A stretch of DNA of 55,687 nucleotides from Solirubrobacter ginsenosidimutans. Lineage in GTDB: Bacteria; Actinomycetota; Thermoleophilia; Solirubrobacterales; Solirubrobacteraceae. The stretch is taken from positions 1 through 55,687 of the forward strand of contig NZ_JAPDOD010000057.1 in assembly GCF_027587205.1 (NCBI RefSeq), in the 5' to 3' direction. The translations under genes and the position numbers were made by a program. The notes under the pieces were generated by a model that was not told the DNA's origin, made no database searches, and saw only the letters and a list, made by a program, of their open reading frames with translations. This document shows, in pieces, positions 1-55,687 of this stretch (position 1 is the first letter of the stretch; each line of letters opens with the position of its first letter).

Positions 1-124
1 AATTTCCCCCGGGGGAGATTGCAGGGCGGGTGATGCGCTGGGGGTCGGATCGCCGCGATGCTGGCGGCACGTTCATTCGCGGCGGCCTGGTCGGCCGCGA
101 CCCTATGCGGAAAGGAGGCCAGCA

Positions 125-871
125 ATGGCCGCCACCCATGCAGTTCCCCCCGCGGGCGCTGTGGCTCGGAGTTACGAGCACACCGAGCGCGTCGTCTGCG
201 CGATCTTCATGCTCGTCTCCCCGCTCATCCTCCTTGTCGCGACGATCGTGCATCCCAAGCACGGCATCGCGAAAACGGACGGGGCGGAGTACTACGGCGC
301 CGCATACGAGCACACGACCCGGTTCTACATTGCGCACACGGGCTACTTCTTGACAGGGGTCACCCTGATCGTCGCGTTCATCGGGATGAACCGGCTGGTG
401 CGGCCGACCCATCCCAAGGCGGCCTTCTGGGGGCTCGTGCTCTCGGCCATGGGGTTCGTGGGCTGGGGCGCGATCGACGGCATGGACTTCATGACCTTCA
501 ACGCCGGCAGGTTCACCGCGGGGTCGCAGTGGGCGGGGAGCCTGGGCGGGAGCCTGGACCACAACACGATGCAGACCTACATCGACAACGCGCTGGGCGA
601 CAACTTCGTCCTGATCCCGGTATTCGGCGTCTTCTTCTTGCTCATCATCGGACTCGTCGTGAACGCCGTCGGACTGCACCGCTCCGGCATCGTCAACTTC
701 TTCCACGCGCTGTTGCTGCCGATCGGCGTGACCGGCGTGATCAGCTTCCTCGACTATCCGCCGCTGGAGATCGGCTCCGGCCTCTGCGTGTGCGCCGCCG
801 TCATACCCATCGGGGTGCGGCAGCTGCGGGCGCGGCACGACGCGACGGCAGCTCAGGCGGCCGCGAGCTGA
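125..871 (+). CDS. Multi-pass integral membrane protein of unknown function
   Basis: 248 aa. Several hydrophobic segments are visible: about residues 25-43 (FMLVSPLILLVATIV), 73-90, 105-122, 160-185 and 195-225. This fits four to six transmembrane helices and no soluble domain. The ATG at 125 has a strong AAAGGAGG ribosome site at 111-118, which decides the start. The segments between helices contain a conserved-looking DGMDFMTF stretch and an Asn/Asp-rich loop, but I do not recognise a family with confidence. It may be one of the uncharacterised DUF4386-like actinobacterial membrane proteins. The next gene on the same strand (973) is a small membrane protein about 100 bp downstream, so the two could be cotranscribed. 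Confidence 0.75.
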   Translation: MAATHAVPPAGAVARSYEHTERVVCAIFMLVSPLILLVATIVHPKHGIAKTDGAEYYGAAYEHTTRFYIAHTGYFLTGVTLIVAFIGMNRLVRPTHPKAAFWGLVLSAMGFVGWGAIDGMDFMTFNAGRFTAGSQWAGSLGGSLDHNTMQTYIDNALGDNFVLIPVFGVFFLLIIGLVVNAVGLHRSGIVNFFHALLLPIGVTGVISFLDYPPLEIGSGLCVCAAVIPIGVRQLRARHDATAAQAAAS

Positions 872-972
872 TGGCCGCCCGCTAACCACTACTCCACAAA
901 CAGGACGATGAACTCGAATCCAGCCCGATCCCGTGCCGGTCGGCCTCCATCCTCAGGCGTGGTGAACGTCGA

Positions 973-1161
973 GTGATCGCGTCGATCGCGCCGCCGCTCG
1001 CCCACGCCGGGCACGTGTGGCCCACACTGCTCTCCCTCGTTCCAATACTGTTCGCCATCGCCCTGCTCGCCGTTCAGAGCGTGCGCGATCGGCGGCGCGG
1101 CAGGCAGCCCGCGGACACGGCCGACTGGCCTGACCCCTCGGGCGACCGCCTCGAACGCTGA
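973..1161 (+). CDS. Small single-pass membrane protein
   Basis: 62 aa from a GTG start. Residues 16-35 (WPTLLSLVPILFAIALLAVQ) form one hydrophobic helix, followed by a basic cytoplasmic stretch (RDRRRGR) and a polar tail. This gives an N-out/C-in topology by the positive-inside rule. No ribosome site is obvious, and a second GTG at 962 is out of frame. No family is recognised. Its position behind the membrane protein at 125-871 suggests a shared transcript. It could also be a chance reading frame, because the region is short and GC-rich. Confidence 0.4.
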   Translation: MIASIAPPLAHAGHVWPTLLSLVPILFAIALLAVQSVRDRRRGRQPADTADWPDPSGDRLER

Positions 1162-1247
1162 GCCCAGCGGCGGTTCAGCGCCGACCCGCGTGCAGGCGGC
1201 GGGCTGTCTACCTCCGCCGACGCGTGCCGCGCAGGAGCCGCCGCTGC

Positions 1248-3482
1248 TTAGGCGGACTCGATCAGGCCGAGGTCGCGAGCGTGGTCGAGGACCTGGTCGC
1301 GGGAGGTACCGTCGAGCTTGCGGTAGATCGACTTCGTGTGCGAGTGGATCGTGCTGTAGGAGACGAAGAGCATCGCCGCGACCTCGCGTTTGGTCCGTCC
1401 TTGGGCGAGGAGCCGGAGTACCTCAAGCTCGCGCTCCGTGAGCACGCTGCCAGGGCTCGCCCGGACATGCGCCGTCGTCAGTCGTCGCGCCACGTCCTCG
1501 ACGCGCTCGGCCAGGATTCCCGGGTCGGGGCAGCTCTCGATCACGGTGCGCGCCTCCGTGAGCATCGCCCGCGCCTCGGGACCCGCGCCGAGGGCTCGGC
1601 GGACGAGCGCTGCTTCTAAGAGCGCCTCTGCGATCAACAGCGATTCAGTGTGGCCTCGCAGCTGTTGGAGTCCCAGGCCGATCGCGCGGTCGGCTGGCTC
1701 CAGTTCCCCGCGGCGCGCATGTAGCGCACCGCGTATCACGTGGTAGTAGCCGACGTGAGGGAGGTCCGCGATGCCGTGTGTGCGCGCCAAGTCGAGTGCC
1801 TCGTCGATCCAGCGATCAGCTTCGGCGAGGTCGCCGGCGACCAGCGTGGCCTTGGCCAGAATGCAATGCGCATCGGCGGCGACGATCCACTGCTCGTGCC
1901 GTGGTGCCAGCGCGACCGCGTGCTGTAGCGGCGCGATCGCCGCGTCGCTCTCGCCCGTCAGAACGAGCGCCCAACCGAGGTTGAAGGCGGCCAATGGCTG
2001 CCACCCGGACTCCCGCCTGGTCTCGGTCAGGTAGGCGGCGCGGGCGGCGGCGAGCATGGCGCCGACATCAGACCACGACCATGTCGAGCGTGCCAGCGTC
2101 GCACTCTCTTCAACCGTTCCGGAGCCGTCGGGAAGCTCTCCCTCGTAGTCGGCCTCCCGCGCAGCGGCCAGGGCCTGTCTGGCCTGCTCAGCGTCGCCGA
2201 CGAGGCTGAGCATCCATGCCTGAACGATGCAGAGGCGAGCATCCGTCCGGACGGCGTTTGGTGGGAACGCTTCGAGCCAGTGCGCGAGGGTCGCGAGCCG
2301 CCCCGAATTCAGATACGCGAACCAGTGGGTCGCGACGAGGGTCGCAGCCGTCTGGAAGTCACCGCCCGTGATCGCATGCCGGATCGCTTCATCGACGTCG
2401 CCTGCGGACGCAAACCATGCGCAGGCCCGCTGGTGGAGCTCGGGCTCGCTGTCGTCAGCCCGCCGGCGGAGCTCGTCGCGCAGCAACTCAGCGAACAGAT
2501 GGTGATAGCGAAACCACTCACGGCGCTCGTCCAGCGCAACGAGAAAAAGATTGGCTCGCTCGATCTCGGCCAGCACCCTGGCCGCGTCGCCTCTGCCCGT
2601 CACGCTGTCGCACAGCGACGCACACATGCGATCGAGAATTGAGGTCTCCAGCAGAAACCGGCGATGCTCGTCGCTCTCGGACGCCAGCACGACCTCGGTC
2701 AAGTACTCGACGATGTGGCGGCTCGAACCGCCGAACTCCGCCAGCGCGGTCGTCGGATCGCTCACATCCCGAACTGAAAGAAACGCGAGATACAGGCCCG
2801 CCGGCCAGCCCTCGGTGCGCCGCTGCAGGCTCGCGATCGAGTCCGGCGCAATATCAAGCCCGAAGGCGTCACCGAACAGCTCCGCGGTCTCGGCTTCGGT
2901 GAACGCAAGCTCGCCTGCGCGAAGCTCGAACAGCCCGCCGCTGGCGCGCAAGCGCGCGAACCCGAGTGGCGGGTCCAAACGCGACGCCACCACCAGCTGA
3001 ACATTCGGCGGCCCTCGCTCGATCAGCATCGCGATCGATTCGTGACACGCCGGGTTCGTCACCCAGTGGTAGTCGTCGAGCACGAGCGCGATCTCGCGCT
3101 CCATCGACTCCAGCTCGTTCAGCAGCCGAGGGACGATCGCCTCAAGCATCATGCCGCCCGCCGAGCGCAGCGCCGGCTCGACCGCAGCGCCGAAGCCCGG
3201 CTCGATGCCACGAATCGCCGCGACCACGTAGTCCCAGAGCACCAGCGGATCGTTGTCCCCGCGATCCAGCGACACCCACGCGAACGACCGCGAGTCAAGC
3301 TCCCGCCACTGCGCGAGCAGCATCGTCTTCCCGAAGCCAGCCGGAGCAACGATCGAAACGACGGGCAGACCGCACGCCGCCGCAGCGTCCGTGAGCCGCC
3401 GCCGCGGCAAATTCCCCGAACGCAAACCGGGAGGATGCAACTTGCTACCGAGGACCGTGGCACTCATCGCGCGAGAGCTCAT
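1248..3482 (-). CDS. MalT-type LuxR-family transcriptional regulator with STAND ATPase domain
   Basis: About 744 aa from the ATG at 3482 (MSSRAMSATVL); an internal ATG at 3467 is equally possible. Longer upstream reading is only antisense of the neighbouring gene. The N-terminus has the MalT-like signature SKLHPPGLRSGNLPRRRL. It is followed by a Walker A loop at about 46-53 (APAGFGKT), a Walker B region (EIALVLDDYHWVTNP), a long helical TPR-like middle, and a C-terminal LuxR HTH (LTERELEVLRLLAQG...STIHSHTKSIYRKL). MalT-type proteins bind ATP and an inducer, multimerise and activate transcription. Its recognition helix differs from that of the three LuxR proteins at 13.8-25 kb, so it probably reads a different site. 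The DUF1254 gene lies just upstream on the same strand, about 150 bp away. Confidence 0.88.
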   Translation of the reverse strand: MSSRAMSATVLGSKLHPPGLRSGNLPRRRLTDAAAACGLPVVSIVAPAGFGKTMLLAQWRELDSRSFAWVSLDRGDNDPLVLWDYVVAAIRGIEPGFGAAVEPALRSAGGMMLEAIVPRLLNELESMEREIALVLDDYHWVTNPACHESIAMLIERGPPNVQLVVASRLDPPLGFARLRASGGLFELRAGELAFTEAETAELFGDAFGLDIAPDSIASLQRRTEGWPAGLYLAFLSVRDVSDPTTALAEFGGSSRHIVEYLTEVVLASESDEHRRFLLETSILDRMCASLCDSVTGRGDAARVLAEIERANLFLVALDERREWFRYHHLFAELLRDELRRRADDSEPELHQRACAWFASAGDVDEAIRHAITGGDFQTAATLVATHWFAYLNSGRLATLAHWLEAFPPNAVRTDARLCIVQAWMLSLVGDAEQARQALAAAREADYEGELPDGSGTVEESATLARSTWSWSDVGAMLAAARAAYLTETRRESGWQPLAAFNLGWALVLTGESDAAIAPLQHAVALAPRHEQWIVAADAHCILAKATLVAGDLAEADRWIDEALDLARTHGIADLPHVGYYHVIRGALHARRGELEPADRAIGLGLQQLRGHTESLLIAEALLEAALVRRALGAGPEARAMLTEARTVIESCPDPGILAERVEDVARRLTTAHVRASPGSVLTERELEVLRLLAQGRTKREVAAMLFVSYSTIHSHTKSIYRKLDGTSRDQVLDHARDLGLIESA

Positions 3483-3636
3483 TTCATTGCCGACCAGCGA
3501 CGCGCCCCCTTGACGGGCGTCGCCGTGAGGATCGTGTCGATCCCCACGCGCGAGCGAATCACCCCGAACGGATGATCTCCGCTCCAGCAGCGCGACGCGG
3601 GCCTGATCTTCAGCGTGAACAGTGTCTGCGCCGCGT

Positions 3637-5076
3637 TCAGTCGATCGGCTCGAACTCGTTGAGCTTCCAGGTTTGGTCGAACCATGGCTCCAGCGGTCCG
3701 TAGAGACGGAAGAGCTGAAACCAGGACTTGCCTGGGATGGTCTCGACCCAGTTGCTTTCCATTCCCTCGGGCGCCGCGGGTCCGAAGTAGAGGTCATAGG
3801 AGCCGTCGTCGTTGCCTTGGAGGGTTCCGGAGTTGCTCGCCAGGGCGGGGTAGATCGTCGATGCGACCTGGATCAGCGAGCGGGTCTGGGTGTCATAGAC
3901 ATCGACCGCCCAGAAGTTCTTTGCCGGCGGGTCAGGGTCGACGTGCAGCCGGTAGGTCTTAGCGCCGTTGAGCAGGTCGCCGTTGACGTCGTGCACGGTG
4001 TAGGCGTACGCGGACCCGGCGCCGATCTGGGCGTGCGCCATGGCCGGGGTGATGACGGTGGCGAGGTAGTGAAACTGCGTGCGGGCATCCAGCAAGCGTG
4101 CGCCGTTGCGCAGGAACTCGTGGTTGCCGCCGACGAACGCGTTCTTCCACGAGCCGTAGAGCACCGCGCCGGGATCGCGCGGGGTGTAGGCGATGGCTCG
4201 CGCCATGCCGCCGCCGATCCGGGCGGCGTTGTCGAGGACTGCGCGCATCCGGTCATCCGGCGCGAACGGCTGACCCTTGACGATGCCGATCGCCGCGAGC
4301 TGGCCGGCGCGCTCGGCGTCAAGCGCCTCGACCGGCTCTTCCTGCACGAGTTCGTCGACTTCCTCATAGAACGAGAAGTCGTTGGCGTGGATCGTGTTGA
4401 ACACCGCGTCGGCGATGTTGATGAACACGTTTTCGGCCGGGCTGTCGGCCTCGGCGAGCGGGTAGATCCTGGTCTGCTTCATCGCCGGGACACCACCGAG
4501 GGCGCGCAGCACCACCCAGTTGGCAAACGTCGGACAGCGGTAGCTGAAGTAGCCGTCCGGGACCTCGCCGTCGTAGCCGGGGGGCAGGAACAGGTAGCTG
4601 CCGCCCTTCCCGCGGTCGGGGCCGGCGATTCCCATGTCGGCGACGTAGCGAAACCAGAAGTCGTCGACCACGCACAACGATTCAGGCGGCGCCTCGATCA
4701 CCGTGGGCCCCCACGCACGCAGATCGAGCATCGTCGTGCCGTAGGTCGTCTCGGTGTTCGGCGTCAAGAACAGCGACCCGGAGTTCGCCCGTGGTTCGGT
4801 GTACCCGACGACGTTCGGCGACGTGATCCCGACCGACCGCAACCCGCGCCGCATCGCCACCAGCGACGCGCCCGGCACGGCGTTGAGGAACACCTCGATC
4901 CCGCGCATCAGATCGAGCGCGTCGTAGATCGTGGTCACCGTCTCCGGCGTCGGCACCCCATCGAAGAAGTCGAGCGCGCCGAACGGCGACTCGACCCGAT
5001 CCGCCGACGACAGCGTCGCGATCGCCTCCCGCATCTGCTCCGGCGAAAGACTCCCGGGCAACGCTCCCGACATCAC
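3637..5076 (-). CDS. DUF1254/DUF1214 domain-containing protein
   Basis: 479 aa, ATG at 5076. The N-terminal half carries DUF1254-like features (GYTEPRANSGSLFLTPNTET; AWGPTVIEAPPE; FWFRYVADMG; GSYLFLPPGYDGEVP). The C-terminal half carries DUF1214 features (GSAYAYTVHDVNGDLLNGAKTY, PPAKNFWAVDVYDTQTRS, ending PWFDQTWKLNEFEPID). This is the usual two-domain order and length for the family, whose biochemical function is not established. No signal peptide is visible, although many relatives are secreted. It precedes the MalT-type regulator on the same strand, which makes it a candidate co-regulated gene. The roughly 270 bp upstream of it hold no supported gene and presumably its promoter. Confidence 0.85.
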   Translation of the reverse strand: MMSGALPGSLSPEQMREAIATLSSADRVESPFGALDFFDGVPTPETVTTIYDALDLMRGIEVFLNAVPGASLVAMRRGLRSVGITSPNVVGYTEPRANSGSLFLTPNTETTYGTTMLDLRAWGPTVIEAPPESLCVVDDFWFRYVADMGIAGPDRGKGGSYLFLPPGYDGEVPDGYFSYRCPTFANWVVLRALGGVPAMKQTRIYPLAEADSPAENVFINIADAVFNTIHANDFSFYEEVDELVQEEPVEALDAERAGQLAAIGIVKGQPFAPDDRMRAVLDNAARIGGGMARAIAYTPRDPGAVLYGSWKNAFVGGNHEFLRNGARLLDARTQFHYLATVITPAMAHAQIGAGSAYAYTVHDVNGDLLNGAKTYRLHVDPDPPAKNFWAVDVYDTQTRSLIQVASTIYPALASNSGTLQGNDDGSYDLYFGPAAPEGMESNWVETIPGKSWFQLFRLYGPLEPWFDQTWKLNEFEPID

Positions 5077-5345
5077 ACTCCCCCTGCTCGATCACCCACA
5101 CGGCCGGGGGCCTGGCCCGGCCGCACACGTCGCGCCGTCTGGCCCCCCCGGATCACGGCCACCCTAGGCGCCGGACAAGTGACCGGTCCTCGCCCGAACC
5201 GGGTGATTGCGCGCAACGCCGGCCGCGCTTCGCGGGCGGCGGCCTGAATCTGAGCGGGCGCTATCGCAACCCGCCGCGCTCTCGCTTTCGTGTCTTCAGG
5301 CGCTCTCGGATCGGAGTTCATCTCCAACACGGCACGACGCCGCGG

Positions 5346-6074
5346 CTAGCGGTTGTGGTTGACGACCTCGATGTTGTTCCCGTCGGGATCGAGCACGAAC
5401 GCGGCGTAGTACCCGTCGTGGTAGTCGGGCCGCTCGCCGGGCTCGCCGTTGCTCTGATAGCCGGCCGCGATCGCGTCGGCGTGAAACCTCCGCACCGCGT
5501 CGTCGTCGCCGGAGAAGGCGATGTGGATGTGCTCGGTCGGCTCGCCGGCGAACACCCCGAACACACCACCGTGTCCGCTGACCGAGAACTCCGTGCGCTC
5601 CGCGGTTTGGCCGCGGATGGTCAGCCCTGCGGCCGCACCCGCCGCCGCGTAGAACGAGCTTGACGGCTCCAGATCGCTGGCCCGGATGGCGACGTGGTCG
5701 ATGTTGCCGCGGGGTCGATCGCCGTCGCGGTAAACCGCTTCGAAGCCGTTGCCGGCAGCGTCCTTGAGAAAACCCGCGTAGTAGTCGTCGGCGTAGCGCG
5801 GACGCGGGCCTGCAGGTCCGTCATCGACCAGGCCGGCCTCGACACCCGCCTGCCAGAAGCGGTCGACGTCGGCCTGCGTCTTCGCGATGAAGGCAACGTG
5901 GCTGCGCCGGGTAGGCGCACGGTCGTCGTTGTCCCGCATGAGGACGAAGTTCCCCCACATGGTGAAGCTCGGCGTGTCGGCAGTCTGCTCGATCCCGAGT
6001 TCTCGCAGCCCGGCACCGAGGGCGCCAACGGCAAAGGAGAGATCAGAGACTCGAAGGCTGACATGGTCAAGCAT
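5346..6074 (-). CDS. VOC-superfamily protein with two glyoxalase/dioxygenase modules
   Basis: 242 aa, ATG at 6074. Two consecutive vicinal-oxygen-chelate modules are visible. The first starts at LDHVSLRVSDL and ends near NGFEAVYRD; the second starts at IDHVAIRASDL and ends at NNIEVVNHN. Each has the family's DH at its first strand. The second also has HIHIAF and a terminal IEVV, giving the expected His/His/Glu metal ligands. The first module keeps the final Glu (GFEAV). Family members include glyoxalases, ring-cleavage dioxygenases and resistance proteins; the substrate here cannot be read from sequence. It is followed on the same strand by no gene within 270 bp and lies about 150 bp downstream of marR. 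Confidence 0.82.
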   Translation of the reverse strand: MLDHVSLRVSDLSFAVGALGAGLRELGIEQTADTPSFTMWGNFVLMRDNDDRAPTRRSHVAFIAKTQADVDRFWQAGVEAGLVDDGPAGPRPRYADDYYAGFLKDAAGNGFEAVYRDGDRPRGNIDHVAIRASDLEPSSSFYAAAGAAAGLTIRGQTAERTEFSVSGHGGVFGVFAGEPTEHIHIAFSGDDDAVRRFHADAIAAGYQSNGEPGERPDYHDGYYAAFVLDPDGNNIEVVNHNR

Positions 6075-6228
6075 GGCCGGGTCCTTGGTGATGGTTCACG
6101 TGGTCGGGATCGTCGTGCGCTTGAGCCCAGACGGCATCATGCCCACCTAGGCGGGCTCGTCCTCCACCACCGCTTATGCGCCCCGAGCCGGAGCGCACGG
6201 CGCGTGAGACAGAACCGCCGCGGTCGGC

Positions 6229-6732
6229 TCAGCGGCTCGCGGCGCTCAGTTCCGCGTTCTGGGCGGCCCGAAGCTTCGCCCAGATCCGAACGATCGCCTC
6301 GATGTCTTCTTGGTCGAGAGGTTCTATGAAGTGCCGAAGAATGGCGTCCTCGAACGTCCGCGCGACCTTCTCGCTATAGCGCCGGCCCTTGCTCGTGAAG
6401 CTGATCAGCGACTTGCGCCCGTCGCCCTGATCGGCGCCGCGTTGAAGATGTCCGGCATCGACCAGTTCCTGTACGAGGCGCGAGGCGCGGGTGGGACTGA
6501 CGCTGACGAGCTGGTCAGCGAGCGACCGCACCGACTGCGGCTCCTCGTCGTGGAGCCGACACAGGATCTCGGTGGCGCTGAACGAGATGCGGTGCTGCTC
6601 GCGCAGCTCCCGGTCAATCCGATCGGTGACCGACGCGTGAGCGAACAGCAGAGCGAACCAAGCGTCCTGCTGCTCTGGGGTGATCACCTTGGCCACGGTG
6701 TGGTTGGGCTTCGAAGGGGTCGTGCCGGACAA
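6229..6732 (-). CDS. MarR-family transcriptional regulator
   Basis: 167 aa, ATG at 6732. The core is a winged helix: HRISFSATEILCRLHDEEP, then SVRSLADQLVSVSPTRASRLVQELVDAG as helix-turn-helix, and LQRGADQGDGRKSLISFTSKG as the wing with its conserved Asp-x-Arg. N- and C-terminal helices would form the dimer interface. MarR proteins are usually ligand-responsive repressors of themselves and of a divergent gene. The divergent three-gene NAD(P)-oxidoreductase operon starts at 6940, and the 207-bp spacer holds two near-identical operator-like repeats (6795-6817 and 6876-6898). A TTGACA -35-like hexamer for this gene is present on the minus strand at 6784-6789. Confidence 0.9.
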   Translation of the reverse strand: MSGTTPSKPNHTVAKVITPEQQDAWFALLFAHASVTDRIDRELREQHRISFSATEILCRLHDEEPQSVRSLADQLVSVSPTRASRLVQELVDAGHLQRGADQGDGRKSLISFTSKGRRYSEKVARTFEDAILRHFIEPLDQEDIEAIVRIWAKLRAAQNAELSAASR

Positions 6733-6783
6733 AGTCCAAAAAGTCTAACACCGCGCAACTACAACCTAGGGCAAGCACCACTC

Positions 6784-6789
6784 TGTCAA
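6784..6789 (-). promoter_or_regulatory. Candidate -35 hexamer of the marR promoter
   Basis: The minus strand reads TTGACA here, a perfect match to the housekeeping -35 consensus, 51 bp upstream of the marR start. A poor -10 (TAGGTT-like) follows at 15-17 bp. The hexamer sits only 5 bp from operator-like repeat 1, as expected for autorepression. Confidence 0.4.
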
Positions 6790-6794
6790 TCCAA

Positions 6795-6817
6795 ATGCGT
6801 GCGCCCGCATCTGACAG
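6795..6817. promoter_or_regulatory. Operator-like repeat 1 in the marR/NAD-operon spacer
   Basis: This site and the one at 6876-6898 share TGCGTGCGC-NN-GCATCTG, with 18 of 23 positions identical. The site also contains dyad symmetry (ATGCG...CGCAT) and is bracketed by CTGTCA at 6783 and TGACAG at 6812. It lies next to the marR -35 candidate. I infer a binding site for the adjacent MarR protein. Confidence 0.5.
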
Positions 6818-6875
6818 ATGGAGGAGACCTGCCGCGCGGGGCCCGGCGCGGAAAGTTATCGTCGGCCACAACTAT

Positions 6876-6898
6876 GTGCGTGCGCAGGCATCTGTTAG
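6876..6898. promoter_or_regulatory. Operator-like repeat 2 in the marR/NAD-operon spacer
   Basis: Second copy of TGCGTGCGC-NN-GCATCTG, 81 bp from the first and 41 bp before the start codon at 6940. That position would cover the promoter or early transcript of the oxidoreductase operon. One copy near each divergent promoter is the classical MarR-family layout. Confidence 0.5.
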
Positions 6899-6939
6899 CG
6901 TGTTGGTCCTGTACTGCCCACGAAGGAAGTTGGCGCACC

Positions 6940-7563
6940 ATGAGCAGCATCAGCGTTATCGGCCTGGGGAACATGGCCAGCGCCCTGGCCGCCCGGGCGC
7001 TCGCCGGAGGCAACGCGGTGGAGATGATCGGCCGCGACCCGGCCAAGGCCAACGAACTGGCCGCCGCACTCGGCGGCGGCGTCACGGCGGGGACATTCGG
7101 CACCATCCCGGCCGGCGACCTCGTCATCCTCGCTGTGCCCCACGCCAGCGCCGTGCCGGTCGTCGCCCAATACGGGGACGCGCTGGCCGGCAAGATCATC
7201 ATCGACGTCTCCAACACCTCCAACGCCGACGCCACCGGGCTGGTCACCCCTGAAGGCACTTCCGGCGCGCAGGAGATCGCCAAGGCCGTCCCGGCGAGCG
7301 CGAACGTCGTGAAGGCGTTCAACACCGTCTTTGGTCACATCCTGGCCCAGGGCGGCCCGCTGGACGTGCTCTTCGCGGGCGACGACGCGCGGGCCAAGGC
7401 GAGCGTGTCGGCGTTCATCGAGAGCCTCGGGCTGCGCCCGCTGGATGCCGGCGGCCTGGACGTGGCGCGCTGGCTGGAAGGGGCGGGCCTGCTGATGATC
7501 AGCCTGGCCCGCAATGGCGTGGGGAACTTCAACTTCTCCCTCGGCGTCGACCTCGCCGGCTGA
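6940..7563 (+). CDS. NADPH-dependent F420 reductase-like NAD(P)-binding protein
   Basis: 207 aa from the ATG at 6940, chosen because of GAAGGAAG at 6922-6929 and because homology begins at MSSISVIGLGNMASALA. It has a Rossmann nucleotide-binding motif GLGNMAS, then DLVILAVPHASAV, IIIDVSNTSN and VVKAFNTVFGHILA. This matches the NADP oxidoreductase coenzyme F420-dependent family (PF03807). The family reduces F420 or other substrates with NAD(P)H; the substrate here is unknown. It is the first gene of a three-gene set with an SDR-type protein (7617) and a second member of its own family (8564), divergent from marR. Confidence 0.82.
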   Translation: MSSISVIGLGNMASALAARALAGGNAVEMIGRDPAKANELAAALGGGVTAGTFGTIPAGDLVILAVPHASAVPVVAQYGDALAGKIIIDVSNTSNADATGLVTPEGTSGAQEIAKAVPASANVVKAFNTVFGHILAQGGPLDVLFAGDDARAKASVSAFIESLGLRPLDAGGLDVARWLEGAGLLMISLARNGVGNFNFSLGVDLAG

Positions 7564-7616
7564 GCGCGCCCGCACCACCTCTTCCTCCGCCACATCACCC
7601 CCTAAGGAGCAGCAAC

Positions 7617-8567
7617 ATGCGTGTCTTCGTCACAGGCGGGACCGGCCATACCGGTTCCTACATCATCCCGGAGCTCATCGCCGCCGGGCACGAGGTCACC
7701 GGCCTGGCCCGGTCGGACACCGCCGCGACGGCGCTGTCCGCGCATGGCGCGAAGGTGCGCCGCGGCGACCTCGAGGACCTCGAAGGGCTCATGGAGGCAG
7801 CCGCCGACTCCGACGGCGTCATCCACGTCGCGCACAGGCAAGACCTGCTTCCGTTTGGCGGGATGGACGCCGTGTCCGCCGCAGAGCTCCCGATCATGCT
7901 CGCGTACGGCGAGGCACTCGCGGGAACCGGAAAGCCGCTGGTCGCCGCGGGGAGCATCGGCTCGTCCGGGCAGCTGGGCCGGCCGGCCACCGAGGAGGAC
8001 CCGGCCCTTCCCGTCGGCGATGAGCACAAGGGAACCCTCCGGGTTCGCAATGTCGTGGAAACGGCTGTACTCGACCTCGCCGAACGGGGAGTGCGGTCTT
8101 CGGTCGTGCGGATTGCCAATATCGCGCACAGCACGACCGATCGTGCCGGCTTCCTCCCGACGCTGATCGCGCTCGCGAAGGAGAAGGGCGTCGCCGGCTA
8201 CCCCGGAGACGGCGCGAACCCGTGGAACGCCGTGCACGTCCGCGATGTCGCTTCCCTATTCCGCGTGGCGCTGGAGAGGGGCCCGGCCGGCAAACACTGG
8301 CACGCGGTCGCTGACGGGGCCATCCCGCTCCGCGAGATCGCCGAGGCCATCGGCAGCCGCCTGGGCCTGCCCGCCGTGAGTATTCCTTTGGACGAACTGA
8401 TGGTGCCGGGATACTTCGGGTTTCTCGCGAACATCGTCACGCAGAGCTACCCGGCGTCCAACCTCATCACGCGCCGGACCCTCGGCTGGGAACCCGCTCA
8501 GCCCGGCCTGCTCGCCGATTTGGACAACGGTCACTACTTCCCGTCTGACAGGGCGCTGAGCGCATGA
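7617..8567 (+). CDS. NAD(P)-dependent epimerase/dehydratase-like (atypical extended SDR)
   Basis: 316 aa, ATG at 7617 with AAGGAG about 9 bp upstream. The N-terminus MRVFVTGGTGHTGSYI gives the TGGTGxxG dinucleotide motif of extended/atypical SDRs, followed by a GDL acidic switch (VRRGDLEDL) and DGVIHVAH. The classical YxxxK active-site pair is not evident; the corresponding region reads GDEHKGTLRVRN. The C-terminal half (NAVHVRDVASLFRVALE; HAVADGAIPLREIAEAIG) is typical of the family. It lies 53 bp behind the 6940 gene and overlaps the 8564 gene by 4 bp (ATGA), so all three are probably one MarR-controlled operon. Confidence 0.85.
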   Translation: MRVFVTGGTGHTGSYIIPELIAAGHEVTGLARSDTAATALSAHGAKVRRGDLEDLEGLMEAAADSDGVIHVAHRQDLLPFGGMDAVSAAELPIMLAYGEALAGTGKPLVAAGSIGSSGQLGRPATEEDPALPVGDEHKGTLRVRNVVETAVLDLAERGVRSSVVRIANIAHSTTDRAGFLPTLIALAKEKGVAGYPGDGANPWNAVHVRDVASLFRVALERGPAGKHWHAVADGAIPLREIAEAIGSRLGLPAVSIPLDELMVPGYFGFLANIVTQSYPASNLITRRTLGWEPAQPGLLADLDNGHYFPSDRALSA

Positions 8568-9232
8568 CAACGGTGGGATTCATCGGAAGCGGACAGATCG
8601 GCACCGCCATCGCGCGGCTCGCCATCGAGGCCGGATACCAGGTCGTGCTCAGCAACTCGCGCGGTCCCGAAACGCTCGCGGACACGGTCGCGGAGCTGGG
8701 GCCGCGGGCGTCCGCGGCGACGAGCGGGGAGGCCGCGGCGGCCGGTGACATCGTCGTCGTCACGGTGCCGGTCAAGGCCTTCCCCGACCTGCCCGCCGCG
8801 GCACTCGCTCAGAAGGCGGTCATCGACACGTGCAACTACGGCCCCGAGCGTGACGGCCACATCCCCGAGCTCGACGGCACGTCGCTCACCTCGAGCGAGC
8901 TGCTGCTGCGGTACATCCCGGACGCCATGGTCGTGAAAGCGTTCAACAACATCTTCTACAAGCACCTGCTGTCACTCGCCCGCCCGGCGGGGGCAACCGA
9001 CCGCTCGTACCTGCCGATCGCCGGGGACTCCGCGCCGGCCAAGGCGGCGGTGACCGAATTCATCGAATCCACCGGATACAGCGTGGTCGACGCGGGACCG
9101 CTGGCCGACAGCTGGCGGCAGGCGACGGGCACGCCGGTGTGGGGAACCCCGTACGGGCCGTACTCGAACGAGAAGGGCCAATCAGCCGGCGAGGACGCCA
9201 TCCGCGCCGCACTCGCCACCGCAACGCGATAA
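8564..9232 (+). CDS. NADPH-dependent F420 reductase-like protein, second copy
   Basis: 222 aa. The start overlaps the stop of the preceding SDR gene (ATGA at 8564), indicating translational coupling. The Rossmann motif is GFIGSGQIGTAIA, then DIVVVTVPVKAFPDLP, AVIDTCNYGPERDG, and AMVVKAFNNIFYKHLL. The fold is the same as in the 6940 protein, but the sequences are clearly diverged, so this is an old duplication rather than a recent one. A strictly conserved-looking VVKAFN motif is shared by both. Function is inferred only at family level: a hydride-transferring NAD(P)/F420 oxidoreductase. Confidence 0.82.
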   Translation: MTTVGFIGSGQIGTAIARLAIEAGYQVVLSNSRGPETLADTVAELGPRASAATSGEAAAAGDIVVVTVPVKAFPDLPAAALAQKAVIDTCNYGPERDGHIPELDGTSLTSSELLLRYIPDAMVVKAFNNIFYKHLLSLARPAGATDRSYLPIAGDSAPAKAAVTEFIESTGYSVVDAGPLADSWRQATGTPVWGTPYGPYSNEKGQSAGEDAIRAALATATR

Positions 9233-9415
9233 CCGCAAGTTGGCACCGGCAGCGGCTTGGCCGGTGACCGGCCTCAGCCACATCCCCGCGGAACTCCACG
9301 ACGAGATCCGCGCCGAGGCGGGTACACCCTGTTGCGAGGCGCCGCGCAACAGACGAGCGAACTCAGGCTTCGTGCAACGGGTCGGACGCTGGAGCCAAAC
9401 ACGAGAGGTCAAGGC

Positions 9416-11128
9416 ATGAGCAACCGAAAGCCGGCCCGAGTGAGGGCGGAGCCGGGGAAAGCCGATAGAGGGTTGGTGGAGGCGCCGGAAATCCCGGGCG
9501 GATATCCGGACCTCACCGCGTCGCAGCTTGACCTCATCCGCGAGCGTTCGACGGAGACGGTCGTCGACCCGGGCGCGACCGTGGCCAACGCCGGGGATGT
9601 CGACTTTGACTTCATGCTGGTCGAATCCGGCGATTTGGAAGTCGTGAGGCTCGCGGCGTTCGGGCTACCGGAGCAGATCATGGCGATCTTCGGCCCAGGC
9701 TCGTTCCTGGGCGAGCTGGACATGCTGACCGGGCAGGCAGCCATGTTCTCGGCGCGTATGCCCGCCGGCGGCGTGATCCAACGGATGCCACGTCCGGTCT
9801 TCCGGCAGCTTATGTCCGACGCCCCGGAGCTGTCCGACATCATTCTCAAGGCGTTCATGGCGAGGCGCGAGTTCCTGCGGACCAGTGAAGCGGCGCTGAG
9901 TGTCCAGATCGTCGGCGGTGCGCTGTCGGCCGAGACGCTGGAGCTTCGCAACTGGGCCACGCGCCTAAGCATGCCGCACACCTGGCTCGACGTCGAAACC
10001 GACGACGGTTTCCGGATCCTGAAGTCCTTCGGGCTCGACGTGACAGACCTCCCGGTCGTGATCACCCGAACCGCGATCCTTCGCGATGCGACCCCGAACG
10101 TACTGGCGCACGAGCTCGGGCTCGCGTACCGCTCTGTACCAGGGAAGGTCTACGACCTTGTTGTCGTCGGTGGTGGACCCGCCGGATTGGCGGCTGCCGT
10201 CTACGGCGCCTCTGAAGGCCTGGGCACGCTGGTGCTGGAAGGGGTTGCCGCAGGCGGGCAGGCCGGCGCGAGCGCACGTATCGAGAACTACCTCGGCTTC
10301 CCGTCCGGCCTCGCCGGCGCGGAACTGACTGCCAAGGCGCTGGTACAGGCCCAAAAGTTCGGGGCCGAGATAAAGAGCCCGTTCGCGGTGACGTCACTGC
10401 GAATGGCGGACGACCTTGTGGTGACCCTGTCGGACGGGAGCGAGGTCTCGGCCCGCTCGATCGTGATCGCGAGTGGCGCCCACTACCGGAAACTGAGCCT
10501 CGAGCGGTGGGAGGACTTCGAGGGCAACGGCATCTACTACGCCGCAACTGAACTTGAAGCCCGTGCGTACGGGATGCACGGCCCTCAGGTGGCCGTGATC
10601 GGCGGGGCCAACTCCGCCGGGCAGGCGGCTCTGTTTCTCGCGAGCCGCGGGTCGCGGGTCCGGCTCGTGGTGCGCGCCGACGATCTGGGAATCGAGATGT
10701 CGAGCTACCTCGCGACCCGCATACTCGCCGACAGTCGTATCGAGTTGCACTTAGGCACCGAAGTCGTCGGAGTCGACGGTGGCGACCGTCTGGACTCGAT
10801 CGTGCTCGCGAACAAGATCAGAGGGACTCGCGAGAGCGTGCCCTGCACGGGACTCTTCTGCTTCATCGGCGCCGTGCCCGCGACGTCTTGGCTCGAGGGC
10901 GTCCTACTTGACCGAAGCGGCTTCATCCTGACTGACATCGATCTACCGGAGACGCAACCGCGCGACTCGTTCGGGCTACTCGGCCGTCAGCCTCTGGCGT
11001 TCGAGACCAGCATCCCAGGACTCTTCGCCGCCGGCGATGTGCGTCACGGCTCGATGAAGCGGATCGCAGCTGCCGTGGGTGAAGGTTCGAGCGCGATCCG
11101 CTCGGTCCATCAGGCGATCGGCAAGTAG
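9416..11128 (+). CDS. Cyclic-nucleotide-binding domain fused to a thioredoxin-reductase-like flavoprotein
   Basis: 570 aa from the ATG at 9416; upstream in-frame sequence looks non-coding. Residues about 30-150 resemble a cNMP-binding/Crp-type beta-roll (FGPGSFLGELDMLTGQAA). Residues about 160-235 form a thioredoxin-fold linker (LPVVITRTAILRDATPNVLAHELGL). Residues 245-570 are a pyridine-nucleotide-disulfide oxidoreductase, with FAD motif VGGGPAGLAAAVYG (251-264), NADPH motif GGANSAGQAA (396-405) and C-terminal FAAGDVRHGSMKRIAAAVGEG. The redox CxxC expected near 376-379 is replaced by AATE, so it cannot be a classical thioredoxin reductase. Related fusions lacking the Cys pair exist in actinobacteria. 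Ligand and electron acceptor are unknown. Confidence 0.85.
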   Translation: MSNRKPARVRAEPGKADRGLVEAPEIPGGYPDLTASQLDLIRERSTETVVDPGATVANAGDVDFDFMLVESGDLEVVRLAAFGLPEQIMAIFGPGSFLGELDMLTGQAAMFSARMPAGGVIQRMPRPVFRQLMSDAPELSDIILKAFMARREFLRTSEAALSVQIVGGALSAETLELRNWATRLSMPHTWLDVETDDGFRILKSFGLDVTDLPVVITRTAILRDATPNVLAHELGLAYRSVPGKVYDLVVVGGGPAGLAAAVYGASEGLGTLVLEGVAAGGQAGASARIENYLGFPSGLAGAELTAKALVQAQKFGAEIKSPFAVTSLRMADDLVVTLSDGSEVSARSIVIASGAHYRKLSLERWEDFEGNGIYYAATELEARAYGMHGPQVAVIGGANSAGQAALFLASRGSRVRLVVRADDLGIEMSSYLATRILADSRIELHLGTEVVGVDGGDRLDSIVLANKIRGTRESVPCTGLFCFIGAVPATSWLEGVLLDRSGFILTDIDLPETQPRDSFGLLGRQPLAFETSIPGLFAAGDVRHGSMKRIAAAVGEGSSAIRSVHQAIGK

Positions 11129-11150
11129 CGACAGATCACGATGCCCGTTG

Positions 11151-11175
11151 GTGTCATCTCCCAGGACTGGGGATG
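11151..11175 (+). terminator. Weak hairpin after the flavoprotein gene
   Basis: An imperfect stem of CATCTCCC and GGGGATG around AGGACT lies about 20 bp after the stop codon at 11128. There is no T tract, so termination is possible but unproven. The stem ends where the IS3-like end begins. Confidence 0.2.
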
Positions 11176-11227
11176 AGGCGCCCCGGGTTTCGCGGAGACT
11201 GTGATCTGCCCCGGACTTGGTGGAGTC
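11174..11227 (+). repeat. Solo IS3-type terminal repeat (mobile-element scar)
   Basis: This stretch repeats the left end of the IS3 element at 50252. It has TGAG at 11174, then the block CCCCGGGT, GGAGAC at 11194-11199, TGATCTGCCCC at 11202-11212 and TGGAGTC at 11221-11227, in the same order and nearly the same spacing as the left end. The IS body is absent; non-homologous sequence follows. It is therefore a single end left by deletion or decay. Confidence 0.75.
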
Positions 11228-11255
11228 ACAGTCTCCGAGGACCGTCCCACCGCAA

Positions 11256-11379
11256 ACCCTGGCCCTCGCAGTGCGTGTTGGCGGCGTGTGCGGCTACTGG
11301 CACACCAAGCAGATCCAGCGCCTCACAGCCGACGGCATTCCCGTCCTGATCCGCCCCGAATCCGGACTGCGAACGACGC
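11256..11379 (+). pseudogene. Transposase fragment (DDE-type, IS1182/IS5-like)
   Basis: In one frame this stretch reads GYWHTKQIQRLTADGIPVLI followed by RPESGLRTTP. This resembles the segment of many actinobacterial DDE transposases in which an A/DAGYW motif is followed by an IPVLIPPD-like motif. Only about 40 residues are recognisable, no start or downstream catalytic region follows, and the frame continues into unrelated sequence. It directly follows the solo IS3-type end, so the 435-bp gap between 11128 and 11564 is a patch of dead mobile-element sequence. Confidence 0.5.
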
Positions 11380-11563
11380 CGAGTCATCGACCGACTTACG
11401 CGACAGCCCCGTCGAAACGCGACACTTGCCGGCCGCCGGTGCCCGGCGTCGCCGCTGTCTCGCCGCGAAGTGTGCCCGTCCGCCGCCGAGGTCGACGGCG
11501 CCCAGTTGCGCGCAACCCAAGCGCCGTGGGAGGATCGCCCGACGACCGCGAACAGAGGGTGCC

Positions 11564-12598
11564 ATGCGCCGGATGCAGCTTGGGCTTGTCCTGGTCACCG
11601 TGATGCTGCCGACAGCCGCTCCGGCCTCGGCCGCGCCGCTGCAGTTCTCGGCGGTCATGAAGCCGCAGATCAGCGGTGACGTGAACGCGCCGCGGGTGGG
11701 CGAGACCCTGACGGAGATCTCCGCGGTGTGGTCGCGCGCCCCGAAGTCAGTCGAGTACCGCTGGCTCGACTGCGCCCCGGGCCAGTCGATTGAGCAGTGC
11801 AGGGCGATCCCCGGCGCGACCGGGCGCTCGTACACGCTGCAGGCCTCCGACGCCGGGCTCTACGTGGTCGTGGCGGAGACGGGGCACGACGCCTCCGGGC
11901 AGACCGCCGTCGCGGTGACCCCGTCCACGTCACAGGTCCAGCCGGCCGACGGGCAGCCGATCCCACCCCCGCCGGAGCCGCCCCCGGTGCCACTCACCTA
12001 TCCCACGCTGTCCGGCACGGCGTACCTCGGGGACACGCTCACCGCCACGCCGGGCACGTGGTCGGCGGGCAGCTACACGATCTCCTATGAGTGGCTGATC
12101 TGCGGGCTGGGTCGCTGCGTGCCGATCGACGGCGCGACCGGCTTGAGCCACACGATCGGGCCGGCCGACGTGAACTACGCGATCGTCCTGCGGGCTGCGG
12201 CCACCGCCGCCGGCGGCACGTCCTACGCCATGACACCGATCCAGCTGATCGCTCGCCGGCTGTCCGCGACGACGCAGCTAAAGCTGGCGACGCTGCCGCA
12301 TCGGCTGTACACGCCCTACCTGCTCCGCCACGGCGAACACCCGGAGTTCCTGGCGCCGGCCGCCGGCACGGTCACGATCACCTGGACGGCGGGCCGCGTC
12401 ACGCTCGGGCGCGGGACCGCGCGCTGCGACGGAAGTCACGTCGCGCACGCTGTGCCGTTCCGCTTCACCCGCCAGGGGAAGGCGCTGATGCGGCGAACGA
12501 AGTCACGGAAGATCACCATCACCGGCGAGTTCTCGCCCGCCGACGGCACCCCCGCGACGAAATACAGCCGGACCTGGCGCCTGCTGGCCCCCACCTGA
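11564..12598 (+). CDS. Secreted protein with two Ig-like beta-sandwich repeats
   Basis: 344 aa from the ATG at 11564, chosen because a signal peptide follows at once (MRRMQLGLVLVTVMLPTAAP, cleavage likely after ASA-A). Two about 85-residue repeats follow. The first runs over GDVNAPRVGETLTEISAVWS...YRWLDC...IPGATGRSYTLQASDAGLYVVV; the second, after a Pro-rich linker (PPPPEPPPVP), over GTAYLGDTLTATPGTWS...YEWLICGLGRCVPIDGATGLSH. Each has a Cys pair that could form a disulfide outside the cell. A basic C-terminal domain follows (TARCDGSHVAHAVPFRFTRQGKAL). Such repeats are abundant in secreted proteins of Thermoleophilia. The role is unknown; adhesion or cell-surface binding is only a guess. Confidence 0.8.
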   Translation: MRRMQLGLVLVTVMLPTAAPASAAPLQFSAVMKPQISGDVNAPRVGETLTEISAVWSRAPKSVEYRWLDCAPGQSIEQCRAIPGATGRSYTLQASDAGLYVVVAETGHDASGQTAVAVTPSTSQVQPADGQPIPPPPEPPPVPLTYPTLSGTAYLGDTLTATPGTWSAGSYTISYEWLICGLGRCVPIDGATGLSHTIGPADVNYAIVLRAAATAAGGTSYAMTPIQLIARRLSATTQLKLATLPHRLYTPYLLRHGEHPEFLAPAAGTVTITWTAGRVTLGRGTARCDGSHVAHAVPFRFTRQGKALMRRTKSRKITITGEFSPADGTPATKYSRTWRLLAPT

Positions 12599-13022
12599 CG
12601 GCGGGCTCAGCCCACGCGCAACGTGTGGCGGCGGTTCTGGTAGGTCCCGCCCGAGTCCTATAGCGACGCTGCGCCTGACTCGAAAGTGTCGTCAGTGTCA
12701 TTGTCCAGGACCGGTTCGGCGGGTCTGTTCGACTGAACCGGTTGGCTCGGGGACGATCGACCCAGGAGAGACGCCCTACGGTGGCGCGGTGCTCCCGCCG
12801 CTGCTGGAGAGCACGCGGCGATCGACCCACGAGCAGGGAGTCGTGGTCCTGGCCGGGGAAGCCGAACGTCACCGGCTGGCAAAGCTCCACGGAGGCGGGG
12901 AGGACTGGACACTCGTCGTGGCGGTCGGCCCGCGGGCGTCGTGGCCGGAGTTGGTGCAGATCGGCCCGCACATGCTCGAGTCGTCCTCGGGCAGATCGAT
13001 GCGGTGTCCGGGCGCGACGCCG
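12599..13022. other. 424-bp stretch without a supported gene
   Basis: The plus strand from 12789 can be read as MLPPLLESTRRSTHEQGVVV and on to about 12990. That stretch looks protein-like but continues into a compositionally poor tail antisense to the LuxR fragment. No ribosome site or family match supports it. I see no RNA gene or repeat here. Confidence 0.3.
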
Positions 13023-13175
13023 TCACGCGCCGGTGAGCTCGGGCAACGCTCGCGCGAGTTCGGCGGCGCTGTGCTCGGGCGGCAGCTTCAGCAGAGCTGG
13101 CGGGTTGGCGCGGGTCTCGGCGACGATGCGGTCGACGACGTACGACTCCGCCCGGCGCACCCGAGTGCGTACGGG
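13023..13175 (-). pseudogene. Fragment of a fourth AAA/LuxR (LAL-type) regulator
   Basis: On the minus strand these 50 codons read SYVVDRIVAETRANPPALLK and then LPPEHSAAELARALPELTGA, ending at a TGA. This matches the sensor region after the ATPase core of the intact regulator at 16542-19298, which reads VRDRIVAETRGNPLALLELP followed by RGLTPAELAGG. No Walker motifs or HTH remain nearby. It is a decayed remnant of a paralogue, 25 bp downstream of the SRPBCC gene on the same strand. Confidence 0.6.
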
Positions 13176-13200
13176 TGCGCCAGGCGGGCGGACGGGAGGG

Positions 13201-13665
13201 TCAGCAGACGAGCGCGGCTTCGGTGGCGCTGCGCGACTCGATGGCCTCGAGGCTGTGCTCGAATGCCTTGCGGAGCTTGCTCTTGCCGATGCTGCCGAGG
13301 ACGAGGCCGAGCAGCTTGCCCTTGAGGTTCTTGCCCTCGCGGACGACGACGGCGTGCACGACCGTCGTTCCCTCCGGCAGCGTCAGGAGCGTGTAGGTGT
13401 GGCCCGATCGCCCGCCCCAGACGTTGGAATCGGTGGTCGTCATGACGATGCGGTGGGGATCGGACCAGTCGTAGCGCAGCCGCTCCCAGACGCCGCCGGA
13501 CCCTTCGGTGACGTCGGCCCAATCGGGCCCGCGGTCGTGGACCTGGAGATATTCATCGGCGCTGTTGGCGAAGATCTGCGAGCGGCCCGGTCCGAAGTCG
13601 GTGAGCCCGGCGATCAGCTGCTCGGGAGTCGCGGTGGTCTTCTTGGAGAAGTGCAGGGTGGCCAT
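13201..13665 (-). CDS. SRPBCC (START/polyketide-cyclase-like) family protein
   Basis: 154 aa from the ATG at 13665, which has AAGGAGC at 13671-13677 on the minus strand. The reading frame extends upstream, but only as antisense of the regulator gene. The sequence has the helix-grip pattern: MATLHFSKKTTATPEQLIAG, then VTEGSGGVWERLRYDW, VMTTTDSNVWGGRSGHTYTL and a C-terminal amphipathic helix (SKLRKAFEHSLEAIESRS). Members bind hydrophobic ligands; the ligand here is unknown. It is 160 bp behind the LuxR regulator (13826-16501) but has its own conserved palindromic element exactly 60 bp upstream of the start, so it is probably a regulated target. Confidence 0.78.
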   Translation of the reverse strand: MATLHFSKKTTATPEQLIAGLTDFGPGRSQIFANSADEYLQVHDRGPDWADVTEGSGGVWERLRYDWSDPHRIVMTTTDSNVWGGRSGHTYTLLTLPEGTTVVHAVVVREGKNLKGKLLGLVLGSIGKSKLRKAFEHSLEAIESRSATEAALVC

Positions 13666-13725
13666 GGTGTGCTCCTTGTCTGGAAGGTCTTTCTGCTGCT
13701 TCCACGATCGCGCTTCCGTGCCCCC

Positions 13726-13751
13726 GTCGCACCCGTGCGGGACACTGGTCT
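13726..13751 (-). promoter_or_regulatory. Conserved palindromic element upstream of the SRPBCC gene (copy A)
   Basis: A 26-bp sequence identical to 26692-26717 and very similar to 19418-19445. Read on the minus strand it begins AGACCAGTG and contains the perfect dyad CGCAC-GG-GTGCG. It ends 60 bp before the ATG at 13665, the same distance as copy C before its gene. It is probably a binding site for a LuxR-type dimer. Confidence 0.7.
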
Positions 13752-13825
13752 GCGACACCGGGGCAGGTAGGCCTCGACGATGCAGTCGAGCAGCATCCGC
13801 CTCTCGATGCTCGGCGCCCGCGCCG

Positions 13826-16501
13826 CTAGCCCAGGGCGCGGCGCAGCTCTTTGCGCGACGCGATCTCGAGCTTGGTGAAGACGTTCTTGAGATGCCACTC
13901 GACGGTGCGGGAGCTGATGAAGAGCTCGGCGCCGATCTCAGGGTTCGTGTGGCCGGCGAGGGCGAGACGCGCGATGTGCTCCTCGTGCGCAGTGAGGTCG
14001 CCGCGCGTGTCGTCGCGGCGCTTGCGGGCGGTCTCGCCCGTCGCCACCAGTTCGTGGTGCGCGCGCTCGGCGAAGCCGTCGGCGCCGACCGCCGCGAACA
14101 GGTCGTGCGCGGTCCGCAGCGGCTCGCGCGCATCGGAGCGGCGGCGGCTGCGGCGCAGCCACTCGCCGTGCAACAGGTGAGAGCGCGCGAGCTCCGTCCG
14201 CAGCGGCGTGCGTTCGAGGTGCTCGACCGAGGCGCGATAGTCGGCTTCGTCGTCGGTCAGCAGGGCGCGTACCCGCGCGGCTATGCCCCGCTGCCAGTCG
14301 CTGTCGACGTCGCGGGTCGAGACCCAGTCGAGGGCGGCTTCGAGCACCGGTTGATCCCCCGTGCGCGACGCCGCCTCGGCCAGCTCACCCACGACGAACA
14401 TGCCGAGCGCGACGTGGTCGCGGTGCTCGAAGGCCTGCCGTGCCGCCTCGCGGGCCGCGTCGTAGCGGCCGATGCCGTTGTAGAGCACCGCCTTCGCGTA
14501 GGTCGCGACGTCGACCATCCGGCCCAGCCCGCGCGCGCTCGCGCCCGCCACCATGCGCTCGATCAGCTCGCCTGCCCGCGCCTCGTACCCGCGCCAGGCC
14601 GCGAGCAGCAGCTCGTTGTAGCCGACCGCCGTGCTGTCCGTCGCGACGGCGAGCGCCCGCTCCTCGGAGATCAGCACCTCGGCCTCGGCCAGCTCGCCGC
14701 GTGCCAGCGTGCAGCGGGCGAGGAAGTTGAGCGCGAACTGCAGTTGCACGAGCGCGCCGGCGTCGCGGGCGACACGTACCTGCCGCGAGGCGAGCTCATG
14801 CCAGGCGTCGATGTCCCAGAGGTCCAGCGCGATCAACCCGGCCGCGCGGAACCCCGTCAGCCACAGCCAGTGGCCGAGCTCTCGATCCGGAGTGGGCAAG
14901 GCGAGCACGGTCTCCAGCGCGGGGCGCATCTCCGGCGCGGTTCCCTCACGGAGCCGGGTGGCGAGCGCGTCGAGGACGACGTCGACCGCGGTCGGCGCGG
15001 CGGGCGCCGGCGGGGCGGCGCGGGCGGCCTCGAGGATGGTGCCGTCGTCGGCGGACCAGATCGCGGCGCCGAGCGCCTCGAGCTGCGTCATGCGGGCGAG
15101 CTGCGGGTCGAGCGGCTCCAGGCGCCTGGCCGCGTCGCCGAGCAGCCGGGCGGCGTCGCCCGCGCGGCGGTCGTCGAACGCTATCCGTCCCCGGAGATGC
15201 TCCGCCTCCGCTGCCTGCAAGGCCGAGAGCGGCCCGGCCGCGCTCAGCAGCTGCTCTGCCTCGTCCAGCGCTCCCGCGTCGCGCTTGGCGTGCGCCGCCG
15301 CCAACAGGCGGCGGGTGCGTTCGACGGGGTCCGGCGTGAGCTCCGCCGCGCGTGCGAGAAAGCCGGCGGCGGCCGCGACGCCGCCGCGGGCCTGCGCGTC
15401 GGCGGCCGCGTGCTCGAGCTCCGCGGCCACCGCCTCGTCCGGCCCCGATGACGCCTGGGCGTGGTGCCACGCGCGCCGATCCGGCGCCTCGGTGACCTCA
15501 GCCAGTGCCGCGTGCAGCGCGCAGCGTTCGTCGGCCGACGCCGAGCGGTAGGCCGCGGAGTGCAGCAGCGGATGCCGGAAGCGGATCTGCGCGCCGACCT
15601 CGACCAGGTCAGGATCGAAGTCCGCGGTGATCCCGAGCCGGTCGGCCGCGCGCCGCACCAGCGAGACGTCGGCCTCCGGGTCCGCGGCCGCGAGCTGCAG
15701 CAGCGTGCGGCTCTCGGCGGAGAGCGCCTCGATGCGCCGGCGGTAGCCGTCCTCGATGTCGAGCGGAGCGGGTCTGGCGAAGCCGCCGTCCGCGGTCATC
15801 CAGCGCGGCAGCTCGAGCAGCGCGAGCGGGTTGCCTTGGGCCTCGGCGACGATCCGCTCCCGCACGCCCTCGTCGATCGGGCCTGGGACGACGGTCTCGA
15901 GCAACGCGCGCGCGTCCGCCTCGGCGAGCCCGCTCACCGCCAGCTCCGGCAGGCCGCCCAGGAGCTGCTCCTGTCGCACCGCGAACACGAGCCCGAGCGG
16001 CTCGGCCAGGGCGCGTCCGGCGACGAACTCGAGCACGCGGGCGGAAGCGTCGTCGAGCCATTGGAAGTCGTCGATCACACACAGGAAGGGTTGCGCGTCG
16101 GCGGTCAGCAGGCCGAGCGTCGCGAGCCCCACCAGGAGACGGTCGGGTCGCTCGCCGGCGGCGAGCCCGAGCGCGACCTCCAGCGCAAGCCGCTGCGGCT
16201 GGGGGAGGATCGGGAGCCGGCTCAGCAGCGGCGCGCACAGCAGGTGCAGGCCCGCGTAGGCGAACTCGAGCTCGGACTCGACCCCTGCGATCGAGGCGAC
16301 CCGGAACCCGGACGCCCGCTCGGCGGCGTAGCCGAGCAGGGCCGTCTTGCCGACCCCGGGTTCGCCACGCAGCACGAGCACGCCGCTGCGGCCCTCACGC
16401 ACCTGCGCGAGCAGCTGGTCCAGCCGCTCACACTCGGCGGCGCGTCCCCGCAGCATGGCCGCGGAGCCTAATGGCCGACCAGTGCGCTGGCCAGGGATCA
16501 C
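13826..16501 (-). CDS. Large AAA-ATPase/LuxR (LAL-type) transcriptional regulator
   Basis: 891 aa from the GTG at 16501; an ATG at 16456 (MLRGRAAECERL) is an alternative and may be better supported, since homology to the paralogues starts there. Order: Walker A at 46-53 (GEPGVGKT), a conserved VESELEFAYAGLHLL segment, Walker B at about 141-150 (CVIDDFQWLD), the sensor RIVAEAQGNPLALLELP, a long TPR-like helical region (QARGGVAAAAGFLARAAELT) and a C-terminal LuxR HTH with recognition helix SSRTVEWHLKNVF. Such proteins are ATP-dependent activators. It is one of three paralogues here; the RTVEWH helix is shared by all three. It lies 40 bp downstream of the regulator at 16542-19298 on the same strand. 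Confidence 0.9.
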   Translation of the reverse strand: MIPGQRTGRPLGSAAMLRGRAAECERLDQLLAQVREGRSGVLVLRGEPGVGKTALLGYAAERASGFRVASIAGVESELEFAYAGLHLLCAPLLSRLPILPQPQRLALEVALGLAAGERPDRLLVGLATLGLLTADAQPFLCVIDDFQWLDDASARVLEFVAGRALAEPLGLVFAVRQEQLLGGLPELAVSGLAEADARALLETVVPGPIDEGVRERIVAEAQGNPLALLELPRWMTADGGFARPAPLDIEDGYRRRIEALSAESRTLLQLAAADPEADVSLVRRAADRLGITADFDPDLVEVGAQIRFRHPLLHSAAYRSASADERCALHAALAEVTEAPDRRAWHHAQASSGPDEAVAAELEHAAADAQARGGVAAAAGFLARAAELTPDPVERTRRLLAAAHAKRDAGALDEAEQLLSAAGPLSALQAAEAEHLRGRIAFDDRRAGDAARLLGDAARRLEPLDPQLARMTQLEALGAAIWSADDGTILEAARAAPPAPAAPTAVDVVLDALATRLREGTAPEMRPALETVLALPTPDRELGHWLWLTGFRAAGLIALDLWDIDAWHELASRQVRVARDAGALVQLQFALNFLARCTLARGELAEAEVLISEERALAVATDSTAVGYNELLLAAWRGYEARAGELIERMVAGASARGLGRMVDVATYAKAVLYNGIGRYDAAREAARQAFEHRDHVALGMFVVGELAEAASRTGDQPVLEAALDWVSTRDVDSDWQRGIAARVRALLTDDEADYRASVEHLERTPLRTELARSHLLHGEWLRRSRRRSDAREPLRTAHDLFAAVGADGFAERAHHELVATGETARKRRDDTRGDLTAHEEHIARLALAGHTNPEIGAELFISSRTVEWHLKNVFTKLEIASRKELRRALG

Positions 16502-16541
16502 ACCTCTGCGACCCGCGGCAGATCATGGCCGGCGCCTGGCT

Positions 16542-19298
16542 CTAAGGCACCGGCATCAGCTCGGCCTCGCGCTCAGGCAGTGCATCCGCGAGCTCGCGGC
16601 GCGAGGTGATGCCAAGCTTGCCGAGGATCTTGCGCATGTGCCACTCGACCGTGCGGTGGCTGAGGAAGAGCTGGGCGCCGATCTCCGCGTTGGTCAGCCC
16701 GTCGCGGGCCATGCGGGCGATCTGCGCCTCCTGCGGGGTGAGCTCGTCGCGCGTGTCGTCGCTGCGCTTGCGGACGGTCTCGCCGGTGGCGGCCAGCTCG
16801 CGGCGCGCGCGCTCGGCGAACGCGGCCGCGCCCATCTCGTCCAGCGCGGCGTAGGCAGACTTCAGCTGGACGCGCGCATCAACGCGACGCCCTTCGCGGC
16901 GCAGCCACTCGCCATAGACGAGCTCGGCGCGCGCGTGGTGGACGATGACCTTCGAGCGGCTGAGCTGCTCGATCGCCTCACGGTAGAGCGCGTCGGCGTC
17001 GTCGCCACCGGCCAGCAACGCACGCGAGCGGGCTTCGATCCCGCGCGCCCATGGGGTGGTGCTCAGCGACGAGCGCTCCGCCAAGCGCGTCAAGGCCAGA
17101 TCGGCCGCGGCGGTGTCGCCGTTACGCACCGCGGCCTCGATCAGCTCGGGTAGCACCCACACGTTGAAGCCGAGCCCGTCATGGTCGTACGCGCGCTGAG
17201 CGGCTTGGTGCGCTTCGGCGTATTCGCCGTATCCGAGGTGCAGCGTGGCGACCGCCCACTCGCCGACCTCGACCGCGAACCCCTCGCCGCGCGCGGTCCC
17301 GCCGGCGATCGCGGCCTCACGCAGCGCGAAGGTGCGTTCGCGGTCGCCGCGCCAGGCGGCGAGCAGCACGGCGAAGTCGGCGATCGGGACGCTCGAAGTC
17401 GCCGTCGTGATCGTGTCGGCCTCGTGCACGAGTTGCTCGCAGACGCCGAACGCCCCGGCGAACAGCTGATGGGCCGCAGAGTAGTTCAGCGCGAATGGGA
17501 GGACGCCGAGCGCGCCGCGGTCGCGAGCGGTCGCGGCCAGCCCGGTGGCGATCGCCGCGCAAGCGTCGTCGTTCCACAAATCCATCGCGAGCTGACAGGC
17601 GAGCCAGCACCAGGCGATGTTCTCGTGCCGGAAGCCCTCCTCCTGGAACACGTCGAGCGCGTACGCGACAGCTGGCAGCGCAGGCTCGTATCCGCGGGCG
17701 AGCCTGGTGGTGAGGCCGCGGAGCAACAGGTCGATCGAGCGCACAGAGCCCGAGGCGGCGGCCGCGTCGGCGGCTTCGAGGACGCCTTCGGCGCGCGCGA
17801 AGCGCCCGCTGCGCACGGCCGCCCACAGCGCTTCGAGGTGGGTCTCGCGCGCGAGCTCAGGGTCCAGCGGCTCGAGTCGGCGAGCGGCGGCGCTGAGCAT
17901 CGCCGGCGTGTCGCTCCCGCGCGTACGGGTGAACGCGATCCGCGCCCGCAGACGATCCACCCGCGCATGCTGCAGCTCGTCGAGCGGGCAGCTTGAGGCG
18001 ACGGTGAGCAACGCCTCGGCGGCGTCGGTGGCGCCCGCGTCGAACTTCGCGTGCGCGGCCGCCAGCGCGCGCGTCCCGCGTTGCCCGGGGTCGGGCGTGA
18101 GCTCGGCCGCGCGCTCCAGGAAAGCCGCCGCGGCGGTCATGCCTCCGCGTGACCGTGCGCGCGACGCCGACTGCTCGAGTTCGACGGCGATCTCTTCGTC
18201 GGGCACGGGGGTCGCGTGCGCGCGATGCCACGCGCGGCGGTCGGGATCGACGCTCGGATCGGTGGCATCGGCGAGCGCGGCGTGAACGCGGCGACGCACG
18301 GCGGCGGGCGCGGCGCGGTAGGCCGCCGAGCGCACGAGCGGATGCCGGAAGCGCACGCGCGCTTCGAGCGAGATCAACCCCTCGGTCTCGGCGGCGCTGA
18401 TGGCGTCGGGCGGGATCCCGAGCCTCTCGAGCGCACCGAACATGAGGGTCACGTCCCCGACAGGTTCGGCCGCGGCGACGAAGAGCAACCGCTGCGTCGC
18501 CTCGGGCAGCGCCTCAATGCGACGCAAGAAGCTCGCTTCCACGCGGCCCGCGACGGCCTGCTGCGGGAGGCCGAACCCGCCGGCGAGCTCGGCCGGCGTC
18601 AACCCGCGCGGCAGCTCCAGCAGCGCCAGTGGGTTGCCTCGGGTCTCGGCCACGATCCGGTCGCGCACCTGCTGGTCGAGACCGCCGGGGAGGGCCGAGT
18701 CGAGCAGCTCGCGTGCGTCGTGATCGTTGAGCCCCGCGAGCGTGAGATCCGCCAACCCGCCGAGCACTCGCTCCTCGTTCGGCTCGCGGACCGCGAAGAC
18801 GATCGCCAGCCGCTCCGCCGTCAAGCGTCGCGCGACGAACGACAGCATCTGCACCGACGTCTTGTCGAGCCATTGCACGTCATCGACGAGGCACAGCAGT
18901 GGCTGCTCGTCGGCGGCGTCGGTGAGCACACCCAGCGCCGCCAGCGCCACCAGGAAGGGATCGGGGACGGGGCCTTCGAGCAGCCCGAACGCGACCCGCA
19001 GCGCGTCGCGCTGCGGCGGCGCGAGTGCGGCGGCGCGGTCGAGCAGCGAAGCGCCGAACAGCTGCTGCAGGCCGGCCAGCGGCAGCTCGAGCTCGGATTC
19101 GACGCCGGCCGCCCGCGCCACCGCGAACCCGGTGGCGATCGCGGCCGCGTAGTCGAGCAGGACGGACTTGCCGACGCCGGGCTCGCCGCGCAGGACGAGC
19201 ACCGATCCGTGGCCGCCGCGCGCCGCTTCGAGCACCCGCTCGAGGGCGACGCACTCGGCGTCGCGGCCCAACGGCGCACTCACTTTGGCGACGTCCAT
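16542..19298 (-). CDS. Large AAA-ATPase/LuxR (LAL-type) transcriptional regulator
   Basis: 918 aa, ATG at 19298. Walker A is at 38-45 (GEPGVGKS), Walker B at about 135-145 (LLCLVDDVQWLD), then RIVAETRGNPLALLELPRGL, RFRHPLVRSAAYRAAP, the repeat signature RGGMTAAAAFLERAAELTPD, a long TPR-like region and a terminal HTH (LTPQEAQIARMARDG; SHRTVEWHMRKILGKL). It is clearly paralogous to the genes at 13826 and 22247. It is divergent from the SDR/DyP operon, and the 202-bp spacer holds the best copy of the shared palindrome (19424-19445, ten-bp arms). That site is positioned as an upstream element of the SDR gene, but could also act on this gene. Confidence 0.92.
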   Translation of the reverse strand: MDVAKVSAPLGRDAECVALERVLEAARGGHGSVLVLRGEPGVGKSVLLDYAAAIATGFAVARAAGVESELELPLAGLQQLFGASLLDRAAALAPPQRDALRVAFGLLEGPVPDPFLVALAALGVLTDAADEQPLLCLVDDVQWLDKTSVQMLSFVARRLTAERLAIVFAVREPNEERVLGGLADLTLAGLNDHDARELLDSALPGGLDQQVRDRIVAETRGNPLALLELPRGLTPAELAGGFGLPQQAVAGRVEASFLRRIEALPEATQRLLFVAAAEPVGDVTLMFGALERLGIPPDAISAAETEGLISLEARVRFRHPLVRSAAYRAAPAAVRRRVHAALADATDPSVDPDRRAWHRAHATPVPDEEIAVELEQSASRARSRGGMTAAAAFLERAAELTPDPGQRGTRALAAAHAKFDAGATDAAEALLTVASSCPLDELQHARVDRLRARIAFTRTRGSDTPAMLSAAARRLEPLDPELARETHLEALWAAVRSGRFARAEGVLEAADAAAASGSVRSIDLLLRGLTTRLARGYEPALPAVAYALDVFQEEGFRHENIAWCWLACQLAMDLWNDDACAAIATGLAATARDRGALGVLPFALNYSAAHQLFAGAFGVCEQLVHEADTITTATSSVPIADFAVLLAAWRGDRERTFALREAAIAGGTARGEGFAVEVGEWAVATLHLGYGEYAEAHQAAQRAYDHDGLGFNVWVLPELIEAAVRNGDTAAADLALTRLAERSSLSTTPWARGIEARSRALLAGGDDADALYREAIEQLSRSKVIVHHARAELVYGEWLRREGRRVDARVQLKSAYAALDEMGAAAFAERARRELAATGETVRKRSDDTRDELTPQEAQIARMARDGLTNAEIGAQLFLSHRTVEWHMRKILGKLGITSRRELADALPEREAELMPVP

Positions 19299-19417
19299 TC
19301 CAGGTCCCGTCGCGACGTTACCGCAGGCGGCGCATCAGCATCACGATCGAGGCGAGACGACCCAGGTCCACCACGGCCAGATCGTGAGGGGACGACACCG
19401 GGATGCCGCCCGTGCCC

Positions 19418-19445
19418 AGACCGGTGCTCGCACGGGTGCGAGCAC
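19418..19445 (+). promoter_or_regulatory. Conserved palindromic element upstream of the SDR/DyP operon (copy B)
   Basis: AGACCGGTG is followed by an overlapping perfect palindrome at 19424-19445: ten-bp arms GTGCTCGCAC and GTGCGAGCAC around a GG centre. The AGACC...GTGCGA portion (19418-19441) matches copies A and C with one base missing, and ends 59 bp before the ATG at 19501. This is the most symmetrical copy and the likely high-affinity site. Confidence 0.7.
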
Positions 19446-19500
19446 TGACGGCGGAGACGACCTTGTCGAGACCGAGCAGCTTCGACGAAAGGGAACCACC

Positions 19501-20265
19501 ATGAACGTCAAGGACAAGGTCGCCGTCGTGACGGGCGGCGCCAGCGGCATCGGCCTCGCGCTGTCGACCCGCTTCGCCCAGGAGGGTGCGCACGTCGTGC
19601 TCTCGGACCTCCGCCAGGACGCCACCGAGCGCGCGGCCGCCGCGATCGGCGCCTACCCCGTGGCCGCCGACGTCGGCCGCGAGGAGGACATCAAGCACCT
19701 CGTCGAGGCCACGATCGAGCGCTTCGGGCGCGTCGACCTGTTCGTCTCCAACGCCGGCATCGCCATCGACGGTGGGCTCGAGACGACCACCGAGCAGTGG
19801 CAGAAGATCATCGGCGTCAACCTCATGTCCGAGATCTACGCGGCCAAGTACGCGATCCCGCACATGCTCGAACAGGGCAGCGGCTACCTGCTCAACGTCG
19901 CCTCGGCGGCAGGGCTGCTGGTGATCTACGACACGGTCTCCTACACCGTCACCAAGCACGCGGCGATCGGCTTCACCGAGTGGCTGGCCTCCATGTACGA
20001 GGACAGCGGCATCGGCGTCAGCGTGCTCGTCCCGGCGGCCGTGCGCACGCCGATCCTGGCCGGCAAGTTCGACACCCCGGAGGGCCGGGACGCGATCACC
20101 ACCGACAAGCTCGCCGACATCGTCATGGACGGGCTCGCGGAGGAGCGCTTCCTGATCAACACGCACCCGTGGGTGCTCGACAAGTTCGCGGTCAAGGGCC
20201 GCGACTACGAGCAGTACATCGCGATGATGCGCGCCGGCCATGCCGCCGAGCTCGCACGGACGTAA
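19501..20265 (+). CDS. Short-chain dehydrogenase/reductase (classical SDR)
   Basis: 254 aa from the ATG at 19501, preceded by GAAAGGGA. Cofactor motif VTGGASGIGLAL (residues about 10-21), SDLRQD acidic switch suggesting NAD preference, FVSNAGIA (the NNAG-type motif), the Ser in LLNVASAAG, and YTVTKHAA for the YxxxK catalytic pair. All catalytic residues are present. A C-terminal stretch (FLINTHPWVLDKFAVKGRDY) resembles ketone/alcohol SDRs of actinobacteria. The substrate is unknown. It is first in a three-gene operon with an unknown protein (20286) and a DyP peroxidase (20900), and lies 59 bp downstream of palindrome copy B. Confidence 0.88.
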   Translation: MNVKDKVAVVTGGASGIGLALSTRFAQEGAHVVLSDLRQDATERAAAAIGAYPVAADVGREEDIKHLVEATIERFGRVDLFVSNAGIAIDGGLETTTEQWQKIIGVNLMSEIYAAKYAIPHMLEQGSGYLLNVASAAGLLVIYDTVSYTVTKHAAIGFTEWLASMYEDSGIGVSVLVPAAVRTPILAGKFDTPEGRDAITTDKLADIVMDGLAEERFLINTHPWVLDKFAVKGRDYEQYIAMMRAGHAAELART

Positions 20266-20285
20266 CCCGAAAGGAGAAGGAAACA

Positions 20286-20894
20286 ATGACCACCATCGAC
20301 CATCAATCGGCGGTCGAAGCGAGGATCGCGCAGCTGCGGGAGCTGTTCGCCGACGCGCCGGAAGTGGGCAAGGTCGCGCTGGAGAATGTGATCGAGCAGT
20401 TGCGGTCCGACGCCGCGACCACGCCGCCACCGCCGATCGAGAGCGCCGGCCGGGTCGGCAGCCGGCTGGGCAAGGTGTCCGAGCTGACGATCCTCGTCCC
20501 GCTCGCGCCGGGCGGCGGCCCTCGGCTGCGGACGTTCCTGCAGCTGTTCGGCGGCAACCTCGCCGGTGCCGACGATGTCGGCAGCGTGCACGACATGCGC
20601 TTCGTGTTCCTCGACGACGACACGCGGATGCTGTTCGCCACCACGTACGACGGGGACTGGGACGCGTACATCGACGACTTCGCGACCAAGATCCCGGACT
20701 TCCTGGACATCATCGATTCGGCCTGGGAGGGTTGGCCGGGGATCCGCAGCCCCGAGGCCAAGGACTACCTGGCCGCCCATCAGGTCACCGCCGAGGGCTG
20801 GTACGTGGCCAACGATCTGACGGTGGCCGAGACGCGCCGCCTGAAGAAGATCGGCCGGGCCGTCGACGAGTTCCTGGACAAGATCGGGGACTGA
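20286..20894 (+). CDS. Protein of unknown function with a DyP-like ferredoxin-fold segment
   Basis: 202 aa, ATG at 20286 with GGAGAAGG just upstream; 20 bp behind the SDR gene. The N-terminal 60 residues are helical and then Pro-rich (TPPPPIESAG). From residue about 70 it reads SELTILVPLAPGGGPRLRTF, then VHDMRFVFLDDDTRMLFATT followed by YDGDWDAYIDDFATKIPDFL and SAWEGWPG. This resembles the alpha/beta ferredoxin-like segment found beside or in front of some DyP-type peroxidases (tiHFARWv...LlFaSNYDGSwesYL). No heme ligand is identifiable. The next gene is a DyP peroxidase, 5 bp downstream, so a partner or accessory role is likely but not demonstrated. Confidence 0.7.
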   Translation: MTTIDHQSAVEARIAQLRELFADAPEVGKVALENVIEQLRSDAATTPPPPIESAGRVGSRLGKVSELTILVPLAPGGGPRLRTFLQLFGGNLAGADDVGSVHDMRFVFLDDDTRMLFATTYDGDWDAYIDDFATKIPDFLDIIDSAWEGWPGIRSPEAKDYLAAHQVTAEGWYVANDLTVAETRRLKKIGRAVDEFLDKIGD

Positions 20895-20899
20895 GCGTC

Positions 20900-22231
20900 A
20901 TGGCACGCAACGACCGGCTCGAGCTCGAGGACATCCAGGCCACGGTGCTGCGCTACCGGCCTGAGCCGTACTACGGCACGCACGTCATGCTGCGCGTGGA
21001 CGATGCCCGGGCCGGTCGTGAGCTCCTGCGCGGGCTGGCGCCTCACGTCGACTCCGCCGCCGAGTGGCGGCAGCCCGGCGAACCGTGGATCGCGGTCGCG
21101 ATCACCTACGCGGGGTTGGTGGCGCTGGGCCTGCCGGCGGAGTCGCTGAACAGCTTCCCGGAGGCGTTCCGGGTCGGCATGGCGGGACGTTCCGGGCAGC
21201 TGCTCGATGTCGGCGACAACGACCCGGCGCACTGGCATCACCCGTTCGGGTCCGGCGAGATCCACCTCGGTGTGAGTGTGTTCAGCGGCTCCGAGGAGGC
21301 GTGGCACCGGACGCTGGAGACGGCCCGGCAGCACTATGCGGGCCGGCCAGGTCTGGCTGTCGTCGCGACGCAGGACTTCGGCGCCCAGCCGGGCGATCTC
21401 AACCCGCTCGGCTACCGCGATTCGATCGGCCAGCCCGCGATCGAGGGCAGCGGCGTCGCGCCGCTGCCCGGTCAGGGCCGGCCGATCAAGGCGGGCGAGT
21501 TCATCCTCGGCTACCCGGGGGAGAGCGGCGGGCCGCTGCCCGCGCCGGCACCCGGCGTGTTGGGCCGCAACGGCACGTACGTCGGCCTACGCAAGTACGA
21601 GTCGCGGGTCGCCACCTTCAACCGCTTCCTGCGCGAGCATGCGCAGACCGATCGGGAGCGTGAGCTGCTCGCGGCGAAGCTGGTGGGTCGCTGGCGCAGC
21701 GGGGCGCCGCTGACGCTCGCGCCCGAGGTTGACGACCCGGAGCTCGGCGCGGATCCGTCACGCAACGACGACTTCACCTACGCCGGCGATCCCCACGGCC
21801 ACCAGGTGCCACTCGGCTCGCACATGCGACGCATGAACCCGCGCGACACCAAGATGGCGTTGCTCACCGACGTCAACCTCCACCGCATCATCCGCCGCAG
21901 CACCACCTACGGGAAGCCGTACGACCCGGAAGCCCTCGGCGACGCGGAGGACGGCGGTCGCGGCCTGTACTTCATCTTCCTCAGCGCCAAGGCGATGGAC
22001 ACGCTCGAGTTCCTTCAGCGCGAGTGGATCAACAACGGCAACTTCATGAGCCTCGGCGCCGAACGTGACCCGAACGTCGGCCTGCAGGAGGCCGGCGCGA
22101 CGTTCACGATCCCGCAGACGCCGGTCCGGCGACGCATCCACGAGATCGAGACCTTCAACGCGCTGCGCGGCGGCGAGTACTTCTTCCTGCCCTCACTGAG
22201 CGCACTGCGCTGGATCGCCAACCTGCCGTAG
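20900..22231 (+). CDS. Dye-decolorizing (DyP-type) heme peroxidase
   Basis: 443 aa, ATG at 20900. Two ferredoxin-like halves are recognisable. The distal motif is GYRDS at 171-175: the catalytic Asp174 is kept, but the last Gly of the family GxxDG is Ser. The proximal heme ligand is His308 in GSHMRRMNPRD. The C-terminus has GLYFIFLSAKAMDTLEFLQR, NNGNFMSLGAERDPNVG and GGEYFFLPS, typical of the larger DyP classes. There is no Tat or Sec signal, so it acts in the cytoplasm or is exported by another route. It oxidises bulky substrates with H2O2; the physiological substrate is unknown. Last gene of the SDR operon; the next LuxR gene starts 15 bp later on the same strand. Confidence 0.88.
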   Translation: MARNDRLELEDIQATVLRYRPEPYYGTHVMLRVDDARAGRELLRGLAPHVDSAAEWRQPGEPWIAVAITYAGLVALGLPAESLNSFPEAFRVGMAGRSGQLLDVGDNDPAHWHHPFGSGEIHLGVSVFSGSEEAWHRTLETARQHYAGRPGLAVVATQDFGAQPGDLNPLGYRDSIGQPAIEGSGVAPLPGQGRPIKAGEFILGYPGESGGPLPAPAPGVLGRNGTYVGLRKYESRVATFNRFLREHAQTDRERELLAAKLVGRWRSGAPLTLAPEVDDPELGADPSRNDDFTYAGDPHGHQVPLGSHMRRMNPRDTKMALLTDVNLHRIIRRSTTYGKPYDPEALGDAEDGGRGLYFIFLSAKAMDTLEFLQREWINNGNFMSLGAERDPNVGLQEAGATFTIPQTPVRRRIHEIETFNALRGGEYFFLPSLSALRWIANLP

Positions 22232-22246
22232 CGATAGGGTCGGCCG

Positions 22247-25000
22247 GTGGACCGGCCGGCGGTGACGCTCCTGGGACGGCAGGCGGAATGTGACTTCCTG
22301 AAAGCGGCGCTGGCCGAGGCGCGTGAAGGGCGAAGCCGCGTCGTCGTCCTGCGCGGCGAGGCCGGCGCGGGTAAGAGCGCGCTGCTGGACTTCGTCGTCG
22401 GGCACGCCGCGGGCTGGCGCATCTGCACGGCAGTCGGCATCGAGTCCGAGATGGAGCTCGCCTACAGCGGCCTGCACCAGCTCTGTGCGCCGATGCTCGA
22501 CCAGCTCGACCAGCTGCCTGGCCCGCAACAGAATGCGCTGCGCACGGTCTTCGGCCAGCAGACCGGCCCGCCGCCGGATCGGTTCTTGGTCGCGTTGGCC
22601 ACGCTGACGCTGCTGGCCGAGGTCGCCGAGCGCCGACCACTCCTGTGCGTCATCGACGACGCCCACTGGCTCGATACCGCCTCGGCCCAGATCGTGCTGT
22701 TCGTCGGCCGCCGTCTGCTCGCGGAACCGCTCGCGCTCGTCTGCGCGGCGCGCAGCCCGTTCGATCCCGAGGTCCTCGTCGGGCTGCCGGAGCTGCGCGT
22801 GAGCGCACTCGGCGTGGTCGACGCCCGGGCGCTGCTGGTGGGCAACCTGAACGTCCCGTTCGACGCCGCGGTGTGTGAGCAGATCGTCACCGAGAGCCAC
22901 GGCAACCCGCTCGCCCTGCTGGAGCTGCCGCGGACCTGGAACATTGCCGACATCGCGGGCGGTTTCGGGCTCCCGGCTCGGCATGCCGTCGCGGGCAAGA
23001 TCGAACAGAGCTACGCCAAGCGCCTTGAGTCACTCCCGGCCGACACGCAACTGCTCGTCCTGGCCGCCGCTGCTGAGCCGCTCGGCGATCCGCTGTTGCT
23101 GCAGCGCGCCGCGCAGTACCTCGGCGTCGACATGACCGCGTCCGGCGCGGCCGTGGATGCGGGCCTGCTCAGCGTCAGCGCGCGCGTGGCCTTCGCCCAC
23201 CCGCTGGTGCGCTCCGCGGCCTACGGGTCGGCGACGGACGAAGAGCGCCGACGCATGCACTTCGCGCTGGCCGAAGCGACGGACCCCGAGCGCGATGCGG
23301 ACCGGCGCGCCTGGCATCGGGCGCGTGCGACCGTGGGCGCCGACGAGGACGTCGCGGCCGAGCTCGAGCGCTCTGCCGAACGTGCGCAGGCCCGCGGGGG
23401 CGTCGCCGCGGCGGCGGCTTTCCTCGAGCGCGCAGCGGCGCTCTCACCGGATCCGGGCCGGCGCGCGCGGCGCTCCTTGGCGGCCGCCGAGGCCAAGCAG
23501 TTGGCCGGAGCGCCTGAGGCCGCTTCGGCGCTTCTCGTGGCCGCTGCCGCGGGCCCGCTCGATCCGCTCGACAGCGCACTCGCAAAGCGCCTGCAGGGAG
23601 AGATCGCCATGGGCCTCCGGCAGGCGCCGACGGCGTTCCCATTTCTCCTCGACGCGGCACGCCTGCTGGAATCGGTGAACCCGGATCTCGCACGCGACAC
23701 GTACCTGACGGTGTTGCAAGCCGCGAGCGTCGCCGGTCGATTCGCCCCGCACATGACGCGCTCGGGTGCCGAGGCTGCCCGCGACGCGCCGCCTCCGGAC
23801 GGCACACCGCGCGCCGTCGACCTGCTCGTGGCCGGCCTGGCGGTCCGTTTCACCGACGGTCATGCCGCCAGTACGCGACTGCTCAAGCGCGCGGTAGACG
23901 CCCTGCGAGAGGAAGGCCCGCAAAGCGTCCGCTGGCCGGTGTTCGCGCGTCGCATCGCCTTCGATCTCTTCGACCTCGAGGCGTGCCGTGCGCTCGCGAC
24001 GCCGGGCGTCGAGCTGGCGCGCGGGCGAGGCGCTCTGGGCCTGCTCCCGCACGCGCTCGAGCTCATGTCACTCCCGCGGATCTTCGCAGGCGATCTCGGC
24101 GGCGCGGAGACCCTCCTCCAGGAGGCCGACACGATCGCCGAGGCTACCCACACGGAACCGATCGGGTTCGCGCGCTTCACCCTCGCGGGCTTCCAGGGCG
24201 ACGAAGAGGCGCTGGCGGCGCTGAGCGCCGCCGTCCTGCCGAGGGCGACCACCCGCGGCGACAGCATGACCGTGACGTTCGGCGAACACGCCCGCGCGCT
24301 CGCGTTCAACGGCCTCGGCCGCTACGACGCGGCGCTTGGAGAGGCGCAAAGCGCCGTCGCGCAGGATGAGCCGGCCACCTCGACTTGGTCGTTGCCCGAG
24401 CTGATCGAGGCGGCCGCCCGGTGCGGCGCCGACGCGGCCGCGGCGGACGCGTTCGAACGCCTCAGCGAACGGACGCAGGCCGCCGGGACCGAATGGGCGC
24501 TGGGCATCGAGGCGCGCTCGCGTGCGCTGCTCGTACCGGAGCCCGAGGAGCTTTACCGCGAGGCCATCGACCGCCTGGGGCGTGACGGCATCGCCCCGGA
24601 ACAGGCCCGCGCGCACCTGCTGTACGGCGAATGGCTGCGCCGCGACGGCCGGCGCGTCGACGCCCGCGAGCAGCTCGAGGTGGCGCACGGCACATTGAGC
24701 ACGATCGGCATGCGGGCGTTCGCAGAGCGCGCACGCCGGGAGTTGGAGGCGACGGGCGCGACCGTGCGCAAACGAACGCCGGACACCCTGGACGATCTCA
24801 CCGCCCAGGAGACCCAGATCGCCGAGCTCGCGCGCGACGGCTACTCCAATCGCGAGATCGCGGGCCAGCTGTTCCTCAGCGCGCGCACCGTCGAGTGGCA
24901 TCTGCGCAAGGTCTTCGCGAAGCTGGGGATCAAGTCGCGCCGGGAGCTCGTGTCGGCGCTGGAGCGATCGCCCGCCCTGGCCGTCAGAGGCGGGGTGTGA
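22247..25000 (+). CDS. Large AAA-ATPase/LuxR (LAL-type) transcriptional regulator
   Basis: 917 aa, GTG at 22247, only 15 bp behind the DyP gene, so probably read through from the SDR operon. Walker A at 37-44 (GEAGAGKS), Walker B LLCVIDDAHWLD, sensor IVTESHGNPLALLELPRTW, RVAFAHPLVRSAAYGSA, repeat signature RGGVAAAAAFLERAAALSPD, then the HTH (LTAQETQIAELARDG; SARTVEWHLRKVFAKL). Its HTH closely resembles those of the two regulators at 13826 and 16542. Because it may be cotranscribed with a putative target operon, it could form a positive feedback loop. The LOG gene follows one base after its stop. Confidence 0.92.
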   Translation: MDRPAVTLLGRQAECDFLKAALAEAREGRSRVVVLRGEAGAGKSALLDFVVGHAAGWRICTAVGIESEMELAYSGLHQLCAPMLDQLDQLPGPQQNALRTVFGQQTGPPPDRFLVALATLTLLAEVAERRPLLCVIDDAHWLDTASAQIVLFVGRRLLAEPLALVCAARSPFDPEVLVGLPELRVSALGVVDARALLVGNLNVPFDAAVCEQIVTESHGNPLALLELPRTWNIADIAGGFGLPARHAVAGKIEQSYAKRLESLPADTQLLVLAAAAEPLGDPLLLQRAAQYLGVDMTASGAAVDAGLLSVSARVAFAHPLVRSAAYGSATDEERRRMHFALAEATDPERDADRRAWHRARATVGADEDVAAELERSAERAQARGGVAAAAAFLERAAALSPDPGRRARRSLAAAEAKQLAGAPEAASALLVAAAAGPLDPLDSALAKRLQGEIAMGLRQAPTAFPFLLDAARLLESVNPDLARDTYLTVLQAASVAGRFAPHMTRSGAEAARDAPPPDGTPRAVDLLVAGLAVRFTDGHAASTRLLKRAVDALREEGPQSVRWPVFARRIAFDLFDLEACRALATPGVELARGRGALGLLPHALELMSLPRIFAGDLGGAETLLQEADTIAEATHTEPIGFARFTLAGFQGDEEALAALSAAVLPRATTRGDSMTVTFGEHARALAFNGLGRYDAALGEAQSAVAQDEPATSTWSLPELIEAAARCGADAAAADAFERLSERTQAAGTEWALGIEARSRALLVPEPEELYREAIDRLGRDGIAPEQARAHLLYGEWLRRDGRRVDAREQLEVAHGTLSTIGMRAFAERARRELEATGATVRKRTPDTLDDLTAQETQIAELARDGYSNREIAGQLFLSARTVEWHLRKVFAKLGIKSRRELVSALERSPALAVRGGV

Positions 25001-25001
25001 G

Positions 25002-25955
25002 ATGGCAGACGCAGATCGTCCGTACGTCGTCCGGCCGGATCGGTTGTACACGCGCGACTTCCTGATGCAGGGGTGGCGGCCCGGAGAGGATCATTCCGTG
25101 ACGCTCGACGGGCGCATCTATGACTACGTCAAGGCGCACGGTGGTCGTGCGCCCGACATGGACGAGGGGTTGGCGCAGCGCGTCCACGATCATTTCATCG
25201 ATGTCGCACTGGCCACGTTCCTGATGCGAACCGGCCGGCCGGTGGTCGGGATCATGGGTGGGTCGACCGCGACGGCCGCCGACGGCAACTACCGGCGTGT
25301 CGTCCGCTTGACGGCCGCGTTGAACCGGCGCGGATACCTGGTCGTCTCCGGCGGTGGACTCGGGATCATGGAGGCCGCCAATCTCGGCGCCTACCTCGCT
25401 GATGCCTCCGACACCGAGCGCGACGACGCCGTGGACGCACTCGGGGCCGCTCCCCCATGGGCGCGCGACGCTGCCGGATATATGGGCGTCGCGGACGGGA
25501 TCCGGGAGCGCTTCGCGCCGGGTGGGACGAACCTGGCGATCCCGACGTGGGTGACGGCCGGCGAACCGATCAGCCAGTTCGCGTCACACATCGCGAAGTA
25601 CTTCTCGAACAGCATCCGTGAGGACGGACTGCTCGCGGTGGCCACGGCGGGCATCGTGTTCGCGCCGGGCGGCGCGGGCACGATGCAGGAGATCTTCCAG
25701 GATGCCGCCCAGAACGCCTATCGCGTGTTCGGTCGCAGCCCGATGGCGTTTCTCGACCGCCAGCACTACTGCGAGGAGACCGCTCTCTACCCGGCGCTGA
25801 CGCGCCAAGCCACGCGACTGGGGTTCGCCGACCTGTTGAGCATCGCCGACGAGCCCGGACAGATTCTTGATCGGTTCCCGATAGTGACGACGCGGCCGGA
25901 TCTGGAGGACATGCCGCCGGAGATGCTCGTCCGGCGCATCCGCAACCGGGGTTGA
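25002..25955 (+). CDS. LOG-family protein (nucleotide 5'-monophosphate phosphoribohydrolase-like)
   Basis: 317 aa, ATG at 25002, one base after the stop of the LuxR gene, hence almost certainly cotranscribed. The Rossmann-like fold shows VVGIMGGSTATAADGNYRRV, SGGGLGIMEAANLGAYLADA and the signature PGGAGTMQEIFQDAAQN. In the LOG family PGGxGTxxE and the upstream Arg bind and hydrolyse the ribose-5-phosphate bond of nucleoside monophosphates, releasing a free base. It is longer than canonical 180-200 aa LOG proteins, with about 80 extra N-terminal residues and an insertion (ASDTERDDAVDALGAAPPWA). It converges with a phosphoribosyltransferase one base away, so the pair could release and re-attach a nucleobase. 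Confidence 0.8.
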   Translation: MADADRPYVVRPDRLYTRDFLMQGWRPGEDHSVTLDGRIYDYVKAHGGRAPDMDEGLAQRVHDHFIDVALATFLMRTGRPVVGIMGGSTATAADGNYRRVVRLTAALNRRGYLVVSGGGLGIMEAANLGAYLADASDTERDDAVDALGAAPPWARDAAGYMGVADGIRERFAPGGTNLAIPTWVTAGEPISQFASHIAKYFSNSIREDGLLAVATAGIVFAPGGAGTMQEIFQDAAQNAYRVFGRSPMAFLDRQHYCEETALYPALTRQATRLGFADLLSIADEPGQILDRFPIVTTRPDLEDMPPEMLVRRIRNRG

Positions 25956-25956
25956 G

Positions 25957-26631
25957 TCACGCGGCCGCGGCGAGGAGATCCCAGCGCGGGTCGTCGCTGC
26001 TCCAGCGATTGACGATCGCGTCGACGCTGAGCGTGTGGACGGACTGATCGAGGATGCCGTTGGCCGCGGCCAGGTCGAGGACCTGCAGATAGGTGCTGAC
26101 GGAGTCCGTGGGCAGCGCGGCGGCGACGCTGGTGACGCTGTCGGCCACGTCGCGCATGTCGACGAGGACGAACACGCCGGCGACCTCGGCGCCCTCGCCG
26201 GTCAACGCGGCGGCGAAGCGCTCCACCGCTGTGCCGCTGGCCACGGCGTCGTCCACCAGCAACACGCGCCGACCCGCCACCTCGGCCCCGCGGACCCGCG
26301 GCTCGTCGATCTCGTGACCGCGATACCCCGGCTTGCGGACGAACGCGAACGGCAGCCCCGCCGCCAGCGAGATCGCCGCGGCCAGCGGCACGCCGGCGGT
26401 CTCGGCGCCGACAATCACCTCGACGCCCAGCTCGCGAGCGAAGCGCGCGCCCCGGGTCCCGAGATCGCGCAGCAGGACAGGATCGGCGAAGGCGCTCTCC
26501 AGCGACAGCGGATGGATCGGCGTGCGGCCGCCGTCCCAGCGGCTGGCGCCGGCGCGCACCAGCCCGGGGGCCATGGCCAACCGAGCGGCGAGGGCACGAT
26601 CAACATCTTCGGTGGGGGCGTACGAGGTCAC
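25957..26631 (-). CDS. Phosphoribosyltransferase (orotate/purine PRTase-like)
   Basis: 224 aa from a GTG at 26631 with AGGAG about 10 bp upstream. The PRPP-binding loop is VLLVDDAVASGTAVERFAAA (hydrophobic run, two Asp, then SGTA), preceded by IVGAETAGVPLAAAISLAAG and FAFVRKPGYRG, as in PyrE-type enzymes. It would attach a base to PRPP; which base is unclear, since the N-terminus (PIHPLSLESAFADPVLLRDL) is not that of standard PyrE. It converges with the LOG gene (one-base gap) and carries palindrome copy C exactly 60 bp upstream of its start, placing it in the inferred LuxR regulon. Confidence 0.8.
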   Translation of the reverse strand: MTSYAPTEDVDRALAARLAMAPGLVRAGASRWDGGRTPIHPLSLESAFADPVLLRDLGTRGARFARELGVEVIVGAETAGVPLAAAISLAAGLPFAFVRKPGYRGHEIDEPRVRGAEVAGRRVLLVDDAVASGTAVERFAAALTGEGAEVAGVFVLVDMRDVADSVTSVAAALPTDSVSTYLQVLDLAAANGILDQSVHTLSVDAIVNRWSSDDPRWDLLAAAA

Positions 26632-26691
26632 GATTCTTGGCTCCTGCTGCGCTCGTTGGTGATGTCACCAGCGTCCCGCGCAGCACCCTGG

Positions 26692-26717
26692 GTCGCACCC
26701 GTGCGGGACACTGGTCT
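26692..26717 (-). promoter_or_regulatory. Conserved palindromic element upstream of the phosphoribosyltransferase gene (copy C)
   Basis: Identical over 26 bp to 13726-13751, in the same orientation relative to its gene and at the same 60-bp distance from the start codon (26631). Core dyad CGCAC-GG-GTGCG. Flanking sequence between element and start codon is not conserved between the copies, which argues for selection on the element rather than recent duplication. Confidence 0.7.
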
Positions 26718-27025
26718 CGACAACCAGGGCCCCGGAGGCGGCCGGCGCACCCTTGGCGTTCACGATCGCCGCGCCGCGCCGCAGGCAGACGGGTCACGGC
26801 TTTGCGGATTCCACAGGCAATCGGGGCGGAAGTCTTGGGATTCCCCCGGCGATCTTCGGCCGCGGGACCGGTAAACCTGTTCTGTCGGGTCAGCCGTACT
26901 CGGGTGGGACGACTGGTCGGATCGCGCCGGGTGCGATGCCGTGTCGGCGCTGAGGGCGCCCGACGGGTTTGTTGCGCGTGCGCGGCCGCGGATGGCGATG
27001 TCCAGGTTTGGAGAACGACGCGCAC
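26718..27025. other. 308-bp intergenic region between divergent genes
   Basis: No gene supported on either strand. It should contain the promoter of the esterase gene at 27026. I see a GGAG at 27010-27013 as its ribosome site but no convincing -35/-10 pair, repeat or RNA hairpin. Confidence 0.4.
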
Positions 27026-28534
27026 ATGCACACGGTCAATGGCGGGCGCACTGAGGGGCTTCGGCTCGGGATGGCGACGCGTGAACTCCACCGGACGGTC
27101 GCGCGGCTGCGCGCCGGACTGCTGGTCGCAGTGGCGGTACTTGCGGGCGTCGGGGCGCTCTGCCCGGGGGCCGCGAGGGCCGCGGCCGGGACGCTGAGCA
27201 GCGGGAGCTACAGCGGCGCGGTGGGCGCGATTGCCTATCAGTTGTATGTCCCGTCGTCGTATTCGCCGACGACGTCTGTGCCATTGGTGGTGGCGTTGCA
27301 CGGTTGCACGCAGACCGCCGACGGGTTCCGGCAGCTGACGCGCTGGGACGCGCTGGCGGAGGCCAAGGGCTTCATCGTCGTGTTCCCGCAGCAGGACACG
27401 GACTCGAACTCGCTCAGGTGCTGGGACTTCTTCGCGGATTCGAGCATGCACCGCGGAGCGGGCGAGCCGGCGCGGATCGCCGCGGTGACGAGCCTGATCG
27501 AGAACACCTACAACGTTGATCCCCACCGGGTCTATGTGAACGGGCTCTCGGCCGGAGGGGCGATGACGTCGGTCATGGCGGCGACCTATCCGGACTACTT
27601 CGCCGCGATCGGCATCGGCTCGGGCTGTGAGTACGCGGCGACGGCCGCCTGCGCGGGCTATCAGAGCGCCGACCCCACCCAGGCCGCCCAGGCGGCCTAC
27701 CAGGAGATGGGCGCACGGGCGCGCCCGATGCCGTTCATCGACTTCCAGGGCGATCAGGACAAGACGGTGCCACCCGTCAACGCCGACCAGTTGGTCAAGC
27801 AGTGGCTGTTGACCGACGATCTGGCCGACGACGGCGCGGCCAACCACTCCGTGGCGACCACGCCCGCGTCGACGTCCTCGGGCAATGGGTCAGCGAGCGA
27901 GACATACACGCTCAGCACCTACGACGACCACGCGAAACACGAGCTGGGGGACTATCGGGTCGTCCACGGCATGGCCCACGCCTGGTCGGGCGGGGACGGG
28001 TCGCAGCCGTACTCCGACCCAACCGGGCCCGATGAGACGGGGGCGATGTATGCGTTCTTCATGCGCCACCCCGACTCGTCACTGACGCGCCCGGCGCCCC
28101 CGGCGGTGAGCCAGCCGTCGCCGACCGCGTCGCCGTCGCCGACCGCGTCGCCGGCCGCGTCGCCGGCGCCCGCGGATGCGCCGGTGTCGCCGGCCGGTCC
28201 CGCCCGAGTGCCGACCGTGTCCAAGCTGGGGCTCACCCACGGCCGGATCGCCTTCACGATCTCAGGCCCAGGATCGGCGACGCTGCGGCTCCAGCGACGC
28301 GTTGCCGGCCGCTGCGCGACCGTAGCCCGCAAGCGCCGCGACGACTGCGCTCGCTACACGACCAAGGTCAGGATCGCGCGCACCGTGGCCCACGCCGGTC
28401 GCATCGCCATCGCCGTGCCCAAGCACAGCGGCGGGCACCGGCTGCCACGCGGGCGCTACCGCGCGATGGTGACGCCCGCCGACCCGGCAGGGCGCACGGG
28501 CAATCCGCGGACCCTGGCCGTCGTCCTGCACTAG
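27026..28534 (+). CDS. Secreted PHB-depolymerase-family esterase with C-terminal domain
   Basis: 502 aa from the ATG at 27026; a second ATG at 27071 is possible. A signal sequence follows (ARLRAGLLVAVAVLAGVGAL, cleavage near ARA-AA). The catalytic core is an alpha/beta hydrolase of the LpqC/PHB depolymerase type: LVVALHGCTQTADGF oxyanion region, nucleophile Ser175 in GLSAGGAM, acid in the FQGDQDKTVP stretch, and His318 in HGMAHAWSGG. A Pro/Ser/Thr linker (about 360-400, repeated SPSPTA units) leads to a basic 110-residue C-terminal domain. It is likely an extracellular polyester, feruloyl or acetyl-xylan esterase; the substrate is not decidable from sequence. Confidence 0.87.
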   Translation: MHTVNGGRTEGLRLGMATRELHRTVARLRAGLLVAVAVLAGVGALCPGAARAAAGTLSSGSYSGAVGAIAYQLYVPSSYSPTTSVPLVVALHGCTQTADGFRQLTRWDALAEAKGFIVVFPQQDTDSNSLRCWDFFADSSMHRGAGEPARIAAVTSLIENTYNVDPHRVYVNGLSAGGAMTSVMAATYPDYFAAIGIGSGCEYAATAACAGYQSADPTQAAQAAYQEMGARARPMPFIDFQGDQDKTVPPVNADQLVKQWLLTDDLADDGAANHSVATTPASTSSGNGSASETYTLSTYDDHAKHELGDYRVVHGMAHAWSGGDGSQPYSDPTGPDETGAMYAFFMRHPDSSLTRPAPPAVSQPSPTASPSPTASPAASPAPADAPVSPAGPARVPTVSKLGLTHGRIAFTISGPGSATLRLQRRVAGRCATVARKRRDDCARYTTKVRIARTVAHAGRIAIAVPKHSGGHRLPRGRYRAMVTPADPAGRTGNPRTLAVVLH

Positions 28535-28728
28535 CCCGATCAACCCACCGCAGGCCGCGGCCGCCAAACGACGACTTCAGGCATGTCACCGCCAAGGGGG
28601 TCGTTCTGGCCCGCAGGGCCGGGGAGGGGAGCGGAGATACGACCGTCGGGCCAAGCATTCGAAGGGCAAGTGTTGCCTGAGCACAGATTCGCTTCGAAAA
28701 TTCGAGCCCTACGGGGCTAACGCGCGGT

Positions 28729-29811
28729 GTGCTCTATCGACATCCTCTAATCATCGGTCTCTTCGATGCAGCTGCAGTCCTCACCACACCGCTTCTTCCG
28801 GACGATTTTCTCGGGCAGCTGAACCCGCTCTGGTCGACACGCGAGCCGCGCGGCCGTGTGGAAGCCGTGGTATCCGAGACCCGCGAATGCGTGACGCTGT
28901 GGCTGCGGCCGGGTCGCGGTTGGCCCGCGCATCTGCCGGGCCAGTACGTCCGCGTGGGTGTCGACGTCGACGGCGTGCGGCACTGGCGCACCTATTCGCT
29001 CACGTCGGTCCCGGGCAGGCGCGATGGTCGGATCGCGATCACCGTCAAGCGAATCGCGGGTGGGCTGGTGTCCGACTACCTCGTCAGTCATGCGCGGCGG
29101 GGCATGGTGGTTCGGCTCGCGCCGCCGACCGGGCAGTTCGTGCTCCCGGAAGTGGTCGAGCACGCGCTGCTGTTCGTGACCGCCGGTAGCGGCGTGACGC
29201 CGATCATGGGGATGCTGCGAGCGCTGTCGCAGCGCTCGGGGGGCCTTCCCGACGTCGTGCACGTGCACATCTCCCCATCGTTGGACGACACGATCTTCGG
29301 CGGTGATCTCCGCGCGCTCGAGTGCCGGCACGAGCGCTACACGTTGCACGAGCACCACGATGATCGGCACGGGCGGTGGGACGTCGCCGAACTCGACCGC
29401 TGCGTGCCTGACTGGAGTGAGCGCCAGACCTGGGCGTGCGGCCCGGCCGGCTTGCTCGACGCACTGAGCACGCGCTTCGCGCGCGCCGGCGTCTCCGATC
29501 AGTTGCACCTCGAGCGCTTCCGCCCCGTTCTCGCCTCCGTCGACCTGGACCGCGAGGGCGGCCGCGTCCGCTTCCTCGCCAGCGGCAAAGAGGTCGAGAC
29601 CGACGGAACGACACCGCTGTTGGTGGCCGGCGAGCAAGCGGGCGCGCTGCTTCCCCACGGGTGTCGCATGGGCATCTGCAACTCCTGCATCGGGCGCCTG
29701 CGGTCTGGCGCCGTACGCGACCTGCGCACCGGCGACGTCCAGCACGCCGAAGGCCAGATGGTGCGTACCTGCGTGTCCGTGGCTGCCGGCCCGATCGAGA
29801 TCGATCTCTAA
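28729..29811 (+). CDS. Ferredoxin reductase-type flavoprotein with C-terminal 2Fe-2S domain
   Basis: 360 aa from a GTG at 28729; no clear ribosome site. FAD-binding motif RTYSLTS (87-93), NAD(P) motif GSGVTPIMGML (from 153), CGPAG (237-241) and a plant-type ferredoxin domain with Cys312, Cys317, Cys320 and Cys348 (CRMGICNSC...C). The order FAD-NAD-2Fe2S is that of phthalate dioxygenase reductase-type and mycobacterial desaturase reductases. It lies 14 bp upstream of a fatty-acid desaturase, and the pair matches the organisation of the mycobacterial DesA3 stearoyl-CoA desaturase and its reductase Rv3230c. It therefore probably passes NAD(P)H electrons to that desaturase. Just upstream are a small TCGAA-AA-TTCGA dyad (28694) and a 5-bp hairpin. 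Confidence 0.87.
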   Translation: MLYRHPLIIGLFDAAAVLTTPLLPDDFLGQLNPLWSTREPRGRVEAVVSETRECVTLWLRPGRGWPAHLPGQYVRVGVDVDGVRHWRTYSLTSVPGRRDGRIAITVKRIAGGLVSDYLVSHARRGMVVRLAPPTGQFVLPEVVEHALLFVTAGSGVTPIMGMLRALSQRSGGLPDVVHVHISPSLDDTIFGGDLRALECRHERYTLHEHHDDRHGRWDVAELDRCVPDWSERQTWACGPAGLLDALSTRFARAGVSDQLHLERFRPVLASVDLDREGGRVRFLASGKEVETDGTTPLLVAGEQAGALLPHGCRMGICNSCIGRLRSGAVRDLRTGDVQHAEGQMVRTCVSVAAGPIEIDL

Positions 29812-29825
29812 CCAGGACTCCCCTC

Positions 29826-30950
29826 ATGAACACGTTTCTCGAACATCTGACGCCCGGCGACCTCGACGACATCGGCCGTGAACTCGATGCCATCCGCGAC
29901 GAGGTCATGGCCGACCTCGGCGAGCGTGATGCCGCCTACATCCGCAAGGTCGTGAAGGTCCAGCGCGGCCTCGAAGGCGCGGGACGCGCCTCCCTGCTGG
30001 TCTCGCTGTTCCCGCCCGCGTGGCTTGCGGGCACGACCGCGCTCGCGGTCGCCAAGGTGCTCGAGAACATGGAGCTCGGGCATAACGTGATGCACGGCCA
30101 GTGGGACTGGATGCGCGACCCCGAGATCCATTCCGCGACGTGGGAGTGGGACAACGTCTCGGCCGCCGAAGGCTGGAAGAAGTCCCACAACTACGAGCAC
30201 CACACCTACACCAACATCCTCGGGAAAGACCGGGATCTCGGCTACACGGTGCTGCGCCTCGATCCCGACCAGCCGTGGAAGCCGTTTCACCTCGCCCAGC
30301 CACTGCTCAACGTCGTACTCGCCGTCGGTTTCGAGTGGGGCGTCGCGCTCTACGACCTCGAGCTCGACGAAGCGCGCAAAGGACGCAAGCCCTGGAGCCG
30401 GGTCGCTTCCGACGGTGGCCGGCTCGCCCGCAAGGCCGCACGACAGATCACCAAGGACTACGTCGCGTGGCCGCTGCTCTCGGGCCCATCCGCCGTACCG
30501 GCCCTGCTCGGCAACCTGACGGCCAACGTGGCGCGCAACGTCTGGACCCACGCCGTCATCTTCTGCGGGCATTTCCCCGACGGCGCGGAGACGTTCGACT
30601 TCGACGAGTCAGACCTCGACGGCGAATCCCGCGGCGGCTGGTACGTCCGCCAGTTGCTCGGCTCCTGCAACGTCGACGGACCGCCCGTCGTGCATCTCAT
30701 GAGCGGCCACCTGAGCTATCAGATCGAGCACCATCTGTTCCCGGACCTGCCATCCAACCGCTACGCCGAAGTGGCACCGCGGGTCCGCGACTTGTGCGAG
30801 CGCTACGACCTGCCGTACGTGAGCGGCACGCTGCCCCGACAGTACGCGCAGGTACTGCGCAAGATCCTGCGCATGTCACTGCCCGGCGGCGAAGGCACCC
30901 CAAACGCGGCAACGGTGCGCGAGGCCTCTGATCTGCCCTTGGCTGCCTAG
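29826..30950 (+). CDS. Membrane fatty-acid (acyl-CoA) desaturase
   Basis: 374 aa, ATG at 29826, 14 bp after the reductase gene. The three His boxes of integral membrane di-iron desaturases are complete: HNVMH (86-90), HNYEHH (121-126) and QIEHH (299-303, then LFPDLPSNRY). Hydrophobic segments lie around 55-80, 155-175 and 215-250. The protein would insert a cis double bond into a membrane-associated acyl chain using O2 and electrons from the adjacent 2Fe-2S reductase. The C-terminus (YVSGTLPRQYAQVLRKILRM) is typical of actinobacterial DesA3-like proteins. Position of desaturation is not determinable. Confidence 0.9.
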   Translation: MNTFLEHLTPGDLDDIGRELDAIRDEVMADLGERDAAYIRKVVKVQRGLEGAGRASLLVSLFPPAWLAGTTALAVAKVLENMELGHNVMHGQWDWMRDPEIHSATWEWDNVSAAEGWKKSHNYEHHTYTNILGKDRDLGYTVLRLDPDQPWKPFHLAQPLLNVVLAVGFEWGVALYDLELDEARKGRKPWSRVASDGGRLARKAARQITKDYVAWPLLSGPSAVPALLGNLTANVARNVWTHAVIFCGHFPDGAETFDFDESDLDGESRGGWYVRQLLGSCNVDGPPVVHLMSGHLSYQIEHHLFPDLPSNRYAEVAPRVRDLCERYDLPYVSGTLPRQYAQVLRKILRMSLPGGEGTPNAATVREASDLPLAA

Positions 30951-30969
30951 GAGCTGACAGCGCGTCCAG

Positions 30970-33900
30970 TCAGGCGGTGTGTGGACATGTGTCGCGGTAC
31001 GCCTGGCCGGGCAGGTATTGAGCCCACTCGGTGTGGGTGAGATTGCGCCGGATGACGCCGCAGATGCGATGCTGGAGCGCGTCGCGATCTCGGCTCCAGA
31101 GGATCGGGTCCCACAGCCGGACGGTCCCGTCGTCACCGGCGCTGGCAAGCTGGTCGCCGCGCGGGCTGAAGGCGAGGGTGTTGACCCAGCCGGTGGCGTC
31201 GTTCAGCGGTTGGCCGAGCGCGTGATGAGCGGACACGTCCCAGAGCCGGACGGTGTGGTCGGCGCCGGCGGACGCGAGGGTGTTGCCGTCCGGGCTGAAG
31301 CTGAGCGCGCTGATGACGTCGGCGTGGCCGGTGAGCGGCGGGCCGAGCGGTCGAGAGGTGTTGACGTTCCATAGCCAGATCGAGCCGTCGCCGCCGGCGC
31401 TGGCGAGGGTGCGACCATCGGGGCTGAAGGCCAGCGCGTCCACGAACCGGGTGGCTCCGCGCAGCGGTGCGAGCGGGCGGCGGCGGGGGAGGTCCCACAG
31501 CCGCACCGTGCCGTCCTGCGCGCCGGCGGCCAGGATCTGGCCGTCTTTGCCGAAGGCGACGCTTCTGATGGCACCCGCGCCGGGGTTGAGCGGTGGTCCG
31601 GTGGGTTGGCCGCTGCGGGGGTCCCAGAGGCGCACGGTGCCGTCGTCGCCGCCGCTCGCCAGCGTGCTTCCGTCAGGATCGATCGCCACGGCGTACACGT
31701 TGCCGCTTTGGCCGTTGAGCAGCCGGCCGAGAGGCCGCCGGCCTTGGAGGCTCCAGAGGCTCAGCAGGCCGTCCGCGCCGGCGATCGCCAGCCTGTCGCC
31801 GTCAGGATCGGCGGCCAGGCTGAGGATCTCGCCCAGATGGCGCACCGGTGGGCCGAGCGTTCGCGCTCGACGCGTGTCCCATAGTCGCAGCGTGCCATCC
31901 AGGTCGGCGGAGGCGAGCGTGCCGGCGGGCGTGAACGCGATGGCGCGGATCCAGCTGCGATCGCCGGGCAACTGTCGGTCGAGCGGATGCGCGGCCGCCG
32001 TGTTCCAGAGTTGGACCGCGCCAGTCTCGTCGGCGGTGGCCAGGAGGTCGTCGCGCGGGCTGAAGGCCAGGGCCAGCACGCCGGCGACGTGACCGACCCC
32101 CTCGAGGTTCGCGTCCCGATTGCTGTCGGTCACCAGCACGCCGCGCGGGCGATGCGTGGCCACGCTCCACAACTGCACCGTGCCGTCCTGGCCGCCGCTG
32201 GCCAGCGTGCGCCCGTCGGGGCTGAAGGCCACGACACTATCGATGCCGGTGCGGCCCTCAAGTGCCCGGAGCGGCCGGCCGGACCGCACATCCAACAGTT
32301 GCGGATCATCGTCGATATGGGCCACCGTCCGGCCGTCCGGGCTGAATGACACACTCTCGCCGCCCGCGCCCAACTCGGTGACGTGCCACAGCGGGCGGCG
32401 GGCGGCCACATCCCACATCGACAGTGTGCCGTCACCGGAGGTCGCCAGCAGTGCGCCGTCCGGGCTGAACTGGAGCTCCGTGATCGACGTCGTGCCGATC
32501 TGCAGTGGGCGGCCGAGCGCCCGGCCGCTGGCGACGTCCCAGAAGCGCACCGTGGCGTGCTGCCCGTAGGCGTTGCTGAGCCGTGCGCCCCCCTGGCCGC
32601 TCGCCAGGGTCGTGCCGTCGGGGCTGAAGGCGACGGTGGTCGCGGTCGTCTTGTGCTGGACGAGCGGGCGCCCCCGCGGCCTGCGGGCGGCGAGGTCCCA
32701 GAGCCGGACCGTGTCGTCGTCGCTTGCGCTGGCAAGCAGCCGTCCGTCGGGGCTGATCGCCACGTCGTTGACCGGTCGCGCGTGGCCCGCGAGCCAGCCG
32801 ATGTGGCGTCGCGAGGCGACGTCCCACAGCCAGATCCTGCCGTCGTCGGCGCCGCTGACGAGCGTACGACCGTCGGGGCTGATCGCGATGCTCTCGACGG
32901 CGGCGCCGTGCTCGAGCGGTCGTCCGACTCGGCGGTAGCCAGTGAGTGTGGGCAGCATGGACAGCACGGCATTGCGGGCCTCGCTGGTCGGCTCGCGGCG
33001 GTAGGCCTCAAGCCCCAGCAATCCCGCCAGTGGGGGGTCGTCGCCGAGATGCGCCACCGCGCTCGTGGCCAGGGCGCGTGAGGCGGCGGCGCGTTGCTCG
33101 AACCGCGCACGCTGCACGCCGCGCACGGCCACGATCGTGGCGATGCCGGCGATGGTGGCCAGGAGCGCGAGCGCGGAAGCCATCAGCCGGCGACGTCGCA
33201 CGTGATCGCGCCGTTCGGCGTCGTGGCTCACATGCAGGAAGGCGCGTTCGGCGCGATTGAGTTCGGGATCGTGGTGGGCGTGCCATTCCACGGCGGCTGC
33301 GAGGCGGGCCCCGCGGTAGAGGTCGCCGGGGTCGCGGCCGGCCGCGTCCCACTCGCGCGCGGCCTCGGCCAGCCGGCGGTGCAACCGCCGTCCGTCGGCG
33401 TCCTCCTCCAGCCAGCCGCGCAGCCGCGGCCATTTTCGCAGCAGTGCCTCGTGTGCGAGCTCGACCGACCCGGCGCTGACTGTCAGCAGCCGCTCGTCGA
33501 TGAGGATGGCGACAACCTGGGCCACGTCCTCGTCGAGCTCGGCGAGCGGAATCCGCCGCCGCTCGATCGCCCCGTCGCTGCCCTCGGTCGTGAGCCGCAG
33601 CAGCACGCCGCGGGCCGCGACCTGCTGCGCGGTGTCGAGGCGGGCGAACGCCTGCTCGGCATGGCGAGCGACCGCGCCGCGCACGCCGCCGCTGGCCTCG
33701 TAGCTCGACAGGCGCAGCTGGCGCCCGTCGCGCCGCTGCCAGAGCTCGAGGAGCGCGCTCGACAACATCGGCAGCGCGCCCGGCTCGTGCTCCACCTCGC
33801 TGAGCAGCGCCTCAGTGAGCTCGGGCTCGACCTCCAGGCCGGCCCGCTTGGCCGGGCGCTCCACCGCCTGGCGCAGCTCATCGCGGCGCATCGCGCTCAC

Positions 33901-35859
33901 CAACACGTGATGGCCGGCCAGCTGCCGCGCCAGCTCCGGGTAGACGCCGCAGCGGCCGTAGTAGTCGGCGCGGATCGCCAACACCACCGCTGCGCCGTCC
34001 CGCTTGGCGGCCAGCTCGCCGATGAACGCGCGGCGCTCGGCTTCGTCGCGACACACCGTGAACGTCTCCTCGAACTGGTCGACCGCCAGCACCATGCGGC
34101 GGTTGCGCTCGATGCCCGTGGTGGCCCGCGTCAGCTCGGCCAGGGGATGTTCGCCGGGCCGCATGAGGGCCCGCTCCCAGCCCTCACTGCCCGGCAGCAC
34201 GCCGCCCGCCAGCGCGGGCATCAGTCCGGCGCGCACCACTGATGACTTGCCACTGCCGGAGGGCCCGACCACGCCCAACAGCCCGGCGCCGACCAGGCTC
34301 GCGACCAGCTCTGCCACCAGCCGCTCACGCCCGAAGAAGAACGGCGCGTCGTCGACATCGAAGGCCGCCAGTCCCTTGAACGGGCACAGCACGGGCGCTC
34401 CCGGCTCGTCTGCCGCGGCGACGCGGTCACGCGCTGTCTGGAGCGCGAGCACACCGCCGGTCAGCTCTTCCTCCTGGGCGCGCAATCGCTCGCGGTCCGC
34501 CTCAGTTCGCCACGCGGCTACGCTCACCCGGCGCGCGGCCTCCCGCTGCGCCCATTGGCCCGCCAGCTCGTGCATGCGCCGGGGCACGCCGCCGCTGCGT
34601 TCCCACAGCCGGTCGGGCGGGACGGCATGTTCGACGGCGAACGCCCGTACGACCTCGGCATCCAGCGGCGCCAGCGCGAGCACCTCCTCCGGTTGCGCCT
34701 CGGCCACTGCCCGCACATCCCGTCCGCAGACCAACACCAGAGTCGGCGCGACGACGGCCGTCCGCCTCAGCTCAGCCGCCGGAAATGCCAGCTCCCCGTC
34801 GGCGACGTCAACGACCATCAGCGTCGGGCGCGCAGCGGAGGACTGCGGACCCGGGCCAGCCGCCGCCGCGGCGGGCGGACCTGGGCCGCCGACCAGCCGG
34901 ACGACGCCGCCCGCGCGATGCACTTCAGTGGCCAGCTCCGCCGCAAGCCGGGTCTTGCCGATCCCTGCGACCCCGCACACCCCAACGACCCGCCCGGTAC
35001 CGCCGCGCGCGGCCCGCCAATGCTCGCGCAGCCGCTTCAACTCTGCGTCGCGGCCGACCAGCGGTGGTGCCAAGGTGGCGTCGAGCGCTCGCGGCAGCTC
35101 CGGGGCGTCCAGCTCCAGCGACTCGTCGTGGGCGAGCACGGCCTCGTGGAGGCGCGCCAGCTGTGGACCCGGCTCGACGCCGACCGCTTCGACCAGTCTC
35201 TGGCGCGCGTCTCGAAACACCTCCAGCGCCTCGGTCTGGCGTCCGGAGCGATACAGCGCCAGCATCAGCTGCCCGGCGAGCCACTCGCGTTCCGGATGCT
35301 CGACCAGCAGCGGCCGCAACTCACTTACCAAGCCTGCGTCAGCGCCTGCGGCAAGATCGGCGTCGACGCGCGCCTCGATCGCCGCCACCCGCTGTTCCTC
35401 TAGCCGGGCGATCTCGTTGCGCGCGAACGACTCGAATTCCAGCTCCGCCAGGGCGGGGCCTCGCCACAGCCCCAGCGCGTCGCGCAACAGCGCCGCTGCC
35501 CGCTCCGGCTGTCCCGCGGCCAGCGCCCGCCGCCCGGCTTCCACGCCCCGCTCGAACCGCTCCAGGTCGAGTTCGCCCGGCCGCACCCGGAGCCGATAGC
35601 CCGCCGGCGTGGTCTCGATCAGCGCCGGATCGCCGAGCGCCTTGCGTAACCGCGAGACGTAGACGTGAACGGTCTTGACCGCCCCCGCCGGCGCCTCGTC
35701 ACCCCACAGCGCCATCGCGAGTCGCTCCGCGCTCACGGGCTCATTGGCACGCAACAGCAGTACCGCCAGCACCACCCGCACCTTGCCGGCGCCGAGCGCC
35801 ACCGCACCCCGCTCGCCGCGGGCCTCCAACGGCCCGAGAATCCGGAACTGCAGGCCCAT
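30970..35859 (-). CDS. Giant SARP-STAND ATPase-WD40 regulator
   Basis: 1629 aa, ATG at 35859. Order: winged-helix OmpR/SARP DNA-binding domain (1-95); bacterial transcriptional activation (BTAD) domain (about 95-245); a first P-loop GVAGIGKT (296-303); a second, better NACHT/STAND P-loop GPSGSGKS (532-539) with Walker B VLAVDQFEE (590-598); and a winged-helix-like region (ELAHEALLRKWPRLRGWL). One transmembrane helix lies at about 891-912 (LMASALALLATIAGIATIVA), followed by 14 WD40 repeats (about 980-1585), enough for two seven-bladed propellers. The predicted topology puts the DNA-binding part inside and the propellers outside if the helix spans the membrane. It is divergent from a small membrane protein (35975) and paralogous to the gene at 40793. 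Confidence 0.9.
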   Translation of the reverse strand: MGLQFRILGPLEARGERGAVALGAGKVRVVLAVLLLRANEPVSAERLAMALWGDEAPAGAVKTVHVYVSRLRKALGDPALIETTPAGYRLRVRPGELDLERFERGVEAGRRALAAGQPERAAALLRDALGLWRGPALAELEFESFARNEIARLEEQRVAAIEARVDADLAAGADAGLVSELRPLLVEHPEREWLAGQLMLALYRSGRQTEALEVFRDARQRLVEAVGVEPGPQLARLHEAVLAHDESLELDAPELPRALDATLAPPLVGRDAELKRLREHWRAARGGTGRVVGVCGVAGIGKTRLAAELATEVHRAGGVVRLVGGPGPPAAAAAGPGPQSSAARPTLMVVDVADGELAFPAAELRRTAVVAPTLVLVCGRDVRAVAEAQPEEVLALAPLDAEVVRAFAVEHAVPPDRLWERSGGVPRRMHELAGQWAQREAARRVSVAAWRTEADRERLRAQEEELTGGVLALQTARDRVAAADEPGAPVLCPFKGLAAFDVDDAPFFFGRERLVAELVASLVGAGLLGVVGPSGSGKSSVVRAGLMPALAGGVLPGSEGWERALMRPGEHPLAELTRATTGIERNRRMVLAVDQFEETFTVCRDEAERRAFIGELAAKRDGAAVVLAIRADYYGRCGVYPELARQLAGHHVLVSAMRRDELRQAVERPAKRAGLEVEPELTEALLSEVEHEPGALPMLSSALLELWQRRDGRQLRLSSYEASGGVRGAVARHAEQAFARLDTAQQVAARGVLLRLTTEGSDGAIERRRIPLAELDEDVAQVVAILIDERLLTVSAGSVELAHEALLRKWPRLRGWLEEDADGRRLHRRLAEAAREWDAAGRDPGDLYRGARLAAAVEWHAHHDPELNRAERAFLHVSHDAERRDHVRRRRLMASALALLATIAGIATIVAVRGVQRARFEQRAAASRALATSAVAHLGDDPPLAGLLGLEAYRREPTSEARNAVLSMLPTLTGYRRVGRPLEHGAAVESIAISPDGRTLVSGADDGRIWLWDVASRRHIGWLAGHARPVNDVAISPDGRLLASASDDDTVRLWDLAARRPRGRPLVQHKTTATTVAFSPDGTTLASGQGGARLSNAYGQHATVRFWDVASGRALGRPLQIGTTSITELQFSPDGALLATSGDGTLSMWDVAARRPLWHVTELGAGGESVSFSPDGRTVAHIDDDPQLLDVRSGRPLRALEGRTGIDSVVAFSPDGRTLASGGQDGTVQLWSVATHRPRGVLVTDSNRDANLEGVGHVAGVLALAFSPRDDLLATADETGAVQLWNTAAAHPLDRQLPGDRSWIRAIAFTPAGTLASADLDGTLRLWDTRRARTLGPPVRHLGEILSLAADPDGDRLAIAGADGLLSLWSLQGRRPLGRLLNGQSGNVYAVAIDPDGSTLASGGDDGTVRLWDPRSGQPTGPPLNPGAGAIRSVAFGKDGQILAAGAQDGTVRLWDLPRRRPLAPLRGATRFVDALAFSPDGRTLASAGGDGSIWLWNVNTSRPLGPPLTGHADVISALSFSPDGNTLASAGADHTVRLWDVSAHHALGQPLNDATGWVNTLAFSPRGDQLASAGDDGTVRLWDPILWSRDRDALQHRICGVIRRNLTHTEWAQYLPGQAYRDTCPHTA

Positions 35860-35974
35860 CAGTGCCGACTCTACGGCGGTGTTAGCGACTGTTGCAACGA
35901 TGAAAGCGCGGCGAAAGCGAGCGGGCGCACCGTGACCGGCAGTTCACCCACCCGCGCTCCGTCAGGAGGCCCAC

Positions 35975-36307
35975 ATGTCCGCCCAGCTCAGCGCCGCGCC
36001 CCGCCGCGACCAGACCGTCGCGCCGGCGCGCCGGCGCGCCCGCATCGCACTTGCCGTCGCTGGCGTCATCGCGGCGATCGCCGCCGGCGGCCTGGTCGCC
36101 GGCGAGGTCCTGCTCCCCGACCATTCCGGGCCCGCGCAGGACAGCCCGTATGTCCCCAGCGAACAAGCGCTGCGCAGCCTCAGCAACACGGTCGCCGCCG
36201 AGTACCGCATCGGGCTCGCTCCGACCGACGGCGCGAACGTCGCGCCGGACGAAGGCGTGCTGCGCGAGCTCCGCCACAGCATCGCCAACCAGTACCGCAG
36301 CCGCTAG
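35975..36307 (+). CDS. Small membrane-anchored protein with an internal repeat
   Basis: 110 aa, ATG at 35975 with AGGAGG at 35964-35969. A basic N-terminus (RRRARIA) precedes one transmembrane helix (about 23-45, LAVAGVIAAIAAGGLVAGEV). The outer part contains two similar segments, LRSLSNTVAAEYR and LRELRHSIANQYR, about 30 residues apart. No family recognised. It is divergent from the giant WD40 regulator (115-bp spacer) and is followed 28 bp later by a ScyD/ScyE-like gene, so it may be an envelope partner of either. Confidence 0.65.
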   Translation: MSAQLSAAPRRDQTVAPARRRARIALAVAGVIAAIAAGGLVAGEVLLPDHSGPAQDSPYVPSEQALRSLSNTVAAEYRIGLAPTDGANVAPDEGVLRELRHSIANQYRSR

Positions 36308-36335
36308 CCGCTGCGAACAGGACAGGAGGCTCGAG

Positions 36336-37450
36336 ATGAGGATGTTGCCCACCGTCGCACTCGGGATCGGTCTGGCGCTCAGCAGCACCGGCGTCGCCGT
36401 CGCCCAGTCGAGCGACACGATCGTAATGAGCGGTCTACACAATCCACGCGGGCTGACGTTCGGGGCGGCCGACCGCCGCGATCGGTTCGAAGACGGCCCG
36501 CACGCCGCGCTCTACGTGGCCGAGGCGGGAACCGGAGGCGACCTGCGCTGCGCGACGATCCGCGGCCCTGTGTGCGTCGGGCTGACCGGTTCGATCTCCC
36601 GCTACTGGCACGGGCGGCAGCAGCTCGTCGCGCAGGGACTGCCGTCCTACGCGCCCTTCGCGCCGCCGTCCGCAGGGGCCGTCGGCCCTAGCGACGTGTC
36701 CTTCGCCGGCGGACGCGGCTACGTGCTCATCGGGCTGGCCGCCAATCCCGACGTGCGCGCGCAGCTGGCCGAGCACTTCGGCTGGATCGCCCGCTTCCGC
36801 TCCAACGGACGCGTGACGTACACCGTCGACGTCTCCGCCCATGAGACCCAGGCCAACCCCGACGGGGGACTCGTGGAAAGCAACCCAAACGGCCTGCTCG
36901 CCACGCAGGCCCACGCGTCGTCGCCGACGCCGCAGCCAACAGCCTGCTCTCCCTGGATCGCCTCGGACAGGTCTCAACGCTCGCCGTATTCCCCTCGCGT
37001 CCCCAGGGCCGCTCCACCGACGCCGTCCCCACCTCGGTCGCGCGTGGGCCGGACGGCGCGCTCTACGTCGGTGAGCTGACCGGCGTCCCGTTTACCCCCG
37101 GCCAGGCCAACATCTGGCGTCTGGCGCCCGGCCAGCCGCCACAGATCTATTGCACCGGCTTCTCCTACATCATCGATCTCGACGTCGACCGCCACGGCCG
37201 CCTCTACGTCCTCGAACACGCCAGCGCCGCCAACGGCCCCTTCGCCGGCACCCCCGGCCAACTGCTTCGCGTCGCTCCGGATTGCACCCGCACCCCGATC
37301 AGAACCGGCCTGCCCGCGCCGACGTCCGTCGCGATCGGCCCTGACGGCAACCCCTACATCTCAATCAACGGCACCTCAGCCACAACCGGAGAAGTGATCC
37401 GCGTCGAACTCGGGCGCCACGACACGCCCCTCGACGCACAGGCCAACTAG
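36336..37450 (+). pseudogene. ScyD/ScyE-family secreted beta-propeller protein, frameshifted
   Basis: Starts at the ATG at 36336 with AGGAGG at 36324-36329 and a signal peptide (MRMLPTVALGIGLALSSTGV). The first frame reads GLHNPRGLTFGAADR, YVAEAGTGGD and VESNPNGLLATQAH and then leaves the family at about 36914. The family continues in the -1 frame as VVADAAANSLLSLDRLGQVS, ARGPDGALYVGELTGVPFTP, RLYVLEHAS and VAIGPDGNPYISING, ending at TAG 37448-37450. One missing base near 36914 explains it (AHRVVADA would be restored). The result is either a recent pseudogene or a sequencing error; no slippery heptamer is present. Intact, it would be about 370 aa. Confidence 0.75.
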
Positions 37451-37463
37451 CGCCGTCTCACGA

Positions 37464-37497
37464 TCAGAGTCGCCGGGGACGCCTCCGGCGACTCTGA
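37464..37497 (+). terminator. Strong hairpin after the ScyE-like gene
   Basis: A perfect 13-bp stem (TCAGAGTCGCCGG pairing with CCGGCGACTCTGA) around an 8-nt loop, 13 bp after the stop codon at 37450. There is no T run, but hairpins without T tracts are common in high-GC actinobacteria. It probably ends the 35975-37450 transcript. Confidence 0.65.
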
Positions 37498-37721
37498 ACA
37501 CGCCCGCGAGCGCATGCGTGTGACGTTTCGGTCGGTCACGATCGTCCGCAACCGCAGCGGAGAGGACCGCGCGGTTCATGCCGGACGCCTACCCGAGTGT
37601 TGAAAAGCCTTGCTCGCGCCCGCATCGTCGGCCGCCCCGCTCATCGGACTTCGCCCACGCCTGGCGTGGAGCAGGCCCTGCCCGTTCAAGAAGCGCCGAC
37701 ACCGGGGAACAATCCGGGCCA

Positions 37722-38447
37722 ATGCGCTCACTATTGCTCACGGCCGTCGCCCTCGGACTCGCGGCGCCGCCAGCCGCTCAGGCCGCGGCGTTCGAGGTGC
37801 CCTCCCCGCCGACGGCGGGCGTCAGCCTCACCGTCAACGACGACCAGGCGACGATGCGCGTGAGCGCCAAAACGTTCAGGACGATCGCGGGCCGGCCGGC
37901 GCTGATGCGCTGCTTCGGCGCCAGCGGCGGCGAGGCCGGTACCGGCGGGCGCGTGCCGCGCAAACGCGCTCCGATCTCGTTCGGGTTCGTGAGCCGTGCA
38001 GAGGACTTCTGCATGCTCGCCACTCGCGGCCACCCGAGCGTCGATGGGTGCCTGCGCGCCTACGCGCAGCAGACCTGGTGCGTGCGCGCGGCGGCCGCGC
38101 TCACCGACGCCGGCCGTGCCTACCTGGACGAGTTCGCCCGCACCGCCGAGCTCTCGACGGCGTTCACCGCAACCGAGAGCGGCCCCGCGTACGGCCGAAC
38201 GATGCTGCAGACGCTGCAGGCCGACGTCGACGTCGACGTCGTCGGGCTGGCCACGGCGGACGCTGCCCCGCCGCACCGCAGCATCGGCTACTTCGAGGAG
38301 GGCACGACGTCGGTCATCGCGACCGTCCTCGCGGATGGGCGCGTGCGCTACGTCCAGCGCGTCGCTGACGTGTACTCGACCAACGACCCGCGCATTCCGA
38401 CCAACCTGGAGAAGCTGTCGTTCTTCACCATCAAAGGCCAATACTGA
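37722..38447 (+). CDS. Secreted protein of unknown function
   Basis: 241 aa from the ATG at 37722, chosen because it opens a good signal peptide (MRSLLLTAVALGLAAPPAAQ, cleavage near AQA-AA). The frame stays open upstream to 37578 but that part is Arg/Pro-rich and not protein-like. The mature part has Cys residues at GRPALMRCFGA, EDFCMLA, DGCLRAYAQQTWCVRAA, enough for two disulfides outside the cell, and ends STNDPRIPTNLEKLSFFTIK. No family recognised. It follows the strong hairpin at 37464-37497, so it has its own promoter in the 225 bp upstream, which otherwise holds nothing I can identify. Confidence 0.65.
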   Translation: MRSLLLTAVALGLAAPPAAQAAAFEVPSPPTAGVSLTVNDDQATMRVSAKTFRTIAGRPALMRCFGASGGEAGTGGRVPRKRAPISFGFVSRAEDFCMLATRGHPSVDGCLRAYAQQTWCVRAAAALTDAGRAYLDEFARTAELSTAFTATESGPAYGRTMLQTLQADVDVDVVGLATADAAPPHRSIGYFEEGTTSVIATVLADGRVRYVQRVADVYSTNDPRIPTNLEKLSFFTIKGQY

Positions 38448-38606
38448 AATCCCGAGCGCAGGCCGGGCGCACCACGCCGGCGACGATCTGAACCGCACAC
38501 GCGATCACATCGTCGCTTCAGCGTGGCGAGCACACGTTGATCGGACGTGATCGTCGTCTAGGGGGCCTCCTGCGCGGGGTGTCCTCATGCCAATGCAAAC
38601 GCTGAG

Positions 38607-38828
38607 TTGCCGACCCAGGAGGAGACGTTCGTCGTGTTGGCCGGCGAGCTGTCAATCTATCTAGACGAGCCGCCGGAGCGCGTAGACGTGCCGACCGGCG
38701 GAGTCGTGAACGTGCCCGCCGGGACGCCGCTGCAGAGCGCGAACCACGGCGATGTCGACCTGGTCGTCTACGCCTACGGGTATCCGCCGGAGGACACGAC
38801 GGCCGAACTGCTCGATCCCGCGGTCTGA
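38607..38828 (+). pseudogene. Cupin-domain protein, N-terminally truncated or very short
   Basis: 73 aa from a TTG at 38607; the same frame is open back to 38562. TQEETFVVLAGELSIYLDEP followed by GGVVNVPAGTPLQSANHGD is the second half of the first cupin motif and the second motif of a single-domain cupin. The usual upstream GxHxHx metal-ligand half is missing; only PHANAELPTQEE precedes it before a stop at 38559. No ribosome site is visible. I read it as a remnant of a roughly 110-120 aa cupin, though a short functional protein cannot be excluded. Confidence 0.5.
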
Positions 38829-39041
38829 TCAGCGCACGCGGGCGCTTGAGCTCGGCCTCCTAGGCCTTGGCGGGCGCGCCGCGCGCGCCTGGCTGATGAT
38901 CGGGATCCCCTCGTGGTGGGTGATCTCGCGCTCGGCGAGGTCGCGGTGATGGAGCCGGTACGCGGCCGGGACCTCGCGCGTGATCCGCAGGTCCTGGCGC
39001 ACAGTGACGTGGATCTTGGCCGGGTTGACGTCGCACGGTGC
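38829..39041 (-). pseudogene. C-terminal remnant resembling an AbiEi-type antitoxin/transcriptional repressor
   Basis: The minus-strand frame reads IHVTVRQDLRITREVPAAYR, then LHHRDLAEREITHHEGIPII and SQARAARP. This matches the AbiEi-like pattern of an RLH..DL run followed by an IPITSxAR segment. Upstream sequence to about 39260 is open but looks degraded (Arg-rich, no HTH), and no AbiEii nucleotidyltransferase toxin is next to it. The 493 bp between 38828 and 39322 therefore seem to be decayed gene sequence. Confidence 0.4.
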
Positions 39042-39321
39042 TTGTAGCGGCGCGATCGTTGTTCGTGCGCCGGCGCTCGCGTTGCGAGTCGCATGGCGGG
39101 AATCGCGCCCTCGAGCGTGCGGCTGGCCCCGCAGTCGATCCCGTGAGCCTCGGGGTGCGTTGCCTTGGCGCATGAGATGCGAGCCGGCGTACCGCCGCTC
39201 CGAGGCCGGGATTATTGGCCACAGGGCCAGTCTTCCTGCACGGTACTCCCCCGAGGCCGCCATTGCGAGATGTCGCCGGGCCAGTGCCCGTTCGTCGATG
39301 TTGGCAGCGGCGCTGCGCCGG

Positions 39322-40170
39322 TTAGTGGCCGAGCGCCGAGAGTCCGGGGGACGCAGGGAGCGGATGGCGTGAGAAGAAGGCGGCCAGGGCGTTCGCCATT
39401 GCGCCGGGATTTTGCACGTGGAGCAGGTGCGTCGCGGCGGGAAGCTCGAAGGCCTCGACGTTCGGCAGCCAGGCGAGCAGGAGGTCGCGTCGCTCGCGGA
39501 AGGTGGGGATGCTGTTTTCCCCGGTGACGATGAGCGCCGGCTGGGCGATGCGAGCCGCTTCGTCGTGGCCGAACGTCCACTGTGTCACCGCGGGCAGTTC
39601 CTGGCCGAAGAACGTGTCGGCGTCGGCCACGGCCTGGTCGAACGCGTTTGGGAGCGCCTGATCGAGCGCGGCGCGGTAGTCGGGTCCGCAGACGCCGCGC
39701 ATCCAGGTCTCGACGGCTCCTGGCTTGTCGCCTGCGCGGTAGCGCTCCAGCGCGGGCTCGACGACCGCCTTGACCATCTGCAAGTGCACGGCGCTGGGGG
39801 CTGCTGGCCGCGCCGCGTCCAGCAGGGCGAGGGAGTGCACCGCGTCGGGGGCGTCCAGTGCCAGTTGGAGCGCCATGCTCGCGCTGGAGGAGTGGCCGAC
39901 GACGTGGGCGCGCTCGATCCCGAGGTGGCGCATCAGCTTGCGGCAGTGCTGCGCCTGCTGGGCGAGGCTGACCGCACCCGGCAGGCGGTCGCTGCCCGCG
40001 TAGCCGCTGCGGTGGTAGCGGAGCACGGTGAAGCGGCTAGTGAGAGCGCGCTGTTCGATCAACGGCCGGAAGAAGTCGGCGCAGACGCCGGCGTGAATGA
40101 GCACGACCGGCTCGCCGGTGCCGCGGATCTCGTACTCGAGCTCGATGCCGTCGATCGGTGCCCGCTGCAT
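39322..40170 (-). CDS. Alpha/beta hydrolase
   Basis: 282 aa, ATG at 40170. Canonical alpha/beta hydrolase order: oxyanion strand PVVLIHAGVCADFF, RYHRSGYAGSD, nucleophile Ser94 in VGHSSSASMALQLAL (GxSxS instead of the usual GxSxG), a cap region (RYRAGDKPGAVETWMRGVCG), an acid-bearing strand PALIVTGENSIPTFRERR and His in LPAATHLLHVQNP. It is probably cytoplasmic, as no signal is present. The substrate cannot be read from sequence; relatives include haloalkane dehalogenase-like and esterase enzymes. It appears to be a single-gene unit; the 222 bp upstream show no further gene. Confidence 0.85.
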   Translation of the reverse strand: MQRAPIDGIELEYEIRGTGEPVVLIHAGVCADFFRPLIEQRALTSRFTVLRYHRSGYAGSDRLPGAVSLAQQAQHCRKLMRHLGIERAHVVGHSSSASMALQLALDAPDAVHSLALLDAARPAAPSAVHLQMVKAVVEPALERYRAGDKPGAVETWMRGVCGPDYRAALDQALPNAFDQAVADADTFFGQELPAVTQWTFGHDEAARIAQPALIVTGENSIPTFRERRDLLLAWLPNVEAFELPAATHLLHVQNPGAMANALAAFFSRHPLPASPGLSALGH

Positions 40171-40392
40171 TGCCGCACTCCTCTCGCGTTGAGCGCACGT
40201 TCGGCCGCAGCTGCCGCGATGTCACTCGATCCTACGCCTGACCCCACTCGATTTCGACCAGGCTGAGCCCACGCGGGGAACAACGGCCCGCCGCGCTACC
40301 GCGAGCGCGTGTGCGGCTCGATCACGAATGTCGAGCCGCACTGCGCGGTATGTGCGGGTCATGTATTGAACCGACGTCGATGGCGAGCCGGG

Positions 40393-40680
40393 TTAGGCGG
40401 CGACGTGGCGGCGGATGCGGATGCGCACGCCGGTGGCGGTGGCGGTGGCGGCGGCCAGCAGGATGACGCCGGCGGCGACGGAGATCAGCGTCCAGTCGTT
40501 CCCGGTGTCCGTGGCGGGGGCCGGCGTGACCGCAGGCGCCGGGCCGCTGGCGGGCTCGCGCGGCCAGCGTGCGTTGTGCTCCGAGACCGGGACGGACTGG
40601 GCGGTGGCGGGGCCGGCGAGCAGCGCGAAGGCGAGCACGGCGGCGACGGCGAGGCGGTGGATGTGGGTGGTGATCGTCAT
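40393..40680 (-). CDS. Small secreted/membrane protein with C-terminal anchor
   Basis: 95 aa from the ATG at 40680. A signal peptide (HRLAVAAVLAFALLAGPATA, cleavage near TAQ) is followed by about 35 polar, Pro-rich residues (SGPAPAVTPAPATDTGND), a second hydrophobic helix (WTLISVAAGVILLAAATATA) and a short basic tail (RIRIRRHVAA). This is the layout of a small surface protein anchored by its C-terminus. It is divergent from the second giant WD40 regulator (112-bp spacer), as 35975 is from the first, suggesting each regulator may have a small envelope partner. Confidence 0.6.
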   Translation of the reverse strand: MTITTHIHRLAVAAVLAFALLAGPATAQSVPVSEHNARWPREPASGPAPAVTPAPATDTGNDWTLISVAAGVILLAAATATATGVRIRIRRHVAA

Positions 40681-40792
40681 GGTTGGGAGCCTGCGCCACG
40701 CCGGTCTAAACGCGGTCGCACGGCCGTTTAGACCACGCGTAGACCGGGCTCGGTAACCGTCACGTTGATTGAGCCCCGAGGAGGTGATTGGG

Positions 40793-43700
40793 TTGACGCG
40801 ACGCATGCAGATCCGGCTCCTCGGACACCTCGAGGCCAATGTCGACGACCGCCTACTCGAGCTCGGCGGCTCGAAGCAGCGGGCGGTGCTGGCGATGCTC
40901 GGGCTCGAGGCCAACCAGCTGGTCTCGGCCGACCGCCTGATCGAAGGGCTGTGGGGCGAGGAGCCGCCGGCCAGTGCGGCCAAGATGGTTCAGACCTACG
41001 TCTGGCGGCTGCGCAGGGTGATCGCCGCCGATGCCGGGGCGGAGATCGTCACGCGCGGGCGCGCGTACGAGCTGCGGATCGACCGCGAGTTGATCGACGC
41101 GCTGCGCTTCGAGCGGCTCGTCGGCGAGGCGACCCGCGGAGCCTCGGGTGACGCCGCGCGCCAGGCGCTGGCGCTCTATCGCGGCGAGCCGCTGGCGGAC
41201 ATCGCCTCCGAGCCGTTCGCCGCTGCTGAGATCCGGCGGCTGGAGGAGTTGCGGGTGACCGCCGCCGAGCTGGCCGTTGACGCCGACCTGGCCGCCGGCC
41301 GCCATCAGGAGGTCCTCGGTGAGATCGACGCGCTGCTGGCCGAGAGCCCGCTGCGGGAGCGCCTGCACGCGCAGCGCATGCTCGCGCTCTACCGCTGCGG
41401 GCGCCAAGCAGACGCGCTCGAGGCCTACCTCGAGGCGCGCGCGACGCTGGTCGACGGGATCGGCGTCGAGCCCGGGCCGGAGTTGCAGCGCCTGCAGTCC
41501 GCGATCCTGCGCCAGGACCCGGCGCTCGCGGTTGAGGACGCGGCGCCCGAGTTCCCGCCCGAGCTCGAGGCTGCGGCCGCGCAGCCGTTGATCGGCCGCG
41601 AGCGTGAGTTGCAGGCGCTCCGACGGCGCTGGCGGAAAGGCGGTCTCGTGACGCTCGCGGGTGCGTACGGCATGGGCAAGACGCGGCTCGCGGCCGAGCT
41701 CGCCCGTGAGCTCCAGCGCGAGGGCGCGACCGTGTTTTACGCGTCCGGGCTGGGGCCGGCCGAGGTCGCGTTGGCGGCGATCGCGCGCACGGCCGAGAGC
41801 CGTCGCCCGGCGCTGCTCGTGCTCGACGACGGCGACCGCGCGGGCGCCGAGGTCCGGCTGGCGCTGTTCTCGCTTCGCGACGGCGCGGTGTGCGTGCTCG
41901 CCACGGGCGTCCAGGCGGCGGCGCTGGCGCGACTCGAGCCGCGCGAGGCGCTCGTGCTCGAGCCGCTCGACGCCGAGGTCGTCGCCGCCATCGCGAGCTT
42001 CTATGCCCCGCCCGGCGGCGACGTCCCTGTCGACGAACTGCTGCGAACGAGCCGTGGGGTCGCGCGCCGCGTCCACGAGGCCGCGAGCGAGTGGGCGCGC
42101 CACGCCGCGACCGAGCGCGTCGACGCGCTCGCCGGCCGCGCGGCGATCGGGCGCGGCGAGGCGTGGGCGCTCGAGTCCGAGCTGGCCGGCAGCGTCGCCG
42201 ATTTGCAGTCGACGCTCGAGCGGGTCGAGGATCGCCCAGCCGCGACGCCGTTGGTCTGCCCCTACAAGGGTCTCGCGAGCTTCAACCGCGAAGACGCGGA
42301 GTACTTCTTCGGCCGCGAGGGGCTCGTGGCCGAGCTTGTCGCGCGTCTGGTCGGCGCGACGCTGCTGGCCGTCGTCGGCGCATCCGGCAGTGGCAAGTCG
42401 TCGGTCGTGCGTGCCGGACTGCTTCCGGCGCTCGCGGGCGGCGTCCTTCCCGGCAGCCAGCATTGGGCGCAGGCCGTGATCCGGCCGGGCACGCATCCGG
42501 CACGCGCATTGCGCGCGGTGCGAGACCGCGGCGTGCTCGTGGTCGACCAGTTCGAGGAACTGTTCACGGCCTGCCAGGACGAGCGCGAGCGGACCGAGTT
42601 CGTGAGCGCGCTGCTGCGCTTCCCGCGCGTCGTGGTGGCCGTGCGAGCGGACTTCTATGCGCGCTGCGCGGCCTATCCGGAGCTCTCGCGGGCGCTCGGC
42701 GCCAACCACGTGCTGGTCGGGCCGATGACGCGCGAGGAGCTGCGGCGCGCGATCGAGCGTCCGGCGCGGCGGGCCGGCCTGGCCGTCGATCCGGACTTGG
42801 CCGACGCGCTGCTGGCGGACGTCGAGGGCGAGCCGGGCGCGCTGCCGCTGCTCTCGACGGCGCTGCTCGAGCTCTGGGGCCGGCGCGACGGGCGCCGGTT
42901 GCGGCTGGCCGCCTACGCGCGCAGCGGCGGCGTCCAGGGTGCGGTCGCGCGGCTGGCCGAGGACGCGTACGTCAGGCTCGGGCCCGCGCAACAGGCCGAG
43001 GCGCGGCGGCTGTTCCTCCGCCTGAGCGACGAGGACGAGAGCGGCGCGATCGTGCGCCGCCGGATCGCGCTCGACGAACAGGACGCCGGCGTGGTCGCGC
43101 GGCTCACCGACCGCCGCCTGCTGACGGTCTCCGAGGGGACGGTCGAGGTCGCGCACGAGGCGCTGCTGCACGAATGGCCGCGACTGCGCGGCTGGCTGGA
43201 CGAGGACATCGAGGGACGCCGCCTGCGCCACCGGCTGCGCGAGGCCGCGGGCGCCTGGGAGGCCGACGCGCGCGATCCCGCCGGTCTCTACCGCGGCGCC
43301 CGATTGGCCGCCGCGCTCGACTGGGCGGCCGAGCACGGCGACGCGCTCGACGCCACCGAGCGCGCCTTCCTCGAGGCCGCTCGGCGCGCGAGCGGCCGCG
43401 CCCAGCGGCGGCTGCGGGCAGGGCTCGCCGGCGTCGTGTCGCTGCTTGTGCTGGCCGTGATCGCCGGCATCCTCGCGCTCGACCAGCGCAACCAAGCGCT
43501 CGCACGCGAGACCGCCGCCGACGCGCAACGCCTCGGCGCCCAGGCGCTCGCCTCCGACGACCTCGACCTCGCGCTGCTGCTGGCACGCCAGGGCGTCACG
43601 CTCGACGACACCGTGCAGACGCGCGGCAACCTGCTCGCCGCGCTGCTCAAGAGCCCGGCGGCGATCGGCGTCATCCGGGGCGTCGGCCAGCCCGAGAGCC

Positions 43701-45565
43701 TCGTCCTCAGCCCCGACGGCCGGACGCTCGTGACGACGGCGAATAGCCGGACGTTTGACTTCGTCGACGCGCGCACGGGACGCACCACCGTGCCCACTGG
43801 GGGCTGGTTCGACGAGCTGTGGCGCGGCGCGCCGTTGGTCTTCGATCGCGCGGGCTCGCGCATCGCGCTCGGCGCGACCTACTCGAACATCGTCGACCTG
43901 CGCTCGCGACGCGAGCTCGCGAGGCTCCCAACGGTGGGCTGGGTCTACAGCGTGGCATTCTCGGCCGACGAGCGCGAGCTTGTCGCCCTTCACGAAACCG
44001 CGAGCGGGACAACCGAGGTGGGGCGCTTCGACGCCGGCACCGGCGCCCAGGTCGGTACGGGGCGCACCGTTCTCGTGGGACCCGTGGTCGAGACCGACCA
44101 GGAGGCAGCGACGGTGCTCGCGACGCGCGACGGGCGCGCCGTCGTGACGCTCGTCAACGGGCGGGTGGCGATCCGCGACGCCCGCACGCTGGCCGCGCTA
44201 CGCACGTTCGGCGACGGCTTGACCGGCCACATCGCCCTCACCCCCGACGGCCGGACGCTGCTGCTCGGGCGCAAGGACGGCCGCATCCAGTTCGTCGACC
44301 TCGTCTCGGGCGCCGAGCGGCGCGTGCCGGGTCGCCACCAGGGCGCCGTCCTGCAGCTCGTCATCACCCCCGACGGACGCACGGCCGCGAGCGCGGGTCG
44401 CGACAACCGGATCCTGCTTTGGGACGTCGAGCGGCGGACGATCCGGGAGACGCTCGTCGGCCACTCCGAGCGCATCACCGGGCTGGCCGCCAGTCCCGAC
44501 GGGCGGACGCTCTACAGCAGCGGGCTCGACGGCAAGATCATGCTCTGGGACCTCAGTGGCGAGCGCCGGCTCGGCCGTCCGTTCGCGCTCCCGAACGAGG
44601 CCGCCGGCCCAGCGCTGAGCCCGGACGGCAGGACGGTCGCGGTCGCCCACCCCGACGGCACCGTGACCGTGGTCGAGCTCGCGACGCTGCGGACGCGCTC
44701 GCTGCGGGTCAGCGACGAGGCGCTTGGAGGCGTCGCCTTCCTGCGCGACGGCAGGCTGCTGGCGACCATTCCCCGTGCAGCAGGATCGCCGTCCGGATAC
44801 GGCGTCGAGGTCGACCTCGCGAGCGGCCGAATCGGGCCGCGGCACGCCGAGCTGGGCTCGCCGCTGGCACCCAGCGTCGACGCCGGCGGGCGGCGGATGG
44901 CGATCGTGCAGCGCGGCGCGGCACTGGTGCAGCCGCTAGCGGGCGGCCATCCGGCCGACCGACCGCACTACTACCGGCGGCGCGGCGGAACGCTGAGCGT
45001 GGCGCTCAGCGCCGACGGCCGCAGCCTCGCCGTCGCGACCCGCGAGGGCATCGAGATCATCGACGTCGACCGGATGCGGATCCGCTCGTTCCTGATCGGG
45101 TCCGCCACGACCGAGGCGCCGCCGCAGTTCTCGCCCGACGGGCGCGTGCTGGCGGCCGGCAGCCGGGAGGGCTGGGTGCGCTTCTGGTCGACCCAGACGT
45201 TGAAGCCGCTATCAGCCAAGCTCGCCGCCCACCGCGGCTCCGTGCTCTCGCTCTCGATCAGCCGGGACGGACGCACGCTGGCCTCGGGCGGCACGGACGG
45301 CACACTCCGCCTCTTCGACCTCGCGACCCGCCAGCCGCTCGGCGCGCCGCTGCCCGCCGTGGCGAACGGCGCGACGGCCCCTGTCTTCGCGCTCGACGGC
45401 GCGTACGTGTTCGCGATCACCGCCGCCGGAAGCGGCGTCCGCTGGGACCTCCGCCCCGCGTCGTGGATGCAGCGGGCATGCACCGTCGCCGGCCGCACGC
45501 TCACCCGCGCGGAGTGGGACGACGCCCTCCCGGCCCGCGACTACGCCCCGGCCTGCAGCCGATGA
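40793..45565 (+). CDS. Giant SARP-STAND ATPase-WD40-like regulator, second copy
   Basis: 1590 aa from the TTG at 40793, chosen because an excellent AGGAGGTGA (40779-40787) ends 5 bp before it; the frame continues upstream past that site, and an ATG lies at 40805. Same plan as 30970-35859: SARP winged helix (RMQIRLLGHLEANVDDRLLE), BTAD domain, first P-loop AYGMGKT, second P-loop GASGSGKSS with VLVVDQFEE, region VEVAHEALLHEWPRLRGWL, one transmembrane helix (LAGVVSLLVLAVIAGILAL), then a C-terminal propeller with diverged WD repeats (SPDGRTLYSSGLDGKIMLWD; SRDGRTLASGGTDGTLRLFD). Both end in a Cys-containing tail (WMQRACTVAGRTLTRAEWDD). The repeats are less regular than in the paralogue. Confidence 0.9.
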   Translation: MTRRMQIRLLGHLEANVDDRLLELGGSKQRAVLAMLGLEANQLVSADRLIEGLWGEEPPASAAKMVQTYVWRLRRVIAADAGAEIVTRGRAYELRIDRELIDALRFERLVGEATRGASGDAARQALALYRGEPLADIASEPFAAAEIRRLEELRVTAAELAVDADLAAGRHQEVLGEIDALLAESPLRERLHAQRMLALYRCGRQADALEAYLEARATLVDGIGVEPGPELQRLQSAILRQDPALAVEDAAPEFPPELEAAAAQPLIGRERELQALRRRWRKGGLVTLAGAYGMGKTRLAAELARELQREGATVFYASGLGPAEVALAAIARTAESRRPALLVLDDGDRAGAEVRLALFSLRDGAVCVLATGVQAAALARLEPREALVLEPLDAEVVAAIASFYAPPGGDVPVDELLRTSRGVARRVHEAASEWARHAATERVDALAGRAAIGRGEAWALESELAGSVADLQSTLERVEDRPAATPLVCPYKGLASFNREDAEYFFGREGLVAELVARLVGATLLAVVGASGSGKSSVVRAGLLPALAGGVLPGSQHWAQAVIRPGTHPARALRAVRDRGVLVVDQFEELFTACQDERERTEFVSALLRFPRVVVAVRADFYARCAAYPELSRALGANHVLVGPMTREELRRAIERPARRAGLAVDPDLADALLADVEGEPGALPLLSTALLELWGRRDGRRLRLAAYARSGGVQGAVARLAEDAYVRLGPAQQAEARRLFLRLSDEDESGAIVRRRIALDEQDAGVVARLTDRRLLTVSEGTVEVAHEALLHEWPRLRGWLDEDIEGRRLRHRLREAAGAWEADARDPAGLYRGARLAAALDWAAEHGDALDATERAFLEAARRASGRAQRRLRAGLAGVVSLLVLAVIAGILALDQRNQALARETAADAQRLGAQALASDDLDLALLLARQGVTLDDTVQTRGNLLAALLKSPAAIGVIRGVGQPESLVLSPDGRTLVTTANSRTFDFVDARTGRTTVPTGGWFDELWRGAPLVFDRAGSRIALGATYSNIVDLRSRRELARLPTVGWVYSVAFSADERELVALHETASGTTEVGRFDAGTGAQVGTGRTVLVGPVVETDQEAATVLATRDGRAVVTLVNGRVAIRDARTLAALRTFGDGLTGHIALTPDGRTLLLGRKDGRIQFVDLVSGAERRVPGRHQGAVLQLVITPDGRTAASAGRDNRILLWDVERRTIRETLVGHSERITGLAASPDGRTLYSSGLDGKIMLWDLSGERRLGRPFALPNEAAGPALSPDGRTVAVAHPDGTVTVVELATLRTRSLRVSDEALGGVAFLRDGRLLATIPRAAGSPSGYGVEVDLASGRIGPRHAELGSPLAPSVDAGGRRMAIVQRGAALVQPLAGGHPADRPHYYRRRGGTLSVALSADGRSLAVATREGIEIIDVDRMRIRSFLIGSATTEAPPQFSPDGRVLAAGSREGWVRFWSTQTLKPLSAKLAAHRGSVLSLSISRDGRTLASGGTDGTLRLFDLATRQPLGAPLPAVANGATAPVFALDGAYVFAITAAGSGVRWDLRPASWMQRACTVAGRTLTRAEWDDALPARDYAPACSR

Positions 45566-45693
45566 CGTCGTCGTCGAGCTCGCACCCCCGACCGGGTTTC
45601 GCACGGGGATCAGGCGTTCGTGAAGGGCGCTCCGCAGCCGGCGCTCGAGGGCTATGCCCTCAGGCTGGGAGTCGCCAATAGAGCGACAAGCGA

Positions 45694-48045
45694 ATGCCGG
45701 CGGCCAGCCCACAGATCGATTTCTTTGTGAGCTATACCCAGGCCGATGGGGAGTGGGCCGAATGGATCGCAGCAGAGCTCGAGGGCGCGGACCGCACGGT
45801 GTTCCTGCAGGCGCGGCACATCGTGCCCGGGGACAACTTCGTCCGGAAGATGGACGACGCGCTGAAATATTCAGACCACGTGATCGCCGTCCTCTCGGAC
45901 GACTACCTGGCGTCGGAGTTCGCGAGTGAGGAGTGGCAAGCGGCGTTCGCGGCCGACCCGGTTGGCGACGACCGCCGCCTCATCCCGGTGAAGGTGAAGG
46001 AATGCACTCCAGCGGGCCTTCTTCGCACCCGCGTGCACGTCGACCTCGTCGGGCTCAGCAAGGCCGGCGCCAGAGATGCGTTGCTGCGTGGCGTGGGCGA
46101 AACGCCGACGCGCGCGACGTCGTTCCCCGGGTCCGAGGCCCCCCGTTTCCCGGACGCTTCGAAGCGCGTGTCCAACCAGCTTCCGCACCCCAACCGCTGG
46201 TTCGTCGGTCGCGACGCCGAGCTCGCGGCGATCGAGGCCCGGCTCGCCAAGCCCGGGGTCCAGTTCGTGGTGCTCGCCGGGCCGGCCGGCGTAGGGAAGA
46301 CGCAGCTCGCGATCGAGTTCGCCGAGGCGCATCGCGACCGCTATGAGCTGGTCTGGTGGGCTCACGCCGGCAGCTTCGCCGCCGACCTGGCAGCGCTCGG
46401 AGACGCGGTCGGCGCCCCGCGGCAGCTGACCGTCCAGAAGCGGGCGGGGTGGGCGAGCGGATGGCTCGAGCGGCGCGATCGATGGCTGCTCGTCGTCGAC
46501 GATGTCGACGACCCGGCACGCGGTCTGGAGTTGTTGCCGCGTGCCGGCGCCGGGGACGTCCTGGTGACGGCCCGCGCCGACGTCGGCTGGCCCGGCGGCG
46601 CCGAGGTGCCGTCGGTCGACGTGCTCGGCCTGGACGGCGCGGCGCAGTACCTCCAGGAGCGCAGCGGCGAGCACGACGCTGAGGCCGCCGCGGCGCTCGC
46701 CGCGGAGCTGGGCAGGCTTCCTCTGGCGTTGGAACAAGCCGCGGCATTCATCGCCGAAACCGGACCGATGTCGCTGGCCGCGCTGCGGCTAGAACTTCAA
46801 GCGCGCCCGAAGGCGGTATTGGCCGCGACCGGGGCGCACAACGACATCATCGCGACGATCTGGTCTCAGTCGCGCGAATTGATGCCCGACGCCGCCATCG
46901 ACCTCATCAGCCTGACGGCGTTCTTGGCGGCGGATGACGTGCCATACCCCCTGCTCACTAACCACGCTCACGTTCTGCCGGAGCCCTTGGCCTCTTGCGC
47001 GGGCGACAGGCTCCAGCTCGCAGCCACGATCCGTACGCTGCGCCGCTACGGGGTCGCGAAGGCGGTCACCGACGGGATCGCCGTCCACCGGCTCCTGCAG
47101 ACCGTCGTTCGCGCCTCGCTCCCTGACGACGCGCGCGATCGTTGGGCCACAGTTGCGGGAGAGTTCGTCCAGGCAGCGGTCGAGGCACTCGACCCGCCGG
47201 GCAGGCCGTCGCCTGCCGGCGACCGCCTGCTGCCGCACGTCCTCGCGTATATCGAGTGCGTACCTGGCACCTCGGTCCTGCTCCTGTGGGCCGCCGAGTA
47301 CACCAAGTCTCGCGGCGACTTCCGCGGCGCGAGAAGCCTCTTCGAGCGAGTAGGACCCACACTTCATGCACGCTGCCAGGTGGCGTTTCTGACTGGCCGG
47401 TTGGGCGAGCACGAACGGGCGATCCGTCTCTACGAGCAGCTCCTGCCCGATCAGCTGCTCGTGTTCGGACCCGATCATGAGGAAATGCTCGGCGCCCGCC
47501 ACAACATCGCTCGGTTCACCGGCGAGGCCGGGCGGCTCGACGAGGCACTTGAGCAACTCGCCGCACTCCTAATCGACAGCCGCCGCGCGCTCGGTCCTGA
47601 CCATGAGCGCACCCTCGGCATCCGGCATGGCATCGCGTATTTCCTCGGCGCGAGCGGACACGAGGACGAAGCGCTGGAGCAATTCGCGACGCTGCTTGCC
47701 GACCATGAGCGCGTGGTCGACGAAGATCACGCGGACACGCTTGGCGTCCGGGGCAACATTGCCCGCTTGCTCGGCGCCTCCGGTCGTCATGCGGACGCGG
47801 TCGAGCACCTCGCGGAGCTCGTACCCCGCTTCGCGCGGGTGCACGGCGCCGACCATCCAGACACTCTCGGCGTCCGTCACGAGCTCCAATACCAGACGGA
47901 GCAGGCCGGGCGCCACGAAGAGGCGCAAAGACTGCTCCGAGAACTGCGCGAGGATGAACAACGCATATTCGGGCAGTCGCTCTCAGAGGAGCGCTCGGTC
48001 CGGTCGTCGTCGGCGCCGGCGACGTGGAGTTCTCGGGGCAGTTGA
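45694..48045 (+). CDS. TIR-NB-ARC-TPR protein (bacterial NLR, probable immune STAND ATPase)
   Basis: 783 aa, ATG at 45694. Residues 1-125 form a TIR domain: DFFVSYTQADGEWAEWIAAE, GDNFVRKMDDALKYSDHVIA and SDDYLASEFASEEWQAAF. The Glu at position 80 aligns with the catalytic Glu of NAD-cleaving TIRs (S-x-W-C-x-x-E pattern). Residues about 165-400 are NB-ARC: FVGRDAEL, P-loop GPAGVGKTQ (196-204), Walker B WLLVVDDVDD and a GLPL-like GRLPLALEQAAAFI. The C-terminal 300 residues carry kinesin-light-chain-type TPRs, each with a D-H-x-x-T/M-L-G-x-R-x motif (GPDHERTLGIRH, DEDHADTLGVRG, GADHPDTLGVRH). Such proteins sense phage or stress and trigger NAD+ depletion. No toxin partner is needed in this architecture. 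Confidence 0.88.
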   Translation: MPAASPQIDFFVSYTQADGEWAEWIAAELEGADRTVFLQARHIVPGDNFVRKMDDALKYSDHVIAVLSDDYLASEFASEEWQAAFAADPVGDDRRLIPVKVKECTPAGLLRTRVHVDLVGLSKAGARDALLRGVGETPTRATSFPGSEAPRFPDASKRVSNQLPHPNRWFVGRDAELAAIEARLAKPGVQFVVLAGPAGVGKTQLAIEFAEAHRDRYELVWWAHAGSFAADLAALGDAVGAPRQLTVQKRAGWASGWLERRDRWLLVVDDVDDPARGLELLPRAGAGDVLVTARADVGWPGGAEVPSVDVLGLDGAAQYLQERSGEHDAEAAAALAAELGRLPLALEQAAAFIAETGPMSLAALRLELQARPKAVLAATGAHNDIIATIWSQSRELMPDAAIDLISLTAFLAADDVPYPLLTNHAHVLPEPLASCAGDRLQLAATIRTLRRYGVAKAVTDGIAVHRLLQTVVRASLPDDARDRWATVAGEFVQAAVEALDPPGRPSPAGDRLLPHVLAYIECVPGTSVLLLWAAEYTKSRGDFRGARSLFERVGPTLHARCQVAFLTGRLGEHERAIRLYEQLLPDQLLVFGPDHEEMLGARHNIARFTGEAGRLDEALEQLAALLIDSRRALGPDHERTLGIRHGIAYFLGASGHEDEALEQFATLLADHERVVDEDHADTLGVRGNIARLLGASGRHADAVEHLAELVPRFARVHGADHPDTLGVRHELQYQTEQAGRHEEAQRLLRELREDEQRIFGQSLSEERSVRSSSAPATWSSRGS

Positions 48046-48149
48046 GGGTCCGGCGGGGGGTACCCCCTGCCAGCCGTGGTGACGGCGGCGTCATCTCAGG
48101 TAACGCGAACCGCCCGCAACCCCGCACCTCACAACCACAGGAGGACGCG

Positions 48150-50219
48150 ATGCCTTCCGTCGTCGCCACCCACGACCGCACGAGCGCGGACTATCAACAA
48201 CAGTGGGACAATCTGGTCCCGCAGGGCTACCGCCCGATCAGCCTGTCTGTCTACGGAGCCGCGAGCGACCCGAGGTACGCCGCCGTCTGGGTGCAGCGAT
48301 CAGGGCCCGCGTTCGCGGGGATTCACGGCGTCGGCCACGCCGGCTTTCAGACGTTCGTCAACACTTGGGCGGCGAAGGGCTACAGCCCGACGATCATCGC
48401 AGCGACCGGCCCGGCCGACGCGCCAGTGTTCGCCGCCGTCATGGAGCTCGAAGGCCACGGGGTGTCATTGACACGCCACGGCTTGAGCACGGGCTCGGAC
48501 AGCGACCAGGGGACGATCGAGTTCTGGCTCGCCGAAGCCCGGCGGCGTGACTGGATTCCCCGCTGGATCGCGGCGTATGGCACAACCAACGACCGTCGCT
48601 ATGCGATCGTGCTGGACCCAAACCCCGGACACGTCGTCTGGTCTATCGACGGGCTGCACGGCGAGAACGCCGGCACATACCAGCAGCGCTTCGACGCGCA
48701 GCGACAGCAGTGGGCGCGCCCGGCGTTCGTGACAGTGACGCCCGACGGCGGCTATCTGTCCCTGTTCCGCGACGACTCCCTCGGGGACGACTGGGCCGCC
48801 CGCCACGGCCTGACCAGCGGCGACTACCAGCGTGAGGCCGACACCTGGATGCCGAAGGGCCTCTACCCGGCATATGTGCAAGCCGGTGGCGCGGTCGGCA
48901 ATACGCGTTTCGCCACGTTCTTCGCCCGACAGGACCGCCCGCTGCCGCGCGTCTTTCGCGCCACCGGGCCGGCCGTGCCCTCTATGCACGCGATCGACGA
49001 CGTCGTGGAGGAGCGCATGCGAGCGACGGGAACGCGCGCGACCGCTGTCGCGGTGACCCACCACGGCAGACTGGTCTACGCGCGCGGGTTCACCTGGGGC
49101 GAAGCCGCCTACCCGACGACGCAACCAACCTCGATGTTCCGGCTGGCGAGCTGCTCGAAGCCGATCACCGCGATGGCGATCTTCCAGCTCGTGCAGGAGA
49201 AGCGCCTGTCACTCGAGGATCGCCTCGTCGACCGAGTCGGATTCGAACTGCCGCCAGGCGCGACACGCGACGCGCGCTTCGCCAACATCAGGATCAAGCA
49301 CCTGCTCACTCACAGCGCGGGCTGGGAGAACCCGCCGGGCGACTACTGGCAGGCGGCCCAGGCATTCGGGCAGGCGAACATGCCCGTGAGCAAACGGCGC
49401 TTCGCCGGCTACATGGCCAGCCGGCCGATGCAGTTCGCACCGGGCACCAAACAGGTCTACTCGAACCTGGGCTACATGATGCTCGGACTCGTTGTCGAGT
49501 CCTTGCGCGGCAGCGACTACACCCGCGCGGTTCAGGACACGATGCTCACGCCGCTTGGCCTGACCCGTCCGCACCGGACGCCGACCCGGCAAGCAGACCA
49601 ACGTCCCGGCGCCGCCCGCCAGCACGACGGCGCTCTCCGCGTCGGGCCCAGCGCGATCGCGGGCCCCGCCGGCGGCCCGCACCCGCTCGCCGCGCTGCCC
49701 TATGGCGGCGAGGACTACGCGCTCTTCGACTCCTTCGGCGGCTGGTGCATGGCGCCCGTCGACTACGCGAAGCTGCTCGCCGCCTTCGCGCTCGGCGCGG
49801 CCAACCCGCTCCTGAATCCCGACAGCGTTCAAGCCATGTGGACTGTGCCGCCGGTCTCCCCGCCGTCGACGGGCTTCCGCTACACGCACGGCTGGGCGTC
49901 CTGGAACGAGCCCAACGGAGTTCGCGGATTCGAGCACGGCGGAGCGATGCCCGGTGTCGCCACCCGCATCCTGCTCCGCACCGACGGCTGGGGCTACGCC
50001 ATCTTCAGCAACGGCGGCAGCGTGGCCGACATCTACTACGCCATCGCCGGTCTCCCCGCCTCGGCGTGGCCGACCCATGACCTCTTTCCCCAGTACGGCA
50101 TCCCGGCCTACCAGCTCCCAACGGTCACTCCGGCGGCTGCGACGCCGATCGCCGACCACCGGCCGGCCGCCTTGCGCGGCGAAGCGGCTAGCGAGCTGGA
50201 GCCACTGAGAGCCGCCTAA
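48150..50219 (+). CDS. Serine hydrolase (beta-lactamase/PBP-like) with N-terminal tandem repeats
   Basis: 689 aa from the ATG at 48150, with AGGAGG just upstream. The first 270 residues hold about five 50-55 residue repeats, each with a W/Y, then GYRPISLSVYG- or WIPRWIAAYG-like and RYAIVL-like strands. These resemble the bacterial tandem repeat domain found before class C beta-lactamase-like domains in polyglycine-hydrolase-type proteins. The C-terminal part is a serine hydrolase with SxxK at 334-337 (SCSK), a Tyr motif in YSNLGYMMLG and a late HGGAMPG box (the KTG equivalent). No signal peptide is visible, unusual for this group. It may act on peptides or esters; the target is unknown. The gene follows the TIR-NLR by 104 bp on the same strand. 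Confidence 0.82.
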   Translation: MPSVVATHDRTSADYQQQWDNLVPQGYRPISLSVYGAASDPRYAAVWVQRSGPAFAGIHGVGHAGFQTFVNTWAAKGYSPTIIAATGPADAPVFAAVMELEGHGVSLTRHGLSTGSDSDQGTIEFWLAEARRRDWIPRWIAAYGTTNDRRYAIVLDPNPGHVVWSIDGLHGENAGTYQQRFDAQRQQWARPAFVTVTPDGGYLSLFRDDSLGDDWAARHGLTSGDYQREADTWMPKGLYPAYVQAGGAVGNTRFATFFARQDRPLPRVFRATGPAVPSMHAIDDVVEERMRATGTRATAVAVTHHGRLVYARGFTWGEAAYPTTQPTSMFRLASCSKPITAMAIFQLVQEKRLSLEDRLVDRVGFELPPGATRDARFANIRIKHLLTHSAGWENPPGDYWQAAQAFGQANMPVSKRRFAGYMASRPMQFAPGTKQVYSNLGYMMLGLVVESLRGSDYTRAVQDTMLTPLGLTRPHRTPTRQADQRPGAARQHDGALRVGPSAIAGPAGGPHPLAALPYGGEDYALFDSFGGWCMAPVDYAKLLAAFALGAANPLLNPDSVQAMWTVPPVSPPSTGFRYTHGWASWNEPNGVRGFEHGGAMPGVATRILLRTDGWGYAIFSNGGSVADIYYAIAGLPASAWPTHDLFPQYGIPAYQLPTVTPAAATPIADHRPAALRGEAASELEPLRAA

Positions 50220-50343
50220 GCAGACGCCGTCGCTTCCGGCACGATCAAATCTGAGCCGCCCCGGGTCTCGCGGAGACCGGTGATCTGCCCCGGGGTTGGT
50301 GGAGTCGGGTTTCTAGAGTCGTCCGGTATTCGGAGGATTCAAT

Positions 50344-50607
50344 TTGCCCCGTAGATACCCGCCTGAGGTCCGTCGTCAGGTAGTCCAGGCTGTGACGTTC
50401 GGGATGTGCGAGCCGACGATCTACAACTGGCTCAAGCAGGAGCAGATCGATCGCGGCGAGATCGACGGCCTCAAGACCGACCAGGCGATCGAGCTGGCCG
50501 CTGCCAAGCGACGGATCCGCCAGCTCGAGACCGAGCTGGCGGTCTCGCGCAAGGTCAACGAGGTCTTCCTGGATCAGAACCTCGCCCCAAAAGCCTCTAC
50601 CCGGTGA
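50344..50607 (+). CDS. IS3-family OrfA (transposase HTH protein), internally shortened
   Basis: 87 aa from a TTG at 50344 with GGAGGA about 7 bp upstream. It reads MPRRYPPEVRRQVVQAVTFG, then MCEPTIYNWLKQEQ and a leucine-zipper-like helix (AIELAAAKRRIRQLETELAV). In relatives about 17 residues separate the RRQ of helix 1 from the FGM of the recognition helix; here only six do. This implies an in-frame deletion of about 11 residues that removes part of the HTH, so DNA end binding is probably damaged. Its end overlaps orfB in the -1 frame. Confidence 0.8.
   Translation: MPRRYPPEVRRQVVQAVTFGMCEPTIYNWLKQEQIDRGEIDGLKTDQAIELAAAKRRIRQLETELAVSRKVNEVFLDQNLAPKASTR
50586..50592 (+). promoter_or_regulatory. 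Programmed -1 frameshift site of the IS3 transposase
   Basis: The heptamer CCCAAAA reads C-CCA-AAA in the orfA frame, a perfect X-XXY-YYZ slippery site. A one-base slip back gives P-K-S-L-Y-P-V and joins orfB. OrfA continues alone for only five more codons. This is the standard way IS3 elements make the OrfAB fusion transposase. Confidence 0.7.
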
Positions 50608-51467
50608 TCGAGTCTCTGACCGGGCAGGGCATCGACGTCAGCCACGCCTGCCGCGTGCTGGCCGTCTCCCAGTCGGGCTATTACGCGTGGAAGACGCGGC
50701 CGGCGTCACCGCGCGAGCTACGCCGGATCTGGCTGGCCGGCGAGATCACCGACATCCACAAGGCCTCCGGCGGCACCTACGGCGCGCTGCGCGTGACCGC
50801 CGAGCTGAAGTACGGCCGCAGCATTCGTGCCGGGCACGGCGCGGTCGAGCTGATCATGCGCCAGCTCGGCATCAAGGGTCTCGCGACGCGCCGCCTGCCC
50901 AGAGGCGCGCGGGTCGGGAAGGTCACCTCGTTGGACCTGGTGCGCCGCGATTTTCGCCGTGACGCGCCGGATCGGCTGTGGATGACTGACATCACCGAGC
51001 ATCCGACCCGCGAGGGCAAGGTCTATTGCTGCGTCGTGCTCGACGCGTTCTCCCGGCTGGTGGTCGGTTGGGCGATCGACAGCGCCCAGACCACCACGCT
51101 GGTCCTCAACGCCCTTGGCATGGCCACGCGGCGCCGCCTACCCGCCGGCGAGCTCGTGATCCATTCCGACCGCGGCGTGCAATTTACGTCCTGGGCCTTC
51201 AGCCACAACGTCACAGACGCCGGATTGGCACCCTCGATGGGCGCCGTCGGCAGCCCCTACGACAATGCCATGGTCGAGTCCTTCTGGGCGCGGATGCAGG
51301 TCGAGCTGCTCAATCGCAAGACCTACAAGACCCGGATCGAGCTCGCCACCGCGATCTACGACTCCATCGAGCTCTTCCACAACACCCGACGCCGACACAG
51401 CTCACTCGCCATGCGCACCCCGACCGAATACGAACACCTACACCACACCACCATCAACGCCGCCTGA
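50589..51467 (+). CDS. IS3-family OrfB (DDE transposase catalytic part)
   Basis: About 290 aa, expressed by -1 frameshift from orfA (entry at 50586-50592). It has the IS3 HTH_21 region (YPVIESLTGQGIDVSHACRV...SGYYAWKTRP) and an rve integrase core. The catalytic residues are visible: Asp in DRLWMTDITEHPT, Asp in VIHSDRGVQFTS and Glu in NAMVESFWARMQVELL (spacing compatible with DDE). It ends with the family signature FHNTRRRHSSLAMRTPTEYE. The catalytic part looks intact; activity would nonetheless depend on the shortened OrfA region. Confidence 0.88.
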   Translation, partial: KSLYPVIESLTGQGIDVSHACRVLAVSQSGYYAWKTRPASPRELRRIWLAGEITDIHKASGGTYGALRVTAELKYGRSIRAGHGAVELIMRQLGIKGLATRRLPRGARVGKVTSLDLVRRDFRRDAPDRLWMTDITEHPTREGKVYCCVVLDAFSRLVVGWAIDSAQTTTLVLNALGMATRRRLPAGELVIHSDRGVQFTSWAFSHNVTDAGLAPSMGAVGSPYDNAMVESFWARMQVELLNRKTYKTRIELATAIYDSIELFHNTRRRHSSLAMRTPTEYEHLHHTTINAA

Positions 51468-51533
51468 CTCCAGAACCCCGACTCCATTTTTCGCGGGGCA
51501 GATCAAGGTCTCCGTCGAACTCGGGATGGCTCA

Positions 51534-51679
51534 AAACGCACTACCAGCGCAAACGAGCCGAGCACAAAAGCCCGACCGAAGCGCTCCGCAGCCTCAAGCG
51601 ACAGCTCGCCGAGGTCGTCTACCGCCAGCTCCGCCACGACCACCTGACTCGGCCAATTTCAGATTCAGGATTGACATAG
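51534..51679 (+). pseudogene. C-terminal fragment of an IS110-family transposase
   Basis: Reads THYQRKRAEHKSPTEALRSL then KRQLAEVVYRQLRHDHLT, ending at TAG 51677-51679. This is the usual end of IS110/IS1110-type transposases (a RKRAEGK...ALRxLKRxLARVVxRxL run). The stop is followed by GAGGCGC-type sequence, also common at IS110 ends. It begins exactly where the IS3 right end stops, and no matching IS110 N-terminal part lies left of the IS3, so this is a truncated remnant. Confidence 0.6.
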
Positions 51680-52016
51680 AGGCGCTATCAACTCACGCTC
51701 GAGCGTCCTGAACCGGCGAGCGCTGACACATCGTTATCAAGCCAACCCGCCGAGCCGGTAGGCAGCGACTAGAAGTGAGTCAAGCGTTCGCCGGACAAGA
51801 CCATCCATCAACTGCCGCCCGCCATGCAAGCGGCTCGCAAAGGCTCTCACTGAGGCGACTACGGAAAGCGCCGCCGCGGATCCTGACTCCGCCGGGTCGC
51901 CGGCGGCGGTACCGCCGCGGGGCCGGCGGCTTGCGGGCACGGTCGGCCAGCATCAACAACGACCGCTGGGCGTGCTCGTCGGGCAGTGCCGAAGCCGGCG
52001 TGTTCCGGAACGTCAA
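51680..52016. other. Intergenic stretch (337 bp) between IS remnants and the sheath gene
   Basis: No supported gene on either strand; short Arg/Pro-rich frames look like composition. This space should contain the promoter of the tail cluster. The only clear structure is the inverted repeat starting at 52017. Confidence 0.4.
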
Positions 52017-52061
52017 TCACTAGGAGGGGTAGTCAAAAACTCTGGGATGCCCTCCTAGTGA
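52017..52061. promoter_or_regulatory. Perfect 12-bp inverted repeat upstream of the sheath gene
   Basis: TCACTAGGAGGG (52017-52028) and CCCTCCTAGTGA (52050-52061) flank 21 bp. The element ends 70 bp before the sheath start codon. The arms contain an SD-like AGGAGG and its complement, so in RNA it would form a stable hairpin. It could be a leader structure, an operator, or a terminator of upstream read-through; no T tract follows. Confidence 0.6.
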
Positions 52062-52131
52062 CCGGCCTCCAGCGGGGAATTAGGTTGGGCCATGCCGCAG
52101 CCGACGCATGACGAACACGGAGGCCCATGGC

Positions 52132-54063
52132 ATGGCGGAAATGGTCATCCCCGGTACCTACATCGAGGTCCGCGCGGAGGGTTTGATCTCGGCCGGACAG
52201 ATCGCGACCGGGATCGTCGGAATAGTGGGGACCGCCGCTCGTGGTCCGGTCGGCACCCCGGTCACGCTGTCCGGCTTCAGCGCCGCGCGTGACGCGTTCG
52301 GAGCGGCCGACACGTTCACGCGACCGAGGGACGGGGCGAATCCGCTGACCCTCGTGCGGGCGCTTGAGCACGTCTACAACAACGGCGCTTCGGGCGTGAT
52401 CGCGGTGCGTGCGGCGGGCTCGACCCAGGAGACCGCGGACTTCGCGCTGCGCGACGCGTCCGGCAACGCGACGGTGACGCTGTCGGCGAAGACGCCCGGC
52501 AGCTGGGGCAACGACATCCACATCGCGGTCGCCCAGGCGGAGGACGACGCACGGGTCGACGGCGAGACCCAGAGCGCGACGTTCGACAAGCTTGGCTACT
52601 CGCCGGTGGTCGCCTCGCCCGAGAACCAGCTGCGAATCCTCCGCGGCACGACGCGCCGTATCGAGACGCCGCAGCTCGACTACAAGCGCATCCGCGAGGA
52701 GGACGTGCTGCCCGACGCCGACGAGCGCTTCCGGCTCTCGGCGACACCGGTCGAGGACGTCGAGACGCTCAATGTGGTCCGCATCCTCGACGCCGCCGGC
52801 GGCGCGGTCCGCGAGTACGGGTCGGGCGCGATCCTCTACGGCTCGGGGGCGGCGCCGAAGGCCGGCGAGGTGCGGCTGAACAACAGCACCGGCGAGCTCA
52901 CCTTCGCCGCCAAGGAGGCGCCTGAGACGGGTCAGCGTGTCCACGCGCGCTACGGCGTGGGCCACGACGACCCAGCGTCCGGGCACGTGCTCATCACGAC
53001 CTGGGACGGCACACTGACCTTCCGCGCGGGAGAAGCGCCCGACGAGGCCAACGGCGACCGCCTGACCGCTTCCTACGTGGTCTCGCGCGAGAGTGCGGTC
53101 GAGGTCACGCTCAGCTACGGAGTGACGAGCGAGAGCTACGTCATCCCCGCGGGCAAGGCGCTCGGCGACCTGCTCGGGCCGAACTCGCTCGTCAGCGCCG
53201 CCACCGACGCGACGCACGGCGGCGCGCTGCCGGAGGCGCCGATCGACGCGTACTTCGGAACCGGCACCAACACGCCTGGCGCCGACGGCGCCGACGCGAC
53301 ACCCGACGACTACGCCGCGGCGCTCGAGGCGATCTCGAACGAGTTGGTGAACATCGTCGTGCTGGCCGGCCAGGACGCGACGCAGATGGGCTCGAAGCTG
53401 GCCGGGCATCTGCACGCCACCGAGGCGGTCGACCTCGAGCGCATCGGCGTGATCGGCGCGCGCGGCTCGACCGTGGCGGAGTACCTCGGTCAGCCGCTGT
53501 CCGACGAGCGCGTGGTCGCCGTCGCCCCGGGCCTGGCGCTCGAGGACGGCACGGCGCTCCCTGCCGGCTACACAGCGGCCGCGGTCGCCGGACTGATCTC
53601 GTCGCTGGCTGTCCAGAGCAGCCTCACGAACAAGACCCTGACCGTCCCCGGGCTGTCGCTGAAGGCCAACCGCGGCGAGCAGGAGCAGCTGATCCACCGC
53701 AACGTGCTGGCGGTCGTCCCGAAGGACGGCTTCCGGATCGTGAAGGGCATCACGACCTCGGGTGAGGGGACGCCGTTCGCCGCGATCCCGACGCGGCGGA
53801 TCGTGGACTACGCGAAGTACGGCGTGCGCTCGGCCTCCAACCCGTATATCGGGCGCCTCAACAACGATCGCGTGCGCTCCGCGCTGAAGGCCACGCTCGA
53901 CGGCTTCCTGACTCGGATGGTGCTCGACGAGGCGTTGACCGGCTACGCGCTCGACGTCACAGCGACGCGCGCGCAAGAGATCGCGGGAGAGGTGAGCGTG
54001 GTGATGACCCTGCAGCCGACGTTCAGCATCGACTATGTCCGCGTCGTCATGAACCTCAAGTAG
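52132..54063 (+). CDS. Contractile tail sheath protein (injection system or phage-tail-like)
   Basis: 643 aa from the ATG at 52132 with GGAGG at 52119-52123; homology begins at once (MAEMVIPGTYIEVRAEGLIS). Sheath features: IATGIVGIVGTAARGPVGTP near the N-terminus, and the conserved C-terminal domain YAKYGVRSASNPYIGRLNND, LDGFLTRMVLDEALTGYALD, MTLQPTFSIDYVRVVMNLK. Between them an insertion (about residues 160-360) contains beta-rich repeats (GEVRLNNSTGELTFAAKEAP; GTLTFRAGEAPDEANGDRLT), which would be an outward-facing domain. The sheath surrounds the tube and contracts to drive it. It is first in a tight run with the tube and chaperone-like genes. Confidence 0.88.
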   Translation: MAEMVIPGTYIEVRAEGLISAGQIATGIVGIVGTAARGPVGTPVTLSGFSAARDAFGAADTFTRPRDGANPLTLVRALEHVYNNGASGVIAVRAAGSTQETADFALRDASGNATVTLSAKTPGSWGNDIHIAVAQAEDDARVDGETQSATFDKLGYSPVVASPENQLRILRGTTRRIETPQLDYKRIREEDVLPDADERFRLSATPVEDVETLNVVRILDAAGGAVREYGSGAILYGSGAAPKAGEVRLNNSTGELTFAAKEAPETGQRVHARYGVGHDDPASGHVLITTWDGTLTFRAGEAPDEANGDRLTASYVVSRESAVEVTLSYGVTSESYVIPAGKALGDLLGPNSLVSAATDATHGGALPEAPIDAYFGTGTNTPGADGADATPDDYAAALEAISNELVNIVVLAGQDATQMGSKLAGHLHATEAVDLERIGVIGARGSTVAEYLGQPLSDERVVAVAPGLALEDGTALPAGYTAAAVAGLISSLAVQSSLTNKTLTVPGLSLKANRGEQEQLIHRNVLAVVPKDGFRIVKGITTSGEGTPFAAIPTRRIVDYAKYGVRSASNPYIGRLNNDRVRSALKATLDGFLTRMVLDEALTGYALDVTATRAQEIAGEVSVVMTLQPTFSIDYVRVVMNLK

Positions 54064-54075
54064 CCGGGAGGAGCG

Positions 54076-54576
54076 ATGGCGAATACCGTCTTCAGAGCGA
54101 TCGACTCGACCCTCGTACTGGGCGTCGACGACGCCAACTCTCCGGAGGGCGCGGCGGCCGACGCGTTGATCTCGCAGTTCGACCTCAGCAACGTCGTCGG
54201 CCGGCTTACCGCGGTGACGCTGACCGTCTCGAGCGACGTGCGTCCGTTCTTCGAGCTCGGGAGCCGCTACGCGAGCGTTCTCCGCCCGGGCGTCGTGCTC
54301 GTTTCCGGCAAGGCCGACCGCGCGCACGTCAACGGCGCACTTCTGCGGCTGCTGCTGGGCGACGGCGCGACGAGCCCGCCGGCCGCGGCGAACTTCGTCC
54401 AGCCGGCGCTCAACATCGTCACGACGCTGCGTGACCCGGCGTACCCCGACGGGTCGACGAAGGTCATCGTGTTCGGGGCGAAGTTCGACTCGTGGGGCTA
54501 CACCATCCCCGACGACGACTTCGTGATGGAGTCGGTGACCTTCAAAGCGTTGCGGGTCGCCTTCGAGGAGACCTGA
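54076..54576 (+). CDS. Contractile tail tube protein
   Basis: 166 aa, ATG at 54076, 12 bp after the sheath stop with GGAGG just upstream. It reads MANTVFRAIDSTLVLGVDDA, then VVGRLTAVTLTVSSDVRPFF, ELGSRYASVLRPG and a long beta-rich C-terminus (FVMESVTFKALRVAFEET). Length, beta-rich pattern and position directly behind the sheath fit the inner tube of phage-like contractile injection systems, whose hexamer rings stack under the sheath. Identification rests mostly on context and length, since tube proteins diverge fast. Only one tube gene is seen before the window ends. Confidence 0.72.
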   Translation: MANTVFRAIDSTLVLGVDDANSPEGAAADALISQFDLSNVVGRLTAVTLTVSSDVRPFFELGSRYASVLRPGVVLVSGKADRAHVNGALLRLLLGDGATSPPAAANFVQPALNIVTTLRDPAYPDGSTKVIVFGAKFDSWGYTIPDDDFVMESVTFKALRVAFEET

Positions 54577-54580
54577 GCCG

Positions 54581-55093
54581 GTGGACGCGACCGCGGTGCC
54601 GACGGGCCGCTGGCTCTCGGCTGAGGACCTGCTGGCCCCGAGCGCGCTCACGCACGACGTCGACGTGCCCGAGCGGATCCTCAGGCCCGGCGTCGGCGAG
54701 ACGGGCGAGGCCCCCGGGCGAGTGCGACTGCGGCCGCTGACCATCGGCACGCTGGCCGCGATCTCGCGCGCGGCTCGCGAGGACGCGCGGCTCGTGCCGC
54801 TGCTGATCATCAAGGAGTCGCTCGTCGAGCCCTCGCTGAGTCTCGACGGCGTCCGCGCCCTGCACGTGGGGCTCGTCCAGTTCCTCGTCTCGCGCGTCAA
54901 CGAGATCTCGGGTCTGACACCCGACGGGGAGCTCGCCGAGGACGCGGCGGCGTCGCCTGCCGGGCAGATGCATCTGCTGCTGGCGCGGCACTTCGGCTGG
55001 ACGCCCGAGCAGGTTGCGCAGCTCACGCCCGCGCAGGTCGCGATCTACCTGGCGGGCGCGGCGCGGCTGGCGGAGCTGGAGCCCCGCGAGTGA
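54581..55093 (+). CDS. Tail-assembly chaperone-like protein of a contractile injection cluster
   Basis: 170 aa from a GTG at 54581, four bases after the tube stop. RVRLRPLTIGTLAAISRAAR, PLLIIKESLVEPSLSLDGVR, LVQFLVSRVNEISGLTP and HLLLARHFGWTPEQVAQLTP then AQVAIYLAG. The second half resembles the small helical proteins placed after the tube in phage and injection-system clusters that chaperone tape-measure or tube assembly (GWTPxxVxxLTPxxI pattern). Function is inferred from context. Its stop overlaps the next start (TGATG). Confidence 0.6.
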   Translation: MDATAVPTGRWLSAEDLLAPSALTHDVDVPERILRPGVGETGEAPGRVRLRPLTIGTLAAISRAAREDARLVPLLIIKESLVEPSLSLDGVRALHVGLVQFLVSRVNEISGLTPDGELAEDAAASPAGQMHLLLARHFGWTPEQVAQLTPAQVAIYLAGAARLAELEPRE

Positions 55094-55687
55094 TGCCGCT
55101 GAACCGGCTCGAGCGCACCGGCGAGCGCCTGCTGGCGATGGAGGCGCTGCTGTGCACGACGCAGATGGCCAACCTACCCGTGGCGCCGGGTGGCGACCTC
55201 TGGGAGTGGCTGGTGGCTGCGCTCGAGCGCTCCGCGGTCGAGGCGCCGGAGGAGCCGGTGGACGACCGGGTCAGGCGCTGGAGCGGTGAGCGCCTCTCGA
55301 CCGCGCGCCGCGCGCGCCCGGACGGGGCCTCCGCGGAGCGCAGAGAGGCCGCCGCTCGGCTCGGAAGCGAGGCGCGGCGGTATCCAGCGGGCGAGCCGGC
55401 CGAGGCGACCACGCTCCGCGAGCGCGCCGGCGGTGGGACCGCGGCGCGCAACGGGCGAGGGGCGAGAGACGCTGCGGCCGCGGCCTGGACGGGGAGTGCG
55501 GCGCCCCGCGGGTACGCCGCGGACCGGCCGCAGCGCGCGCGGTACGCACCGGACCCGGACGAACGCGCCGCCGGCCGTGCAGAGCTCAACCACACGCCGG
55601 CCGCTGCCGCGGCGGGCGGCGGCGGCCCCGCCCTTGACCCGCCGGCCCGCGCGCCGGGCGCGACCGGCGCCAAACCGGCCGCCGCCG
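55093..55687 (+). CDS. Next gene of the contractile cluster, cut by the window edge
   Basis: At least 198 codons from the ATG at 55093, overlapping the previous stop by one base; open to the window end. The first 60 residues look structured (MPLNRLERTGERLLAMEALL, then GGDLWEWLVAALERSAVE). The rest visible here is Arg/Ala/Gly/Pro-rich low-complexity sequence (ARDAAAAAWTGSAAPRGYAA) typical of a disordered linker. No family recognised. The tight coupling to the chaperone-like gene places it in the same operon. Confidence 0.6.
   Translation, partial: MPLNRLERTGERLLAMEALLCTTQMANLPVAPGGDLWEWLVAALERSAVEAPEEPVDDRVRRWSGERLSTARRARPDGASAERREAAARLGSEARRYPAGEPAEATTLRERAGGGTAARNGRGARDAAAAAWTGSAAPRGYAADRPQRARYAPDPDERAAGRAELNHTPAAAAAGGGGPALDPPARAPGATGAKPAAA

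Follow-up and report, generated by a model that had tools for sequence, protein, structure and literature searches.

We examined a 55,687-nucleotide stretch of Solirubrobacter ginsenosidimutans DNA (the window) and found three gene-proximal copies of a promoter element around three paralogous LAL-type LuxR genes. Each copy is best read as an activator-dependent promoter that would be bound and switched on by dimers of LAL proteins with the recognition-helix sequence RTVEWH, a reading to which we give a probability of roughly 0.77. LuxR-type regulators are abundant in these bacteria, yet LAL operators are poorly defined. Taken with its predicted binding, the element represents a genuine LAL operator/promoter family that appears to be undescribed so far; the kind of device is known, and this definition of it is new. 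None of the literature titles listed concerns it. Since it recurs before detoxification-like genes and goes with one LAL sub-type, its probable controller is directly testable. Sequence alone yields a consensus and a promoter geometry; it also predicts start sites, names targets and points to a residue that may set specificity. All of this can be tested in a single type strain from soil, Solirubrobacter soli DSM 22325.

The 26-mer AGACCAGTGTCCCGCACGGGTGCGAC occurs on the minus strand in identical copies at 13726-13751 and 26692-26717, in line with the original observation; allowing up to three mismatches, exactly these two places are found in the window and none in shuffled sequence. The third copy, at 19418-19445 on the plus strand (AGACCGGTGCTCGCACGGGTGCGAGCAC), had been called a close variant and can now be specified as an indel variant, as the gap between its arms is one base shorter than in AGACCAGTGTCCCGCACGGGTGCGAC. 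The perfect palindrome with ten-bp arms reported at 19424-19445 is also correct. We also built a weight matrix from 27 sites, a set with no window copy and a single S. soli site (outside the cluster described below). It ranks the three copies at the top of the window with scores of 37.6, 37.5 and 25.3; the next score is 9.6, and the best among 20 Markov windows is 18.7. The core dyad first proposed, CGCAC-GG-GTGCG, is off by half a site: it is the junction of one half-site with the -35 element, and the dyad is ACCNGKG-N4/5-CMCNGGT. We dropped CGCACNNGTGCG as a motif because its count in the window is not significant (15 matches at up to one mismatch versus 15.3 expected).

Distances to the start codons at 13665, 26631 and 19501 had been given as 60, 60 and 59 bp; the first two hold, and the third is 55 bp from the end of the interval then used. 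With the end of GCGA as the common reference point the values are 61, 61 and 59; this nearly constant stretch of about 60 bp consists of a promoter and a leader of some 30 nt. The view that flanking DNA is not conserved was incomplete, as GANNNT lies exactly 17 bp after GCGA in every window copy and the conservation of the orthologous S. soli promoters spans the element and the DNA downstream. On the minus strand, the SRPBCC promoter comprises a putative operator dyad CCAGTG-N5-CACGGG (13732..13748, conserved in S. soli), TGCGA at the -35 position (13727..13731), a 17-bp spacer, the -10 element GATCGT (13704..13709) and a transcription start predicted at 13697 from leaderless relatives. Its target is an SRPBCC-like protein of 154 aa (13201..13665; Polyketide_cyc2 20.7 bits, under the curated cut-off of 27.4) with an S. 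soli orthologue at 93%. The phosphoribosyltransferase promoter, also on the minus strand, has the same putative dyad (26698..26714) and TGCGA (26693..26697), with GACGCT (26670..26675) after 17 bp and a predicted start at 26663; the target (25957..26631; Pribosyltran 49.8 bits) has orthologues at 88% in S. soli and 78% in the genome G123. On the plus strand, the short-chain dehydrogenase (SDR) promoter has the putative dyad CCGGTG-N4-CACGGG (19421..19436), TGCGA (19437..19441), GACCTT (19459..19464) after 17 bp and a predicted start at 19471, ahead of the SDR gene (19501..20265; adh_short 150.8 bits; S. soli orthologue 97%). A DyP-type peroxidase gene lies 3′ of it on the same strand (20900..22231; Dyp_perox_C 22.6 bits, cut-off 20) and is possibly co-transcribed.

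The conserved unit is a whole promoter: the dyad CCNGKG-N4/5-CMCNGG, YGCGA at -35, exactly 17 bp, and a -10 element NANNNT. NANNNT lies at exactly 17 bp past GCGA in 31 of 37 aligned sites and reads GANNNT in 27 of those 31, the three window sites being included in both counts. Over 42 sites, a set that contains the probable chance matches L192-L195 (excluded from the matrix and spacing counts), the first base of the -10 is G in 36, far from TANNNT, and because of this G an unusual sigma factor is possible. The whole element could be a promoter used by an alternative sigma factor (-35 approximately CMCGGGYGCGA, -10 GCGNGANNNT) with the LALs as mere neighbours, which we regard as unlikely. The -10 sequence favors that account, as does the rarity of the -35/-10 pair without the upstream arm: GYGCGA-N13-GCGNGANNNT has 24 matches in 508 kb of DNA chosen around sites, 18 of them scored by script as having the dyad, and 5 of the remaining 6 have a full or degenerate dyad when judged by eye. 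Against it, there is a conserved left arm at about -50 to -45, the mirror image of the right one, whose distance from the right arm takes two values (N4 in 19 and N5 in 19 of 38 sites); sigma contacts would hardly allow this. A point against the operator reading is that the two arms show no covariation at the K/M position.

An ATG follows the -10 by 6-7 nt in 12 of the 42 sites (p ~2e-12 under independence). Nine of these leaderless-type ATGs open a frame of at least 60 aa and three do not, and two belong to sites thought to be chance. Taking the ATG at 6 nt as the start, YGCGA would occupy -34 to -30 and the dyad would be centred at -42.5 (N4) or -43 (N5); the leaderless genes therefore put the predicted dyad centre at the lux-box position. 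With starts predicted from these sites, the inverted repeat falls where a lux-box-type class II promoter has it. According to passages of two papers, the lux box, an inverted repeat recognised by a dimer of LuxR-type HTHs, is usually centred at -42.5 (PMC4471428, PMC3376562). Here the candidate regulator differs in being a LAL with an ATPase domain and not an autoinducer-binding LuxR, the half-site is CCNGKG with arms about one helical turn apart, and the promoters are GC-rich and often belong to leaderless genes. In the mechanism that we propose, an RTVEWH LAL dimer would bind the inverted repeat CCNGKG-N4/5-CMCNGG, centred near -42.5/-43, where the bound dyad would abut a poor -35 (YGCGA), and would recruit RNA polymerase to NANNNT (mostly GCGNGANNNT) 17 bp downstream.

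The likely regulators of the element are LAL LuxR proteins with RTVEWH, three of which are encoded in the window at 13826..16501 (minus), 16542..19298 (minus) and 22247..25000 (plus). At 891, 918 and 917 aa they have the LAL length of about 900 aa, with an N-terminal AAA_16 ATPase domain (68.2, 63.1 and 63.9 bits; cut-off 32.6) and a C-terminal GerE/LuxR HTH (49.5, 57 and 56.5 bits; cut-off 23.5); for one of them, the solved relatives are LuxR/NarL-type HTHs. The full pattern has 39 matches in 232 Solirubrobacterales genomes versus 2 for the reversed control, a count that is partly circular because the -10 rule was derived from many of those same sites. The suggested link to the neighbouring RTVEWH LALs is supported by proximity and co-occurrence. 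RTVEWH is encoded within 5 kb of 16 of the 39 sites (expected 0.21) and RTVEYH near none of the 39; with S. soli excluded, the RTVEWH figure is 8 of 30 (expected 0.11). Within the same 5 kb the other 23 sites lack the RTVEWH motif; some of these sites lie on short contigs. LAL-like HTHs at eight site loci carry RTVEWH in 17 of 19 cases, compared with 1 of 20 S. soli LALs sampled elsewhere.

Among the 232 genomes, 17 have the operator and 17 have RTVEWH, with an overlap of 11 (Fisher 6e-11). For genomes of at least 5 Mb (n=23), both are present in 7, neither in 16, and none is discordant; below 5 Mb there are 4 with both, 6 with operator only, 6 with RTVEWH only and 193 with neither (p 5e-4). 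Agreement is poorer in the smaller genomes. Six of the 17 operator genomes lack the RTVEWH pattern, the matches in G196, G200, G223 and G224 being chance-like and those in G016 and G220 real-looking, and 6 of the 17 RTVEWH genomes lack an operator match. RTVEYH alone is also tied to operator genomes (8 of 23, Fisher 4e-5), with a weak link in RTVEWH-free genomes (2 of 16, p 0.07). The RTVEWH link is closer and stronger than this, which speaks against a sigma factor promoter with bystander LALs. At many sites the DNA examined contains no LAL within 10 kb. That would suit another account, in which the element is the operator of a TetR, MarR or other non-LAL repressor whose gene lies elsewhere and the LALs are hitch-hikers. 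We consider this improbable: a site placed directly upstream of the -35 fits an activator, the LAL HTHs at the site loci of other genomes are of one helix type (7 of 7) that is rare elsewhere in S. soli, and the only regulators identified in the conserved block, among the part of the neighbours scanned, are LALs.

In the 9.3 Mb of S. soli the full pattern occurs 9 times, 8 of these within one 38-kb cluster, and a candidate start codon follows the -10 by 6-44 nt at 8 of the 9 sites. A phylum search matched 7 of 396 genomes, S. soli at nine places and six others, including G196 (a member of the order), at one each; the control gave 2. Copies in other genera have diverged in sequence and kept the geometry. 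Two of the window copies are identical across 26 bp, as they might be in a mobile or REP-like repeat that has no role in regulation, but the few, clustered, start-proximal sites of S. soli are not the many scattered intergenic copies of such a repeat, and with the geometry kept in other genera this explanation is very improbable. Recurrent targets are VOC/glyoxalase, SRPBCC, SDR, phosphoribosyltransferase, hydrolase, SnoaL and Bax1-I genes; the regulon is therefore wider than the three units first named (SRPBCC, SDR-companion-DyP and phosphoribosyltransferase), with VOC, hydrolase and other targets in related genomes. Three further genomes of the genus Solirubrobacter encode SRPBCC homologues at 62-64%, and S. 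soli has a second SRPBCC copy; no element was found at any of these loci. One of two exact contig matches, in a MAG (L002), is probably chance.

Several other patterns were rejected. The first, ACCNGTGN{1,5}GCACNNGTGC, matches S. soli four times, each time inside the cluster (control 1), but shows no enrichment in other genomes (20 of 101 family genomes and 2 of 7 genus genomes). ACCNGTG-N4/5-CACNGGT is found in S. soli at 6 places, 4 in the cluster and 2 coding-looking (reversed control 2), and never more than once in any of 6 other members of the genus; this form is too restrictive, since the arms in other genera are GGG/CCC. On its own, the loose pattern GACCNGKGN{6,7}CNGGYGCGA matches 62 of 146 genomes, not clearly above its reversed control, and an excess emerges only when the -10 is added. 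Of its matches the better-looking ones, selected by eye, were followed up together with a few controls.

MalT is the archetype of the LAL group. MalT boxes are given as short GGA[TG]GA motifs in part of one report (PMC9628970), and on reading either strand of the three window elements we found none. The same portion describes the Streptomyces LAL SCO6993, called a repressor, as binding short palindromes whose consensus was not predictable (PMC9628970); short palindromes tied to a LAL are common to both systems, whereas the element described here has a consensus and a fixed promoter geometry. The operator of the PAS-LuxR regulator PimM, CTVGGGAWWTCCCBAG, is in the excerpted account a 16-bp dyad in the -35 region of its target promoters (PMC9774167), and it resembles our element in being a GGG/CCC-type dyad at that region, some relatives here reading CCAGGGAGTTCCCCGG. 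The window dyads (CCAGTG or CCGGTG, N4/5, CACGGG) do not fit that consensus: the second base is C, the spacer measures 4 or 5, the arms are often GTG/CAC and YGCGA is attached as a tail. The window LALs also differ from PimM in having AAA_16 and GerE only, with no PAS match.

RTVEWH genes number 7 in the S. soli cluster and 3 in the window, and these paralogues share one recognition-helix type at a mutual identity of only about 50% over their length. Several paralogous LALs of one cluster probably share the operator, and they would turn on a small regulon whose enzymes are of the detoxification/oxidation type. A further, tentative suggestion, to which we give somewhat less than even odds, is a sensor array: if all RTVEWH LALs read the same class II operator, different signals would converge on one detoxification regulon, with the tryptophan of RTVEWH setting specificity and separating these proteins from their RTVEYH relatives. 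The S. soli genome has 150 scored GerE matches.

All three copies of the element that the original prediction placed in the window are present, upstream of the SRPBCC (13665), SDR (19501) and phosphoribosyltransferase (PRTase, 26631) genes. Two (13726-13751 and 26692-26717) show no mismatch over 26 bp, and the third (19418-19445) is a variant with substitutions and a spacer one base shorter. The 12-bp core CGCAC-GG-GTGCG given there is not rare in a window of 70.7% GC. The form common to sites is ACCNGKG-N5/6-MCNGGYGCGA, which as a dyad reads CCNGKG-N4/5-CMCNGG; the right arm continues into YGCGA. Among 37 aligned sites, including four apparent chance matches (compared stretches L153-L156), 27 have GANNNT exactly 17 bp downstream of GCGA, all three window sites included, and four more have CANNNT or AANNNT there, giving NANNNT in 31. 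Searched in 232 genomes of the order, the pattern with NANNNT at +17 matches 39 times, in 17 genomes, and the reversed pattern twice; this comparison is partly circular, as many of these sites had served to recognise the -10. Among 396 genomes drawn from the phylum, Solirubrobacter soli DSM 22325 alone rises above noise.

The start codon offers a check independent of the search pattern. At 42 sites (the 39 and the window's three), an ATG follows the -10 by 6 nt in seven and by 7 nt in five; further ATGs lie at 27-47 nt (27), 0-3 nt (3) and beyond 59 nt (8). Nine of the 12 ATGs at 6-7 nt begin a frame that is 60 aa or longer, the exceptions being S. soli 33238, L150 and L193; L192 and L193, both among these 12 sites, were judged chance sites. 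From their sequence, such genes would lack a leader, and the start site would thereby be fixed. With the ATG at 6 nt as start, YGCGA spans -34 to -30 and the dyad is centred at -42.5 (N4) or -43 (N5), one further upstream for an ATG at 7 nt. Passages in PMC4471428 and PMC3376562 give the lux box centre as -42.5. In the window, predicted transcription starts fall at 13697, 19471 and 26663. The predicted leaders measure 30-32 nt and account for the near-constant distance to the start codons; counted from the end of GCGA, the proposed 59-60 bp becomes 61 bp for SRPBCC and PRTase and 59 bp for SDR.

A weight matrix was built with 27 sites, none from the window and one from S. soli outside its cluster; four presumed chance sites were omitted. 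It ranks the three window sites first to third (37.6, 37.5 and 25.3), the next in the window scoring 9.6 and the best among 20 Markov windows 18.7. The strict pattern did not pick up an additional S. soli site at 36021-36043 of its stretch (L008:16021-16043; score 30.4), where GGTACGA replaces GGYGCGA and an ATG follows the -10 by 9 nt; the given counts therefore probably understate the regulon.

An exact scan with AGACCRGTGN{2,4}CGCACGGGTGCG matched S. soli and one MAG. The window block is syntenic with the S. soli region (SRPBCC 93%, SDR 97%, SLOG-type gene 90%, PRTase 88% identity), which also has orthologues of the three window LALs, large ATP-binding LuxR regulators (86, 94 and 94%); five additional LALs lie within or adjoining the S. 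soli block. This makes a source in a Solirubrobacter near S. soli very probable. In the alignment of window and S. soli promoters, the element and downstream DNA are conserved, upstream DNA less so. The narrow dyad ACCNGTG-N4/5-CACNGGT occurs in six places in S. soli, four of them in this cluster; the other two look like coding DNA. In another genome of the family, G123, a PRTase orthologue (78%) lies at one locus with an SRPBCC gene (66%) and two LALs. The SRPBCC and PRTase genes there have a GTCGACCAGGGG...CGGGCGCGAC element in common, 57 nt (SRPBCC) and 58 nt (PRTase) upstream of the start. The same genes thus carry an element of the same kind, in which the CGCAC-GG-GTGCG palindrome is missing. 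SRPBCC homologues of three other genus members (62-64% identity) and a second S. soli copy did not show the element. The S. soli PRTase and an alpha/beta hydrolase gene are divergent, each with its own element copy pointing at it (L010, around 5499-5586). That PRTase has its ATG 6 nt after the -10 and appears leaderless (L010, around 5450-5470). The window PRTase instead begins with a GTG that lies 38 nt downstream of the -10 and has a ribosome-binding site; start mode possibly changed between these close species.

Of the 42 sites, 35 are followed by a candidate start whose frame reaches at least 60 aa. Pfam was run on 30 of the 32 frames outside the window and on the window's three. It assigned VOC/glyoxalase at seven sites (S. 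soli, G123 twice, G046, G013, G049, G073), SDR in the window, S. soli, G081 and G049, PRTase in the window, S. soli and G123, alpha/beta hydrolase in S. soli and G046, SnoaL-like in G052 and G220, and Bax1-I in G123 and G046. Lipoxygenase, AhpC/TSA, muconolactone isomerase, MFS and DUF1440 have one site each. SRPBCC-type products (window, S. soli, G123, G046) were grouped by similarity, being below the Pfam cut-off, unscanned or without match, and DUF308-type products (S. soli, G046) scored below cut-off. Pfam found no family for the frames that follow the G079 site and L194, a presumed chance site. A DyP-type peroxidase gene lies downstream of the window SDR. We infer a common theme of oxidation, detoxification and aromatic or lipid chemistry. 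Between SDR and peroxidase, a 203-aa open frame (20285-20893, +) without Pfam match may encode a companion protein. The S. soli lipoxygenase-family gene (L009:11295-13127, -; 54 bits) lies behind a site and has a predicted leaderless start; lipoxygenases are uncommon in bacteria.

Reading the LAL-like HTHs at eight site loci (LAL matches in L193 and L196 were left out) gave the helix motif RTVEWH in 17 of 19; the two without it are S. soli 47424 and a window protein whose nearest site is about 10 kb away. Elsewhere in S. soli, one of 20 sampled LALs has RTVEWH. Its DNA pattern is found in 17 of the 232 genomes, 11 of them among the 17 operator genomes (Fisher 6e-11). The Tyr variant RTVEYH is found in 23, eight with operators (Fisher 4e-5); where RTVEWH is absent, operators accompany it in two of 16 (p 0.07). 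Of 39 sites, 16 have RTVEWH no more than 5 kb away (0.21 expected) and none has RTVEYH that close. The p-values are too small because these tests ignore the genomes' shared ancestry. The stronger points are this proximity contrast and the clean split among genomes of at least 5 Mb (n=23), where operator and RTVEWH are both present in seven and both absent in 16; smaller genomes (n=209) have both in four, either alone in six and six, and neither in 193. A MalT-like protein (TPR_MalT and GerE; window 1248-3797, -) has STIHSH in place of RTVEWH and no operator nearby.

Judged from the sequences, the most likely mechanism is class II activation, in which an RTVEWH LAL dimer would bind the element and activate transcription. 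The main rival is recognition of the element by an alternative sigma factor. LAL activation leaves unexplained why the -10 usually begins with G (36/42) and why 23 of 39 sites lack an RTVEWH gene within 5 kb. Of 38 sites, 19 have the left arm at one spacing and 19 at the other, a variation easier to reconcile with a flexible dimer than with sigma contacts; the distance from right arm to -10 is fixed by the search pattern itself. The nearest sequence relatives found are PAS-LuxR operators, CTVGGGAWWTCCCBAG, in the -35 region (passages in PMC9774167). A Streptomyces LAL binds palindromes whose consensus is not predictable, according to passages in PMC9628970. No account of this element was found among the open-access literature titles searched.

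Elsewhere in the window, two giant regulators of about 1600 aa (30970-35859, -, and 40769-45565, +) combine a BTAD (SARP-like) domain, nSTAND1 NTPase and WD40 repeats, and the S. soli stretch carries a related gene at about 89857-94473. The product of 45694-48045 (+), with a TIR domain, an AAA/NB-ARC-like region and TPR repeats, looks like a STAND-type sensor, possibly acting in defence.
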